From positions 262,703,687-262,767,686 of the forward strand of contig NC_061510.1 in NCBI RefSeq assembly GCF_022539505.1: DNA of 64,000 nucleotides, in the 5' to 3' direction. Numbering within the stretch: the first letter of the stretch is position 1; every line of letters starts with the position of its first letter. This stretch comes from Lolium rigidum (lineage: Eukaryota > Streptophyta > Magnoliopsida > Poales > Poaceae). The translations under genes and the position numbers were made by a program. The notes beneath the pieces are model-generated. The model saw only the letters and a program-made list of their open reading frames with translations, ran no database searches and was not told where the DNA came from. Shown here piece after piece: positions 1 to 64,000 of the stretch.

Positions 1-565
1 GAACTACTCACGGAGCATGATGGAGGCGGTGGCGTTGATGGAGATGGCTTCCGGGGGCACTTCCCCGTCCCGGTGGCGTGCCGGAACAGAGATTCTGTCC
101 CCCGAATTGGAGTTTCGCGATGGCGGCGGCGCCCCTGGAGTCTTTCTGGAGTTTCGTCAATTCGTATCGCGTTTTTAGGTCGAAAGGGGTCTTATAGGAA
201 AAGAGGCGACGTAGGAGGGTGCCTGGGCCCCCCTCACCATAGGCTGGCGCGGCCAGGCCTGGGGCCGCGCCGCCTTATGGTGTGGTGGCCCCCTGGCCCG
301 CCTCCGACTCTCCTTCGGTGTTCTGGGGTCTTCCCGGAAAAATAAGATTCTGGGTCTTTGTTTCGTCGAATTCCGAGAATATTGCCCAAACAGCCTTTCT
401 GGAACCAAAAACAGCAGAAAACAGGAACTGGCACTTCGGCATCTTGTTAATAGGTTAGTTCCGGAAAACGCATACAAACATTATAAAGTGCGAGCAAAAC
501 ATGTAGGTATTGTCATAAAACAAACATGGAACATCAGAAATTATAGATACATTGGAGACGTATCA
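1..565 (-). repeat. Partial LTR in reverse orientation, H-type family
   Basis: The reverse complement starts at 565 with TGATACGTCTCCAATGTATC and follows the LTR of element H through its TATA-box region to the downstream GC-rich part, where the window ends. It is the 5' end of an LTR of a minus-strand element whose body lies left of the window. The five bases outside it (GTGGG, 566-570) would be its target-site duplication, but the other side cannot be seen. Short ORFs in it are LTR shadows. Confidence 0.9.
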
Positions 566-819
566 GTGGGCAGCCTTGCGGTAGCTCCTCTTCTCGTGCA
601 AGTCGTCCACGAGGTCACAAGGCAACCAAAGCCGACATGAAGCGTGATGCTTCGGCCATGCAATTGTTCGGCACTTTGAAGAAGATGCATGCTGACCGAG
701 AGGTGTCCACGGACAAGAGGGATGAGAGGAGGCGCCGGGAGAAAGAAGAGGACAGGAAGAACTACTTCGATGTCCAAAAGAGGAAGTTTGAGATTGAAGA
801 GGTGAAGGCCAAGAAAAAG
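566..819 (+). pseudogene. NAM-associated C-terminal-domain gene, 5' part (split by the insertion tower)
   Basis: A plus-strand frame runs from the reversed LTR to the start of element E's LTR. It encodes GHKATKADMKRDASAM followed by a strongly charged helical stretch (RRRREKEEDRKNYF, then KRKFEIEEVKAK). This pattern of a GHK/KRDAS motif, then a coiled-coil-like charged helix, matches the NAM-associated C-terminal domain found in many grass genes and in PIF/Harbinger-linked Myb/NAM-like proteins. The frame is cut exactly at the LTR start (TGTTGTGGG at 820). The missing C-terminal part is recognisable at 59134-59295, about 58 kb away. The true 5' end was lost to, or lies beyond, the reversed LTR. 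Domain assignment is from pattern memory, not a search. Confidence 0.6.
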
Positions 820-1010
820 TGTTGTGGGTATAATTTATGGGTATATCAACGGCATGGCCTAGATCCGGCAAGCCCGGGTGGCCCACAGATGGTGGTGTGG
901 CATGTGGCCCATCGGGCGGCCCAGTTGCTGTAGATCACGATGGATGAAGTCCAGCCCAGGAGCAAGGAGCCGGATCTCAACCGACCTACGAAGGAGGCCG
1001 GATCCGTGAA
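820..1010 (+). repeat. Element E 5' LTR, first part
   Basis: It starts TGTTGTGGGTATAATTTATG and follows the first ~190 bp of D's LTR (44785...). It is interrupted by element A after GTGAA (1006-1010); the same five bases recur at 17527-17531 and the LTR then continues. Confidence 0.85.
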
Positions 1011-2055
1011 TGATGCGGGGTGGCCTTTGGACACCTACGCATCAAGACCAACAAGTGCAGCCCCGACTATCATCGACGCTACACCATGGCCAAGGAGTCC
1101 CCCAAGTGGACCAACAACACAAACCCCCGCCATATATGTCAAGGTGAACTCCTTCCTCTCGACACTCGACCTCGTCAATACCTTGGATGGAATGCTACCT
1201 CATGTCGGTGTGTTACATGTCATTAGGTACAAGAGTCATCGAGGAACCGGAGAGAAGGAACTCCCATGGTGCAACGAAGAGAGAAGAAGAAGAAGGAAAG
1301 AAGAGAAGAAGGAAGAGGAAGAAGAGGCGGGAGGAAGAGGCCCAGCCGGTCCAGAGGCCGGTCAACTGGGCCCCAGGCCGGCCAGGCCGGTCCCAGGGCC
1401 GGTCATACCGGGCCCCAGACCGGATCCACCCCGGCGACAACCGGGCGTCGTACCGACGCCAACCCGAGGAACTTTTGCGAACTTCCAATTTGGCGGCCGG
1501 TTGACCGGCCCTAGCACCAGGCCGTCCGGTCCCAGGCCCGGTTGGAACCCGGTTGACCGGATTTCACGGGACAGACTCGACCGGAAACGGCCCGAGTCGA
1601 TCAACCGCGTACCTTTTCGACCCAAGTCGCCTTGTACCTCTATATAAGCACCTAGGTCATCCCCTTTACCCCTTAGACAAGATTTAGGCTTAGACATGGA
1701 TTTGAGCTTTGTCTCCCTAGGGTTTCATCCCCTTTGTATCAAGGCTACCCTTGTTGGATGATTGGATTTGGTGTGTGAGATTCTAGTGCTACCCACTCTC
1801 TCTCCCACTCCTAGATTCATCTCCCTCACCAATCTCTCCGCTCGGAATTCTACCGCGCGTCTCTTCCGGGTTGATTCTATTGGCGTGGTCCATCGAGCCA
1901 CGGGGGTAAGTATCGATTGTATCGGGTTGGTGTGCGTGCGTGAGTTCCTCGTGTTCTTCGTGTTCATCTTGTTCTTCGCGCTCTCCCTCTCTTCCCTCTT
2001 TGGATTTCGGGTCAACCGCGAGATCGGGCCACACACGGGGTCTTAGACCTCATCA
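1011..2055 (+). repeat. Element A 5' LTR
   Basis: A TG...CA LTR of 1045 bp. It contains a GA-rich purine tract (about 1270-1345), a dense cluster of CCGG and CCGGTTGACCGG palindromes (about 1340-1570), a TATATAAG box at 1641 and a pyrimidine-rich 3' part. The right end is fixed by the PBS that follows directly. Confidence 0.92.
1641..1648 (+). promoter_or_regulatory. TATA box of element A LTR
   Basis: TATATAAG lies about 415 bp before the LTR end, just upstream of the CACCTAGG segment. It is the likely core promoter for the A transcript. The same box recurs in the 3' LTR at about 17110. Confidence 0.6.
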
Positions 2056-2057
2056 TA

Positions 2058-2070
2058 TGGTATCAGCAGC
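2058..2070 (+). other. Element A primer-binding site
   Basis: TGGTATCAGCAGC sits two bases after the LTR end. Its first nine bases match the complement of the initiator tRNA-Met 3' end (TGGTATCAG); the remainder deviates from the usual TGGTATCAGAGC. Confidence 0.65.
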
Positions 2071-3569
2071 CTTTGGTTTCCGCGGATTTGACCCTCCACC
2101 CACCCAATTTCGTCTCTAAAAATTTTCCAAAAAATTCCCCAAAAATAGCCCTAATTTGCCTTTGGACGGATCTGCGATTTTGTTGAGTTTTGAGTGGTTT
2201 TGGTCCATGGATTCGGTGTTGTTGTGCTTGATCTACTATTTCCCCAACTTTTAGCCTCCAATTCCATCGTTTCCCTTCGATTTGGTCGATTTGGCTTGGT
2301 TTTGCTCAAGAACAGGAGAGAGAAAACGAGCTGTCCGGTTGAGCACCGGTTGACCGGGCCACAGACCGGCCGGGCCAGCCCAGAACCCGGTCGACCGGCC
2401 GTGTGACCGGCCCAGCCGGCCCCAGACCCGGCCAGACCGGCCCCTGGACCGGGCGTCACCACTCCCACCACCACCGCCGACCACCACCACTCCTCTCCTC
2501 CGCCGGCAAGCTCCGTCACCCCGCAGACAACCGGTACACACCAACGCGGCCCCATAACCACCGCCGCAACCGCAAGAGCATCGACACCACCCACCACCGG
2601 CTTACCACCGCCACCACCGCCAAGCTACTTTGACCCTTGTCTTCCGCTAACTTGTGTTTGCTTGTTCCGGTTTGAGTGCCTTGTTTGTGAAACTAACCCG
2701 CAGCTCCGAAGCAAGCGACGACATCCTCGGCACCCCGAACTTGCAACCGTACTCTTGACACCACCGCCATCATCGCAAGTTGTGTGTTCCGACACCGCTT
2801 AACATTTTCATCTAGGTATAACTTGCATTCCCCTTGTAACCCCTCTTCTTTTGCGATCTATCCTATCGAGCATTGCTTATTGAGTGTTGCGAGACATTGC
2901 ACGTGGCCCCGATTGTGAGGTGTGTGTGTAGTGTGGAGTCAAGCTTCTAAGCAAAACTCGTGTGGCAAAATAGCAAAAGCGAGCTAACGCTAACATAGGG
3001 CGAGAAAAAGCCGCCAAAACACAAAAAGAGCAAAAGAGTGCAAGTGCCACCATACATATACAAAAGAGTGTCAAGTGCCACCAAATACAAAAGAGAAAAA
3101 GCTTTTAAGCAAAAGAGAGAAAAGAGAAGAGAGGCCGCGTGTGAATCTTGTTGTCTCTTCGTTTGCAACCAAAGCTTTGCCTCTCCTTGTGTTACTGTGA
3201 CACCGAGCACCCTTGCTTTCGGGCTTCTTACACTTTTCCGCTCATTCCTTGGTCGCACTAACCCCGTTCATCTCGTGTGTGTCTTCCACATCTTTTTCGT
3301 GTTTATAGTGATCATCGCTTTGACATTTGAATTTTTGGATTTCACCCGCTCTTGACAATACACTTGATTTCGGATTTCGTCTTTTGGATTTCCACCACAC
3401 TCACATAACACCATATTTTCTAGCTTTTGCGTGTGCTTTTGTGTGAGTGCCCGATACAATTGTTCTAACTCTCGGTTTGTTGGATCACCCCAATCTTGTC
3501 ATACCACGGTAAGGTTGCGAGGTAGTGTTCTTCCACTAACATACACCATATAGATACCATCGTGCTAAC
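2071..3569 (+). other. Element A leader, no recognisable gene
   Basis: About 1.5 kb between the PBS and the gag start. It holds a second cluster of CCGG-rich palindromes (about 2330-2455) resembling the one in the LTR, a C- and CCACC-rich stretch (2455-2630), and AT-richer sequence beyond. ORFs here are short and low-complexity. It probably carries the packaging and dimer signals. Confidence 0.5.
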
Positions 3570-6500
3570 ATGGATAGCGAAGATGAAGATACGGAGGAGT
3601 ACACGGAGAACTTCGAGGAGGATTCCTCTTCAAGCACTCGCGGATGTGGAGGAACATGTGGAGCTCTACTCCGACTATGGCTCCGAAAGCATCACCGACA
3701 TCTCCGACATCGAGGAGCTCGACAACGACCATGGCTCCCCAAGCATCATCGACATGGACGACATGGTGGAGCACCACCTTGAGGACGACTTCGACGAGCT
3801 CTACATCAACAATGGCTCATCAAGCATGGACGACATGGTGGAGCAACGCCACGCCTACGACATCGACACCATGGCGGAGCCTCACCTAGTCACCTACTTG
3901 GCCAATGGAGCTACATATGAGGATAGAGGACCTCCACGATGGCACCATCATATGGATCATCAAGAGCGTCCCCATCATGAGCATCATCGACACACTTCTC
4001 CGAGCTCCACAAGGCACCACCATGAGAGTGCTTATGCACAAGATCATCGACTTCAAGTACATCATGTGGAGCATCAAGAGCGTCCCCAACATGATCGTCA
4101 TCGACACTCTTCTCCAAGCTCCACAAGGCGCCACAAGCACTATGCCAAGCCGCATGAGCCATCATCTAGGCATGTCGAGGATCGTCATCGACACACACCT
4201 TCACATGATCGTCGTCGCCATCCACCATCTCATGGATCCCATCGACACATGTCACCGCGTGATCTTCACCGACACAAGTCACCCCATGAGCGCCATCGAC
4301 CAACATCTTCCACGGATCTTCGACGACGAGAGCCTCGACATGAAGACGACAAGCACCATCTCTCGGTGTCCACCACTCCAAGGATGGCAAGTGCACATCG
4401 CGCATACCTTCCTCATATGGCCACTTCCACCTCTTGCGCCACCACCACAATGGCCCCTACCTCGTCACATGCCTATGGACTCCGATGCTACAAGTGAAAG
4501 CAACAAGGCCACCCTCCACGGGAATGTCCCAATCTCCTATGTGAGGTGTGCAAGGCCAAGGGTCACGTGGCATGGCAGTGCACAACGCCAAGCGCCAAGA
4601 CGCTCTACTTCGGCAAGCTACAAGCCCAAGCCACCAAGAAGCCTTTTGCGCCCACACTTCAAGATGAAGATCAACAAGGTCAACTCAAGGATGATGTGGA
4701 TCCGAGCCTAGCTCTCCACGACACTATGGTGACCACGATGGAGGACGACTTGGGAGGCGATGGAGTTGAGCATGGTGAGCATGGGATTCTCCCTTCACCT
4801 ATGGAGGCGCATGGAGTTGAGATGGTTGAGCATGGGAATTTCCCTACAACCAAAGAGGCGCATGGAGATGAGAAAGTCGAGCCTACTCCTATATGCTTCA
4901 TTGATGAGTTGGTACCAACCCCATGTGAGCGTGAGAGCCACTTAGCCCACTTGAGTGAGAGTGATAGTGAGTTGAGTGACTTCCACCCCATATGTGAGTT
5001 TGAGTACTTCCGTTTGAAGGACATGAGTGATACACCAAGCGAGTTGAGAGAGGTAGATGATACGTTCTTGGAGGACATCGCATTTGCTAACACATTAACC
5101 TCTCCCTCTATGGTGTCTTCTTATGTTGCACTAGGTTCCACGGAGGACGAGTTCCCGATCATGGAGACGATGTACATGGTGCATGAAGATGATGATATCT
5201 CACCATGCTTGCTCCAAGACGGACATGTCGACCACATGGATCCTCCTACTTCCACAACACCTACCTCAAATGAGTCGGCATACAAAGGTAACAACATAGG
5301 TGTTGATGATGCCATGATCCCACTAGTGGACATGATGACTTATGAGTGCATGCATGATCTTGATGATACATTTGCTACGTCACATGCTACTTTCATTTTC
5401 CCATGCGATACTTTGCTTGATAACATTGTGGATCATGTGGAATTGATTGAGTGTGATACAATGACCATGCCATGCTATGAGAGTTTCAATTTTTCTACCA
5501 TTGCTTGCAATATGTCGACCACTTGTTCTTTCCCATGTATTGCTTGCAATGATAATGACAAGGATGACATTAGCTTCCGCATGCTTTGCCCAAAATGCTT
5601 ACACCATTCCATGATCCTTGCATCCAAGATTGTGAACAATTGCTCTTTCTTATGCTTGGTATGCAAGAATGCTTATTTCATTGTCCACGAGATGGCCCCC
5701 ATAGCCTTCTCACTTTTTGATGATCATGAGTTACCACATGCCATGAATGCACCTTCTTGCCATTTGCACTATCGCCATGCATTCCATACTATGTTGATTG
5801 ACACTAATGGTGATGTGCACAAGACATGGAACATCATGATGGATGATGTGTTCCTCTACCATGCACACACGCTTTTTGTTTTCTCTTTTGTGTGTATAGG
5901 TACCCGAATGACTACTTCCACCACTACGGAGCATGAGCTCACGAAACGCGCAATTGAGAGCTACCCCAACAAGGACATAACCCGCGGGAATCACACCAAA
6001 GGGTATGTTCCCACAAGCCTTCGCCCTCGTGTGTTTCCGAATTGCCTTGTCGAGTTTCCGGTTTGGTCCAACTCCTCGTCACCTCTTTTGCCTCTTATGC
6101 AACATATCTTGACACATCTTGTTGGCACAATGGTTGTTGTATGTCTTGATGCTATCATCATACACTCCAAGATTCTCAAGGACCATGTCATACATGTGAG
6201 AGACACCTTATGCATCTTGTGCCACATGTCACACAAAAAGTTGCTCTTCTTTCGATTTCTCATTTCATCTTTGGCAATTGCAACGGATTCTTTCACACTT
6301 GAGGACACTCATACTCGGCTCAAGCCAACCATACTCTCCCAAGTTCGAAGTCTCCATCGCTTTGCCATTGCACATAACAATTTTGCCCCAAATTTTACCG
6401 CCGACACTTGCCTTTTGTTTGTTCCACTTGTTTGGGACAATGCTACACCACACATTTTTGACACCTTACAAATCTTACATGCACAAATTTTTGCCCTACC

Positions 6501-6864
6501 ACATTTTGGATACATCGACATTCTTTTGGTTCCCATTTTTGCCAAATGCCTCTTGGAGAAACGACTTGATGCTTCGTGTTTTATTGAGAGCCTTTTGTTC
6601 GCCGATCACAAATTTGGCATGCACAAGCTTTCCATTCGCAAGTTGTTTTTCCCCAAGTTCTTCTTCGATCGCGACTTTATCCCTCCACCACCACATGGGA
6701 GAACCGTCAAGGACTACAACAAGGACGCCCATACCACGACGAGCATCCATAAGGATACAAGGGCAACTATACAAGTCCTTCAACAAGCTACAAGGCTCAA
6801 CATCTACATCATCGTTGTGGAGGAACAAGAGTCGAGGACGACTCTTCCCCAAGGGGGGAGATGA
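3570..6864 (+). pseudogene. Element A gag-like polyprotein with decayed reverse transcriptase
   Basis: The likely start is ATG 3570 (MDSEDEDTEEYTENFEEDSS). A one-base shift near 3640 moves reading into the frame that stays open to 6864 apart from one TGA at 4495-4497. The order is: an acidic N-terminus; a His/Arg/Ser-rich repeat region (about 3940-4330); two CCHC zinc knuckles, the second intact (CEVCKAKGHVAWQC), the first with its second Cys codon replaced by the TGA; a long acidic Met/Asp/His-rich region; and near 6120-6480 a remnant of a Ty3-type reverse transcriptase. There the YxDD box reads CLDA (6142-6153), and a later segment resembles the usual ALPDF region. The stop TGA at 6862-6864 is formed by the first bases of the 3' LTR. 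A catalytic function is excluded by the missing Asp; binding of the element RNA is possible. Confidence 0.65.
6851..6861 (+). other. Element A polypurine tract
   Basis: AAGGGGGGAGA directly precedes the 3' LTR and would prime plus-strand DNA synthesis. It is read through as the last codons of the long ORF. Confidence 0.85.
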
Positions 6865-7426
6865 TGCGGGGTGGCCTTTGGACACCTACGCCTCAAGACC
6901 AACAAGTGCAGCCCCGACTATCATCGACGCTACACCATGGCCAAGGAGTCCCCCAAGTGGACCAACAACACAAACCCCCGCCATATATGTCAAGGTGAAC
7001 TCCTTCCTCTCGACACTCGACCTCGTCAATACCTTGGATGGAATGCTACCTCATGCCGGTGTGTTACATGTCATTAGGTACAAGAGTCATCGAGGAACCG
7101 GAGAGAAGGAACTCCCATGGTGCAAGGAAGAGAGAAGAAGAAGAAGGAAAGAAGAGAAGAAGGAAGAGGAAGAAGAGGCGGGAGGAAGAGGCCCAGCCGG
7201 TCCAGAGGCCGGTCAACCGGGCCCCAGGCCGGCCAGGCCGGTCCCAGGGCTGGTCAGACCGGGCCCCAGACCGGATCCACCCCGGCGACAACCGGGCGTC
7301 GTACCGACGCCAACCCGAGGAACTTTTGCGAACTTCCCGGTTGGCGGCCGGTTGACCGGCCCTGGCACCAGGCCGTCCGGTCCCAGGCCCGGTTGGAACC
7401 CGGTTGACCGGATTTCACGGGACAGA
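6862..7426 (+). repeat. Element A 3' LTR, first part
   Basis: It matches 1011-1575 of the 5' LTR and is cut by element B after ACAGA (7422-7426). It continues at 17045. Confidence 0.92.
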
Positions 7427-7968
7427 TGATGTGGGCACTACCCTTCGGGTAACCCACATTACCCTATCATGTATTGATTAATTGGAGGCCCATGAAGACA
7501 CATAAAGGCGAGATGGGCCACTAGGACGGCGCACCAGAAGGTTCCTTGACGGGCAAGACAAGGAAGCGATCGAACAAGGAAAGATCGGATCTAAAATTAC
7601 TGTAAACTTAGTCGTACTCGGTGAGACCTCTTGAGACCTAGCCTTCTATATAAAGGCCAGGAGAGGGGCTGCCGAGAGACACGATCAATCTTAGCAATCT
7701 TAGCCAGCAAAAGCTTAGAGCTAGGTCACCTTAGCAATAGCCATCTCGACGAGATCTCAGCCGAACTATTCGGCACCCCATTGTAATCCATTATCATCAT
7801 AATCAAGAACAGACAGGCAGGACGTAAGGGTTTTACCTCATCGAGGGCCCCGAACCTGGGTAAATCGCTCTCCCCGCTTGTCTGTGAACCGATGTCTCGT
7901 GTCAGCTTGCAGGATTCCATCAACCCTAAGCCCCTATCGGAGGGCATTGGCGAGGAGTACCCTCGACA
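7427..7968 (+). repeat. Element B 5' LTR
   Basis: A TG...CA LTR of 542 bp. The TATA box TATATAAA is at 7647-7654. The ATG of the first short ORF (7892) lies inside the LTR. Confidence 0.95.
7647..7654 (+). promoter_or_regulatory. TATA box of element B LTR
   Basis: TATATAAA lies within CTTCTATATAAAGGCC, about 310 bp before the LTR end. An identical copy is at 16718-16725 in the 3' LTR. Confidence 0.65.
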
Positions 7969-8353
7969 ATTGGCGCCGTCTCGTGGAAACCCGTCGGCAC
8001 AAGATCGGACATCGGCTGAACCCGTCATGTCATCGGCAGCTTCGTCAACACCATCATCGCCTCGTCTGGGAAGCCCGATTCGTTTCGGCTCCTACGAATT
8101 CACCCCACATAGCGATTCATCTCGCTCGAGTTTCTCCGGTCTACAAGGCAACATGGAGATAGCTTTCGGGAGCGTCCACTACAACGTCAACTCAGAAGGA
8201 ATTCTTCGACTGCTAGAATCTCCCATCTCCAGATTGACGAGTCCGAGCGCGTCGTCATCACTCGACCTTTCGGCTGGCCTGACAAGCCCGTCAAGTCCGT
8301 CCGCGCCTTCGACTCCCCGGTCGACGTCCTCTATGTCGGTCGGATCTCGATGA
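7892..8353 (+). CDS. Element B gag N-terminal segment (starts inside the LTR)
   Basis: ATG 7892 opens a frame of about 153 codons that crosses the LTR end and PBS. The protein is Ser/Pro-rich and likely disordered, with a short motif GSYEFTPHSD and then MEIAFGSVHYNVNSEG, which I recall from the gag N-termini of related wheat elements. The following gag frame (from 8505) is in another phase with no ATG of its own, so the two were probably one gag reading frame now separated by small indels between about 8340 and 8505. It could also be a separate upstream ORF. Confidence 0.5.
   Translation: MSRVSLQDSINPKPLSEGIGEEYPRQLAPSRGNPSAQDRTSAEPVMSSAASSTPSSPRLGSPIRFGSYEFTPHSDSSRSSFSGLQGNMEIAFGSVHYNVNSEGILRLLESPISRLTSPSASSSLDLSAGLTSPSSPSAPSTPRSTSSMSVGSR
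7971..7988 (+). other. Element B primer-binding site
   Basis: TGGCGCCGTCTCGTGGAA begins two bases after the LTR. TGGCGCCGT is the usual start of the primer site in grass gypsy elements of this group. Confidence 0.7.
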
Positions 8354-8504
8354 TCCCGCGACCTCGGAGCTAACCTCGTATTACTGCATGAACTGCGACA
8401 CCAGGCACGGACTGGGGTCAAGCGACACGCCGTTCATCTGCAATGCCTAGTATTCATCGGGAGAGGATAGCATCGGCAGCATCACCCAAGGAGACACCCG
8501 AAGA

Positions 8505-9944
8505 GTGGCGCCCCTCCAAGTTTATGTCGCCAACAGGGGAGACGAAGACCGCACCCCCCGTTCCAGCAGACGAGCTAGTTTTGAAAACAGCGCCAGCAAC
8601 AACAACAGCGACCACACCATTACAGAGGAGGAGTGGGCAGCAGCCAAGGCAGCCGTGCTTAACGATACACCGCTTCCAGCAGGAACCACGGTTGGCACTC
8701 TCAACGCTTACCGCTCCATATTGGAGAAAAATCGTGAGCGCCTATCTAAGGAGCAAGCCACCCTCGAGAAACGCCTATCTGCAGCGGACCGATCCAGCGA
8801 GCGACGCAGAGGCTCGCAGGGAAGTGCCTCCCGAAGTACCCACGGAGGAGGCAAACATCGATCAAGAATGTCCAGGCTTTCGGAAGATGATGCAAGGGAG
8901 ATAACGTCAAACCTGACCAAGTCCTTTATGACTACGGACACCGCGGGCATGCCACGGCCAAAAACCGTTGCGGGAGCAATAGCCAACCTTGCAGCATACC
9001 TCATTAACCAGCGTCCCGAAGGATCCATGGCACAGGCTCACCGTGGTGCCTTAGAAAGTCTCGCGATATTAGGAGATAATCTAGTTCCACGGAAGGAGAA
9101 GACCACCTTGCAGACCAGCGGCCCAAAGCACCGCGCAAGAGATGCTCGAGATGAAATTACTCAGAGTATAATCGACAAAGTAAGGCGACGACGCGCCGCC
9201 AGAGAAGAATTCGATAGCGCTTCTTCGGATGAGACCCAGGAGAACGACGGCGAGCTTAGGGGAGCCGATTGTTTAAGCTACAAAATTCGGGAGGCGATGC
9301 CACCCAAGAAGTTCAAACCCATCCCTACCGACGCCGCCAAGTACGATGGGCAGCAGGAGCCGAGATCCTGGATAGAGGACTATCTACAGACAGTAATTCT
9401 GCAAAAAGGAAACCAGATAGCAGCAATGCAGTGCTTACAGCTTTACCTAAAGGACTCAGCGCGAGCCTGGCTTAGAGGTCTGCCAAAGGGTTCCATTAAG
9501 TCATGGGAAGACCTAGTAGAAGCCTTCGTCGCCAACTTCCAAGCAACCTACAAAAGACCCGTCGGGATCGAGGAATTATGGCATTGTCAGCAAAAGCAGA
9601 AGGAGTCGATGCGTGCATACATCGGGAGATTCAAACTCCTGAACGCTGCGGAAGACGTATCTGTCGACAGAGCGATCGACGCCTTCAGTGATGGCATCCG
9701 ACGTGAAAGCTATATAGAAGAACTTGGGCGCAAGAAGCCGAAAACCATAACCAAATTAATGGAAATCGCCAACAGCTGGGCAGATGGCGAAGACAACGTT
9801 CGAAAGCCACGACAGCGCAGTGACGACGAAGAGGACGACCAGCCGAAGCACGATTCGGGTGGTCGAAGGGATCGCAACAAGAGAAGGAAGAACCGCAGCT
9901 ACGATGACAATAACTTGGTGGCCGCAGGTTATTCTGATCGGTAG
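8505..9944 (+). pseudogene. Element B gag (retrotransposon gag domain)
   Basis: The frame of about 480 codons starts without an ATG (first codon GTG) and so continues an upstream part. An N-terminal charged region is followed by the conserved capsid-like gag domain at about 9300-9800, with SWIEDYLQTVILQKGN, then LYLKDSARAWLRGLP, FVANFQATYKRP and a C-terminal basic, Arg/Asp-rich tail. It packages element RNA into particles. It ends in TAG at 9942; the same frame goes on after it into the protease, with another TAG at about 10032. The polyprotein is thus interrupted by two nonsense codons rather than by a designed gag/pol boundary. Confidence 0.8.
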
Positions 9945-11231
9945 GATGATCGGTACGACGACAGGCGAGACGATCGGCAGGACGGTAATCGGAACAACTC
10001 TGGGAACCGTGGCAACTATAAACCACGACAATAGAGAACTCCCGAACTACCCTACGCTGAGCAGATCAACGCCCCCTGCTACCTGCATTCATATACCGAT
10101 TCCAAGGATGGTAAAATAAAGTCTAGCCACCTGCTCAGGGACTGTCGGCAGTTCATCGACATGCATAAACTCATCCAGCAGGCAGGCCAGCAACAGCTAC
10201 CACCGCCACCACCACCACCCCCACCGCAACATCAGGTCCAGCAATCTCAACCTCACCAACCCAACGAGGCATTTCCACCGCCACGCGGGCAGATGAGTAT
10301 GATTCATAGGACAGGCGTCTCAAGGAGAGAAATGAAGAGGCTCACCCGAGAAATCAACTTGGCAGAAAGCGTTATGGCGAATATCCCTGAGTATGTCGAG
10401 TGGTCGTCTCAGAATATCACGTTCAGCCGAGCGGATCACCCGATGACTATACCAAAACCAGGACATGCCGCCCTAGTGGTCGAAGCACAGATAGGAGGGT
10501 TCAAGATGAGCAAAGTTTTCATGGACGGAGGAAGTGGACTCAACTTGATATTCCTTGACACAATTCAAAGTATGGGGATCACCATGAGAATGCTAGAAGA
10601 ATCAGACACCCGCTTTCATGGGATTCTCCCTACTTCACCAGCGTACTCTCTTGGCAAAGCATACCTGAACGTCGTCTTCGGCAAATCCGACAATTTCAGG
10701 AAGGAGAAGATCGAGTTCGAAGTTGTGAACTGGGAATCACAGTATCACGCCATACTCGGGAGACCAGCTTATGCCAAGTTCATGGCTGTGCCGCACTATG
10801 CATACCTCAAGCTGAAAATGCCTGGGAACAATGGAACGAACATCACAGTCCATGGAAGTTTCTCACGCTCGGACAATTGTGATCGTGATTTTCAAAGGAT
10901 TGCTGCAAAGTTTGGGCCACAGCGAGAAACTGTCGACCTTCCGCCCAAGCTGACGATACGAGAAATCAAGGAGGAAAAACATGACAGAGAAACCAAGAAG
11001 AAGCCAGCCAACACTGCTCTTGAAGCCTCAGCAGCAAAAGCTTCGGCAGCACAAGCTTCGACAGTTGCCGATGCAGAAGATATAGGAGGCAGCAAGGCAC
11101 TGACAATCGCTGCCCAAGCCCCTGGCGAAATCAACAACGCTGCAGCAACCACTAGCATGACGAAGAAATCAGAAGATGTTGTCGAAGATGAGAAGAACCC
11201 CTTCCCCAATAAAGCACTCCCTAGTCTTTAA
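9945..11231 (+). pseudogene. Element B gag tail and aspartic protease
   Basis: It is in the same frame as gag after the TAG. A gag C-terminus with a knuckle-like segment (CYLHSYTDSKDGK ... HLLRDC) precedes ATG 10161. A poly-Pro/Gln stretch follows (10196-10260), then the retroviral-type aspartic protease with its active-site loop MDGGSG (about 10520) and the flap-like ILGRPAYAKF (about 10755). After the protease come Ala/Lys-rich low-complexity residues and a stop at 11229-11231. In complete relatives (see D) reverse transcriptase would follow; here the frame simply ends. The protease from 10161 onward is open and its catalytic Asp is present. Confidence 0.8.
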
Positions 11232-11920
11232 ATTTTTTCCCTTTACTTTACACAGGGCCTCCTTTTTCGCCCTTTAGTTTCGTATTTATCCTATCAATGA
11301 GCACTTAAGTTTCAATTCTTGTTAAGCATTGCAGAAATTTAAAGCATCTATGACCGCGCCACCGTGAACCTTGCTTACAAGTAACGGTACAACGTAACGC
11401 GCGGTAGAAGATTGCGCCCCAAGGGAAAAACTTCCACGAGTGCTGCAAAGAAAAACAAGGACATTAATCCTTCCCTCTGCTTCAGATGCCTCTACGAGTG
11501 CCGCAAAAAGCAAGAGTTTGGAAAACATAAGACAACCCACGTTCGATATTTCACTTATGGAAATATCAAAGAACAACGGGCTCATCGGCAGAACCATTGC
11601 ACCCGAAATATTCGAGAGTGACTGTCGAAACTTACAATCGGTTAAAAGCAAAGTTGCGCATACAACAGGTTTAGCAAAACCTGCAACACGAGCTGATCAC
11701 TCATAATGATTTGCTGACCAACCAGTATACATGCATATAACGGGCAATTAAGATTTTCTCCTTCAAAAATTTGCCAACGGCACGGTAAAAGTACATATTC
11801 ATGTATTTACCAACTAACAAGTTTCGGCTTAACAATCCTAACACTTGGATGGATTAGCCAATGCAATTCATTTTACAAAAATAACTTTACATCCTAACGT
11901 CACCCTTGCGGAGTTTCCCT
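11232..11920 (+). other. Element B spacer where pol is absent
   Basis: No conserved protein is seen on either strand. The sequence is AT-leaning with scattered short ORFs. It marks the boundary between the sense genes and the antisense genes, and no remnant of reverse transcriptase or integrase is recognisable. Confidence 0.6.
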
Positions 11921-12742
11921 TTATTCAGGTACCTTCGAATCCTCCTCAAGCCTGTCGACAATTATGTTGGCAGGCAATAATACCTTCGGGTACAGTTCTT
12001 CAAAATCGCCAGTTGCGTTGGCAATAGATAGCAAACAGGCTGAGGGATAACGAGCAAGCACAAGGGCAAGCGTACACTTGGCCCCCGCAAAAACTTGAGC
12101 TCTCACCAAGTCCCGAATCTTCTTGGCGTTCCCAAATTCGGACATCGAGTTAAAAGCGTAGGGGGAATTGCATTCAAAGGAAACATCGTCTTCCAAACCA
12201 CCCTCATAGCTTTGTAACACTTGTCAAAGAATTGGTGGACTTGTTGGACCCGATCCTGAAATTTCGCAATAGCCGAAGCCTTCGAGTGTTCTCGCCGTGA
12301 AAATCTCTTCGGATGAGGAAAGCTGGGTTAAAGCATGCACTCGCTCGTGTATCCGCTTGTTCTCTTCCGCACGATTCAAAGCTATGACTCGGCAAAAGAA
12401 TCAATAAAGAGTCAGACAAGGCGTTGCTGACAAAAGGGCAAAGGAGTCAGGAAACTTACAGTTCAAACTCTCGGTAGCTTTATGCAGCTCAGTAAGAGTG
12501 TATCGTTCCACGTCGGCTGCAATCTCGCTCTTCATATTGACAATAGCAGCCAAGGCATAAGTGCTGCGCAGGTCCTTCTCCATCTGCGTAATCCGATCCT
12601 TCATACGCTGGATCCGATCACTTTCAAGAAGGGCACCCGAAGAGTCATCAACAAACGAGGGCACTCGGGAAGACTCCGCAGGGAACACCGTTACAAAAGG
12701 ATGATGGATATGGTACAGCTGAGCATCCGAAGTAACTCCCAT
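11921..12742 (-). pseudogene. Element B second antisense gene (frameshifted)
   Basis: The first exon (from ATG 12742) carries a coiled-coil-like segment (RIQRMKDRITQMEKDLRS) and ends ...TESLN at a GTAAGT donor. The second exon starts after ...GTCATAG at about 12383 (ALNRAEENKRIHERV). Two shifts of frame follow (near 12290 and 12150) before the closing segment IRDLVRAQVFAGAKCTLALV and stop at 11921. I recall the same order of motifs in antisense ORFs of other grass Tat elements, so it was a real gene now broken. Function unknown. It lies downstream of, and in line with, the larger antisense gene. Confidence 0.6.
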
Positions 12743-12875
12743 CGGGAGAAGTACAAGAAGAAATATTATAACAAAAGTGTGCTAACAACATTGCTAGCAC
12801 GGAGTTTATTACAATCATAAGTTTTGCGGCAGAACAATGTTTCACATCAGCTCAAGCATAAGTTTGCTACAAGAA

Positions 12876-15492
12876 TCAAGGGGCCTGGGTCTGAGTCGAT
12901 AAACTGGGTCCAGTCGACGACTTCCTTGATGAAACCAGTTCAAGGAGCTGTCGAGCACAAGTAAGGGCAGACGCTTTAAAGGCGCTTAGGTCAGCAAGCT
13001 GCCCGTCTTGCTCTTTCGGCAGCCCCTTAGTCATCTCTTCAATATCACCCTTAAAGTCGTAACCCATCATAAGCTGGAAGGCTAGGACAGCACCATAAGT
13101 GCGCGGTGTACGCTTGAATACCTCGATCACCTCCTTGGTGTCAACCGCGAAGGCATCGATCAGCTGCCCCAGGGTCTTGTCTTGCTTGATCTTGGGAAAG
13201 ATCATCGAGTGCATCCGTGCCAGGGCACCCTTTCCCTTCACAAGAAGCTCCTGCGTAAGCTGGTGAGAGGCAAGAATCATCGACGTAGCGTTTGCCGGGG
13301 AATTGTCTGGAACTCTGTCCGGGGCATCGGCGAGGATGTTCGCCGCTTCGCAGGGGAAAGAAAGAAAAATACATTGGCCAAAGAATCGAATCCATAAGTG
13401 CATCAATCGACAGAGGTGTATAAAATAGTACCTAGCAAGGCCAAAGAAGACTGACGAAGGGCTTCATCCTTTTCGGCTGCCCGAGCTTCAGCCAACAGCC
13501 TGGATGCTTCCTCCTCCTTCAGCTTCTCCTTCAGCCAGCCCAGTTCTTCCTTCAAAGAATCAACTTCTTGGCGAGCCTCAGCAGCTATCTTGACTGCGCC
13601 ATCTAATTTCGAGGAGAAAGACTTGACTTCCTTTTGTAGCCGAGCCTTGTCAACTTCCAGAGAAGTGAATTGGGAGGCAAAGACCTCCAAAGAGGAAATA
13701 ACGCCTCGCAGGTCCTTAAGAAAGAAGGATGTTTTACCAAGAAATTGTTAAGCAAAGCACATTCCAAGAGATTTGCATCACAATTAAAAAAGGACCTACA
13801 GAAGGAGGAGTCGCGGCGGCAGTAGTTGGAGAAGCATCTTTCCCCTTGGAAAGAGAAGAAGCTGTTGATGCTTGAGCCGTAGGGGCTGCCTTAGGAGCCG
13901 AAGCTTCGGAAGCTACTATGACCGGCGGGGCAGCGTCAGATTTGGCTTTCTTAGTCGGAGGCTCGATAAAGCCTTCGTCGCTGCAAAGAGGGATGCCTGA
14001 CAATGGTTACAAAAGGAGTATGAAAAATAAAAGGGCAAATATAACTTCAGAGAAGAAACTGCTTACATGTCGAAGAGATCATCTTCATCGGCAAAGCCGT
14101 CGGTTGATCTCTTCGCAGGTGAAGCCCTGGCCTCCTCCGCAGCTGCATCAACAAAGGTATCACGATCAGCGTTGTCATTACGCATTGATCCATCTGCGTC
14201 ACCAGCGTCATCGGCTGAGGAAGGAAGGTCGAAGTGAGCAACTTCAAAATCTATTGGACCATTATATTTGTCCTCTGGGCCTGTGTGCTCGACAGTGTGA
14301 AAATCTACGGGGATTGAGGATCCTCTCCCCTCAGAAGTATCATCCGGCGAATCATGCATATTCTCAGAAACTATGGGGATCTGTCAAAGAAAATAACAAG
14401 TAAGAACAATGGAAACCATGTCAGCCAAGAAAAAGCAGCAAAATGAGGACATGAAGAAAGAAAAAATACCTTTGATGGTGGATGGTCAGCGTCAAGGGGA
14501 GTGTAAGAAGAAACCAACGGAATCGAATCTTCCTGGGTAAAGGAAGTAAGACGACGGACTTCATCAAGCAACTCCTTTTCCGACAGATCGGCAGCGTTAA
14601 TCCTGGTCTCGTCCTTTGGACCTGAGTACAACCACATCGGGTGAACTCTGGCCATGGCTGGTTGCACTCGACGTTTCAAGAATACCGCTGCCACCTCTGT
14701 GCCGATCATAGTTTGGCCATCGGCCTCTTTGATTCGAAGGAATTTAGTAAATAGTTCTTCGGCTGCTACTCTTTCATCGGGTGAGAGGATATTCTTCCAG
14801 GAATTCTTGGGCTTGGCTTCGGAAACATCGGCAAAGCAAGGAAGCTGAGATTCGGGTGACAGGGAGTCCTTGATGTAAAACCATTTCAGCCTCCACCCTT
14901 GCACGGAATCTCTCATTGGAAAATTGAAGTAATTGACCTCTGAGCGAGCTACAAACCCCACTCCTCCGGTGACAAAGTATCCATTACTGCTGTTGTATCT
15001 CTTCACATAGAAGATCTTTTTCCACAGCCCGAAATGAGGTTCGATACCCAGAAACTCCTCACAAAGGGTGATGAACACAGCAACGTGGAGGATTGAGTTG
15101 GGGGTAAGTTGCCATAGTTGAATTTCGTACGTTCGCAAGAGGTGGAGGAGGAATCCATGGGTAGGAAGCGAAAGGCCTCGGTACAGGAAAGATAAGAACA
15201 TCACGGTAAAGCCAGCAGGGGGATCAGGCTGAGAAATCGCACCTCGAAGGATCACGTTTCCCTCTTCGGAAGAAATCAATCCCAGGCTTCGGGATCTCTT
15301 CTCGTCACGCTTGGTGACGGTTGATGCCACCCAATCTCCGGGCTTGACCTTTGAACTCGACGGCGCTGGCGGCGCTGGAGCTGGGGGAGGAGCACTTGGA
15401 GCGCTCCCCTTCGGAAGAGAATAAGAGGACTTGGCGGCGGCGCCTCCGCTGGTAGAACTGGCAGCGGCGGCAGGATTCTTCTTCTTCACCAT
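12876..15492 (-). CDS. Element B antisense gene with putative 'gypsy type transposon' (Transposase_28-like) domain, 5 exons
   Basis: ATG at 15492. The exons I read are 15492-14470, 14380-14067, 13980-13800, 13714-13432 and 13345-12876; every intron is GT...AG. The total is 2271 nt, divisible by three, with no internal stop (756 codons plus stop). The N-terminus is Lys/Ala/Pro-rich. The core domain lies in exon 1, with FLLHLLRTYEIQLWQLTPNS, LHVAVFITLCEEFLG and DSVQGWRLKWFYIKD; this pattern is the family Pfam calls Transposase_28 (putative gypsy type transposon). Exons 2-3 are acidic and disordered, with an NLS-like PPTKKAKSD. Exon 4 is a heptad-like coiled coil. Exon 5 is helical. No catalytic activity is known for the family. 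It is read opposite to the element transcript, so splicing would only occur on an antisense RNA. Confidence 0.8.
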
Positions 15493-16484
15493 TGTGAGAT
15501 CTGATGAAGATTGGAAAAGCAGTGGTGGCGGCGCAGCAACGGCAAAGGGAGGAAGAAGGAAAAGAATGAGGAGATGGTACGGAAAACGTGGAGAAGATTA
15601 GAGATTTCTCGCCCTTTGGAGATTTTGAGGAAAAGATAAGTGCTATGTAAGCACGTGGCGCTTGAAGAAAGAGTAGAATCGGCGGCCCATTATTCCCACG
15701 TTGTGCAAAAATCGAGGAGGTACCTCGATCGCCACGCGTGCAATGGTCAAGCCCTAAAAACTACCCGCGCAGAGCTAGGGTAGGCCCGTCAGGTCACGTC
15801 CTGTCAATCAGCCCACAGCAATTACACGTCATCAGTGACGTCATTAAAAACAAAACTTGAAGCATTCGAAGGAAAAAAAAGAAAAGCTATCGGATGAAGG
15901 ACTTGAGTCTACGCCCGGCTGTAGACATCTGTACCTAGACTCGGGGGCTACTCCCATCGGGAGCGCTGACGCGCACCCGATAAAATGAAGACTCGATAGA
16001 ATGAGCAGTCGAAGGAAGAAAGTTTGAGTCTGCACTCGGTTGCAAGCGCTCGCAACCAGACACTCGGGGGCTATTACTCCCATCGGGAGCGCGTAATGCA
16101 CACCCGATAGAAGTTTTTTGCACTCCAGGATCATGCCCGGGGACTTGATTCTGTGTAGGGTAACGTTGTTTTTCCATCGGCAGTTAACCAAACAAAAGTT
16201 GGGCATGTTACTCATTATCCTTTGCATAAAGAAAATATATCGGATGACCTATGAAAATCTGTGGAAAACATCGGCAGAGGAAAATATTCGAGTGGTACAA
16301 CTTGAGTCTACGCACGGACTGTGAGCATCCGTACCTAGACTCGGGGGCTACTCCCATCGGGAGCGCTGACGCGCACCCGATAAAATGAAGACAGAGCAGA
16401 TTCAAGATGAACAAGGACAACGAAGGAGAAGAACATCAGGAGAAGACATACTTTAGTCTCTACCCGAACTATCTTCGGCTAGAC
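15493..16484 (+). other. Element B pre-LTR region with repeated PPT-like modules
   Basis: No gene is seen. It contains three modules of an ACTCGGGGGCTAC-like purine tract followed by the hairpin CTCCCATCGGGAG (15939-15963, 16062-16089 with a small insertion, 16339-16363), each followed by GCGCACCCGATAAAATGAAG or a close variant. The promoter of the antisense genes must also lie here or in the 3' LTR. Confidence 0.7.
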
Positions 16485-16497
16485 ACTCGGGGGCTAC
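16485..16497 (+). other. Element B polypurine tract
   Basis: ACTCGGGGGCTAC directly abuts the 3' LTR TGACGTGGG. It is the fourth copy of the motif repeated upstream. Confidence 0.85.
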
Positions 16498-17039
16498 TGA
16501 CGTGGGCACTACCCTTCGGGTAACCCACATTACCCTATCCTGTATTGATTAATTGGAGGCCCATGAAGACACATGAAGGCGAGATGGGCCACTAGGACGG
16601 CGCACCAGAAGGTTCCTTGACGGGCAAGACAAGGAAGCGATCGAACAAGGAAAGATCGGATCTAAAATTACTGTAAACTTAGTCGTACTCGGTGAGACCT
16701 CTTGAGACCTAGCCTTCTATATAAAGGCCAGGAGAGGGGCTACCGAGGGACACGATCAATCTTAGCAATCTTAGCCAGCAAAAGCTTAGAGCTAGGTCAC
16801 CTTAGCAATAGCCATCTCGACGAGATCTCAGCCGAACTATTCGGCACCCCATTGTAATCCATTATCATCATAATCAAGAACAGACAGGCAGGACGTAAGG
16901 GTTTTACCTCATCGAGGGCCCCGAACCTGGGTAAATCGCTCTCCCCGCTTGTCTGTGAACCGATGTCTCGTGTCAGCTTGCAGGATTCCATCAACCCTAA
17001 GCCCCTATCGGAGGGCATTGGCGAGGAGTACCCTCGACA
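16498..17039 (+). repeat. Element B 3' LTR
   Basis: It is 542 bp, the same length as the 5' LTR, with a handful of substitutions seen by eye (for example TGACGTG against TGATGTG). It ends CCTCGACA before ACAGA. Confidence 0.95.
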
Positions 17040-17044
17040 ACAGA

Positions 17045-17526
17045 CTCGACCGGAAACGGCCCGAGTCGATCAACCGCGTACCTTTTCGACCCAAGTCGCC
17101 TTGTACCTCTATATAAGCACCTAGGTCATCCCCTTTACCCCTTAGACAAGATTTAGGCTTAGACATGGATTTGAGCTTTGTCTCCCTAGGGTTTCATCCC
17201 CTTTGTATCAAGGCTACCCTTGTTGGATGATTGGATTTGGTGTGTGAGATTCTAGTGCTACCCACTCTCTCTCTCCCACTCCTAGATTCATCTCCCTCAC
17301 CAATCTCTCCGCTCGGAATTCTACCGCGCGTCTCTTCCGGGTTGATTCTATTGGCGTGGTCCATCGAGCCACGGGGGTAAGTATCGATTGTATCGGGTTG
17401 GTGTGCGTGCGTGAGTTCCTCGTGTTCTTCGTGTTCATCGTGTTCTTCGCGCTCTCCCTCTCTTCCCTCTTTGGATTTCGGGTCAACCGCGAGATCGGGC
17501 CACACACGGGGTCTTAGACCTCATCA
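17045..17526 (+). repeat. Element A 3' LTR, second part
   Basis: It resumes with CTCGACCGGAAACGG right after the B target duplication and matches 1575-2055, including the TATA box and a 2-base CT expansion. It ends CTCATCA before GTGAA. Confidence 0.92.
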
Positions 17527-17531
17527 GTGAA

Positions 17532-17900
17532 GGCCCATGAAGTATCCAGATCCAGTACGGCCTTGATGGAAGGCGGATCCTTGACGTACACGGCAAGATA
17601 TTGTACCGTAGTTAGGTAACTTGTATTCCGGCTAGGACTCTCCAATGTAAACCCTAGATCCGTGCGCCTTTATAAGCCGGATCCTGGGAGCCCTAGAGAT
17701 ACAACCACAATTCATTGTAACAACATGGAAGCGCCTAGATAATTCCAGACAAGCAGCAGTAGGCCCTGTCATCGTGCAGGTGTTCCGAAGCTAGGTAAAT
17801 CGCGTACCACTGTCCCGAGGACTCTCCACCCTATGGCCCACACTTCTTCTCCCCCCCGTGAGGAGCCCTCCTCGGAGGTACCGTCGAATAGGCAATGACA
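17532..17900 (+). repeat. Element E 5' LTR, second part
   Basis: It continues E's LTR after element A: GGCCCATGAAG..., the TTTATAAG core promoter (about 17670), GAGGTACCGTCGAATAGG and the end AATGACA at 17900. GTTGG follows, the first bases of the E/D-type PBS region, so this is a 5' LTR and not a solo LTR. Confidence 0.85.
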
Positions 17901-18006
17901 GTTGGACAAGACGGTCTACTTGACCTCCAGCTTTGTAGAACTAGGGGAAGGAGCTGGTTTATATCCGAGGAAGGAGAGGATTTTCTTCGAGTTCGGCTTG
18001 GCAGCC

Positions 18007-19450
18007 TGATACGTCTCCAACGTATCTATAATTTCTGATGTTCCATGCTAGTTTTATGACAATACCTACATGTTTTGCTCACATTTTATAATGATTTCAT
18101 GCATTTTCCGGAACTAACCTATTAACAAGATGCCGAAGTGCCAGCTTCTGTTTTCCGCTGTTTTTGGTTCCGTAAAGGCTGTTCGGGCAATATTCTCGGA
18201 ATTCGACGAAACAAAAGCCCAAGGCCTTATTTTCCCCGGAATGTTCCAGAACACCGAAGGAGAGCCGGAGGGGGCCAAGGGGGCCCCACACCACACCTGG
18301 GCGCGGGCCCACCCCTGGCCGCGCCACCAGGTGGGGAGGGCGCCCTGGTGCCCCTTCGACGCCGCCTCTTCGCCTATAAAATCCCTCGTGACCTAAAAAC
18401 CCGACACCAATTGACGAAACTCCAGAAAGACTCCAGGGACGCCGCCGCCATCGCGAAACTCCGTTTCGGGGGACAAAAGTCTCTGTTCCGGCACGCTGCC
18501 GGGACGGGGAATTGCCCCCGGAATCCATCTCCATCGACACCACCGCCATCTTCATCGCCGTCGCTGTCTCCCATGATGAGGAGGGAGTAGTTCTCCCCCG
18601 AGGCTAAGGGCTTTACCGGTAGCTATGTGGTTCATCTCTCTCTCCCATGTGATCTTTATGTGATCATGAGCTTTGTATCACTATTAATCTATGTGATACT
18701 CTAGTGATGTTATTAAAGTAGTCTATTCCTCCTTCATGATGTAATGTGGACAGTGTGTGCATCATGTAGTACTTGGCGTAGGTTATGATTGTGATCTCTT
18801 GTAGATTATGAAGTTAACTATTACTATGTACTCTAGAGTTACTTTAATATGAACTCCGGATTCACTCTCCATGGTGTGACAGGTGACGGTGTTTGCATCG
18901 TGTGTGATTCCTTTATGACGTTGTGGAGCTTGTTTACTCCGGCTTGAGGGTGCTCTCGTAGCCCTACACAATGAATGGTGTTTGTTATCCAACAATAGAG
19001 TCTTTGAAAGTAGCATAAGAGAAGAGAAGTTATTTATTTATGTGATCATTGTTGAGAGTGTCCACTAGTGAAAGTATGATCCCTAGGCCTTGTTTCCGAA
19101 TATCGAAACTCCGTTTACTTACTGTTCTACCGCATGTTTACTTGCTGCCATATTTATTTCAGATTGTTATTACCACTCATATTCATCCATATCACTTGCA
19201 TCTTACTATCTCTTCGCCGAACTAGTGCACCTATACATCTGACAAGTGTATTAGGTGTGTTGGGGACACAAGAGACTTCTTGTATCGTAATTGCAGGGTT
19301 GCTTGAGAGGGATATCTTTGACCTCTACCTCCCTGAGTTCGATAAACCTTGGGTGATTCACTTAAGGGAAACTTGCTCGCTGTTCTACAAACCTCTCGCT
19401 CTTGGAGGCCCAACACCGTCTACGAGGAATAGAAGCGTGCGTAGACATCA
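18007..19450 (+). repeat. Element G 5' LTR
   Basis: It starts TGATACGTCTCCAACGTATC and ends GTAGACATCA. GCCTATAAAATCCC at about 18370 is the likely core promoter. Several short ORFs at 18100-18590 on both strands are low-complexity GC-rich LTR sequence. Confidence 0.93.
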
Positions 19451-19460
19451 AGCTATTTTC

Positions 19461-19478
19461 ACGGCGCCATTGCCGGGG
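19461..19478 (+). other. Element G primer-binding site
   Basis: ACGGCGCCATTGCCGGGG lies ten bases after the LTR. The matching site in H, TGGCGCCGTCGCCGGGG, resembles the tRNA-Asp-type primer site; G's copy has diverged at a few bases. Confidence 0.6.
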
Positions 19479-19623
19479 AGGTAAGGTAAAAGGTATTCAC
19501 ATCCTCCGACTACTAAGCTATTTCCTAGCACTGTTGCCGGTGTGTGAGTGCTCGAAGCTATTTCCTTTTGATCCTGCAATTGCATCTTTTTGTTTCTTGT
19601 TTTTCTTTCACTAGTTAGGCATA

Positions 19624-20417
19624 ATGGAAAACAACAACAAAATTAGAGATCTTTATGAACTTTATATTGAACTAGGACATGATGTGTTTGAAGAGAGAAT
19701 TAAAAAACCCATGGAACTTTGTTTGCAAAATAGTTGTAGCAATGTTATTAGCATGAACTCTTTGAACACTAATATTGCTAATGCTATGGAAGAATTTAAG
19801 CTTGGGAAGCTGGTTGTGACATTTTTAGTCCCCCATGTTTTGAGGAGAAAATTTTCTTTGATGATACTTTGCCTCCCATTTATGATGATTATAATGATAG
19901 TGGTATTTTGGTGCCACCTACTATGGAGGATAAAGTTTATTATGATTATACCATGCCTGCAATTTATGATGATTACAATGATGGTTGTGATAGTTTTACT
20001 CTCACTATTACTAATAAAATTGATTATGCTTATATGGAGAGTAATGATACTTTTATGCATGTGAATAAGAATGCTTTATGTGATAGTTATATTGTTGAGT
20101 TTGTTCATGATGCTACTGAAAGTTATTATGAGAGAGGGAAACATGGTTATATGCATCTTAATAATATTAAGTTTCCCCTCTTTATGTTGAGAATCTTGAA
20201 ATTGTGCTTGTGTTGCCTTTATATGCTTGTTGCTTTGTGCTTACATGACTTGTTTATTTATAAGATTCCTTTTCATAGGAAGTGGGTTAGACTTAAAAGT
20301 GTTTCTTATTTGCTTTTGATGCTCTCTTTTGCTTCAACTCTTATTTCTTGCAAGAGCATCATGAAAATTACTGAGCCCATCTTAATGGCTATAAAGAAAG
20401 CACTTCTTGGGAGATAA
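19624..20417 (+). pseudogene. Element G ORF with conserved C-terminal membrane-like domain (frameshifted)
   Basis: ATG 19624 (MENNNKIRDLYELYIELGHD); the frame shifts near 19825 in a T/C run and then stays open to TAA at 20417. The second half has an acidic Tyr/Asp-rich part (IYDDYND twice), then ALCDSYIVEFVHDATESYYE, a hydrophobic stretch of about 25 residues (20190-20265) and YKIPFHRKWVRLK. The segments CDSYxVEFxHxATExYYERGK and YKIPxHRKWVRLK are shared with element H, so this is the family's protein. I see no similarity to gag, pol or a known envelope. Function unknown. Confidence 0.6.
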
Positions 20418-22398
20418 CCCATGTTTTATTTTGCTACTGTTTTGTTGTGTCTTGGAAGTTGTTACTACTGTAGCAACCTCTCCTTATCTTTATTTTATTG
20501 CATTGTTGTGCCAAGTAAAGTCTTTGATAGTTGATACTAGATTTGGATTACTGCGCAGAAACAGATTTCTTGCTGTCACGAATTTGAGTAGGCCTCTCTG
20601 TAGGTAACTCAGAAAAGTCTGCCAATTTTCGTGTGTGATCCTCAGATATGTACGCAACTTTCATTCAATTTGAGCTTTTTCATCTGAGCAAGTTAAGTGC
20701 CCCTGAAAAATTCGTCTTTACTGACTGTTCTGTTTTGACAGATTCTGCCTTTTATTTCGCATTGCCTCTTTTGCTATGTTGAATGGATTTATTTGTTCCA
20801 TTAACTTTCAGTAGCTTTGTGCAATATCTAGAAGTGTTAAGAATGATTATGTCACCTCTGAATATGTAAATTTTTGATTATGCACTAACCCTCTAATGAG
20901 TTTGTTTTGAGTTTGGTGTGGAGGAAGTTTTCAAGGGTCAAGAGAGGAGGATGATATAATATGATCAAGAAGAGTGAAAAATATAAGCTTGGGGATGCAC
21001 CCGGTGGTTCATCCCTGCATATTTCAAGAAGACTCAAGCATCTAAGCTTGGGGATGCCCAAGGCATCCCCTTCTTCATCGACAACTTATCAGGTCACCTC
21101 TAGTGAAACTATATTTTTATTCCGTCACATCTTATGTGCTTTACTTGGAGCGTCTGTGTGCTTTTATTTTTGTTTCGTTATTTTTATTCTCTGAATAAAT
21201 TCATGCTTATGTGGGAGGGAGACACGATCCGCTGTTTCATATGAACACTGGTGTTCTTAGCTTTACTTTTAATGTTCATAGCGAAGGTTGAAACTGCTTC
21301 GTTCATTGTTATATGGTTGGAAACAGAAAATGCTTCATGTGGTAATTGGTATATTGTCTTGAATAATTTGATACTTGGCAATTGTTTTGCTCAAATAGAT
21401 CATGTTTAAGCTCTTGCATCATGTACTTTGCACCTATTAATGAAGAACTACCATAGAGCTTGTTGAAATTTGGTTTGCATGATTGGTCTCTCTAAAGTCT
21501 AGATATTTTCTCGGTGAAGTGTTTGAACAACAAGGAAGACAGTGTAGAGTATTATAATGCTTGCAATATGTTCTTATGTAAGTTTTTCTGTACCGGTTCA
21601 TACTTGTGTTTGCTTCAAACAACCTTGCTAGCCAAAGCCTTGTATTGAGAGGGATTACTTCTCGTGCATCCAAATCCTTGAGCCAAAAACTATGCCATTT
21701 GTGTCCACCATACCTACCCACTATGTGGTATTTCTCTGCCATTCCAAAGTAAATTAGGTGAGTGCTACCTTTAAAATTTCATTCTTTGTCTTTGCAATAC
21801 ATAGCTCATGGGAAAATAGCCTTAAAAACTATTGTGGTAAAGAATATGTTACTTATGTATCTTATTTCTTATAAGTTGCTTGTTGAGCGGTAACCATGTT
21901 TCTAGGGACGCCATCAACTATTACACCTTTGTTGAATATCATGTGAGTTGCTATGCATGTTCGTCTTGTCTGAAGTAAGGGTGATTTATCATGATCAAAT
22001 GGTTTGAGTATGCATATTGTTAGAGAAGAACATTGGGCCGCTAACTAAAGCCATGAATCATGGTGGAAGTTTCAGTTTGGACATTAATCCTCAATCTCTT
22101 ATGAGAATATTATCTGTTGTTGAATGCTTAAGTATTAAAGAGGAGTCCATTATCTCGTTGTCTATGTTGTCCCGGTATGGATGTCCTTAGTTGAGATCTA
22201 TCAAAAACGAGAAATCAAATGCGATCTATCTCCTTGGACCTTTGTACAGGCGACATAGAGGTACCCCTTTGTGACACTTGGTTGAAACATATGTTAGGCA
22301 ATGATAATCCATGTAAATCCAAGCTAATTAGGACAAGGTGCGAGCACTATTGGTATTCTATGCATGAGGCTTGCAACTTATAGGATGTCTTATGCATA
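20418..22398 (+). other. Element G internal non-coding region
   Basis: No gene is seen. Two PPT-like motifs AAGCTTGGGGATGC are at 20985 and 21044, the second opening into the perfect hairpin GGGGATGCC-CAA-GGCATCCCC (21050-21070). The sequence is colinear with H 35168-37600. The LINE target site ends it. Confidence 0.75.
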
Positions 22399-22477
22399 AC
22401 ACATATGAATTAGACTCCCACGCCCGTCCATCCACCTCCACGCCGGCGATCACCTTGGTTTCTAGATTTAGATCTCC

Positions 22478-24367
22478 ATGGAAGGGCTACTCCATTGGGA
22501 TTTCTCCCCTGGATTGGCGTTTGCAAATCAGGTTCGTCGTAGGTTTGGTTCCTCAGTCCACTTCATTCCCTCCCCATCTGCAAAGGAATTCTTCTTGGTG
22601 GTCTCTTTCTCCTCGGCCTCTTTTCTTTTGTCCGAGGAATCTGTGGGTGTTGCTCTGCAATGTTGCATTGGTGGTGATCATAATGGATTCAGGGTTTATC
22701 AATTGAGTGATTGTCGCTTTCGTTTCTCTGTGGCCTCGAATAAAGTTGGGCATTTTGTTTATGGCCTTAAAGACCGTATTTGGCCGGATTTTGTCTGCCA
22801 TTTTTCGCTATATAGAGGTGTTCATCCGCAGATCAATGGGTTCGCTTATTGTGAAGTTCCTTATTGGAGTTCTAAAGAGGAGATTCTGGAAGTGGCTCAG
22901 CGTAGCCCTATTCGGTATAGACCATCTTTGAGTGTTCTTGCAGCTAGCGCAGCGAATGATCGTTCAGGTTCTTCAGCCGCAGAATTGTCCAAGTTTGGTT
23001 CGCTTGCTGCGAATTATAATACCACAGGTTTGTTTCATGAGTCGAGTTCCTCTATGCTTGATCATACTGCAGTTAAGTCGCCGGTGAGTTCCTCGACGCC
23101 GGTGATCGCTAAGCCAGCTGAGATTATTTTTGGCAAGTTTTCGACCTCCCTTGAAAAGAGCAGGCCGTTTGAGGCAGGTGCAAAATTTGTGGGATCCGTT
23201 TTTCAAAAGATTTATTTTGATCAGATCTCAGCGGATATTCTCCCGCATATCTTGGACTTAAAGCAGGCAGATTATTCGGATGAGGAGGTGGCTAAGGCAG
23301 TTAACTTGATCATGATCCCGCCTTCCGATTATATTCTCAAACGGTTGAATCTTTGTTCGGCCTGTTCTCTCTTGGGCCACCTGGCGCAAGCTTGCCCGGG
23401 TATCCGTTGCTACGACTGTCATTATCAAGGAACTTCTTGTAAATTGTGTTGTCCCGTGAAGTCAGCTAGACCAACCCAAAAAACAGTCAAGCGATGGGTT
23501 AAAGTTCTCTGTGCTAAATGCAATATCCGTGGTCACTCTGCCAAAAACTGTTCCACACAGAAAATTTGGCGTCCAAAGCTGAAAGAAGCCACATTTTCTG
23601 TTCTCTCTCAGGTGGTTAATAATTCAACTCCCTCCGACATGGTTTTCTCCAACTCTAGCACTTCCATGTCTGACACTATTGTTGGTATGGATATTGGTAT
23701 CTCGGAACCTGAACTTTCTAAAAATGCTTGTGTTGTGGTTAATCCGGAGATAGTCCAAGTGCCTAAGACTTTTTTCTTCGTCCAGCCTGACTATGTTATT
23801 CAGCCAGCTCACGCTCTTGATCTAGTGCTTTTTAATCCTGCAACGGACATCCTTCAGACTGCCAAGAAGCTGGCTCTGACAAAAACGGCACAGTGTTGCT
23901 TTAGCTCTGATCTTTCTGGGAATAATTTTGTGGGTTTCAAAGTTACAGATGCTACATCAGTTCAGCAGCCTTTTGAGGATGCAGGGAGTTCTTCGATACA
24001 TGAAAGGATTGTTGCAGAGAAAGCTCAGTTGGCTCATGCTGCTGATCAAGAGCACATGGTGCCTGAAGCTGATCAAGTTGAGGTTCCAGGTGTCGTTATT
24101 AATAATCTTCCAGCTATGCATGGCCATGAGAACATGACTCCGCTGGTGGTATCTCAAGTTCGGCGGTGTACTCGCAATAATAATGCAGGATACAAGTACA
24201 TGGCGTTGCCGAATCATACTACACGTCGCAAGGTCTCCAAGGTTTCCAAAGCTACTGCTCCTGCCGTTCTGCAGATTGAAGAAATGCAGCGAATTGGCGT
24301 AGAGGAATGTCTCATCGACCCGGCTGAACTTACGGCCGAGCGTCTACAACAGGGTCGCACTGATTAG
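22478..24367 (+). CDS. LINE ORF1 protein (RNA-binding, zinc knuckles)
   Basis: ATG 22478, 629 codons. The N-terminal globular part (about residues 1-150) resembles the plant L1 ORF1 domain of unknown function. A Ser/Ala-rich linker follows. Near residue 293 is a CCHC knuckle CSACSLLGHLAQAC, then a Cys-rich CYDCHYQGTSCKLCC, then a second CCHC knuckle CAKCNIRGHSAKNC near residue 345. The C-terminal third is a variable linker ending in a basic stretch (RRCTRNNN, TTRRKVSKVSK). Plant L1 ORF1 proteins bind the element RNA and form the particle with ORF2. The stop TAG at 24365 is followed after 46 nt by the ORF2 ATG, in a different frame, so ORF2 is probably translated by reinitiation. Confidence 0.9.
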   Translation: MEGLLHWDFSPGLAFANQVRRRFGSSVHFIPSPSAKEFFLVVSFSSASFLLSEESVGVALQCCIGGDHNGFRVYQLSDCRFRFSVASNKVGHFVYGLKDRIWPDFVCHFSLYRGVHPQINGFAYCEVPYWSSKEEILEVAQRSPIRYRPSLSVLAASAANDRSGSSAAELSKFGSLAANYNTTGLFHESSSSMLDHTAVKSPVSSSTPVIAKPAEIIFGKFSTSLEKSRPFEAGAKFVGSVFQKIYFDQISADILPHILDLKQADYSDEEVAKAVNLIMIPPSDYILKRLNLCSACSLLGHLAQACPGIRCYDCHYQGTSCKLCCPVKSARPTQKTVKRWVKVLCAKCNIRGHSAKNCSTQKIWRPKLKEATFSVLSQVVNNSTPSDMVFSNSSTSMSDTIVGMDIGISEPELSKNACVVVNPEIVQVPKTFFFVQPDYVIQPAHALDLVLFNPATDILQTAKKLALTKTAQCCFSSDLSGNNFVGFKVTDATSVQQPFEDAGSSSIHERIVAEKAQLAHAADQEHMVPEADQVEVPGVVINNLPAMHGHENMTPLVVSQVRRCTRNNNAGYKYMALPNHTTRRKVSKVSKATAPAVLQIEEMQRIGVEECLIDPAELTAERLQQGRTD

Positions 24368-24413
24368 TGCCTATTCTTATTCTCAGTTTTAAGTGTCTGT
24401 GCACGTCTGTAAG

Positions 24414-27400
24414 ATGAATCGTAATCGTTCTTGGCACGTTCTGAGTTGGAATATTCGTGGTTTAAATGACCCTGATAAATGGCCGGCTCTCCGCAACAAA
24501 ATTGAAGAAAGCAACGCTTCCATAGTTTGCTTACAAGAAACTAAAAAGATGGATTTTGACCCAAACTTTATTAAGTTGTTTGCTCCTCGCCGTTTTGACA
24601 AGTTTGTCTACATCCCTTCTGATGGAGCATCTGGGGGTTTGCTAGTAATCTGGGTCAGTAACATGTTCGCTGGTCAAGTGGTTCTAGAAGAGAGCTTTGG
24701 TATAGCTGTTACTTTCACTTCCAATATCTCCTCTGATGTTTTCACCCTGGTTAATGTATATGGTCCTTGTGGTGGAATTGAACGTGCTAATTTTGTGGCT
24801 TGGTTGTTTAGTCTGAACATACAAGATGATGATCTTTGGTTACTGCTTGGTGACTTCAACTTTTACCGGTTTGCTGAAAACCGTAACAGAGAGGGTGCAA
24901 ACATGACAGACATTGCAACTTTCAATGAGATCATTAGCTATCTGGGACTAATTGAGCTACCTATCAAGGGCCGCTCTTTTACTTGGAGCAATATGCAATC
25001 AGATCCGCTACTTGTCCAGCTGGATTGGTTTTTTACCTCTCCTTCTTGGACCCTAAAATTTCCCAATACCTTGGTTAATCCACTAGCCCGACCCACATCA
25101 GATCACGTCCCATGTGTTGTTTCTATCGGCACTTCTATTCCTAAAGCTAAGGTCTTCCGTTTTGAGAATCATTGGGTCAGAATGCCGGGTTTTTTGGATG
25201 TGGTAAAAACGATTTGGGAGATTACTTGTCCAGGTGACGCTGCAAAAAGTCTGTCAGCAAAATTGAAGTTATTGCGTAAGGGTCTGAAAAAGTGGAGCAC
25301 TAGCATATCAGTGTTGAATGGTTTGATCAGTAAATGTAATGAAACTATTCTAATGCTAGACAGTTTTGAGGAGCAGAGGGCTCTGCATCTTACAGAGTGG
25401 AATTTTCGAAATATCATCAAAAGTAGGTTGCAGCACTTACTCCTTTGCAAACAAGATTACTGGCGGAAAAGATGTACAGCTAGATGGGCTCAGTTAGGAG
25501 ACGAAAATACATCTTTCTTTCACTCGATGGCAACAATAAGATACAGGAAAAACACCATAGCTTCTCTTGTCAGAGAGGATGGATCTGTAGCTGTAGATCA
25601 TGAGGAAAAGGCTGGCTTATTATGGAACTCCTTCAAGAGCAGATTGGGTGTCTCTGTACCATCATCTTCAAGCTTAGATTTCTCTCAGTATTTTCAGCCA
25701 TTTGCTGGGTTGGAAGAGTTGTCTCTGCCTTTCACCCATGAAGAGATTGACAAAGTGGTAGATCATATGCCAGGAGATAAAGCACCTGGACCGGATGGTT
25801 TCTCTGGTTTGTTTCTCAAGGTGTGCTGGCCGGTGGTGAAATATGACTTTTATCGGCTATGCCAAGAATTTTGGGAGGGGACTGTTAATCTTCAAAGCAT
25901 TAACGATTCTTTTATCACCCTGATCCCCAAAACCATTTCCCCTGAAGGTCCCAATGACTATAGACCAATTTCTTTGTTAAATATTTGTCTAAAGCTGCTC
26001 ACCAAGCTTCTTGCAAATCGGTTACAACACAGAATTCTGGAGCTAGTTCATATCAATCAATATGGGTTTCTACATTCAAGGAACATTCAAGACTGTGTTG
26101 GTTGGGCATATGAATATATACATCAATGCAAACAAGCTGGAGTTGAGACTGTTATTCTCAAACTTGATTTCGCAAAAGCATTTGATACTGTTGAGCATAG
26201 GGCAGTGATGAAGGTGTTTGAATGCTTAGGTTTTGATCCCAGATGGTTGAGATGGCTAGATATGATAATGTCCACGGGTACTTCTTCACTCCTTTTGAAT
26301 GGTGTCCCTGGGAAAAAGTTCAACTGTCGTCGTGGTGTTCGCCAAGGCGATCCGCTATCTCCGTTACTTTTTGTTGGGGTGTCTGAACTACTGCAAGCAT
26401 TGGTCAACAAAATCTTTCAAGAGGGGTTTCTACAGGCACCGTTGGACATTCCAAATTGCGACTTTCCAATTGTGCAATACGCTGACGATACATTGCTCAT
26501 TTTACAAGCCTGCCCAGTCCAATTGGCAGCTCTAAAAAGTTTACTGGAACCTTTTGCACAAGCAACCGGACTACATGTTAATTATTCCAAGTCCTCATTA
26601 ATGCCTGTTAATGTGTCTGAAGATAGACTAAATATGTTGGCTACCAGTTTTGGATGTGCCGTGGGTCGCCTGCCCTTTACTTATTTAGGTTTGCCTTTGG
26701 GAACGACTAAACCCACAATTCAGGACCTTTCTCCATTAGTGGGTCTAGTTGAGAGAAGGTTAAATGCAAGTGCTCGTTTCTTGGGATACGGGGGTCGTCT
26801 TGAGTTTGTCAGATCAGTTCTATCTTCTCTGCCGACTTTTTTCATGTGCTCCCTTAAACTGCAGAAGACCATTATCAATATGGTCAATAGAGCTCAGCGC
26901 CACTGCCTTTGGGCCAAAGAGGAAGACTCTTGTTCAGTTAATGCATTAGCGGCTTGGTCAACTGTGTGCAAACCTAAGAAGTTTGGTGGTCTGGGAGTCC
27001 GCAATTTGGAGTTGCAAAATAAAGCTCTATTACTGAAACAACTCCATAAATTTTATGCAAGAGAAAACATCCCTTGGGTCAAGCTAGTATGGTCTCTTTA
27101 TGGTAATTCGGTGCCACATGCGCAAACTAAACGTGGATCATTTTGGTGGCGGGACATTTTTAGTTTGGTGAATGAATACCGCAGTGTATCTCACTGTAAA
27201 ATAGGAGATGGTACAACGGTTCTCTTTTGGAAAGATTTTTGGCATAACAATGAGGTACTATGTGACAAATTTCCCAGGCTCTATTCATATGCTCTAGATG
27301 AAGATTTATCAGTGGCGGAGCTGGCACACTCAGAGGTTCTTAGCTCGTGTTTTGCCCTCCCCCTCTCGGTTGAAGCATATGAAGAGTTTCAGCAAGTTGA

Positions 27401-28010
27401 GCTTATACTTGCAGCGACACATTTGGTGATAGAGAACCTTGACCAGCGCAGCTTTGTGTGGGGAGTCAAATACTCAGCGTCGAAATATTATAATTTCCTA
27501 TTTGAGCAAATGCCGAAGGATGCAGCTCTTAATGCAATTTGGAAGTCCAGATCGCTCCCAAAGCTGAAGGTTTTCTCATGGCTTCTTATGATCGATAGAT
27601 TAAATACCAGAGACCTTATGCTTCGCAAACAATGGCACTTGGACTCCGGTGCTGATTGTATTCTTTGTCAAGACTCTCTCCTAGAAACACGGGATCATCT
27701 CTTTTTTGGATGTGTTTTTGCCAATCAATGTTGGAACGCTCTAAACATACATTGGAACAGAAGCGTGGCGTTTTCCGACAGCTTTCTTGCTGCAAGATCT
27801 GCCTTTACTGGACCTTGTTTCATGGAGATTATAGCGTGTGCGGCATGGAATATCTGGAAAATCAGAAATGATTTTATTTTTAAAGGGCTGCCGGTATCTT
27901 TTAATAAATGGAAGGTGGGTTTTCAGAGTGACTTGCTACTGCATAGATACAAAGTGAAGGCAGAACTAGTTCAACCTCTTATTGAATGGCTGCTTGCGGT
28001 CTTTGTGTAA
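24414..28010 (+). CDS. LINE ORF2 protein: endonuclease, reverse transcriptase, zf-RVT
   Basis: The ATG at 24414 is the first in the frame (MNRNRSWHVLSWNIRGL), giving 1198 codons. An APE-type endonuclease domain comes first: SWNIRG, QETKK, LLGDFNF and a final SDHVP, all with the expected catalytic Asn, Glu, Asp and His. The reverse transcriptase follows with DKAPGPDGF, the LIPK and NDYRPISLLN blocks, KLDFAKAFD, RGVRQGDPLSPLLF and the active site YADDT near residue 689. Near residue 1045 starts the zf-RVT region (KLKVFSWLLMIDRLNTRD ... CILCQ ... HLFFGC). The protein nicks target DNA and copies the LINE RNA in place. There are no stops or shifts; length is normal for plant L1. Confidence 0.96.
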   Translation: MNRNRSWHVLSWNIRGLNDPDKWPALRNKIEESNASIVCLQETKKMDFDPNFIKLFAPRRFDKFVYIPSDGASGGLLVIWVSNMFAGQVVLEESFGIAVTFTSNISSDVFTLVNVYGPCGGIERANFVAWLFSLNIQDDDLWLLLGDFNFYRFAENRNREGANMTDIATFNEIISYLGLIELPIKGRSFTWSNMQSDPLLVQLDWFFTSPSWTLKFPNTLVNPLARPTSDHVPCVVSIGTSIPKAKVFRFENHWVRMPGFLDVVKTIWEITCPGDAAKSLSAKLKLLRKGLKKWSTSISVLNGLISKCNETILMLDSFEEQRALHLTEWNFRNIIKSRLQHLLLCKQDYWRKRCTARWAQLGDENTSFFHSMATIRYRKNTIASLVREDGSVAVDHEEKAGLLWNSFKSRLGVSVPSSSSLDFSQYFQPFAGLEELSLPFTHEEIDKVVDHMPGDKAPGPDGFSGLFLKVCWPVVKYDFYRLCQEFWEGTVNLQSINDSFITLIPKTISPEGPNDYRPISLLNICLKLLTKLLANRLQHRILELVHINQYGFLHSRNIQDCVGWAYEYIHQCKQAGVETVILKLDFAKAFDTVEHRAVMKVFECLGFDPRWLRWLDMIMSTGTSSLLLNGVPGKKFNCRRGVRQGDPLSPLLFVGVSELLQALVNKIFQEGFLQAPLDIPNCDFPIVQYADDTLLILQACPVQLAALKSLLEPFAQATGLHVNYSKSSLMPVNVSEDRLNMLATSFGCAVGRLPFTYLGLPLGTTKPTIQDLSPLVGLVERRLNASARFLGYGGRLEFVRSVLSSLPTFFMCSLKLQKTIINMVNRAQRHCLWAKEEDSCSVNALAAWSTVCKPKKFGGLGVRNLELQNKALLLKQLHKFYARENIPWVKLVWSLYGNSVPHAQTKRGSFWWRDIFSLVNEYRSVSHCKIGDGTTVLFWKDFWHNNEVLCDKFPRLYSYALDEDLSVAELAHSEVLSSCFALPLSVEAYEEFQQVELILAATHLVIENLDQRSFVWGVKYSASKYYNFLFEQMPKDAALNAIWKSRSLPKLKVFSWLLMIDRLNTRDLMLRKQWHLDSGADCILCQDSLLETRDHLFFGCVFANQCWNALNIHWNRSVAFSDSFLAARSAFTGPCFMEIIACAAWNIWKIRNDFIFKGLPVSFNKWKVGFQSDLLLHRYKVKAELVQPLIEWLLAVFV

Positions 28011-28169
28011 CTTTTTATGTAATGCTCTTTCTAAAACACTTCTACCCCCCTTGATGTAACTCCCTCATTTCTCTGCTCCTTTTGTACAGTGCTCGAGCTT
28101 TAATATAAAAATTACACCGTAGGGGCTTCCCCTACGGTAAAGTTGTCAAAAAAAAACACATATGAATTA

Positions 28170-28731
28170 TTACTACCGTTGACAAAATTGTTTCTATGTT
28201 CTCAAAATGAAAAGCTCTAGCACAAAAAGAGTAATCCATGCTTCCCTCTACGAAGGGCCTTTCTTTTACTTTATGTTGAGTCAGTTTACCTACTTCCTTC
28301 TATCTTAGAAGCAAACACTTGTGTCAACTGTGTGCATCGATTCCTACATACTTGCTTATTTGCATTCATCATATTACTTTGTGTTGACAATTATCCATGA
28401 GATATACATGTTGAAGTTGAAAGCAACTGCTGAAACTTATATCTTCCTTTGTGTTGCTTCAAAACTTTCTACTAAGAATTTATTGTTTTATGAGTTAACT
28501 CCTATGCAAGTCTTATTGATGCTTGTCTTGAAAGTACTATACATGAAAAGTCTTTGCTATATGATTCAGTTGTTTAGTCATTATCTTTACCGTTGCTTTG
28601 AATCACTTCATTCATCTCATATGCTTTACAATAGTATGATCAAGATTATGTTAGTAGCATGTCACTTCAGAAACTATCCTTGTTATCGTTTACCTACTCG
28701 AGGGCGAGTAGGAACTAAGCTTGGGGATGCT
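28170..28731 (+). other. Element G internal region after the LINE, with polypurine tract
   Basis: No gene is seen; it is colinear with H 37090-37623. The tract AAGCTTGGGGATGCT at 28717-28731 directly precedes the 3' LTR and is the plus-strand primer site. Confidence 0.75.
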
Positions 28732-30151
28732 TGATACGTCTCCAACGTATCTATAATTTCTGATGTTCCATGCTAGTTTTATGACAATACCTACATGGTT
28801 TGCTCACACTTTATAATGATTTCATGCATTTTCCGGAACTAACCTATTAACAAGATGCCGAAGTGCCAGTTCCTGTTTTCTGCTGTTTTTGGTTCCAGAA
28901 AGGCTGTTCGGGCAATATTCTCGGAATTCGACGAAACAAAAGCCCAAGGCCTTATTTTCCCCGGAATGTTCCAGAACACCGAAGGAGAGCCGGAGGGGGG
29001 CCAAGGGGGCCCCACACCACACCTGGGCGCGGGCCCACTCCTGGCCGCGCCACTAGGTGGGGAGGGCGCCCTGGTGCCCCTCCGACGCCGCCTCTTCGCC
29101 TATAAAACCCCTCGTGACCTAAAAACCCGACACCAATTGATGAAACTCCAGAAAGACTCCAGGGACGCCGCCGCCATCGCGAAACTCCGTTTCGGGGGAC
29201 AGAAGTCTCTGTTCCGGCACGCCGCCGGGACGGGGAATTGCCCCCGGAATCCATCTTCATCGCCGTCGCTGTCTCCCATGATGAGGAGGGAGTAGTTCTC
29301 CCCGAGGCTAAGGGCTTTACCGGTAGCTATGTGGTTCATCTTTCTCTCCCATGTGATCTTTATGTGATCATGAGCTTTGTATCACTATTAATCTATGTGC
29401 TACTCTAGTGATGTTATTAAACTAGTCTATTCCTCCTTCATGATGTAATGTGGACAGTGTGTGCATCATATAGTACTTGGCGTAGGTTATGATTGTGATC
29501 TCTTGTAGATTATGAAGTTAACTATTACTATGTACTCTAGAGTTACTTTAATATGAACTCCGGATTCACTCTCCATGGTGTGACGAGTGACGGTGTTTGC
29601 ATCGTGTGTGATTCCTTTATGACGTTGTGGAGCTTGTTTACTCCGGCTTGAGGGTGCTCTCGTAGCCCTACACAATGAATGGTGTTTGTTATCCAACAAT
29701 AGAGTCTTTGAAAGTAGCATAAGAGAAGAGAAGTTATTTATTTATGTGATCATTGTTGAGAGTGTCCACTGGTGAAAGTATGATCCCTAGGCCTTGTTTC
29801 CGAATATCGAAACTCCGTTTACTTACTGTTCTACCGCATGTTTACTTGCTGCCATATTTATTTCAGATTGTTATTACCACTCATATTCATCCATATCACT
29901 TGCATCTTACTATCTCTTCGCCGAACTAGTGCACCTATACATCTGACAAGTGTATTAGGTGTGTTGGGGACACAAGAGACTTCTTGTATCGTAATTGCAG
30001 GGTTGCTTGAGAGGGATATCTTTGACCTCTACCTCCCTGAGTTCAATAAACCTTGGGTGATTCACTTAAGGGAAACTTGCTGCTGTTCTACAAACCTCTG
30101 CTCTTGGAGGCCCAACACTGTCTCCAGGAATAGAAGCGTGCGTAGACATCA
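28732..30151 (+). repeat. Element G 3' LTR
   Basis: It is 1420 bp and close to the 5' LTR, with small deletions (for example a missing segment near 29250 that contains CGACACCACCGCCAT in the other copy). It ends GTAGACATCA. Confidence 0.93.
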
Positions 30152-32068
30152 CAGCCTTAATCAAGGATTGCCACCTCTTTGTCTCCATCTTCTTCACTTT
30201 ACCAACCTTTGCCCAGTCGACGCTTTGTTGGCTTTCGACAACCAAAGCGATGGTGCCTTCAACGCCAATCTTCAAGTTCTCTTGCTGGAGGGCCAGCCCA
30301 CGATCTTCTTCGGGAATGAAGTGCTTGGTCTAGGCAGCAAAGGTGTCGGGCTGCTCTTTCTTCGGGAAGAAGTAGGGGAAAAGCCGCGAAAATGCTGACT
30401 TGGCATCAGAGATACTCTGGCGCACTTCATCCCCATGAATCTCAAGGAGAGAAAGAGCGTCAAGAAGATGATCATCTTCGGGCTTTTTGAGTTCAAAATC
30501 CTGGTGCATCCTCCCTGCTGAAACAAATTTCGGGTTTTCAACAAGTGCACGGAAAAGCGAATGCTCACGAACAATCAAAGTGGTTGGGGCACTTACTAAC
30601 AAAGCGCCGATTTTGCGATTCCAAGCGGGCGATGATCTCTTCCTCGCGAGCAGTTTGCTGGGTTGTGTTCTCGCTCAAGGCAGTTTCAGCGTCATGGAGT
30701 CTTTTTCAAAGACTCTCGACAGCGGCAGCGTCTAACTCAGCCTTTTCGCTAGTTTTTTTGCTTTGCTCCAGCTTGAGGGCAAGGTCATCGGCGTGCTTAT
30801 TAGCCTCGGCGAGAGCCTCTATCAAAAGAAAGGATGACAATGTTACGACAAGATAGCAGAGGAAAATCTACTCGACAAGAAGAAGCAAGAGAGGAATACC
30901 TTTCAACTTATCAGCATAATCACGGTACCCGATAAATTGGGTACCAAGACGAATAAATTCTTTCATCAGAGGTTGAAAAAATAACATGGATGAGAAGATC
31001 AACATGGGAAAAAAGTTCGATAGCAAATAAGAGAATGGTCAGAGCCCTTACATCGTCCATAGGAGGAGTCGCCGAACTCCCGGTCAAGAGGCTCGGCTCT
31101 TTGCCCAGCTCAATCCTCACTCTCTTCGGTGACGGGGCACGGGGGCTCCCGACAGGAGTCAGGTGTCCTATGTCCTGCTGAGAAGGCAAGGTTTCGTCCG
31201 TAGTAGGGCGAGTCTCGGAAAGAACTAAAGTACGAGACGTGCTCGTAAGAGCAGTCACGTTAACAGGGGGATCTTCTTCCTTGTCGCCACTGTGCATCAA
31301 GAAATAGTATAAGAAACGCTTAACAGGCAAAATATCGGGTGCAAAAAGGTGACAGAAACTTACGAGCTAACAAGGGCGTCGTTGTAAGGGTTGAAGGTTT
31401 CCTCCTCTTCGGGGAAGTTTCTTGGGCAGGCTTTTGGCCGGCTTTGGAGGTGCCGGAGTCTGCAACTTCACCCATCTTCCTTTTGTTCTTTGGAGACACA
31501 GCGGAAGGGAGAGAGTGTACAGATTCGGAAGCCTCAGATTCAGCATCTCCTTCAGAGGAAGCCGCGGATTTGTGAGAACCCGCAACTTCACTCTCAGAGC
31601 GAGAAGTACTGTGGGTCTCATCGGTGATGATGGTTCGCTCCTCAACCTCTCTGCCTTCAGGAAGGGGAGGTAGAGAAGATCTAACTTGATGTTTCTACAA
31701 GGAAAAAAGATAGAGGCGACAGGTTACATCAATGAATTCAGCAAAAAATAGTAGGCGACAAAGCTAAAAGTTCGTCGGGAACAAAAATAGCTTACCTTGG
31801 GGAGGGTGTTGGTGCCGCTATACGGCTCCACGCGACACGAGGATGGAATGGTGTCCTTCTTGCTCAGCGACGAAATCTTCTGAAGAAGTTTCTCCAGGTC
31901 TTTCACTGACAGATCCTTGGAGAAGCGGTCCACGTCTTTGTCGCCAGCATACATCCAGAGAGGGTTCTTGCGAGACTGCAAAGGCTGCACCCTGATCCTA
32001 AGGAAATACGCAGTAATCTGAAACCCCGTCAGCTCTTTCCCGCGGGTATTCTGAAGTTCGTGGATGCG

Positions 32069-33559
32069 TGATACGTCTCCAACGTATCTATAATTTCTGA
32101 TGTTCCATGCTTGTTTTATGACAATACCTACATGTTTTGCTCGCACTTTATAATGTTTTTATGCATTTTCCGGAACTAACCTATTAACAAGATGCCGAAG
32201 TGCTAGTTCCTGTTTTCTGCTGTTTTCAGAAAGGTTGTTCGGGCAATATTCTCGGAATTCGACGAAACAAAGACCCAAAATCTTATTTTTCCCGGAAGAC
32301 CCCAGAACACCGAAGGAGAGTCGGAGGCGGGCCAGGGGGCCACCACACCATAAGGCGGCGCGGCCCCAGGCCTGGCCGCGCCAGCCTATGGTGAGGGGGG
32401 CCCAGGCACCCTCCTGCGTCGCCTCTTCGCCTATAAAACCCCTTTCGACCTAAAAACGCGAGACGAATTGACGAAACTCCAGAAAGACTCCAGGGGCACC
32501 GCCGCCATCGCGAAACTCCAATTCGAGGGACAGAATCTCTGTTCCGGCACGCCGCCGGGACGGGGAAGTGCCCCCGGAAGCCATCTCCATCGACGCCACC
32601 GCCTCCATCATGCTCCGTGAGTAGATCCCCCATGGACTACGGGTTCTAGCTGTAGCTAGTTGGTACTCTCTCCTCCATGTACTTCAATACAATGATCTCA
32701 TGAGCTGCCTTACATGATTGAGATTCATCTGATGTAATCGGTATTGTGTTTGTTGGGATCCGATGGATTGTTACATTATGATTAGTCTATATATAAAGTT
32801 AATGCTTGTCACTAGGGCCCGAGTGGCATGATCTTAGATTTAAGCTCTAGACTTATTGCTTAGATTGTATCCAAAAGTTGTTTGCACATGTCTATGTCCG
32901 GAACCCGAGGCCCCAGAGTGACAGCAACTGGGATAACTGGAGGGGAAGGCTTAGGTATGAGGATCACATGTTTTCACCAAGTGTTAATGCTTTGCTCCGG
33001 TGCTCTATTAAAAGGAGTACATTAATAGCCAGTAGATTCCCTTGAGGCCCGGCTACCACCGGCTGGTAGGACAAAAGATGTTGTACAAGTTTCTCATTGC
33101 GAGCACGTATGACTATATATGGAAAACATGCCTACATGATTAATAATCTTGATGTTACGTCTTAATGCTATTTCAATCCTATAAATTTCCCAACTGTAAT
33201 TTGTTCACCCAACACTTGTTATTTGAGAGTTACCACTAGTGAAGATAGCTGGGAACCCCGGTCCATCTTTCATCATCATATACTCGTTTCTACATGACAT
33301 TGGAAGTAGTATCAACTATTTTCTGGTGCCATTGCCTCTGTCTTACTATTATTACTGCTATGTTACTGTTACTACTGCTCTCATATTACTGCTACTTTCA
33401 CATCACCCCTGTTACTAGTGCTTTTCCAGGTGCAGCTGAATTGACAACTCAGTTGTTAAGGCTTATAAGTATTCTTTACCTCCCCTTGTGTCGAATCAAT
33501 AAATTTGGGTTTTACTTCCCTCGAAGACTGTTGCGATCCCCTATACTTGTGGGTTATCA
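32069..33559 (+). repeat. Element H 5' LTR
   Basis: It starts TGATACGTCTCCAACG and ends GTGGGTTATCA. The TATA box TATAAAAC is at 32432. The reversed LTR at 1-565 belongs to this subfamily. Confidence 0.94.
32432..32439 (+). promoter_or_regulatory. TATA box of element H LTR
   Basis: TATAAAAC lies in CTTCGCCTATAAAACCCC. The equivalent in the 3' LTR (about 37992) reads TATAAGAC. Confidence 0.5.
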
Positions 33560-33570
33560 AGGCTATTTTC

Positions 33571-33588
33571 TGGCGCCGTCGCCGGGGA
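33571..33588 (+). other. Element H primer-binding site
   Basis: TGGCGCCGTCGCCGGGGA lies eleven bases after the LTR end. It is close to the site complementary to the tRNA-Asp 3' end used by many grass gypsy elements, which hints that H is mobilised by a gypsy partner. Confidence 0.7.
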
Positions 33589-33800
33589 GGCATAGCTCTA
33601 CTCATAAGTTCACCTGGGGAGTACACTCTACCTCTCTCTCTGTTTTTGTTTTATTTTATTTTGTTTTTCTTAGTTTAATTACTTGTGTCTAGTATTATTT
33701 TGCTTAGTTTATTTTCGTCTAGTTTGTTTTTGTCTTGTTTTTCTTATATATCCGAAAATCCATAAAAATTTGAAAAACCGAAAAATTAAAAACTGTTGCT

Positions 33801-35167
33801 ATGGGAGAACCTACAACCTATTTGGATCTTATTGAATTATATAATAACTATAGAGAATCAAGAACGGCTAAAGTTATGAGTGTTGTGATAGAAAAACTGA
33901 ATACAATTGCTAAAATCTTGCTTAAACGCCATGATATAAACTGTTGCTCTAAACAGGATACTAAACATCTTAAATTTCAATGTGGCTTTAGTGAGGAAGT
34001 TTTAATTAAGAACTATAATTGGAATAGCTATATTCATCTTGGGTTCGAAGAGGTAGAACAATTTGTCATATTTATGGGAGCCTCTGAGATAGAATCCTTC
34101 ATTTCTAAAAATTATGAAACTTGTGCTATTTGTAAGGACCTTAAAGATTATGTCTCTTCTATCCTTAATTTTTCCATAGAAAGCTACAGTGATAATCCTT
34201 ATATCATTGATTATAAAGAGAGACTCATTAATGCACAAGAATGCACTCACAATTTGTAGGAACCAGTGGAAGAAGAAATTGATGAACCTGAAAGCTCATT
34301 GGATGAAAAAGAGGAGGAAATCGATGAACCTGAAAGCTCATTGGATGAAAAAGAAGAGGAGAGTGATGAACAAAAGGAGAAGAATGGATTATCTACCCAT
34401 GCCAACCTTCTAATGAGAGTAACTCTTTATCTCTTACACTATTTGATTGTCCTCCATGCTTACCAAAGGAGGATGAATGTTATGTTCCTGTGGATTCTCT
34501 TGAAATAGTACCTATGAGTAAAACTTGTGAGAATAATTATGCTACTGTTATTCATGATAATCCATGCTATTTTGATAAATCTTATGATAATGCTTTTTTT
34601 GTGCCTGATGTCGAAATGCATGGTACTAAAGAGTTTTGCTTAGCAAATGTTTATGATAAATCTCTAGATGATAGTCCTATGTTACTTGATAATATTAATT
34701 GCACTACTAATGAAAATGGGATTGGAGAGATCTTGACTTTATCTAGGAGTCCCATATCTTTTAAGATTGATCAATCATCTTGTTATATAATTGATAAAAG
34801 TGGGTTTGAAAGTTTTAATCCTATTATTTTTGAGCTTGATAAAAATTATGTGTTTGTGGATCATCAAAAGCATGCTGTATGTGATAGTTATGTTGTTGAG
34901 TTTATTCATGAAGCTACTGAAAATTATTATGAGAGAGGGAAATATGGGTGTAGAAATTTGCATGGTACTAAAACACCTCTCTACATGCTGAAAATTTTGA
35001 AGTTACTCTTGTTTTATCTTCTTATGCTTATCACTTTGTTCTTCGTGAATTTATTTGTGTACAAGATTCCTATGCATAGGAAGTGGGTTAGACTTAAATG
35101 TGTTTTGAATTTGCCTCTTGATGCCCTCTTTTGCTTCAACTCTTATTTCTTGCGAGTGCATCATTAA
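33801..35167 (+). pseudogene. Element H ORF: acidic protein with membrane-like C-terminal segment
   Basis: ATG 33801 (MGEPTTYLDLIELYNNYRES). The first 152 codons end in TAG (34257-34259) but the frame continues into an acidic region with a 14-residue tandem duplication (EEIDEPESSLDEKE, about 34269-34360). A one-base loss near 34400 then moves reading to the frame that runs to TAA at 35165. So one gene of roughly 455 codons carries only two lesions. The N-terminal third is helical with Cys residues. The C-terminal part holds CDSYVVEFIHEATENYYERG, a hydrophobic segment of about 23 residues (35000-35065) and YKIPMHRKWVRLK, both blocks shared with G. It does not resemble gag, protease, polymerase or a known envelope. 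A single-pass membrane protein is an inference. Confidence 0.6.
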
Positions 35168-37609
35168 AATTGCTGAGCCCATCTTAATGGCTATAAAGAA
35201 AGCACTTCTTGGGAGATAACCCATGTCTTTATTTCGCTACTGTTTTGTTGTGTTTTGGAAGTTGTTACTACTGTAGCAAGCTCTTATTATCTTTATTTTA
35301 TTGCAATGTTGTGCCAAGTGAAGTCTCTAATAGAAGGTTGATACTAGATTTGGATTACTGCGCAGAAAAACAGATTTCTTGCTGTCACGAATTTGGGTAA
35401 GATTCTCTGTAGGTAACTCAGAAAAATCTTCCAATTTACGTGAGTGTTCCTCAGATATGTACGCAACTTTCATTAGTTTTGAGTTTTCTGATTTGAGCAA
35501 CGGAAGTACCTCTTAAAAATTCGTCTTTACTGGCTGTTCTGTTTTGACATATTCTGTCTCTGTTTTTTGCATTGTCTCTTGTGGACTTTAAGTGAGGCTA
35601 TCTAGACGTGGAGAGCTGTAGCAAATGTTTTACTGAGTTCTTGCAATGTGTCACTACAGGACTAAAGTGGATTAAAGTTTTTTGAGTACTAACCCCTCTA
35701 ATGAAGTTTATGAGAAGTTTGTTGTGAAGGAAGTTTTCAAGGGTCAAGAGAGGAGGATGATATATGATCAAGAAGAGTGAAAAGTCTAAGCTTGGGGATG
35801 CCCCCGTGGTTCATCCCTGCATATTTCAAGAAGACTCAAGCGTCTAAGCTTGGGGATGCCCAAGGCATCCCCTTCTTCATCAACTTATCAGGTTTCTTCT
35901 ATTGAAACTATATTTTTATTCGGTCACATCTTATGTTCTTTACTTGGAGCGTCTGTGTGTTTTTATTTTTGTTTTTGTTTGAATAAGATTGGATCCTAGC
36001 AATCCTTGTGTGGGAGAGAGACACGCTCCGCTTTTTCATATGAACACTTGTGTTCTTCGTTTTACTTTTAATGTTTAATGACAAAAGTTGGAAGCTATTG
36101 CACTTATTGTTATTTGGTTGGAAACAGAAAATGCCTCATATTGTCTTGGATAATTTGATACTTGGCAATTGTTTTGAGCTCTCAAAGTAGATCATGATTA
36201 AGCTCTTGCATCATGTAGTTTGAACCTATTAGTGGAGAACTACCGTAGAGCTTGTTGAAATTGGTTTGCATGATTGGTCTCTCTAAGGTCTAGATATTTT
36301 CTCGGTAAAAGTGTTTGAGCAACAAGGAAGACAAGTGTAGAGTCTTATAATGCTTGCAATATGTTCTTATGTAAGTTTTGTTGTACCAGTTCATACTTGT
36401 GTTTGCTTCAAACAACCTTGCTAGCCAAAGCCTTGTACTGAGAGGAAATGCTTCTCGTGCATCCAAAACCTTGAGCCAAAACCAATGCCATGTGTGTCCA
36501 CCATACCTACCTACTATGTGGTATTTTCTGCCATTCCAAGTAAATATTTCATGTGCTACCTTTAAACAATTCAAAACTTTATTATCTCTTATTTGTGTCA
36601 ATGTTTTATAGCTCATGAGGAAATATGTGGTGTTTTATCTTTCAATCTTGTTGGGCAGCTTTCACCAATGGACTAGTGGCTTCATCCGCTTATCCAATAA
36701 TTTTGCAAAAAGAGCTGGCAACGGGGTTCCCAGACCCAATTAATTAACTTTCATTAATAATTCTCTTCACGTGTATTGCCCTGATTCATCAGTAAGCAAC
36801 TTAATTTTGCAAATAGACACTCCTTCATGGTATGTGAATGTTGGAAGGCACCCGAGTTCGGTTAGCCATGGCTTGTGTAAGCAAAAGGTTGGGAGGAGTG
36901 TCAACCATAAAACTAAAACTAAAATACATGTGTAAACAAAAGAGAAGAGGGATTATCTACCTTGCTGGTAGAGATAACGTCCTTCATGGGAGCCGCTCTT
37001 TGAAAGTCTGTTTGATGAGGGGGTTAGAGTGCCCACTACCATTCGTTGACAACAACAAACACCTCTCAAAACTTTACTTTTATGCTCTCTATATGATTTC
37101 AAAACTTAAAAAGCTCTAGCACATGATTTAATCCTCGCTTCCTCTCGCGAAGGGCCTTTCTTTTACTTTATGTTGAGTCAGTTTACCTACTTCCTTCCAT
37201 CTTATAAGCAAACACTTGTGTCAACTGTGCATTGATTTTTACATACTTGCTTATTTGCACTCATCATATTACTTTGTGTTGACAATTATCCATGAGATAT
37301 GCATGTTGAAAGTTGAAAGCAACTGCTGAAATTTAAATCTTCCTTTGTGTTGCTTCAATGCCTTCACTTTGAATTTATTGCTTTATGAGTTAACTCTTAT
37401 GCAAGACTTTTGATGCTTGTCTTGAAAGTACTATTCATGAAAAGTTTTGCTATATGTTATCCATTTGTTAGCAACTATAGATCATTGCCTTGAGTCACTT
37501 CATTCATCTCATATGCTTTACAACAGTATGATCAAAATTATGTAAGTAGCATGTCACTACAGAAATTATTCTTTTTATCGTTTACCTACTCGAGGGCGAG
37601 CAGGAACTA
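35168..37609 (+). other. Element H internal non-coding region
   Basis: About 2.4 kb with no conserved frame. PPT-like AAGCTTGGGGATGC is at 35788 and 35847, the second continuing into the hairpin GGGGATGCC-CAA-GGCATCCCC (35852-35872). Colinearity with G shows that this non-coding part is kept as a unit. Confidence 0.75.
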
Positions 37610-37623
37610 AGCTTGGGGATGCT
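37610..37623 (+). other. Element H polypurine tract
   Basis: AGCTTGGGGATGCT abuts the 3' LTR. It is the third occurrence of the AAGCTTGGGGATGC motif in H. Confidence 0.8.
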
Positions 37624-39156
37624 TGATACGTCTCCAACGTATCTATAATTTCTGATGTTCCATGCTTGTTTTATGACAATACCTACATGTTTTGCTCGCA
37701 CTTTATAATGTTTTTATGCATTTTACGGAACTAACCTATTAACAAGATGCCGAAGTGCCAGTTCTCGTTTTCTCGCTGTTTTTGGTTCCGGAAAGGCTGT
37801 TTGGGCAATATTCTCGGAATTCGACGAAACAAAGACCCAGAATCTTATTTTTCCCTGAAGACCCCAGAACACCGAACGAGAGTCGGAGGCGGGCCAGGGG
37901 GCCACCACACCATAAGGCGGCGCGGCCCTAGGCCTGGCCGCGCCAGCCTATGGTGAGGGGGGCCCAGGCACCCTCCTGCGTTGCCTCTTCGCCTATAAGA
38001 CCCCTTTCGACCTAAAAACGTGAGACGAATTGATGAAACTCCAGAAAGACTCCAGGGGCGCCGCCGCCATCGCGAAACTCCAATTCGAGGGACAGAATCT
38101 CTGTTCCGGCACGCCGCCGGGACGGGGAAGTGCCCCCGGAAGCCATCTCCATCGACGCCACCGCCTCCATCATGCTCCGTGAGTAGTTCCCCCATGGACT
38201 ACGGGTTCTAGCTGTAGCTAGTTGGTACTCTCTCCTCCATGTACTTCAATACAATGATCTCATGAGCTGCCTTACATGATTGAGATTCATCCGATGTAAT
38301 CGGTGTTGTGTTTGTTGGGATCCGATGGATTGTTACATTATGATTAGTCTATCTATAAAGTTTATGAAGTTATTGTTGCTGCAATCTTGTTGTGTTTAAT
38401 GCTTGTCACTAGGGCCCGAGTGGCATGATCTTAGGTTTAAGCTCTATACTTATTGCTTAGATTGTATCGACAAGTTGTTTGCACATGTCTATGTCCGGAA
38501 CCCGAGGCCCCAGAGTGACAGCAACTGGGATAACTGGAGGGGAAGGCTTAGGTATGAGGATCACATGTTTTCACCAAGTGTTAATGCTTTGCTCCGGTGC
38601 TCTATTAAAAGGAGTACCTTAATAGCTAGTAGATTCCCTTGAGGCCCGGCTGCCACCGGCTGGTAGGACAAAAGATGTTGTACAAGTTTCTCATTGCGAG
38701 CACGTATGACTATATATGGAAAACATGCCTACATGATTAATAATCTTGATGTTCTGTCTTAATGCTATTTCAATCCTATAAATTGCCCAACTGTAATTTG
38801 TTCACCCAACACTTGTTATTTGAGAGTTACCACTAGTGAAGATAGCTGGGAACCCCGGTCCATCTTTCATCATCATATACTCATTTCTACATGACATTGG
38901 AAGTAGTATCAACTATTTTCTGGTGCCATTGCCTCTGTGTTACTATTACTGCTGCTGTGTTACTGTTACTACTGCTCTCATATTACTGCTACATTCACAT
39001 CACCCCTGTAACTAGTGTTTTTCCAGGTGCAGCTGAATTGACAACTCAGTTGTTAAGGCTTATAAGTATTCTTTACCTCCCCTTGTGTCGAATCAATAAA
39101 TTTGGGTTTTACTTCCCTCGAAGACTATTGCGATCCCCTATACTTGTGGGTTATCA
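37624..39156 (+). repeat. Element H 3' LTR
   Basis: It is 1533 bp and matches the 5' LTR closely, with about 40 extra bases near 38355-38400 (TTTATGAAGTTATTGTTGCT...). It ends GTGGGTTATCA before ATGCG. Confidence 0.94.
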
Positions 39157-39821
39157 ATGCGTTTCATTAGCGCCTCTGTCACCGTTTTCTCTTCACCGGT
39201 AGCTTCAGCATCCCACGACCGACGCCGGAAGATCTTCTCGCTACCATCAAAAGGAGAGACATTGTACTCTTGCGAGTCATTGTGCTCTTCATGGACATAA
39301 AGCCATCTTTTGCGCCACCCTTGAACAGAGTCAGGGAATTTGACATCGAAATACTCGACATCTGGGCGGACGCAGATAATAACACCACCTACATTATAGG
39401 AGGTGTTGTGGGAGCTGTTGCGGCAGACAAGGAATATGCGTTTCCACAGGCCCCAATTGGGATGGGTCCCGAGAAAGCATTTGCAGAGGGTAATGAAGAT
39501 AGAGATGTGGAGGATGGAATTGGGGGTGAGCTGGTGCAGCTGCAGCCCGTAAACAAAGAGTAATCCACGAAGAAATTCGTGGATCGGAGTAGCCAAACCG
39601 CGGATGAGGTGGTCAACGAAGGTTACCCAGTATCCAATGCGCGGCGTGGGGTAGCTCTCCTCACCGGGGAAGATCAGCGTTTTCTCCTGCTTCATGAACC
39701 CGAGCTTCTTGAGCAGGTTCACGTCCTGGTTGGAGATCCTGGATCTCTCCCACTCGGAGAACTGCAGGTCTTCTATCGCCATGGGGGAGGTGTGCTTGGT
39801 GAGCCTTGACCGTGGCGGCAT

Positions 39822-41213
39822 TCATTGGGACTGACTGCAATGAGGAAGCAAGCACGGGCGCAAGAGCGTTTTGTGGCAATGGGGGATTTTCGAGAGAGAT
39901 AGAGCAAAGGTGCGGCGCAGCGAAGGGGTGAACGGAGGAAGAAGAAGGTCTTCTATAGCAAAACCTGCGAATCGATGCGCCGTTGGATGCAGCAGTAATA
40001 GGCTTGATGCTCTACACGTGGCTCAGGGGGTAAAAACGTATTTTTGCTACGATGGAACTGGACAGGCGCTATAGCGCGCGTGCCAGGAAAAGCGGAGGAC
40101 GTGTGTCCCCCACTTGCGTAACATGTCAAAATGCCACAGATTTTGAGTCCACAGGTCAGTGACAGGACAGAACTCGCGTTTTCCCAATACAGGGGTCGTG
40201 GCTATCGTCAGCACTGATGTCACTTTAACAAAGGGAAATCTCGACTGCGGTGTTGTGAAGATGGGTGACAGTGAAGAAGTGATGGTAATTTCGAGAGATT
40301 TTGATCAAATACAAGTTTTTGTTCAAATGCTCGGGGGCTAGTTTTTAAAGAGTTTTATCAAGAGTATCGACAGGGAAATTTTGGGCAGCACAATAAAGAA
40401 AAAATGAGATCCTATGATCAAATACAAGCATTTGTTCATATGCTCGGGGGCTACTCCCATCGGGAGCGCTGGTCGCGCACCCGATAAAGATGGAAGAACT
40501 CGAAAAGATGATAATATAGCGACAAAAGATGTTAAAATGGTGAGCCTACAACCAAGTACAAGTCCTTGGCTGTAGCCTCGGGGGCTACTCCCATCGGGAA
40601 CGCTGTTCGCGTGCCCGATGAAATTATAAAAGCGTGGTGAGCATATTTCAAGCTATACAAATAACTCTTCATATACTCCCATCGGGAGGACACGATAAAA
40701 ATATACAAGTCATCCGATGACTCAAATAAATGTGCTATTCCAACAGCCGAAAAAGCACTCGACAATATATTCTCAGAGTGCCTCAGCCGCAAATTAATCT
40801 CTGAATGTCGCGATACTTTGCGAAGGTAAGTCCCCGGGATCCGTCCTGTGCGGCGTGGCACCGCCTCTGACGGCGCTTCGCTACTTTTTCCATGTCAGCA
40901 GATGCGAAGAAAAATCCTAACGGACGCGTTAGGTACCCGATAAAACATGACTGGAATTCGACATCTGGTAAGACCTTAAGCGGCACATGTCGAATTACAC
41001 CAGTATCCCGAGATCATGTCCAGGGACGTGATCTTGAAGTAGGTTTTGGTGGATTGCCGCAAGAGCAGTTAACTAGTACCTGATCCGTCAGATGAACTAG
41101 CCCCAATTACCGTTATCCCTGTACAATATATGATTGATTTATTAAAAATATATGTTAACTCGAAGAAGTTGTATGGTAATTGTAAAGTTGGAGATTTTCC
41201 GATTCAAGCAAAA
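39822..41213 (+). other. Element F pre-LTR region with PPT-like modules
   Basis: No gene is seen. It holds the upstream region of the antisense gene and three copies of a CTCGGGGGCTA tract (40330, 40443, 40577). The last two are followed by CTCCCATCGGGA and a GCGCACCCGATAAA-like tail, as in element B. A fourth hairpin without the tract (CTCCCATCGGGAG) is near 40677. Confidence 0.7.
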
Positions 41214-41226
41214 TCTCGGGGGCTAC
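41214..41226 (+). other. Element F polypurine tract
   Basis: TCTCGGGGGCTAC directly precedes the LTR start TGACATAGG. It has the same core as in B and the related tract in D. Confidence 0.8.
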
Positions 41227-41618
41227 TGACATAGGCATCCCCAATGGGCCTGCCGAAGATGGTACCCGGGGTTTTACTGAAGGCCCACAACCCGAAGATT
41301 ATGAAGCCCAGAAGCCCAGTCAGGAGAGAGTTTGGAAACATATAATTGTATTAGGAATATTGATTTGTAACTATTACGGGACGGACTCAAATAGTCTCCC
41401 AAACTCTGTAACTTGTGTATCATGAAACCCTCGGCTCCGCCTCCTATATAAGGGGGAGTCGAGGGACGAAGAGAGGATCGATTTCATTGTCAACACAACC
41501 CTAGTTTTCTAGCAGTCGAGTATTTTTCCGGCTGAAACCCTCGAGATCTACTTGCCCTCTACTTCCAACTAAACCCTAGTCTACAATCCGTAGGCATTGA
41601 CAAGTTAATACTTTGTCA
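41227..41618 (+). repeat. Element F 3' LTR
   Basis: It is 392 bp, starts TGACATAGGCATCCCCAATG, has a TATATAAGG box at 41445 and ends in the inverted-repeat block TGACAAGTTAATACTTTGTCA split as TGACAA...TTTGTCA. The sequence right after it (CCCACCATGGGG) aligns with D's 45354 onward, so this LTR is an insertion inside E and not E's own LTR. Confidence 0.8.
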
Positions 41619-41669
41619 CCCACCATGGGGCCTGCGGCGTCAGGTGGCCGGAACCGGGAGGGTTCCGCC

Positions 41670-44600
41670 ATGGGAAGCTACGACGAATCCATCGCTGTGG
41701 GGCGTGTCCTTTACGCCGGAAACTTTCCGATCGTCCCACAGGACGAGTGCTGGATTCCGGCTAGGACCGACCCCGTCAAGCTCTCCATCGTCCCAATCGG
41801 CGGCATTCACATCTTCATCGGCGAGATCATAGATTCTGACGGAAACGCCCTGGTAAGTAACGCTGACGCGACCGCTGCTGAGCAGGACGCAGTCGCGAAG
41901 ATCCGATCTGAGATGCAGGAGCTTCCTAAGGAAGATTCCGCCTTAGATCTGGAAAATTCAAAACCCACCCAATCCGCCCCTGAGCAGGAAACTACGGTGG
42001 AAGACCAATGCAGATCCACCTGGGTCTCCCAGGTCTTAGAGAAGCAAAGGTGCCACTTCGTTCACTTCCTCGCGCATACCGCAGGAACCGCCCTTCCTCC
42101 GGAAGGAGCTCGACCCATGCAGGTTGAAGATACCGGAGAAAGCGAAGCCCCGGAACAGCAAGAGGATGTCGGAGATGTAGAAGAATCAATCCTGGGCAAT
42201 CTAAGTCCAACTTCCGATGATGTTTCAACCATGAACACGGAGGAATTCAACAAAGCCCTGAAGGAGTTAGAGGGTGAAGAGGAAGCCGAAGCGGAATCCG
42301 CTCCGCCTAAGCAGGTCCTAGTGACCATAACTGGGCTAGACCAGGACGCTGGCGAAGAAGATACTCCAACCGGTGTCGCACTCCTGGGACCGTCCACTTC
42401 AGAGACTCCGCCCGTGCGACCTCGTCGCCATGCTGCGCCGGATTCCGGAGAAGAAAACGATTCCGGGAGCCAGCATTACTTGTCTCCGGAAGAGCTCGTC
42501 GAACAGGCAGGCCAAGGTTCCATCGCACACTCGGAAATTCTCAACAAGCCAATAACTCCGGACGACACCGCAGATCCTAAAGCTCTAGAAGCAACAAGAA
42601 AGGAGATGCTGAGCACCGCCAAGGTCATTGCCAACACTGCAGCAGCAATGCTGGAGGAAAGGCAAGAAGCTGCCGAAGTAATGGAAAATTTCCTCAAGAG
42701 AGAACGCGAAGCCACAACATGTCTGGCAGAGGCTATGAAACTCCGAGCTAAATGGGAAACCATGATGGAGGATGCTGATAAAGAGGCAGATAGAATCCGT
42801 AGGGAAGCCATCGGCCCCAGAAAGATCAACTTCGCAACCCCCTAAAACCAGCACCCGCTTGCCACTCCCAAGGATAACATGAAGAAGGCTGCGGAACTCT
42901 TGGCGAAAAAAGACGAAGAAGTCGACATCGCACACCTCCGCACTCTGGTAGCCTCAGCAATGAAGCAACGGAGCAAGGCAGACACTTCACGCCGGTTGGA
43001 ATCCAACCCGGAACACTGTGTATCCACATCACAGAAGGATGCCTCTGGGAGGGCTCACCGTGACGACGAATCGCGCACCGGATCCGCGAAGTATAGAAGG
43101 AAAACCAGAGAGCATCCAAATCCAATCCCGGTTCCCTCGAAAACACCTCCGACGGACCCAAAGAAGGGAAAGGATCCGATGTATACTGGCAGAGACAAGT
43201 ACTAGAACTCATCACCTCCGCCCAACGGGTACCCACATCCTCCCCCACCTCGCCGTCTTAGTCCAGCCGGAAATACTAGGCCCCACGGCCTGGTGGAATC
43301 AATATCCGCGACAACGTGGCACCCCAGAGGAACAGGAACACGGAGCGCACGCCGGAGCCTCGTCGGAGCAGGAATGAAGAGCGCGATCCGGAACCCCGCA
43401 GGAGCCAGAACGACGGTAGCGATCGCCACCATGGCGAAGGCAGCCACCGAAGCCGGAGCCAGCACCAGGAAGGACGTGGAGAATCCGAAGGCAGAAGCAA
43501 GCGGTCTAACAGGCCCCCTCGTAGATCTCCCTCCCCACCACCTAGTGGAGGAGGTGGAGGCGGAGGCGGAGGCCGGAGATCCCATTCCCGCTCAAAATCT
43601 CCCTGCAACCGTTCACGCGATGCAAGGGAACGTCTCAATGAGTACAGATCTGAATACATTGGCCCAAAATGCTTCGGCAGGATGATCCGGGAGGAGCCTT
43701 ATCCAAAGGGCTTGAACCTTAAGCTACCCGGAAATCTGAAGCACTATGATGGCAGTGAAAGACCCGACACCTAGATCGAGGACTACTTCAACGCAGTAAA
43801 CTTCGCCGGAGGGAATCAAAGGATAGCCTGCCGCATGCTTCAGCTGTACCTTGTTGGTCTAGCTCGTACTTGGCTTGGTGACCTCCCGGAGAACATCATC
43901 TTTTGCTGGTTCGACTTGAAGATTGCCTTCGAGAAGCACTTCAGGGGTACCTACAAGAGGCCTGCCACAACAAGCGACCAACAAGCATGTATTCATAAGA
44001 AATGCGAAACATCGCGAAACTTCCTCACACGATGGTTGGCAACCAGGAACGAGTGCGAAAACGTGGATAATCGCACAGCCATGCACGCTTTCATCGGTGG
44101 GCTGCAGAGAGGAGGATTGCTCCGGCACAAGCTCACCTGCCTGATCAATGAAAACAATCTTACGTTGGATGACATGATCGGCATCGCAAGTAATCACACC
44201 GCCGCTGACGATGACGCAGGTGGAGAACTTGCCGCTACAGCCATACCCCTTCATCAGCAGAAGAAAAACCGCGATAACGGCGGCACCAGCAATAGCAACA
44301 AGCGGAAGAACCACCCCGAAGACCAGAAGAGCGGCGGATCCGACATGGTCGCCGTAGCATTCCAACGCGGAGGTCAAGGAGGCGGAAGAGGCCGCGGACG
44401 TGGGGGCGGAGCCGGCAGGGGCCAGCAGCGCGCTGACAAGGTCATAACTGCTGGGTTCCGCGCTCCCCAAACCTACGAAGAATACAGAGACATGCCATGT
44501 CTGGCCCATATGGATCCGGCTACCGACAAATCCTCTCATACTAACCGCAGTTGCAAGTGGGTCAACGACCTGAAGGTCGACCCGGAAGCAGGCTACAAGC

Positions 44601-44784
44601 GAGCCCGAAAGCACCACCCACGCGGCAAAGGAGGCAAGGGCAAGAACAAGGAAAAGTACGAGGACAGTTCTGAGGCGATGGACGAGGATGACGCTTCGCC
44701 GGAGGAGCGTTCCGCAGCCAACAAATCGAATCCCTTCGTCAAAAAGAGTGCTGGTGCATACCACACCTTCCTTGGAACCCCGAC
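41670..44784 (+). pseudogene. Element E gag (interrupted by D)
   Basis: The likely start is ATG 41670 (MGSYDESIAVGRVLYAG), which aligns with D's first conserved Met; ATG 41625 is an in-frame alternative. A long acidic N-terminal half with coiled-coil-like parts (DPKALEATRKEMLSTAK) leads to TAA at 42843 and TAG at 43203. The frame then shifts into a Ser/Arg- and Gly-rich linker, a TAG at 43772 where D has a Trp codon, and the capsid-like gag domain (about 43780-44230; LYLVGLARTWLGDLP, FEKHFRGTYKRP). An RGG-type basic stretch near 44380 and a Cys/His segment (CLAHMDPATDKSSHTNRSC) bind RNA. D cuts the frame at 44785; the remainder follows at 57733. Several stops make it non-functional. Confidence 0.75.
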
Positions 44785-45346
44785 TGTTGTGGGTATACTT
44801 CATAGGTGTACCATCGACAGTGCCTAGATCCGGCAAGCCCGGGTGGCCCACAGACAGTGATGAGGCATGTGGCCCATCGGGCGGCCCGATTGCTTGTTGA
44901 TCATGAAGGAAGAAGTCCAGCCCGGGATCGGCGGGCCGGATCCGTACCGACATAGGAGTAACCCGGATCCATGGAGGCCCATGAGGAACTCGGATCCAGG
45001 ACGACGTGTATGGAAGGCGGATCCGTGACGTGCACGGCAAGATATTGTACCGTAGTTAGGCTATCTGTAATCCGGCTAGGACTCTCCATGTAAACCCTAG
45101 ATCCGTGCGCCTTTATAAGCCGGATCCCGGGAGCCCTAGAGGCACAACCACAACTCATTGTAACAACGCGAAAGCGCCCCGGATAATTCCGGACAAGCAG
45201 CGAGTAGGCCCTCGTCATCGTGCGGGTGTTCCGAAGCCGGGTAACTCGCGTACCACCGTCCCGTGTGCACTCCGCCCTATGGCCCCTACTTCTTCTCCCC
45301 CTCGTGAGGATCCCTCCTCCGAGGTACCGTCGATTAGGCAACGGCG
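44785..45346 (+). repeat. Element D 5' LTR
   Basis: It starts TGTTGTGGGTATACTTCATA and ends in AACGGCG where the 3' copy has AACGACA. It contains many GGATCCG repeats and TTTATAAG (45112) as core promoter. Confidence 0.92.
45112..45119 (+). promoter_or_regulatory. TATA-like box of element D LTR
   Basis: TTTATAAG lies in GCGCCTTTATAAGCCGG. The same box is at 57496 in the 3' LTR and near 17670 in E. Confidence 0.5.
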
Positions 45347-45348
45347 GT

Positions 45349-45366
45349 TGGCGCCCACCGTGGGGC
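45349..45366 (+). other. Element D primer-binding site
   Basis: TGGCGCCCACCGTGGGGC lies two bases after the LTR. In E the matching site was destroyed by element F and the later deletion (GTTGG at 17901 and CCCACCATGGGG at 41619). Confidence 0.7.
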
Positions 45367-45403
45367 TCGCGGCGTACGGAGGCCGGAACCGGGAGGGTTC
45401 CGC

Positions 45404-48400
45404 CATGGGAAGCTACGACGACACCATCGCCGTGGGGCGTGTCCTTTACGCCGGAAGTCCGCCGATCGTCCCTCCGGATGAGTGTTGGATTCCGGCTAAA
45501 ACCAACCCCGTCAAGCTCTCCATCGTCCCGGTTGGCGGCATACACATCTTCATCGGGGAAACCGTCGATTCCGACGGAAACCCACCGGTAAGTAGCGCCG
45601 ACGCGACCGCCGCCGAGCGGGACGCGAGTCGCGAAGATCCGATCCGAGACGCTGGAATTTCCTAGCGAAGATTCCGCCTTAGATCCGGAAAAATCAAAAC
45701 CCACCCAATCCGCCCCCGAGCGAGGAAGTAACGGTGGAAGACCAATGCGGATCCGCCCGGGTCTCCCAGGTGTTAGAGAAGCAAAGGTGTCACTTCGTAC
45801 ACTTCTTGGCCCATACCGCCGGAACCGCCCCTCATGAAGTCGGAGCTCGGTCCCGTGCGGGTCGAGGCCCCGGAAAACAACGCTGCTCCGGATCGGCGAG
45901 AGGTCTGTCGGAGAAAGCGAGACTCCGGCCGAAGAATCGATTCGGGTAATCCGAGCCCAATTTCCGGAGACTCCCCGTCCATGGAATCCGATGACTTCGT
46001 CCGCAAGCTAGGGGAGTATGGTTTCAGCGACCAGCCCGAAGTCGACTCCGCCCAGCCCAAGCAGGTACTTGCAACTGTAGCGGCGCTCGGAGAAGACGGA
46101 TCAGAAGCGGCAGACACTCAATCCGACCCCCAGCCATCTCACCATGGATCTCCGATGTCGCGGGAACGGCCCCGTAGGGATCCTTCCTCGGAGAGCCTCC
46201 TGTCGCCTGAAGAGATAGTTGCACAAGCACGCATGGATTTGGTCGCAAAGTCAGACGTCCTCAACAAGCCAATAACTCCTGGCGATGCCGCAGATCCGGA
46301 GGCTCTAGAGGCCACTAGAAAGGAGATGCTGGCCACAGCCAAAAAGTTTGCCAACACCGCAGTTGCTATATTGGATGAGAGGGAAGAAGCTGCACCGATC
46401 ATGGATCGCTTTGAGAGACAGGATCGCGAAGTCACCGCAACGCTCGAGCAAGTCAAGAGTATGAGAGCGAGTGGGAGGTGAAAATGACCTATGCACGGGC
46501 GGAGGCTGATAGAATCGTCGGAGAAGCAATCCCTCCCCGCAGGATCAACTCCGCAACCCTCGCCGAACAGCAGCCGCTCGCTACCCCGAAGGACAATCCG
46601 GCAAGAGCTGCAGAAATTCTGAAGAAAAGTGACGAGGAGGTTGACATCAACTACTTGCGCACGCTCGTCGCTTCGGCGGTTAAACGGCGGAGCAAGGCGG
46701 ATACTTCGCGCAAGTTGGAATCTAACCCGGAGCATTGCGTCTCCACTGCGCAGAAGGACGCCCGCAATAATCGCCAGCGAGATGACGAGTCGCGAACCGG
46801 ATCCTCGGAACGCAGAAGGAAAGCCAGGGAACACCCAAATCTGATCCCCGTACCATCAAAGACGCCTCCGTCAGATCCGAGAAAGGGAAAGGATGCAATG
46901 TACTCCGGACGAGACAAGTACCGCAACGCCTCTCCTCCGCCTAATGGTTACCCGCGTCCCCCTCGTCGTCGCGGTCCAGCCGGAAACACCGGGCCTCAAG
47001 GGCATGGTGGAATTATTATCCGCGACATCGTGATGCCTTCCGGAAGCCGGAACGGGGAGCGCACGCCGGAGCCTCGCCGGAATCGGAACAATGATCGTGA
47101 GCCCGAGCCTAGGAGGAGCCGGAATGAGGAGCGCGACCGGAACCCCGCCGGAGCCGGAACGACCGGGGCAGCCAGCGTCATGGCGAAGGCAGCCACGGGA
47201 GCCGGAGCCGGCACCGGGAGGGCCGGGGAGAGTCCGCGAGCGGAAGCGAGAAGGTCGGATCGGCCCCCTCGCGAGGTCTCCCTCACCACCACCCTAGCGG
47301 TGGCGGCGGAGGTGGAGGCGGAGGCGGTGGCCGGAGATCTCGCTCTCGCTCACAGTCCCCCCGACACGGCTCACGCGACGCGCGGGAACGCCTCAACGAA
47401 TACAGAACCGACTACATCGGACCGAAGTGCTTCGGCAGGATGATTCGAGAGGAACCAAAGCCAAGGAGCTCCCTCAAGTTACCCGGAAACCTGAAGCATT
47501 ATGATGGCACCGAAAGGCCGGATACCTGGATCGAGGATTACTACAATGCAGTAACCTTCGCCGGAGGAACCCCTAATATCGCCTGCCGCATGCTCCGGTT
47601 GTACCTTGTAGGACCAGCCCGGATCCGGCTCGGTGACCTCGAGAAAAACTCCATCTTTTGCTGGTTCGACCCGAAGACCGCTTTCGAGAAACACTTCGAG
47701 GGCACCTACAAAAGACCCGCCACGACAAGCGACTTACAAGCTTGTATCCGGAAGAAGGGAGAAACCTCAAGAAACTTCCTCACACGATGGTTGGCATGCG
47801 GAAACGAGTGCGAGAACGTCGACCACACCACCGCCATGTACGCCTTCATTGGTGGACTGCAGAGAGGAGGACTCGCTGAGGCATAAGCTTACATGTCCGG
47901 CTAACGCCAACAAACCGACTTTGGACGAGATGATCTCCATTGCCAGTGATCACACTGCCGCCGATGACGACGCAGGCGGTGACATCGCAGCTACAGCAAT
48001 CCCCCTGCACCAACAAAAGAAGAACCGTGATAACGGTAACAACAGCGGCCACAAACGCAAAAACCCTGACGACCAGAAGAGTGGCGGATCCGACATGGCC
48101 GTCATGGCGTTCCAACGCGGAGGTCCAGGAGGCGGAAGAGGACGCGGCCGTGGAGGCGGAGCCGGCGAGGGTCGGCGACATGGCACGCGAAGTCACGGTC
48201 GGCGGATCCCGCGCCCCGCAAACCTACGGGAGTACGGAGACATGCCCTGCCTGGCCCACTTGGATCCGGCTACGGGGAAGTCCACTCACACCAACCGCAA
48301 CTGCAAGTGGGTCAACGACCTAAAGAACGACCCGGAGGCAGGATACAAGCGAGCCCGGAAACACCGCCCACGCGGCAAAGGAGGAAAGGGCAAAAACAAG

Positions 48401-48560
48401 GACAAGGAGGAGGACAGTTCCGAGGCGATGGACGAGGATGATAACTCGCCGGATCCCAAAGCCGGATCCGCAGGTAAATCCAACCCCTTCGAGAAAAAGA
48501 GCGTGGGGGCTTACCACACCTTCCTCGGAACCCCAACAGTCCGCGCTACAAAATCAGCTA
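45404..48560 (+). pseudogene. Element D gag (multiply frameshifted)
   Basis: ATG 45404 (MGSYDDTIAVGRVLYAG). The reading passes through at least four phases (45404-45665, 45834-46481, 46478-47443, 47440-47886, then about 47880-48560), and only short overlaps or gaps separate them. The order matches E: acidic N-terminal half, Arg/Gly/Ser-rich linker (about 46920-47400), capsid-like domain at 47500-47980 (LYLVGPARIRLGDLE, FEKHFEGTYKRP), RGG-like tract GGGRGRGRGGGAG (48130) and the Cys/His segment CLAHLDPATGKSTHTNRNC (48247). It forms the particle and binds RNA in working relatives. Most lesions are single-base, and some may be assembly errors. Confidence 0.8.
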
Positions 48561-48596
48561 CCCGGATCCTGAACGCCACGGTTCCGGCTGTGCCGC

Positions 48597-49320
48597 ATGT
48601 ATGTCGGGTGGTCGGAAGTTCCGTGCACATTTGACGGGGAGGATCATCTCGCCATTGTGCCAAAAGAATACTACGCCTTGGTTGTGAGTCCTCGCATAGA
48701 CGGGTATGACTTCTCCAAGTGCCTCATGGATGGCGGAGCCAGCTTGAACATCATGTACCTGGAGACTTTGGAGCGGATGAACCTCACCAAGGAACATCTC
48801 AAACACAGCACCACTGAGTTTCACGGCGTGGTTCCGGGTAAGAAGGCGAACTCCCTCGGCGGCATCACACTTCCCGTGGCTTTCGGCGATGTTCATAATT
48901 TCCGCGAAGAGAAGATCACGTTCGAAGTTGTGCCCTTCAAGAGCTCCTACCATGTCATCTTCGGCAGGCCCACCTACCACAAGTTCCACGCAAGAGCGTG
49001 CTATATCTACAACAAGCTCAAGATGCCGGGTCCCAATGGTATGATCACCATAACCGGAGACTACAAGAAGGCTCATGAGTGCGAGTTGGGCGAAGCCGCC
49101 TTCGCGAGTACTGTCATATCCGGAGAAGAGCTGAAAGGCTACGGGGCCGCGGTGGATCCGGCCGAGATGCAAACCACCAAGAAGCGAGATCTCCGAACGA
49201 GAAAAACTCCTTCGGGGCCGCGATTGAGACCAAGAAAGTCAGCTTCAAGGAAGATGACCCTAGCAAGCAAGTCTCGATCGGAGCCAACATGGACCCCAAA
49301 TAGGAAAGCGCGCTCGTCGA
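48597..49320 (+). pseudogene. Element D aspartic protease
   Basis: It overlaps the end of gag in another frame. YALVVSPRIDGYDFSKCLMD leads into the active site MDGGAS (about 48730), and HVIFGRPTYHKFHARACYIY is the C-terminal half (about 48954). The frame goes on to 49382, although after about 49190 its reading departs from E's (a one-base shift near the QTTKK block). It processes the gag-pol polyprotein. The catalytic Asp is present. Confidence 0.8.
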
Positions 49321-50062
49321 GTGCCTCCGCGCTAACATGGATATCTTCGCATGGCAACCTTCGACATGTCCGGAGTACCTAGGGAACTCGCCGAGCACTA
49401 CCTCAACATAAATCCGGGGGCTAAACCGGTGAAGCAAGCTATGCGACGCTTTGGAGATAAGAAGCGCCGCGCCATAGGAATGGAACTAGCAAAGTTACTA
49501 GAAGCAGGTTTTGTAATAGAAGTTATCCACACCGATGGGGTCGCGAATCCCGTCCTTGTACCCAAAAAGAACAACTGAAATACTAAGAATGTGCATCGAT
49601 TACTGCGGCTTGAACAAACATTGCCCGAAGGATCCGTTTCCCCTGCCGCGCATTGACCAAGTCATTGATTCGACGGCGGGGCGGAGACTTCTGTGTTTTC
49701 TTGATGCGTATTCCGGGTATCATCGGATCCGGATCAAGGAATCCGACCAAAGGCGACTTCATTCATTACCCCGTTTGGCACTTACTTGCTATGTTACTAT
49801 GCCTTTTGGTTTGAAAAACGCAGGTGCCACCTACCAACGTACGATGCGGCGATGCTCGAAGGACCAAATCGGCCGGAACGTGCACGCCTACGTCGACGAC
49901 ATCGCGGTCATGACCCGGAAAGGATCCGACTTGATCGGCGACCTCACAAAAACCTTTGAGAATCTCCGTCGGTACAAGATGATGTTGAATCCGCTCGAAG
50001 TGCGTCTTTGGCGTGCCAGTCGGAAAACTCCTTGGCTTCATAGTCTCTCACAGAGGCATTGA
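49320..50062 (+). pseudogene. Element D reverse transcriptase
   Basis: In one frame MSGVPRELAEHYLNINPGAK ... IEVIHTDGVANPVLVPKKN leads to a stop at 49578. The next frame (from about 49570) reads ILRMCIDYCGLNKHCPKDPF, FLDAYSGYHRIRIKESD, VTMPFGLKNAGATYQRTM and the active site YVDDIAVM at about 49890. A further shift leads to the connection segment at 50013 (GKLLGFIVSHRGIEVNPEKI). All the RT blocks are in order, and the catalytic Asp pair is intact here, in contrast to E. At least three shifts break it. Confidence 0.85.
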
Positions 50063-51150
50063 GGTTAACCCGGAAAAAATCAAGGCAATCCTGTGTATCA
50101 AACGGCCAACTTGTCTCAAAGATGTGCAACGACTAGCTGGTTGTGTCGCAGCAATCAGTAGGTTTGTTAGCCGTCTTGGCGAGAAGGCGCTACCTGCGTA
50201 CAAGTTGCTGAAGAAAACAGACAAATTTGTCTGGGACGACGCAGCTGACGCAGCTCTTCGAGGGTTGAAGGAAATACTTACCTCCCCACCTATCCTGGCA
50301 GCCCCGGCAGAGTCAGAGCCAATGCTCCTTTATCTGGCGGCTACCAACAAAGTCATCAGCCTCGTCATCGTGGTGGAGCGAAAGGAAGAAGGTCATGAAT
50401 ATGACGTCCAAAGACCTGTCTACTACATAAGCGAGAGTGCTGACGGAGTCAAAACAAAGATACCCTCACTTTCGGAAGCTAGCTTATGGAGTTTTCCTAG
50501 GCAGCCGGAAGCTGAGACACTACTTCCAAGAACACCCGATAACGAGTTGTGAGCAAAGCTCCGCTCGTCAACAATTCTCAACAACGGCGACGCAACAGGA
50601 CGGACAGCTAAATGGGGCATTGAATTATCCGCCTTCGACATCGCCTACAAGCCAAGGACTGCGGTCAAATCCCAAGTTTTGGCAGATTTCGTTGCAGATT
50701 GGACAGAAGCTCCGGATGAAAGTCTGGAGCCGGAACCAGAAACATGGGTCATGCACTTCGACGGATCCAAGCAGCATCAAGGCTCAGGAGCCGAGTCACC
50801 ACGAAGTCCCCTACCGGAGAAGAAGCTGCAGTATGTTACTGCAGATCCACTTCGAAGCTACAAATAACATGGCGGAATACGAGGCTCTACTACACGGACT
50901 GCGCATCGCTAAGGAAATAGGGATCAAGCACATCATTTGTTGCGGAGATTCCGACACAGTGGCACGGCAAGTAGCCGGAACACGGAACGCCGAGAAATTC
51001 CGTCATGGCGGCCTACGGAGATGAAGTTGACGAGATCGCCAAGAGCTTCCTCGGATACGAAGTCAAGTACGTCGGAAGAGACGACAATACGGCGGCGAGA
51101 CATGCTATCCAAGCTCGGATCCGGCGAGAAAGCCAATTCCGCTCGGAATT
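50013..51150 (+). pseudogene. Element D connection region and RNase H
   Basis: After the RT, LKDVQRLAGCVAAISRFVSR and the tether KKTDKFVWDDAADAALRGLK lead into a first RNase H-like part (50290-50560, PMLLYLAATNKVIS). A second RNase H has WVMHFDGSKQHQGSG (50745) and, in other frames, NNMAEYEALLHGLRIAKEIG (about 50870) and CCGDSDTVARQV. Two RNase H-like segments in tandem are a mark of the Tat group. Frames change several times. Confidence 0.75.
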
Positions 51151-51177
51151 TACCTAGAGCATCTCCGGATACCCTCG

Positions 51178-52591
51178 GTGAAGGGCGCTAACCCGGAAAA
51201 CCCAGAAGTGGCAGTGTCTCCGGCTAAAGGGGTATTGGCTACCATTCCGGCTTGGACACAGCCTTTCCTGGACTACCTCATCGATCAGAAGTTGCCGGAG
51301 GACGAGGTCCTCGCACGCCAGATCATCAGACGAGCACGATCCTACACAATTGTCGATGGACAGCTCTACAAACGAAGCGCAACAGGGGTGTTTCTCAAAT
51401 GCGTCTCCAATCAAGATGGCATTGAAATCCTCAGAGAGATCCACGCAGGGGACTGCGGGCATCATGCCGCTCCCAGGTCACTCGTTGCAAAAGCTTTTCG
51501 GCTAGGCTTTTATTGGCTCACGGCTAAAGAAGATGCTTGAAAAAATAGTCAAGACCTGCCGAGGTTGTCGGTGACTACGCTACTCAACCAAACGCTCCAG
51601 CCCAAGAGCTGAAGACCATACCTATCACCTGGCCATTTGCGGTGCGGGGGCTCGATATGGTTGGTAAGTTAAAAAGATCATCTCCTGGTGGTTGTGAATA
51701 CCTCCTGGTCGTTGTTGACAAGTTCAGCAAGTGGATCGAGGCCAAGCCAGTGAGAAAAGCCGACGGTGCTACGGCACTAAAATTTGTCATCAGCCTCGTA
51801 ATGAGATTCGGCATCCCACACAGCATAATCACAGATAATGGCACAAACTTCGCTCAGGGAGAATTGAAGGATTACTGTGAGACAATGGGGATTCGATTGG
51901 ACCTTGCATCTGTGGCTCACCTACAATCCAATGGTCAAGTCGAAAGAGCTAACGGTCTAATATTATCAGGAATCAAGCCACGCCTTGAAGAACCGCTGCG
52001 ACGAGCAGCTGGAGCTTGGGCCGACGAACTAGACGCTGTCTTGTGGAGTTTGCGAACTACCCCTAACAGGTCAACGGGGTTTACCCCTTTCTTCCTGGTA
52101 TACGGATCCGAAGCCGTGATTCCCTCCGACATCATCCACGATTCACCGCGAGTTTCCGCCTATAATGAAGAAACAGTCGACGAGGCCGGACGGCTATCCG
52201 TGGACCCGATCGAAGAAGCTCGGAACCTAGCTGACCAGCGCTCCACCATCTACCGGCGAAGCTCCGACGCTATCACAGTCGTCGAGTTCGGAAACGCTCC
52301 TTCATGGCCGGAGACCTGGTCCTCCGCCTTCGACAGGTGAAAGACCATAAGCTGCAATCTCCATGGGAAGGACCCTTTGTCGTTAGCAAAGTGCTTCATA
52401 ACGGATCGTACTACCTTGTCGATTTCCGCGAGCTGAGGGATAGACCTGCTAGCTGGCGCCGGAAACGCAAGCGTGAGGATCCGGATGACATCTACGATGA
52501 AACGAGATCGCCCTTGGAATATAGCACGGCTACGTCCTTTCTACACTTAGCATATTTTTCCGAGTTACAAACTCGTAATAGTTATACATGA
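51178..52591 (+). pseudogene. Element D integrase
   Basis: A zinc-binding HHCC-type segment lies in 51178-51540 (HAGDCGHHAAPRSLVAKAFR, with the CC pair disturbed by a stop at 51540). The core from 51642 has VVVDKFSKWIEAKP, ITDNGTNFAQGELKD and NGQVERANGLILSG: Asp codons at 51717 and 51834 and Glu at 51942, i.e. an intact DD35E triad. The C-terminal part after a shift near 52300 has the GPF/Y-like module SPWEGPFVVSKVLHNGSYYL. No chromodomain follows, as expected for Tat and not for chromoviruses. The core frame of 232 codons is open. Confidence 0.88.
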
Positions 52592-53134
52592 TCAATGAAA
52601 TAAAGCTTATGGTTCACTCTTTGAGTCTTTTACCTCCTTTACTTGTTCATTTTAGATCGTGTATGTTTTTTCCGACTAAAACCGCAGAGCTGGATGTTTT
52701 CCGCCTAGGCGTGTATAAAAGTTGTGATTTCTAAAATCGTCCTTTAGGACGTAAGTTTAAGTTTTCAGATTAAGTTGTTATCTGTTGCGAACTCGTGGAT
52801 TCCTAGTAGCGATTTCCGGCACCTATGCTTGGGGGCTTGTTTCCGCGGTTATGGACGGATTGCCATTGGGCTTCGTCGCCGCTGGCGAGCATCTCCGGCT
52901 AAGGTTTTCCGGCTCGTGGAAGGTCAAGCGGGCAAGCCGGAAAATAACGAGATCAGCACTTGCTTTCCGACATAAAACGAAACATGCACATAACATTAAA
53001 CGGATAGCAGGATAAGTGTTTCCGCCCCATGCATAATCGTTTCGTTCCTAGCTACTTAAGAATTTAAAGTCTTATTACAAACCCTCGCTGGGGCCAAAAT
53101 GATGCAACTTGTTTCATTGTTTCAAACAGGAACT
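52592..53134 (+). other. Element D spacer between pol and the antisense gene
   Basis: AT-rich, with no conserved frame. A PPT-like GCTTGGGGGCTTG is at about 52827. It probably holds the ends of both convergent transcripts. Confidence 0.6.
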
Positions 53135-56100
53135 CTACTCGGAGTCCTCCTCTTCAGGCTGCTGGTAGCTGGAGCCGTCGTCACTGTCACCAGATCCGGC
53201 TCGAGTCGTTTCCGGAGTTTCCTCCGGAATGCTCGCTCTCTGGACCCGGATCCTTCCCCATAAAACTCTGGCTCGCTTGCTCCTTCCTCTGCATCGGAAA
53301 AACCTTCGGGCAGGTTGTGCTTGTTGTACCAGAACGAGTGATCCACTCGCCTGACAAACAGCTCTTCATAGCCTTCAGTTTCCGCGAGAAGGGCGCTCAT
53401 GTCGGAACTCTCGGGGGCTCCGCGTGCAACTTGCGCCAGGTTGAGTGAGGGGAAGAAAGCCTTGCAGGTGGCCAGGACCAAGGAGGCGGCTCCGCGCGCT
53501 GAAGATTTCTGCCAGTCCTTGATGAACTCCTGCACCTGTCCATAAGATTGGTCACCGTATCGATGACTGAGGTTTTGGCCTTCTTTAGCGACAGAGCCGT
53601 GGCGATTCCGCGACAGGCTCCAAACAGCGCATCAATTGAGTTCCGTGCTTCCTCGTATGCCTCCGTCCTCGTCAGGTTTGAATCTTTTGTCCACTCAAAG
53701 CCAAGACTTGCTGTGGAAGAAAGAGGTTCAGTTCCGTCAGAGAAAACATGCAAGATGGTCGGAGCAACGACGCGGAAAAATGCTTACGGAAGATAAGCTT
53801 GTCAATGGCTTCCGCCTCCGTTTCCAGGGCTTTGTTCTTGGCAATTGTGGAGATCACGCGGCCTTGGCTTTTCTCCAGCTTGTCGATCAGCTCCGCCTGC
53901 TCACGGGCATGCTTCTCGGAGAGCTCCTTCTTCGCCTTAGTCTCTTTGCTCGAGGATTCTTTCATGAAGTTTCTGAGGGACTCGTTCTCCGCCTCAAGCA
54001 CCTTGACCTTGGCGGATAGCTCATCAAGCGAGGAATGCTTGGCAGTTTCTTCTGAAAGCAGAGAACATATTATGCACCCTGAACGACTGTCAGCACCAAA
54101 AAGTGAAGATCCGGAACTCGTACCTTGAAGTCGGGTCTCAAGCTGCTGGATAGCCTTTCGGCTATTTTCCGCATGTTCGCGCAGTCCCTCGATCTCCTTG
54201 ATTTGCTCCGGCACGTGAATGCGCAAATCTTCGTGCGTTTCCGCGTGGACCGAGAAGCGACAGAGAGTTAGTCGGATATTAAAATCTGGGGGGCTGGCGA
54301 AGAGTTCAAAGATTTGGATAAAAATTTCAAATTTCCGCCTAACAGTACACTTTGAGAAAGCATCGGCTTATACATGTTACACGGAACTATATCACCCAAT
54401 GCTTGGGGGCTAGTGTTACCTGCCGCACTTCCTTGTGCTTGGCGAAAAATTCCTTCAGGCTATCCTCCAGTTCCGCGAGATAACCCACCTCCTCCTCCGG
54501 TTTCCCCCATACCTTGTTCGAGCATGGCGGAAACTTCCGCGTGACGCTCCGCGAGGGTAAGTTTTTGGAGGGACGGAGTTGGCTCGAGGCTGACGCGGGT
54601 CGCATTGGTAACTTGGAGGAGCTTGGCCTTTTGCTCTTGCTCCTCATCAGTAGGTCCCGCGAAAGCGGAACTTGGTTGATCTGGTGGAGGAATGGGTGAG
54701 GAGGTCTTCTGGGCGGAGTCGCCATGATGGGCAGGGTCTTCCGGAAGGTCATCAAGGTCAATGATGTCTTTCGGATCCGGCTTGCTGGCAGATGAAGCTT
54801 TAGGCGGAACTTCCACCTCAGGAGTGATAGGGAATGAAGCCGGAGATGGTTTGGCCTTCTTCTTGATGACCCTTGGGGCCTTGGGAGGCTGGCTTCCGGA
54901 ACTTCAGGAAAAGCATACAAATATAAGAGCAAGTGTTAAAACCGGAACTTGGATCTCGGAAAGAAGACGCTTACCCGGAAGGCTTGAAAAAGTGCTTGGA
55001 TGGCAGGCTGCCCCTTGTTGCTTGGTATTAATCGGCGCGAGGCGCTTCTTTCCGCCTCGGCTTTCCGAGTAGCCGCGATGCTGAGTGTTTCGCGGGGGCG
55101 TTTCGCTTGGGGGCTGGAAGGGGCTGGCCTTTTCCTCTTCGCGAGGCGGCTGGCTTCGGGAGCTTCCGCCTCCGATGCGGCTTACGGATCCGGGTTACCG
55201 GTGGATGGGACTCGGAGGAGATTTCCGAGTTCATTCTCCCCAAGCGCTTCGAGCTAATGCAAATATAAACACTTAGACAAAGTTTGAAGAAAAACAATAA
55301 ACCAAGTCCAGATGCCGTACCGCGGTTCCGGATCCCTCCGTGTGGATGTCTTTGTTGCATACGTGAACATGGAGTTCACGTGGGATTTTAAGGAGGAGCC
55401 GGATCCTCTTATCAATAGCGTCGGCGGACAGATTATCTTTTGTGGCGTGCATTGGATCATCGCGCCTCGTGTATTCAAACATCGGGCGGTCCCTCGTGTT
55501 GGAGCGGCTGGATCCGCTTGGTAAACCGGAGAGGGTTAAATCCTTCCCTCGTGAGCCCCTCCTCCGTGAGCTTGCAGATCCGCCTAACTGCGCGGTTTAG
55601 CTGAGGCGAGTCGGAGAGGTGGGGGCACTGTGTCCATGCCGGAGTTTCATTGGCGGGGCTGTTCTTGAATGTTGGAAGTATCTTGTCGCTCGCCGGGTCG
55701 GAGACGTCCTTCAGGTAGAAGAAACCTCCGGACCAATACCTCGCGGATTCATGGCGATCGGTGTGGGGGTAGACGCGACCCGGGCGGAGGAGGAAAGTGA
55801 TGGATCCGCAAGTTGGCAGCTCGGAAGTTTGGCGGATCTTCTCTTTTTTGACAGTAAAGAAATATTGGAACAGGGGAAGCTCTGGAGTTACCCGGAGGTG
55901 GCCCTCGCAGAGAGCGACCTGGTTGCTGATGGCGAGCACGCTATTCGGAGATATGTTGTGGGGTTGGAGTCCATACGTCTTCAGAATCTCCCGGAAGAAA
56001 TCCGAAGGCGGGAATGAAAATCCACGCTCCACCAGTGCCTTCGTCGGCACCATCTCGTCGTCCCTTGGAGCCGGAGCTGGTTCATCCGGGACCGACCTCC

Positions 56101-56411
56101 GGCTTCCGGGTTGCGAGGAAGCCTTCCGACTCGAGATTCTTCAATTCCATCTCGGTGGTGGTGCGGGGCCACCACTTCCCCTTAGCTTCGGAGTCGCGTT
56201 TCCGAGCTTTTGATTTTTTGGCAGCCTCTTCGTTTGTCTGCTCCGACTGGCCCGCCCCGGAGGTTTTCTCCGGGTGAGCGGAGGTTCCCTCAGTCTCCTT
56301 GCCGGAATCCTTTGAAGGATCCAGCCTGACGGGAACAAATGGAGGAGGGGCGGAGGAGATTGGCGTCGCCATTATCGGTTCCGAGTTTGGAGGCGGAGTC
56401 GTTGAAGACAT
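53135..56411 (-). pseudogene. Element D antisense gene, Transposase_28-like
   Basis: ATG 56411 (MSSTTPPPNSEPIMATPISS); the N-terminus has TTTEMELKNLESEGFLATRK. After a shift near 56090 comes the core domain (55475-56053: FFREILKTYGLQPHNISPNS, LAISNQVALCEGHLRVTPEL, ARYWSGGFFYLKD). Another shift near 55480 leads to the end of exon 1 at about 55322 (GSGTA then GTACGG), at the same relative place as the first intron in B and F. Later exons hold Pro/Lys-rich disorder (54900-54480), a coiled coil (54226-53800, KVKVLEAENESLRNFMKESS) and a helical end with an acidic tail, stop at 53135. Same architecture as B and F but a different subfamily, and now broken. Confidence 0.7.
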
Positions 56412-57156
56412 CTGAAGAAAAAGGTTGGCGGAAACTTTCCTTAGTCGGATCCCACTTCGTCTTCCCCAAGTTCATCCCTACCAACTACGACGCGAAGTTT
56501 GAGCTCGAGGACGTACCGAAATGGCGCGTGCGGTGGTCCGAGTCGCCGGCGGGAAGTTTTCTGCGCGGTGGTTCGCCGGAGTTAAGAACACGAAGAACAC
56601 TGCGGCGGAGGGCTCGCTCCGGCGATGTTCCGGCGATTTTCCGGCGGGTTCCGGCGCGGCGGAGGAAAGGCTCAACGGGCGGCGCTCGGAAGAGAGGTGA
56701 GAAGGGGGTGAATGAGGGGTAAAGGGGTCGACGGCTGGTATTTATAGGCTGAGGGGATGAGATTCGTGTTCCGCATCCTGTGGTCGGAACGCAAGCGTCG
56801 CGCCGTTGGATGTGTGACACGTGTCCCAAACCCTAGCAGTAAAAATGGCTAGAGATAAGTTACCGCGCGAATCGCGCAAAAATGGCGCCAGAATTGGCGG
56901 AACCGTTTGAGTCTTTTAAGATTCCGGGTAATTGCGTGAAGATAAGTTGGCTCTCGTTCGCGAGCAGGGAGTAACCCGGAAATATTCTTTGAAATGTCGA
57001 TGGATGAAGTCCCGCAGGATGAGAGCATTTTCCGGCTGTAAGTTGGAAAAGGAAGAAAATGCAAAGTTGGAGCTCTTCAAGTTTCTCCGCGTTGCCGAGG
57101 ATGCCGGAAATCTAAGGAACAAGCATGGCGGAAACTGCAGGCGAAACTCGGAGAAC
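56412..57156 (+). other. Element D pre-LTR region
   Basis: Upstream of the antisense gene, with no conserved frame. It is GC-rich up to about 56740, then lower. The minus-strand TATTTATAGGCTG region near 56740-56750 (plus strand) reads CAGCCTATAAATACC on the minus strand, a good TATA box for the antisense gene about 330 bp before its ATG. Confidence 0.55.
56738..56752 (-). promoter_or_regulatory. Candidate TATA box of the element D antisense gene
   Basis: On the minus strand CAGCCTATAAATACCAGCC contains TATAAATA, about 330 bp upstream of ATG 56411. This would be an antisense promoter lying outside the LTR. Prediction by motif only. Confidence 0.5.
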
Positions 57157-57168
57157 TCTGGGGGCTAC
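57157..57168 (+). other. Element D polypurine tract
   Basis: CTCTGGGGGCTAC ends at the base before the LTR TGTTGTGGG. The same GGGGGCTAC core is used by B and F. Confidence 0.85.
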
Positions 57169-57727
57169 TGTTGTGGGTATACTTCATAGGTGTACCATCG
57201 ACAGTGCCTAGATCCGGCAAGCCCGGGTGGCCCACAGACGGTGATGAGGCATGTGGCCCATCGGGCGGCCCGATTGTTGTTGATCATGAAGGAAGAAGTC
57301 CAGCCCGGGATCGAGCGGGCCGGATCCGTACCGACATAGGAGTAACCCGGATCCATGGAGGCCCATGAGGAACTCGGATCCAGGACGACGTGTATGGAAG
57401 GCGGATCCGTGACGTGCACGGCAAGATATTGTACCGTAGTTAGGCTATCTGTAATCCGGCTAGGACTCTCCATGTAAACCCTAGATCCGTGCGCCTTTAT
57501 AAGCCGGATCCCGGGAGCCCTAGAGGCACAACCACAACTCATTGTAACAACGCGAAAGCGCCCGGATAATTCCGGACAAGCAGCGGTAGGCCCCGTCATC
57601 GTGCAGGTGTTCCGAAGCTGGGTAACTCGCGTACCACCGTCCCGTGTGCACTCCGCCCTATGGCCCCTACTTCTTCTCCCCCTCGTGAGGATCCCTCCTC
57701 CGAGGTACCGTCGATTAGGCAACGACA
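57169..57727 (+). repeat. Element D 3' LTR
   Basis: It is 559 bp and nearly identical to the 5' LTR. Several of the differences are one-base gains or losses (for example AGCGGTAGGCCCC against AGCGAGTAGGCCCTC). It ends AACGACA before CCGAC. Confidence 0.92.
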
Positions 57728-57732
57728 CCGAC

Positions 57733-58390
57733 AGTCCGCGCCAGCAAATCTGCGCTCCGGATCCTGAACGCCACAGTTCCAGCTGTGCCGCAGTATGTCA
57801 GGTGGTCGGAAACTCCGTGTACGTTTGATAGGTCGGATCACCCCACCATCATTCCGAAAGAGTGCTACGCCTTGGTTGTAAGTCCCCGCATCGACGGGTA
57901 TGATTTCTCCAAGTGCCTCATGGACGGCGGAGCCAGCTTGAATATCATGTACTTGGAGACTGTGGAGAGAATGCAGCTTACCAAGGAACAGATCAAGCAC
58001 TGCAACACCGAGTTCCACGGCGTGGTTCCGGGTAAGAAAGCAAACTCCCTGGGCAGCATCAGACTTCCCGTGGCCTTCGACGATGTTAATAATTTCCGCG
58101 AAGAGATGATCACGTTTGAGGTCCTGGCCTTCAAGAGCTCCTACCACGTCATCTTCGGCAGGCCCACCTACCACAAGTTTCACGCAAGAGCGTGCTACAT
58201 CTACAACAAGCTCAAGATTTCGGGCCCCAATGTTATGATCACCATATCCGGAGACTACAAGAAAGCTCACGAGTGCGAGTTAGGCGAAGCCGCCTTCGCA
58301 GAATCTGTGATATCTGGAGAGGAGCTGCAAGGCTACAGAGCCGTGGTGGATCCAAAAGAGATGCATACCACCAAGAAGAAGATCTCTTAA
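57733..58390 (+). pseudogene. Element E gag end and aspartic protease
   Basis: It resumes E's frame after D with AGTCCGCGCCAGCAAATC. The protease reads YVRWSETPCTFDRSDH, YALVVSPRIDGYDFSKCLMD, active site MDGGAS (about 57925) and VIFGRPTYHKFHARACYIYN (about 58150). It ends in TAA at 58388-58390, just after the TTKKK block. The active site is intact but the polyprotein is not. Confidence 0.82.
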
Positions 58391-58495
58391 CAGAAAACTT
58401 CGTTCAAGGCCGCGATAGACACCAACATGATCAACCTCAAGGCAGGAGATAGCTCTAAGCAGGTGTCGTTCGGAGCCAGCATGGACCCCAAATAG

Positions 58496-59132
58496 GAAGA
58501 CGCGCTCGTCGAGTTCCTCCGCGCTAACATGGACATCTTCGCATGGCAACCTTCTGACATGTCTGGAGTACCAAGGGAACTCGCCGAGCACTACCTCAAC
58601 ATCAACCCGGGAGCTAAACCGGTGAAGCAAGCTATGCGGCGCTTTGGAGATAAGAAGCACCGCGCCATAGGGATGGAATTAGCAAAGTTACTAGAGGCAA
58701 GTTTTGTAGTAGAAGTTATCCATACTGATTGGGTCGCAAACCCCGTCCTTGTAGCCAAAAAGAATTCTCAAATACTAAGAATGTGCATCGATTACTCCGG
58801 CTTGAACAAGCATTGTCCGAAGGATCCGTTCCCCTTGCCGCGCATTGACCAAGTCATTGATTCGACGGCGGGGCGGAACTTATGTGTTTTTTCTTGACGC
58901 ATATTCCGGGTATCACCAGATCCGGATGAAGAAGTCCGACCAAAAGGCGACCTCGTTCATCACTCCGTTCAACACTTACTGTTATGTCACCATGCCTTTC
59001 GGTTTGAAAAATGCAGGTGCCACCTACCAGCGTACGATGCAGCGGTGCTTGAAGGACCAGATTGGCTGGAACGTACACGCTTACGTCAACGACATCGCGG
59101 TCATGACCCGGAAATGATCCGACTTGATCAGC
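58496..59132 (+). pseudogene. Element E reverse transcriptase, N-terminal half (truncated)
   Basis: It starts after a TAG at 58494. NMDIFAWQPSDMSGVPRELA, LRMCIDYSGLNKHCPKDPFP, then a one-base insertion in a T run near 58888 moves reading to FLDAYSGYHQIRMKKSD, VTMPFGLKNAGATYQRTM and the active site, which here reads YVNDIAVM, with the first catalytic Asp replaced by Asn. A TGA follows at 59115. At about 59132 the sequence leaves the D alignment and enters the NAM-like gene, so thumb, RNase H and integrase are missing. Confidence 0.85.
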
Positions 59133-59133
59133 A

Positions 59134-59295
59134 ATGGCAAGGGCCAAAGAGGTGGAGTTGAAGGCGAAGAAAGTTGAGCTGAAACGGCAAACCGAGGACA
59201 ACCTGATCATGAACGCCGACTTGACCATCATGAGCGAGGCCAAGAGAGCTTGGTTCGAGAAAAGGCAGAAGGAGATCCTAGAGCGCCCAAATTGA
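59134..59295 (+). pseudogene. NAM-associated C-terminal-domain gene, 3' part
   Basis: A frame of 53 codons with stop TGA at 59293, reading AKEVELKAKKVELKRQTEDN and then MSEAKRAWFEKRQKEILERP. The AWFEKRQKEI ending is the characteristic end of the NAM-associated domain. It continues the helix that breaks off at 819 (EIEEVKAKK), so the two pieces are one gene separated by the tower. Some residues at the joint may be lost, as no target duplication is left. Confidence 0.6.
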
Positions 59296-60199
59296 GTTGA
59301 CAATCTCAATTTGTAAATTTTTATATTCTTTCAAACTATGGCATTTTTTTTTTCTTCATCATGGTACATTTTATTTGATATTATTTTATGCTATTTGATA
59401 TTATTCTATATTTATTAGATATTATTTTATATTTTTAGATTTTATTTATAAGTATGTGTTGCCAAATGGCCTGTTTCCCAAAGAAATGCGCCAAATGGGC
59501 AAATGAGTAGCCGCTGCGTTGGGCTCAGCGTACGACCCAAATAAACAACCGGACGCGAGGCGCTGTCCGTGTGTCCGCTGCGTTTGGATCGTCGGGTTGA
59601 AGATGTTATGACATTGTTGCACACATGAGTGTAATTGATCGGCCCACGAACGTGGCTCATGAAAGCTACTAGTTTCTCTGGCAGGCGGGAGGCGATCCCT
59701 ATTCTCCGTTTACTGCGGAAGCGATCTGGCGCTCCGCGCAACCCCGCTTTGTATGGGCCTGGCCCATAAACTTTTCATAGTAGCTTCACTGACTGTTTGA
59801 GCGTCTTTTAGTCAGAATCTGGCCCGACCTGTAGTTCTCGTCTCGCTTGTTCCTAGAAAAACAGTGAATATCTCTGAGATGGTTTCTAGTGAAGCTGCGT
59901 GCCTGCTTTCTTTTTCGAAACAGCTTACTACATCACAGCACTATTTTTGTAGTAGACGTTACCAAACACTGTTTCCAAATTCTAATATATATTTCGTAAT
60001 TTCTCTGAAGTACCGATGCGTACTACAGGCCCAGCACTGATTGTATGAATGATGGATAGTTGGAATGCCAAAAAATAGCATCTTTAGTACTTCAAATTTT
60101 TGGGGTTGATTCTTACAAAATGATGAACGGCGAACCATTGTACCTGCGATAGCGAATCCCACGGATAAATGTTTAACGAGGGAAAGCATTCAACTTTCA
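59296..60199 (+). other. Intergenic sequence right of the NAM-like gene
   Basis: It opens with an AT-rich stretch of degenerate GATATTATTTTAT repeats (59340-59455). A GC-richer segment (59460-59760) with GTCCGTGTGTCCGCTGCGTT follows, then unique AT-balanced sequence. Short ORFs on both strands show no family pattern. I see no gene. Confidence 0.5.
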
Positions 60200-62610
60200 T
60201 AAATGTTCTTACTTTTCTAATTTTGTTTTCGAGTAAACAAATGTTTATCTCAACAAATGTTATGTCTAAATAAATGCTAAAGGTGGAAAATCTTTTCATA
60301 AATGTTTACTGATGAAAATAATTTTTCAAAATTTAGAAATGTTCAACCATGGAAATTGTTCTTTTTCATAAATGTTCAAGCCGGAAATCTGTTCAAAGTG
60401 AAACTCGGTTCAAGTATGTTTAAGGCGGAAATCCGTTCAGGTGGATTTTCCCGTTCAAGTAACATAAATGTTTAGATCGTTCAACTCTTTTATAATTTTT
60501 AAGCAAAAAATCCGATGAAGGTGAAATCAGTTGAAGGCGGATCTCCAGTCAAGATGGAACGCTAAAGGCGGAAATCCGTTCCAAGTGGAATCCATTGAAG
60601 GTGGAAACCGTTCATGGAGGGAAACAGTTCAAAATTCAAAAAAATGTTTTGAGGATGGAAAAATGCATTTTTTTAAATACAGAAATGTTCAAGGATGGAA
60701 ATTGTTCTTTTATCATAAATGTTCAAGGTGGAATTCCCGTACAAGTAAAACAAATGTTTAAATCGTTCACCTCTTTTTATAAAATTTCAAGGCGAAAAAT
60801 CCGTTCAATGGTGGAAAACCGTTCATGAAGTTTAAGGTTGATTTTTTTTTTCAAAATTTGGTTCAAGGGAGAAATCCGTCCAAGGTGGAATTCTGTTCAA
60901 GTACCTGTTAAATGTTTAAGGCCAAAATCGTTCATGGAGGGAAATGGTTCATATATGTATAAGGTTCAAAACATTTTTTTCAAAATTCAGAAAATGTTCA
61001 ACCATGGATTTTATTCTTTTTACAAATGTTCAAGGTGGAAATGTGTTCAAGATGGAATTCGGTTCAAGTACATTCAAGGCAGAAATCCGTTCAAGGTGGG
61101 TTTCCCGGTCAAGTAACATAATTGTTTAAACCGTTCAACTCTGTTATAAATGTTCAAGGCGAAAATTGTTAAAGGCGGAATCCGTTAAAGGCGGGAATCC
61201 GTTCAGGTGGAAACCGTTCATGGAGGGAAACCATTCATAAATTCTTAGAGGTGGAAAACCGTTCAAGGCAGAAATCCGTTCAAGGTGGAATTCCGTTCAA
61301 GTATGTTCAAGGCGGAAATCCGTTCAAGTAACATAAATGTTTAAACCATTCAACTTTTAATAAAGTATCAAGGAGAAACTCCGTTAAAGGTGGAATCCGT
61401 TCAAGGCGGCAAATCCTTTCAAGGTGGAATCCGTTCAAGGCAAAAATCGTTCATGGAGGGAAACCGATCATATATATTTAAGGTTCAAAAATGATGTTCT
61501 GATTTATGTTCAAGGCGAAAAATTGTTGAAGGTGGAATCAGTTCAATGCGGAAATCCGTTCAAGATGGAACTATGTTCAAGTACGCTAAAGGGAGAAATC
61601 CGTTCAAGGTGGAATTCCCGTTCAAGGAACATAAATGTTTAAACCATTCACCCCTTTTTATAAATTTTCAAGGCAAAAAATCCGTTCATGGTGTAAAACT
61701 ATTCATAAATGTTTAAGGTTCAAAACATTTTTTCAACATTCAGAAATTTTTAACCATGGAACATGTTCTTTTCCATAAATGTTCAAGGCGGAAATCCGTT
61801 CAAGGTGGGATTCAGTTCAAGTACCTATTAAATGTTCAAGGCGAAAATCGTTCATTGACGGAAACCATTCATAAATGTATAAGGTTCAAAACAGTTGTTT
61901 TCAATATAAAAATATGTTCAACCATGGAATTTTTGTTCTTTTTCATAAACTTTCAAGGCGAAAATCGTTCATGGATGGAAACCATTCATGTCTGTTTAAG
62001 GTTCAAAACATTTTTCAAAATTCAGAAATGTTCAACCATGGATTTAATTCTTTTTAAAAATGTTCAAGGCGAAAATCTGTTCAAGGTGGAATTCGGTTGA
62101 AGTACGTTCAAGGCAAAAATACGTTCAAGGTGGATTTCCCAGTCAAGTAACATAATTGTTTAAACCATTCAAATCTTTTATAGATGTTCAAGGCGAAATT
62201 CGTTAAAGGTGGAATCCGTTCAAGATGGAAACCCATTGAACATGGAATCCATTCAAGGTGGAAACCGTTTATGGAGGGAAACCGTTCATAAGTGCTTACG
62301 GGTGGAAAACCGGTCAAGACCGAAATCCATTCAAGGTGGAGCTTTGTTCAATTACGTTCAAGGCGGTAATTCGTTTAACTAACATAAATGTTTAAACCGT
62401 TCAACTTTTAATACATTCTCAAAGCCATAATCCGTTAAAGGTGGACTCCATGGAAGGCGGCAAATCTGTTCAAGGCGAAAATTGTTGACGGAGGGAAACC
62501 GAAGATATATGTTTAAGGTTCAAAAATGATGTTTAGATTTATGTTCAAGGCGAAAATCGATTGAAGAAGGTGCAATCAGTTCAAGGCGAAAAAGGTAAGC
62601 TCCTAGTTAT
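60200..62610 (+). repeat. Hierarchical tandem repeat, unit GTTCAAGGCGGAAATCC
   Basis: A short degenerate unit of about 17-20 bp (GTTCAAGGYGGAATCCGTT and variants GTTCAAGGCGAAAATCG) is repeated dozens of times. Longer blocks recur within it: AATGTTCAACCATGGA plus TTCTTTTTCATAAATG (60346, 60686, 61000, 61745, 61918, 62030) and AACATAAATGTTTAAACCG (60461, 60747, 61114, 61328, 61625, 62146, 62378). The stretch from about 61114 to 61560 is repeated in the same block order at 62146-62600, a higher-order period of about 1.03 kb. Open frames across it are the repeat translated. Confidence 0.85.
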
Positions 62611-63660
62611 GCACTCTATTACTTGTAATGCCTCATGAAGTTAAAACTTTTACTTTGTTGTATAAATGCATGCTTTACATTAAATTTTAATTTTTTCTTA
62701 TCCACATAATCATATTCCGAAAATGGAGTGCTGATGCTTGCCAGAAGACTACAGCAACTAAAAATTTCTTATGTCCAAGGCAGCACTTTGTAATATGTTT
62801 TTTTTTTCAAAGTGTTTGTTACAGGCTTTTGTAATCTCTCTGAAGTTGTACTCTGAAGTTGCTGAATGTTTAACACTAGTTTCATTTGCACTTTGAAAAA
62901 TCATGCGGGGAGCCTGTTTTATACTGTTATAAATGGTGAAGCATGTATGTACTTTTTTATACTGCACAAAATATTTCTACTTCGCGTGTTTGAATACAGA
63001 TAACGAAATGAGAAAAGTTAAGTCATGAAAACATGGTCACGTTGTATCGTGTGGGGGAGCAAAATCGGGAGACACCGTTTCACAGTTGTAAACACACCGT
63101 ACGGAAGCAGGTACTACACATTAGCAACGCTAAAATGGGCCGAGCCCATCAAACCCGATCGCTCGAAAAAAGGTATGCGGAGCCACTCGTCCGCTCCGCT
63201 TCAAGCGGTCAATAGGCGCTCCCCAGGCGGGGGCCGGCCTCGAACTTAATGAAGCGTTGCTCAACTCGTGACTTGTCTGTCATCCTGAACCAGCCCATCA
63301 CCAGCTGCAGGCAGCAGGCCACTGTTCGTCAGGAATGCATTGCGGTGAATTTAACGGCCACAATTTGCACGTTTTCTTTGGACCAGGCGCCTTTCACCTT
63401 TTCCTCCCGCTCCAATGGCTCCATCATCGATCCAAGCAAGCCAGAACTTTATAAACATGGGTCCCAGGCTCTTGTCTACCACGGGCCCCACCAGCCAGTC
63501 TCCAATAAAGCGTGACGACCGTTTAGCAGGTAGAGGACCACCTCCCGGAAAGCTCCAGCTGAGCTGCGCTTCAGCTCGCAGGCAGACAAATTAATGGAGT
63601 CTGGCTAGAGGGTACAGGAAAGTACCGTACTCCAGCATTTTCTTGGTGGCGAGCGATATG
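62611..63660 (+). other. Intergenic sequence
   Basis: AT-rich to about 63020, then a GC-balanced part. Open frames up to about 90 codons (63025-63515) show no recognisable domain. I see no gene or element boundary here. Confidence 0.4.
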
Positions 63661-63666
63661 AGCACC

Positions 63667-64000
63667 TTTTTTTTTTAACAAGAGCGGGTCTAGAAGACAC
63701 CAGATGATTTCATTAAACATGTGACAGTACAAATTACATAGAAGTCTTTTTGCATCACTCGCACAAAAAAACAGAAATTTGAAGAAAGGGTTTCCACATT
63801 TGCAAATAATACCCTAGCACAAATGAAGAACAAGCAATCAAGTGATTGGATGCCTCCGCCACCAATCGCCGGTGATCTCAAGGCGCAGCCGCCGAGATCA
63901 GAGAGCTGAGCGCTCGATAGCCCTGTCCCGACGAAGAATCCTTGCCGCCGCTTGTTGAGCTGTCTCCGGGGACGAACCACTTGGAGATAGCACCCCGTCG
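63667..64000 (-). mobile_element. 3' end of a minus-strand retroposon (LINE or processed copy)
   Basis: Ten T residues at 63667-63676 read as a poly(A) tail on the minus strand. Just upstream on that strand is TTAATGAAATCATCTGGTGT and a T-rich 3' UTR-like part. A frame of 96 codons (63980-63690) with a Gly/Ser-rich start crosses it. The body lies beyond the right edge, so the family cannot be named; neither a reverse transcriptase nor a zf-RVT motif is visible in this piece. Confidence 0.45.

What the first reader, a model, noticed from the sequence alone, without database searches (positions are those of the whole stretch)
7427..17039. A polymerase-less retrotransposon keeps a fully open, spliced antisense gene
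Element B has lost reverse transcriptase, RNase H and integrase and has two nonsense codons in its sense gag frame. Its minus-strand gene (15492-12876) nevertheless joins through five exons and four GT-AG introns into 757 codons without a stop, and all exon phases fit. The LTRs differ at few sites, so B moved recently. This suggests that the antisense protein, and not pol, is what the element (or its partner) needs. In a genomic sense RNA these introns read CT...AC and would not be removed, which would let them survive retrotransposition.
Basis: partly seen in the sequence, partly recalled or inferred. Interest (0 to 1): 0.8.

Follow-up and report, generated by a model that had tools for sequence, protein, structure and literature searches.

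The report
Split ryegrass retrotransposon, conserved antisense gene
A jumping element in a ryegrass-like genome carries, on its opposite strand, a five-exon protein gene of a kind already known from its lineage; selection keeps the gene's protein across copies, and the element seems to be the capsid-making half of a two-part system whose other half makes the polymerase and keeps its own version of the same gene.

Summary
Element B (7427-17039) is a complete insertion: 5-bp target duplication, 542-bp LTRs with 5 differences, no RT, RNase H or integrase found. Its minus-strand gene (15492-12876) has five exons and four GT-AG introns (756 aa plus stop). It encodes Transposase_28 (PF04195), the known antisense gene of Retand Ty3/gypsy elements, so the gene itself is not new. 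New here: (1) the protein is under purifying selection across 21 copies (private changes N/S 282/158 with 16 new stops; shared changes 89/133; P=5e-9), and 108 of 108 donor sites are GT in 27 copies; (2) gag is constrained at least as strongly and B's two gag stops are private to B, so 'the antisense protein rather than gag' is not supported; (3) a reciprocal partner exists: RT-bearing elements that lack gag (5 of 5 copies read). Their LTRs are 82-89% identical to B's while protease DNA is only 68-71% identical, although LTR and protease diverge in step within each type. The one partner antisense gene read has the same four introns. B is best read as the gag-supplying half of a Cinful/Zeon-like split pair, each half keeping its own antisense gene. 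Transcription, splicing and trans-mobilisation remain inferred. New variant of a known kind.

The parts
7422..7426 (.). target site duplication ACAGA, left copy
7427..7968 (+). 5' LTR (TG...CA), 542 bp, 5 substitutions from the 3' LTR
7970..7990 (+). presumed primer-binding region beginning TTGGCGCCGTCT; these 12 bases also follow the LTR in the gag-less partner copies L038, L040, L041
8508..9941 (+). gag open frame with Retrotrans_gag PF03732 (E=4.7e-15)
   Evidence: constrained across copies
9942..11231 (+). continuation of the gag frame through the protease region; nonsense codons at 9942 and 10032 are private to B
11924..12688 (-). downstream antisense coding exons, joined to the antisense gene in several Lolium multiflorum gene models; constrained in the family; interrupted by indels in B
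12805..12810 (-). AATAAA, possible polyadenylation signal 66 nt after the antisense stop codon
   Evidence: read
12876..13345 (-). antisense gene exon 5 (stop codon at 12876-12878)
13432..13714 (-). antisense gene exon 4 (aligned with the predicted coiled coil of relative P0003)
13800..13980 (-). antisense gene exon 3 (contains a basic KKAK motif, noted by eye)
14067..14380 (-). antisense gene exon 2
14470..15492 (-). antisense gene exon 1 with start codon and Transposase_28 domain (PF04195)
15493..16497 (-). region between antisense start codon and 3' LTR; presumed antisense promoter; two stretches 76-78% identical to the gag-less partner copy
16498..17039 (+). 3' LTR
17040..17044 (.). target site duplication ACAGA, right copy

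Best explanation
B belongs to a many-copy non-autonomous Retand-type Ty3/gypsy family that supplies Gag (and a protease region) but no polymerase or integrase. Its pol is most likely supplied by a second many-copy family that has protease and RT but no capsid gene, and whose LTRs resemble B's. The two RNAs would share particles; Gag comes from B-type elements and Pol from the partner. Each type also keeps its own antisense gene next to the 3' LTR, transcribed from its own promoter, spliced through four short introns, and translated into a roughly 750-aa protein with a Transposase_28 domain and a coiled coil, probably nuclear. Because Gag and Pol could each be lost by one partner while both kept the antisense gene, that protein probably acts preferentially on the element (or locus) that encodes it. 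Shown: structure, many copies, frame-dependent purifying selection, intron conservation, absence of gag in five partner copies, LTR similarity beyond that of protease DNA. Inferred: transcription, splicing, co-packaging, nuclear location, cis-preference, and integrase in the partner.
For: Selection: 21 copies, antisense frame, private N=282 S=158 (16 stop gains), shared N=89 S=133 (1 stop gain), shared in 4 or more copies N=40 S=72, fixed between subfamilies N=14 S=32. Two other antisense frames and two of three sense frames show no excess of shared silent changes; the third sense frame, whose third positions coincide, does. Private variant density is similar in exons and introns (0.194, 0.205 per site), shared density is lower in exons (0.098 against 0.130; with the second subfamily 0.281 against 0.546). 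Shared indels: 21 types in 346 intron bases, none a multiple of three; 5 types in 2271 exon bases. Donors 108 of 108 GT; acceptors 104 of 107 AG. Four GT-AG introns at the same places in the partner copy's gene. Gag in 13 copies: private 114/79, shared 29/83. Gag-less partner: 5 of 5 copies, 741-789 nt from LTR end to protease domain against about 2280 in B; 0 of 91 listed RT matches have any of 150 listed gag matches within 8 kb upstream. LTR: partner against B 81.7-88.7% while protease is 68.0-70.9%; among partner copies LTR and protease identity agree within 2 points in 10 of 10 pairs, and B against L029 gives 88.0 and 87.2.
Against: No RNA data. The tree tests do not show that LTRs moved between types: holding three partner LTRs together is not rejected (p-AU 0.217), and neither is L041 with the B-type copies in protease (p-AU 0.307); the case rests on the LTR-protease mismatch, which strong constraint on LTR cis-signals could also produce. 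Exons 2 and 3 alone show no significant constraint (P=0.36, 0.11), and the coinciding sense frame gives a shift nearly as strong as the gene's (odds ratio 2.34 against 2.67). Private indels are also denser in introns (24 in 346 bases against 54 in 2271). Most copies are dead: 23 of 26 copies other than B have a stop before the end of the joined frame (L022, L026 and L033 do not; some loci are cut short). Only one partner copy was read at its 3' end, and it has a frameshift in exon 1 and a run of N near exon 2; the partner's integrase was not read. Both lists are small best-scoring subsets of 35,665 and 52,673 first-look candidates, so a gag-plus-pol family could be missed.
Confidence: 0.62

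Rival explanations
1. B is an ordinary non-autonomous passenger mobilised by any related autonomous Retand element; the antisense gene works in trans for the whole lineage and B merely supplies another source of it.
For: Antisense Transposase_28 ORFs are reported in 97% of recently active Retand clusters (abstract and section 11 part 1 of PMC11963269); the window holds further pieces of related antisense genes.
Against: Gag and the antisense frame are both under selection within the pol-less family, and the one copy read of a second subfamily, 18% diverged, has the same pol-less layout, so this looks like an old, self-sustaining lineage and not a recent deletion product.
Confidence: 0.2
2. The antisense transcript, not the protein, is what matters (double-stranded RNA or promoter interference that tunes silencing).
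For: Raised for antisense ORFs of such elements in PMC7264820 (passages); would also keep a promoter in the 3' region.
Against: Frame-dependent constraint, near-absence of shared frame-shifting indels in exons next to freely shifting introns, and conserved splice sites are not needed for an RNA function.
Confidence: 0.08
3. LTR similarity between B-type and gag-less elements reflects strong constraint on shared cis-signals rather than exchange by template switching.
For: p-AU 0.217 for a single partner LTR clade, three partner copies; both types need promoter, primer site and integrase ends.
Against: Within each type the LTR diverges about as fast as protease DNA (10 of 10 partner pairs and B against L029), so the LTR is not slow-evolving as a whole.
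Confidence: 0.3
4. The antisense gene is a captured host gene, retained by chance in young copies.
For: It has introns, as a captured gene would.
Against: Constraint across copies; PMC11963269 (discussion) reports no similarity to TRP28 outside transposable elements. One search gives protein names only, no genomic context.
Confidence: 0.03

Closest known systems
Antisense Transposase_28 (PF04195) gene of Retand-lineage elements (maize Grande gene23, rice RIRE2, Silene Retand as cited in PMC11963269 and PMC7264820; also PMC6317226)
   Same: Position next to the 3' LTR, antisense orientation, PF04195 domain at E=1.2e-22.
   Different: Here the gene is resolved into five exons whose four introns recur in a partner type, and selection on the protein is measured. 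The 2025 survey used ORF Finder and its main text has no word beginning 'intron'.
Cinful/Zeon split retrotransposon pair of maize (PMC8547701, passages and section 19 part 1)
   Same: One element type codes for gag, the other for pol; LTR signals said to be homogenised. Cinful-1 RT is one of the Retand queries in PMC11963269.
   Different: Ryegrass-like genome; both halves carry an antisense gene with introns; LTR-protease mismatch calibrated within types. Whether Zeon or Cinful has such a spliced gene was not checked.
Alopecurus myosuroides Retand clusters 2 and 3b (Table 1: gag and protease, no RNase H or integrase, LTR 564-577, internal 8734) and 7a, 7b, 7c, 7i, 7j (no gag, pol domains present) in PMC11963269
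   Same: Two complementary defect classes in one grass, both with the antisense domain; sizes near those of B.
   Different: That survey was anchored on an uninterrupted RT, so clusters 2 and 3b must contain RT, whereas B has none; RT-less elements such as B cannot appear in it. The parts that I read do not pair the two classes.
Ogre elements with a partially spliced intron between protease and RT (passage in PMC6317226)
   Same: The gag-less partner has a GTAAGA...TAG stretch at that point, absent from a Lolium gene model.
   Different: Different lineage; here only inferred from sequence.

Membership tests
Retand lineage (Ty3/gypsy, non-chromovirus) | RT phylogeny | not tested
   B has no RT; partner RT was not placed on a tree here
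Retand lineage (Ty3/gypsy, non-chromovirus) | antisense ORF with PF04195 between coding region and 3' LTR | tested here: met
   E=1.2e-22, 80.4 bits against a cut-off of 26.2
Retand lineage (Ty3/gypsy, non-chromovirus) | Retrotrans_gag domain and long 3' internal region | tested here: met
   about 5.3 kb between the gag-protease frame and the 3' LTR
Split gag/pol pair (Cinful/Zeon kind) | gag-only copies as a replicating family | tested here: met
   B and 12 of 20 fetched copies have gag, protease region, mid region and antisense gene, none of the 20 matches RT or INT; second-subfamily copy L029
Split gag/pol pair (Cinful/Zeon kind) | pol-only copies with related LTRs | tested here: met
   5 of 5 copies chosen by RT match lack gag; LTR 81.7-88.7% to B; integrase not read
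Split gag/pol pair (Cinful/Zeon kind) | copies with both gag and pol very rare | tested here: inconclusive
   0 of 91 RT matches with a listed gag upstream, but both lists are subsets; of 7 wider gag-antisense pairs, 1 was read and is B-type after the protease
Split gag/pol pair (Cinful/Zeon kind) | mutual trans-mobilisation | not testable with these tools
   needs particle RNA or activity data

The most novel reading that the evidence does not exclude
In a split retrotransposon, Gag and Pol are shared goods that each half could drop, but the antisense Transposase_28 protein is kept by both halves in diverged form, so it is a cis-preferring, element-specific factor (for example one that marks the element's own DNA or RNA), and the antisense orientation is what lets an intron-bearing accessory gene survive passage through RNA.
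Probability: 0.25. Interest if true: 0.72.

Novelty: new variant of a known kind. Interest (0 to 1): 0.5.

Why it matters
The function of the Retand antisense protein is still described as unknown (PMC7264820, PMC11963269). Evidence that selection keeps it, that it has four conserved introns, and that both halves of a split pair carry it makes cis-preference directly testable. It may also explain why an ORF-based survey sees several antisense ORFs per element, and it shows why RT-anchored surveys miss the gag half of such systems.

Tried and rejected
Structure: an AlphaFold2 model of a Lolium relative of similar length (P0003, 42-row alignment) was poor (mean pLDDT 48.2, pTM 0.30), with the coiled-coil helix 512-606 the main confident part; the PDB fold search gave one match at E=2.6. 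No fold-based function is claimed.

Partner search: P0194, P0195, P0155 and P0157 first looked like the autonomous partner but look like gene models fused across nested elements. The window's own element at 44783-57724 is not the partner: B's LTR has no match there.

LTR exchange as a tree topology: suggested by raw identities and by the drawn LTR tree, in which L041 falls on the B-type side, but the AU test did not reject the alternative, so it is not claimed as shown.

Seven gag-antisense pairs at 11.6-19.1 kb could have been gag-plus-pol elements; the one that I could read was B-type after the protease.

Literature: among the papers listed in searches I saw none that, by title or start of abstract, describes introns in the Transposase_28 antisense gene or a ryegrass split pair; the word 'intron' does not occur in the main text of PMC11963269 or PMC7264820. 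Passages only were seen of PMC2774510, PMC7765848 and PMC11728184. The library is open-licence only; the original Grande, RIRE2, Retand and Cinful papers were not seen, so a description there cannot be excluded.
Full report
What was checked. Element B is a clean insertion in an LTR of an outer element, with a 5-bp duplication (ACAGA), 542-bp LTRs differing at 5 sites (K2P 0.0093), and no RT, RNase H or integrase found. The minus-strand gene joins through five exons with GT-AG introns of 85-89 nt into 756 codons plus a stop. The first exon holds Transposase_28 (PF04195, E=1.2e-22).

Copies. A DNA search with the antisense gene listed 41 matches, 40 of 3113 first-look candidates being scored. 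The 20 best after B were fetched at about 9.9 kb each; 12 of 20 keep gag, protease region, mid region and antisense gene in B's order, the other 8 lack some of these within the stretch. None of the 20 matches RT or integrase of the window's own Retand-like element. A protein search with exon 1 listed 118 copies at 87-100% identity, 84 of them without a stop in the match (my count by eye; the list is of best matches, so biased to intact ones). One copy read from a second subfamily, 82% identical in DNA, has the same pol-less layout.

Is the antisense frame selected? Variants carried by one copy arose mostly after insertion; variants shared by several copies arose mostly while the element was still replicating. 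In 21 copies the antisense frame has private N/S 282/158, with 16 new stops, and shared N/S 89/133 with one (P=5e-9); shared by four or more 40/72; fixed between these and 6 second-subfamily copies 14/32. Each variant counts once however many copies carry it. The same test in the two other antisense frames and in two sense frames shows no such shift; the third sense frame, whose third positions coincide with those of the gene, shows one nearly as strong (odds ratio 2.34 against 2.67), as that coincidence predicts. By exon, 1, 4 and 5 are significant on their own, 2 and 3 are not. Private density is similar in exons and introns; shared density is lower in exons. Introns carry 21 shared indel types in 346 bases, none a multiple of three; exons carry 5 in 2271 bases, one of six bases and four of one base, each of the four in two copies; private indels are also denser in introns (24 in 346 bases against 54 in 2271; indels over 40 bases left out). 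Individual copies are decayed: 23 of 26 copies other than B have a stop before the end of the joined frame, as expected of dead insertions.

Splice sites. In 27 copies all 108 donors are GT; of 107 scorable acceptors 104 are AG, counting the intron-4 AG three bases upstream that 20 of 27 copies have and B does not; the three exceptions are each in one copy. In the antisense gene of the one gag-less partner copy read at its 3' end, 53% identical in most of exon 1 and 41% in a C-terminal stretch, GT-AG introns lie at the same four places. Ten gene models from Lolium and Festuca were laid on the window and follow these exons, with some exons missing or unaligned in several. Several models run past B's stop into downstream antisense exons (12688-11924), which are themselves constrained in 16 family copies (private 54/46, shared 14/38, P=0.002); nearly the same short indel pattern relative to B recurs in the other 16 copies aligned, so the breaks there look particular to B (types compared, positions not). 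Whether this stretch is an alternative 3' end or a second gene is open.

Gag. In 13 copies (B among them) gag has private 114/79 and shared 29/83, the protease region private 118/70 and shared 76/81; the antisense frame in the same 13 copies has 193/148 and 60/99. Gag is thus at least as constrained. B's two nonsense codons occur in none of the other 13 gag copies aligned.

The partner. A search with B's gag-protease frame (residues 220-880) found 115 proteins. Of these, 35 match RT; in 14 of the 35 (12 named Lolium multiflorum, 2 unnamed) a B-like leader, protease and RT follow in that order with no capsid match; only a rice and a Tanacetum protein match gag, protease and RT in order. RT from one Lolium protein listed 91 full matches in the window's genome. 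Five of these copies were read at the 5' end: all have LTR, leader and protease, none has a gag match, and the LTR-to-protease distance is 741-789 nt against about 2280 in B. RT itself was seen in L038; integrase was not read. Of the 91 RT and 150 best gag matches no pair lies in gag-pol order within 8 kb, while 14 pairs of the 118 antisense and 150 gag matches lie 5.15-5.67 kb apart, B's spacing, and 7 more 11.6-19.1 kb apart.

Shared ends. LTR identity between the five partner copies and B is 81.7-88.7%, protease identity 68.0-70.9%. In 10 of 10 pairs of partner copies LTR and protease identity agree within 2 points, and B against L029 gives 88.0 and 87.2 (there over a longer protease stretch). 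LTRs of the two types are therefore more alike than their coding DNA predicts. Exchange by template switching in shared particles would do this; homogenisation of LTR signals was proposed for maize split families (PMC8547701, section 19 part 1). Tree tests do not by themselves show exchange (p-AU 0.217 for LTRs, 0.307 for protease, three partner copies).

Reading. B is the gag half of a split Retand system of the Cinful/Zeon kind. The antisense gene is the lineage's known accessory gene (PMC11963269: abstract, section 4, section 11 part 1 and section 12 read; PMC7264820 and PMC6317226: passages), here shown to have a conserved intron structure and to be under selection. Since each half lacks one shared protein but the antisense gene is present in both in diverged form, I infer an element-specific role; this last step rests on one partner gene and gene models. 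Nuclear location rests on the report for Grande cited in PMC7264820 and on a basic motif in exon 3 noted by eye.

Limits. 

Noticed in passing
L038:4330-4437, L041 near its 3' end; one search list: In the gag-less partner, a stretch beginning GTAAGA and ending in an in-frame TAG separates protease from RT; 90 of 91 listed RT matches contain at least one TAG. The Lolium protein P0211 lacks the stretch, as if spliced, recalling the Ogre intron at the same place; it could also be a read-through stop.
   Followed up: partly
window 44783-57724: A full-length Retand-like element (LTRs 44783-45343 and 57167-57724, 98.6% identical) with a gag-like match at 47359-47880, RT, RNase H and integrase domains, and a distant antisense match to B's protein at 56026-55634.
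   Followed up: partly
window 39755-39159 and 32056-31844: Further pieces 36-40% identical to B's antisense protein, probably from another, interrupted element.
   Followed up: no
window 22478-28010: Two adjacent long open frames (629 and 1205 aa); the second has endonuclease, RT and zf-RVT domains, i.e. a LINE-like element with open frames.
   Followed up: no
window 12688-11924: Second stretch of antisense coding exons downstream of B's stop; several Lolium models splice it onto the antisense gene, and an AATAAA lies between, suggesting two alternative 3' ends.
   Followed up: partly
window 60282-62592: Region of mutually similar diverged repeats (about 65-81% identical to each other).
   Followed up: no
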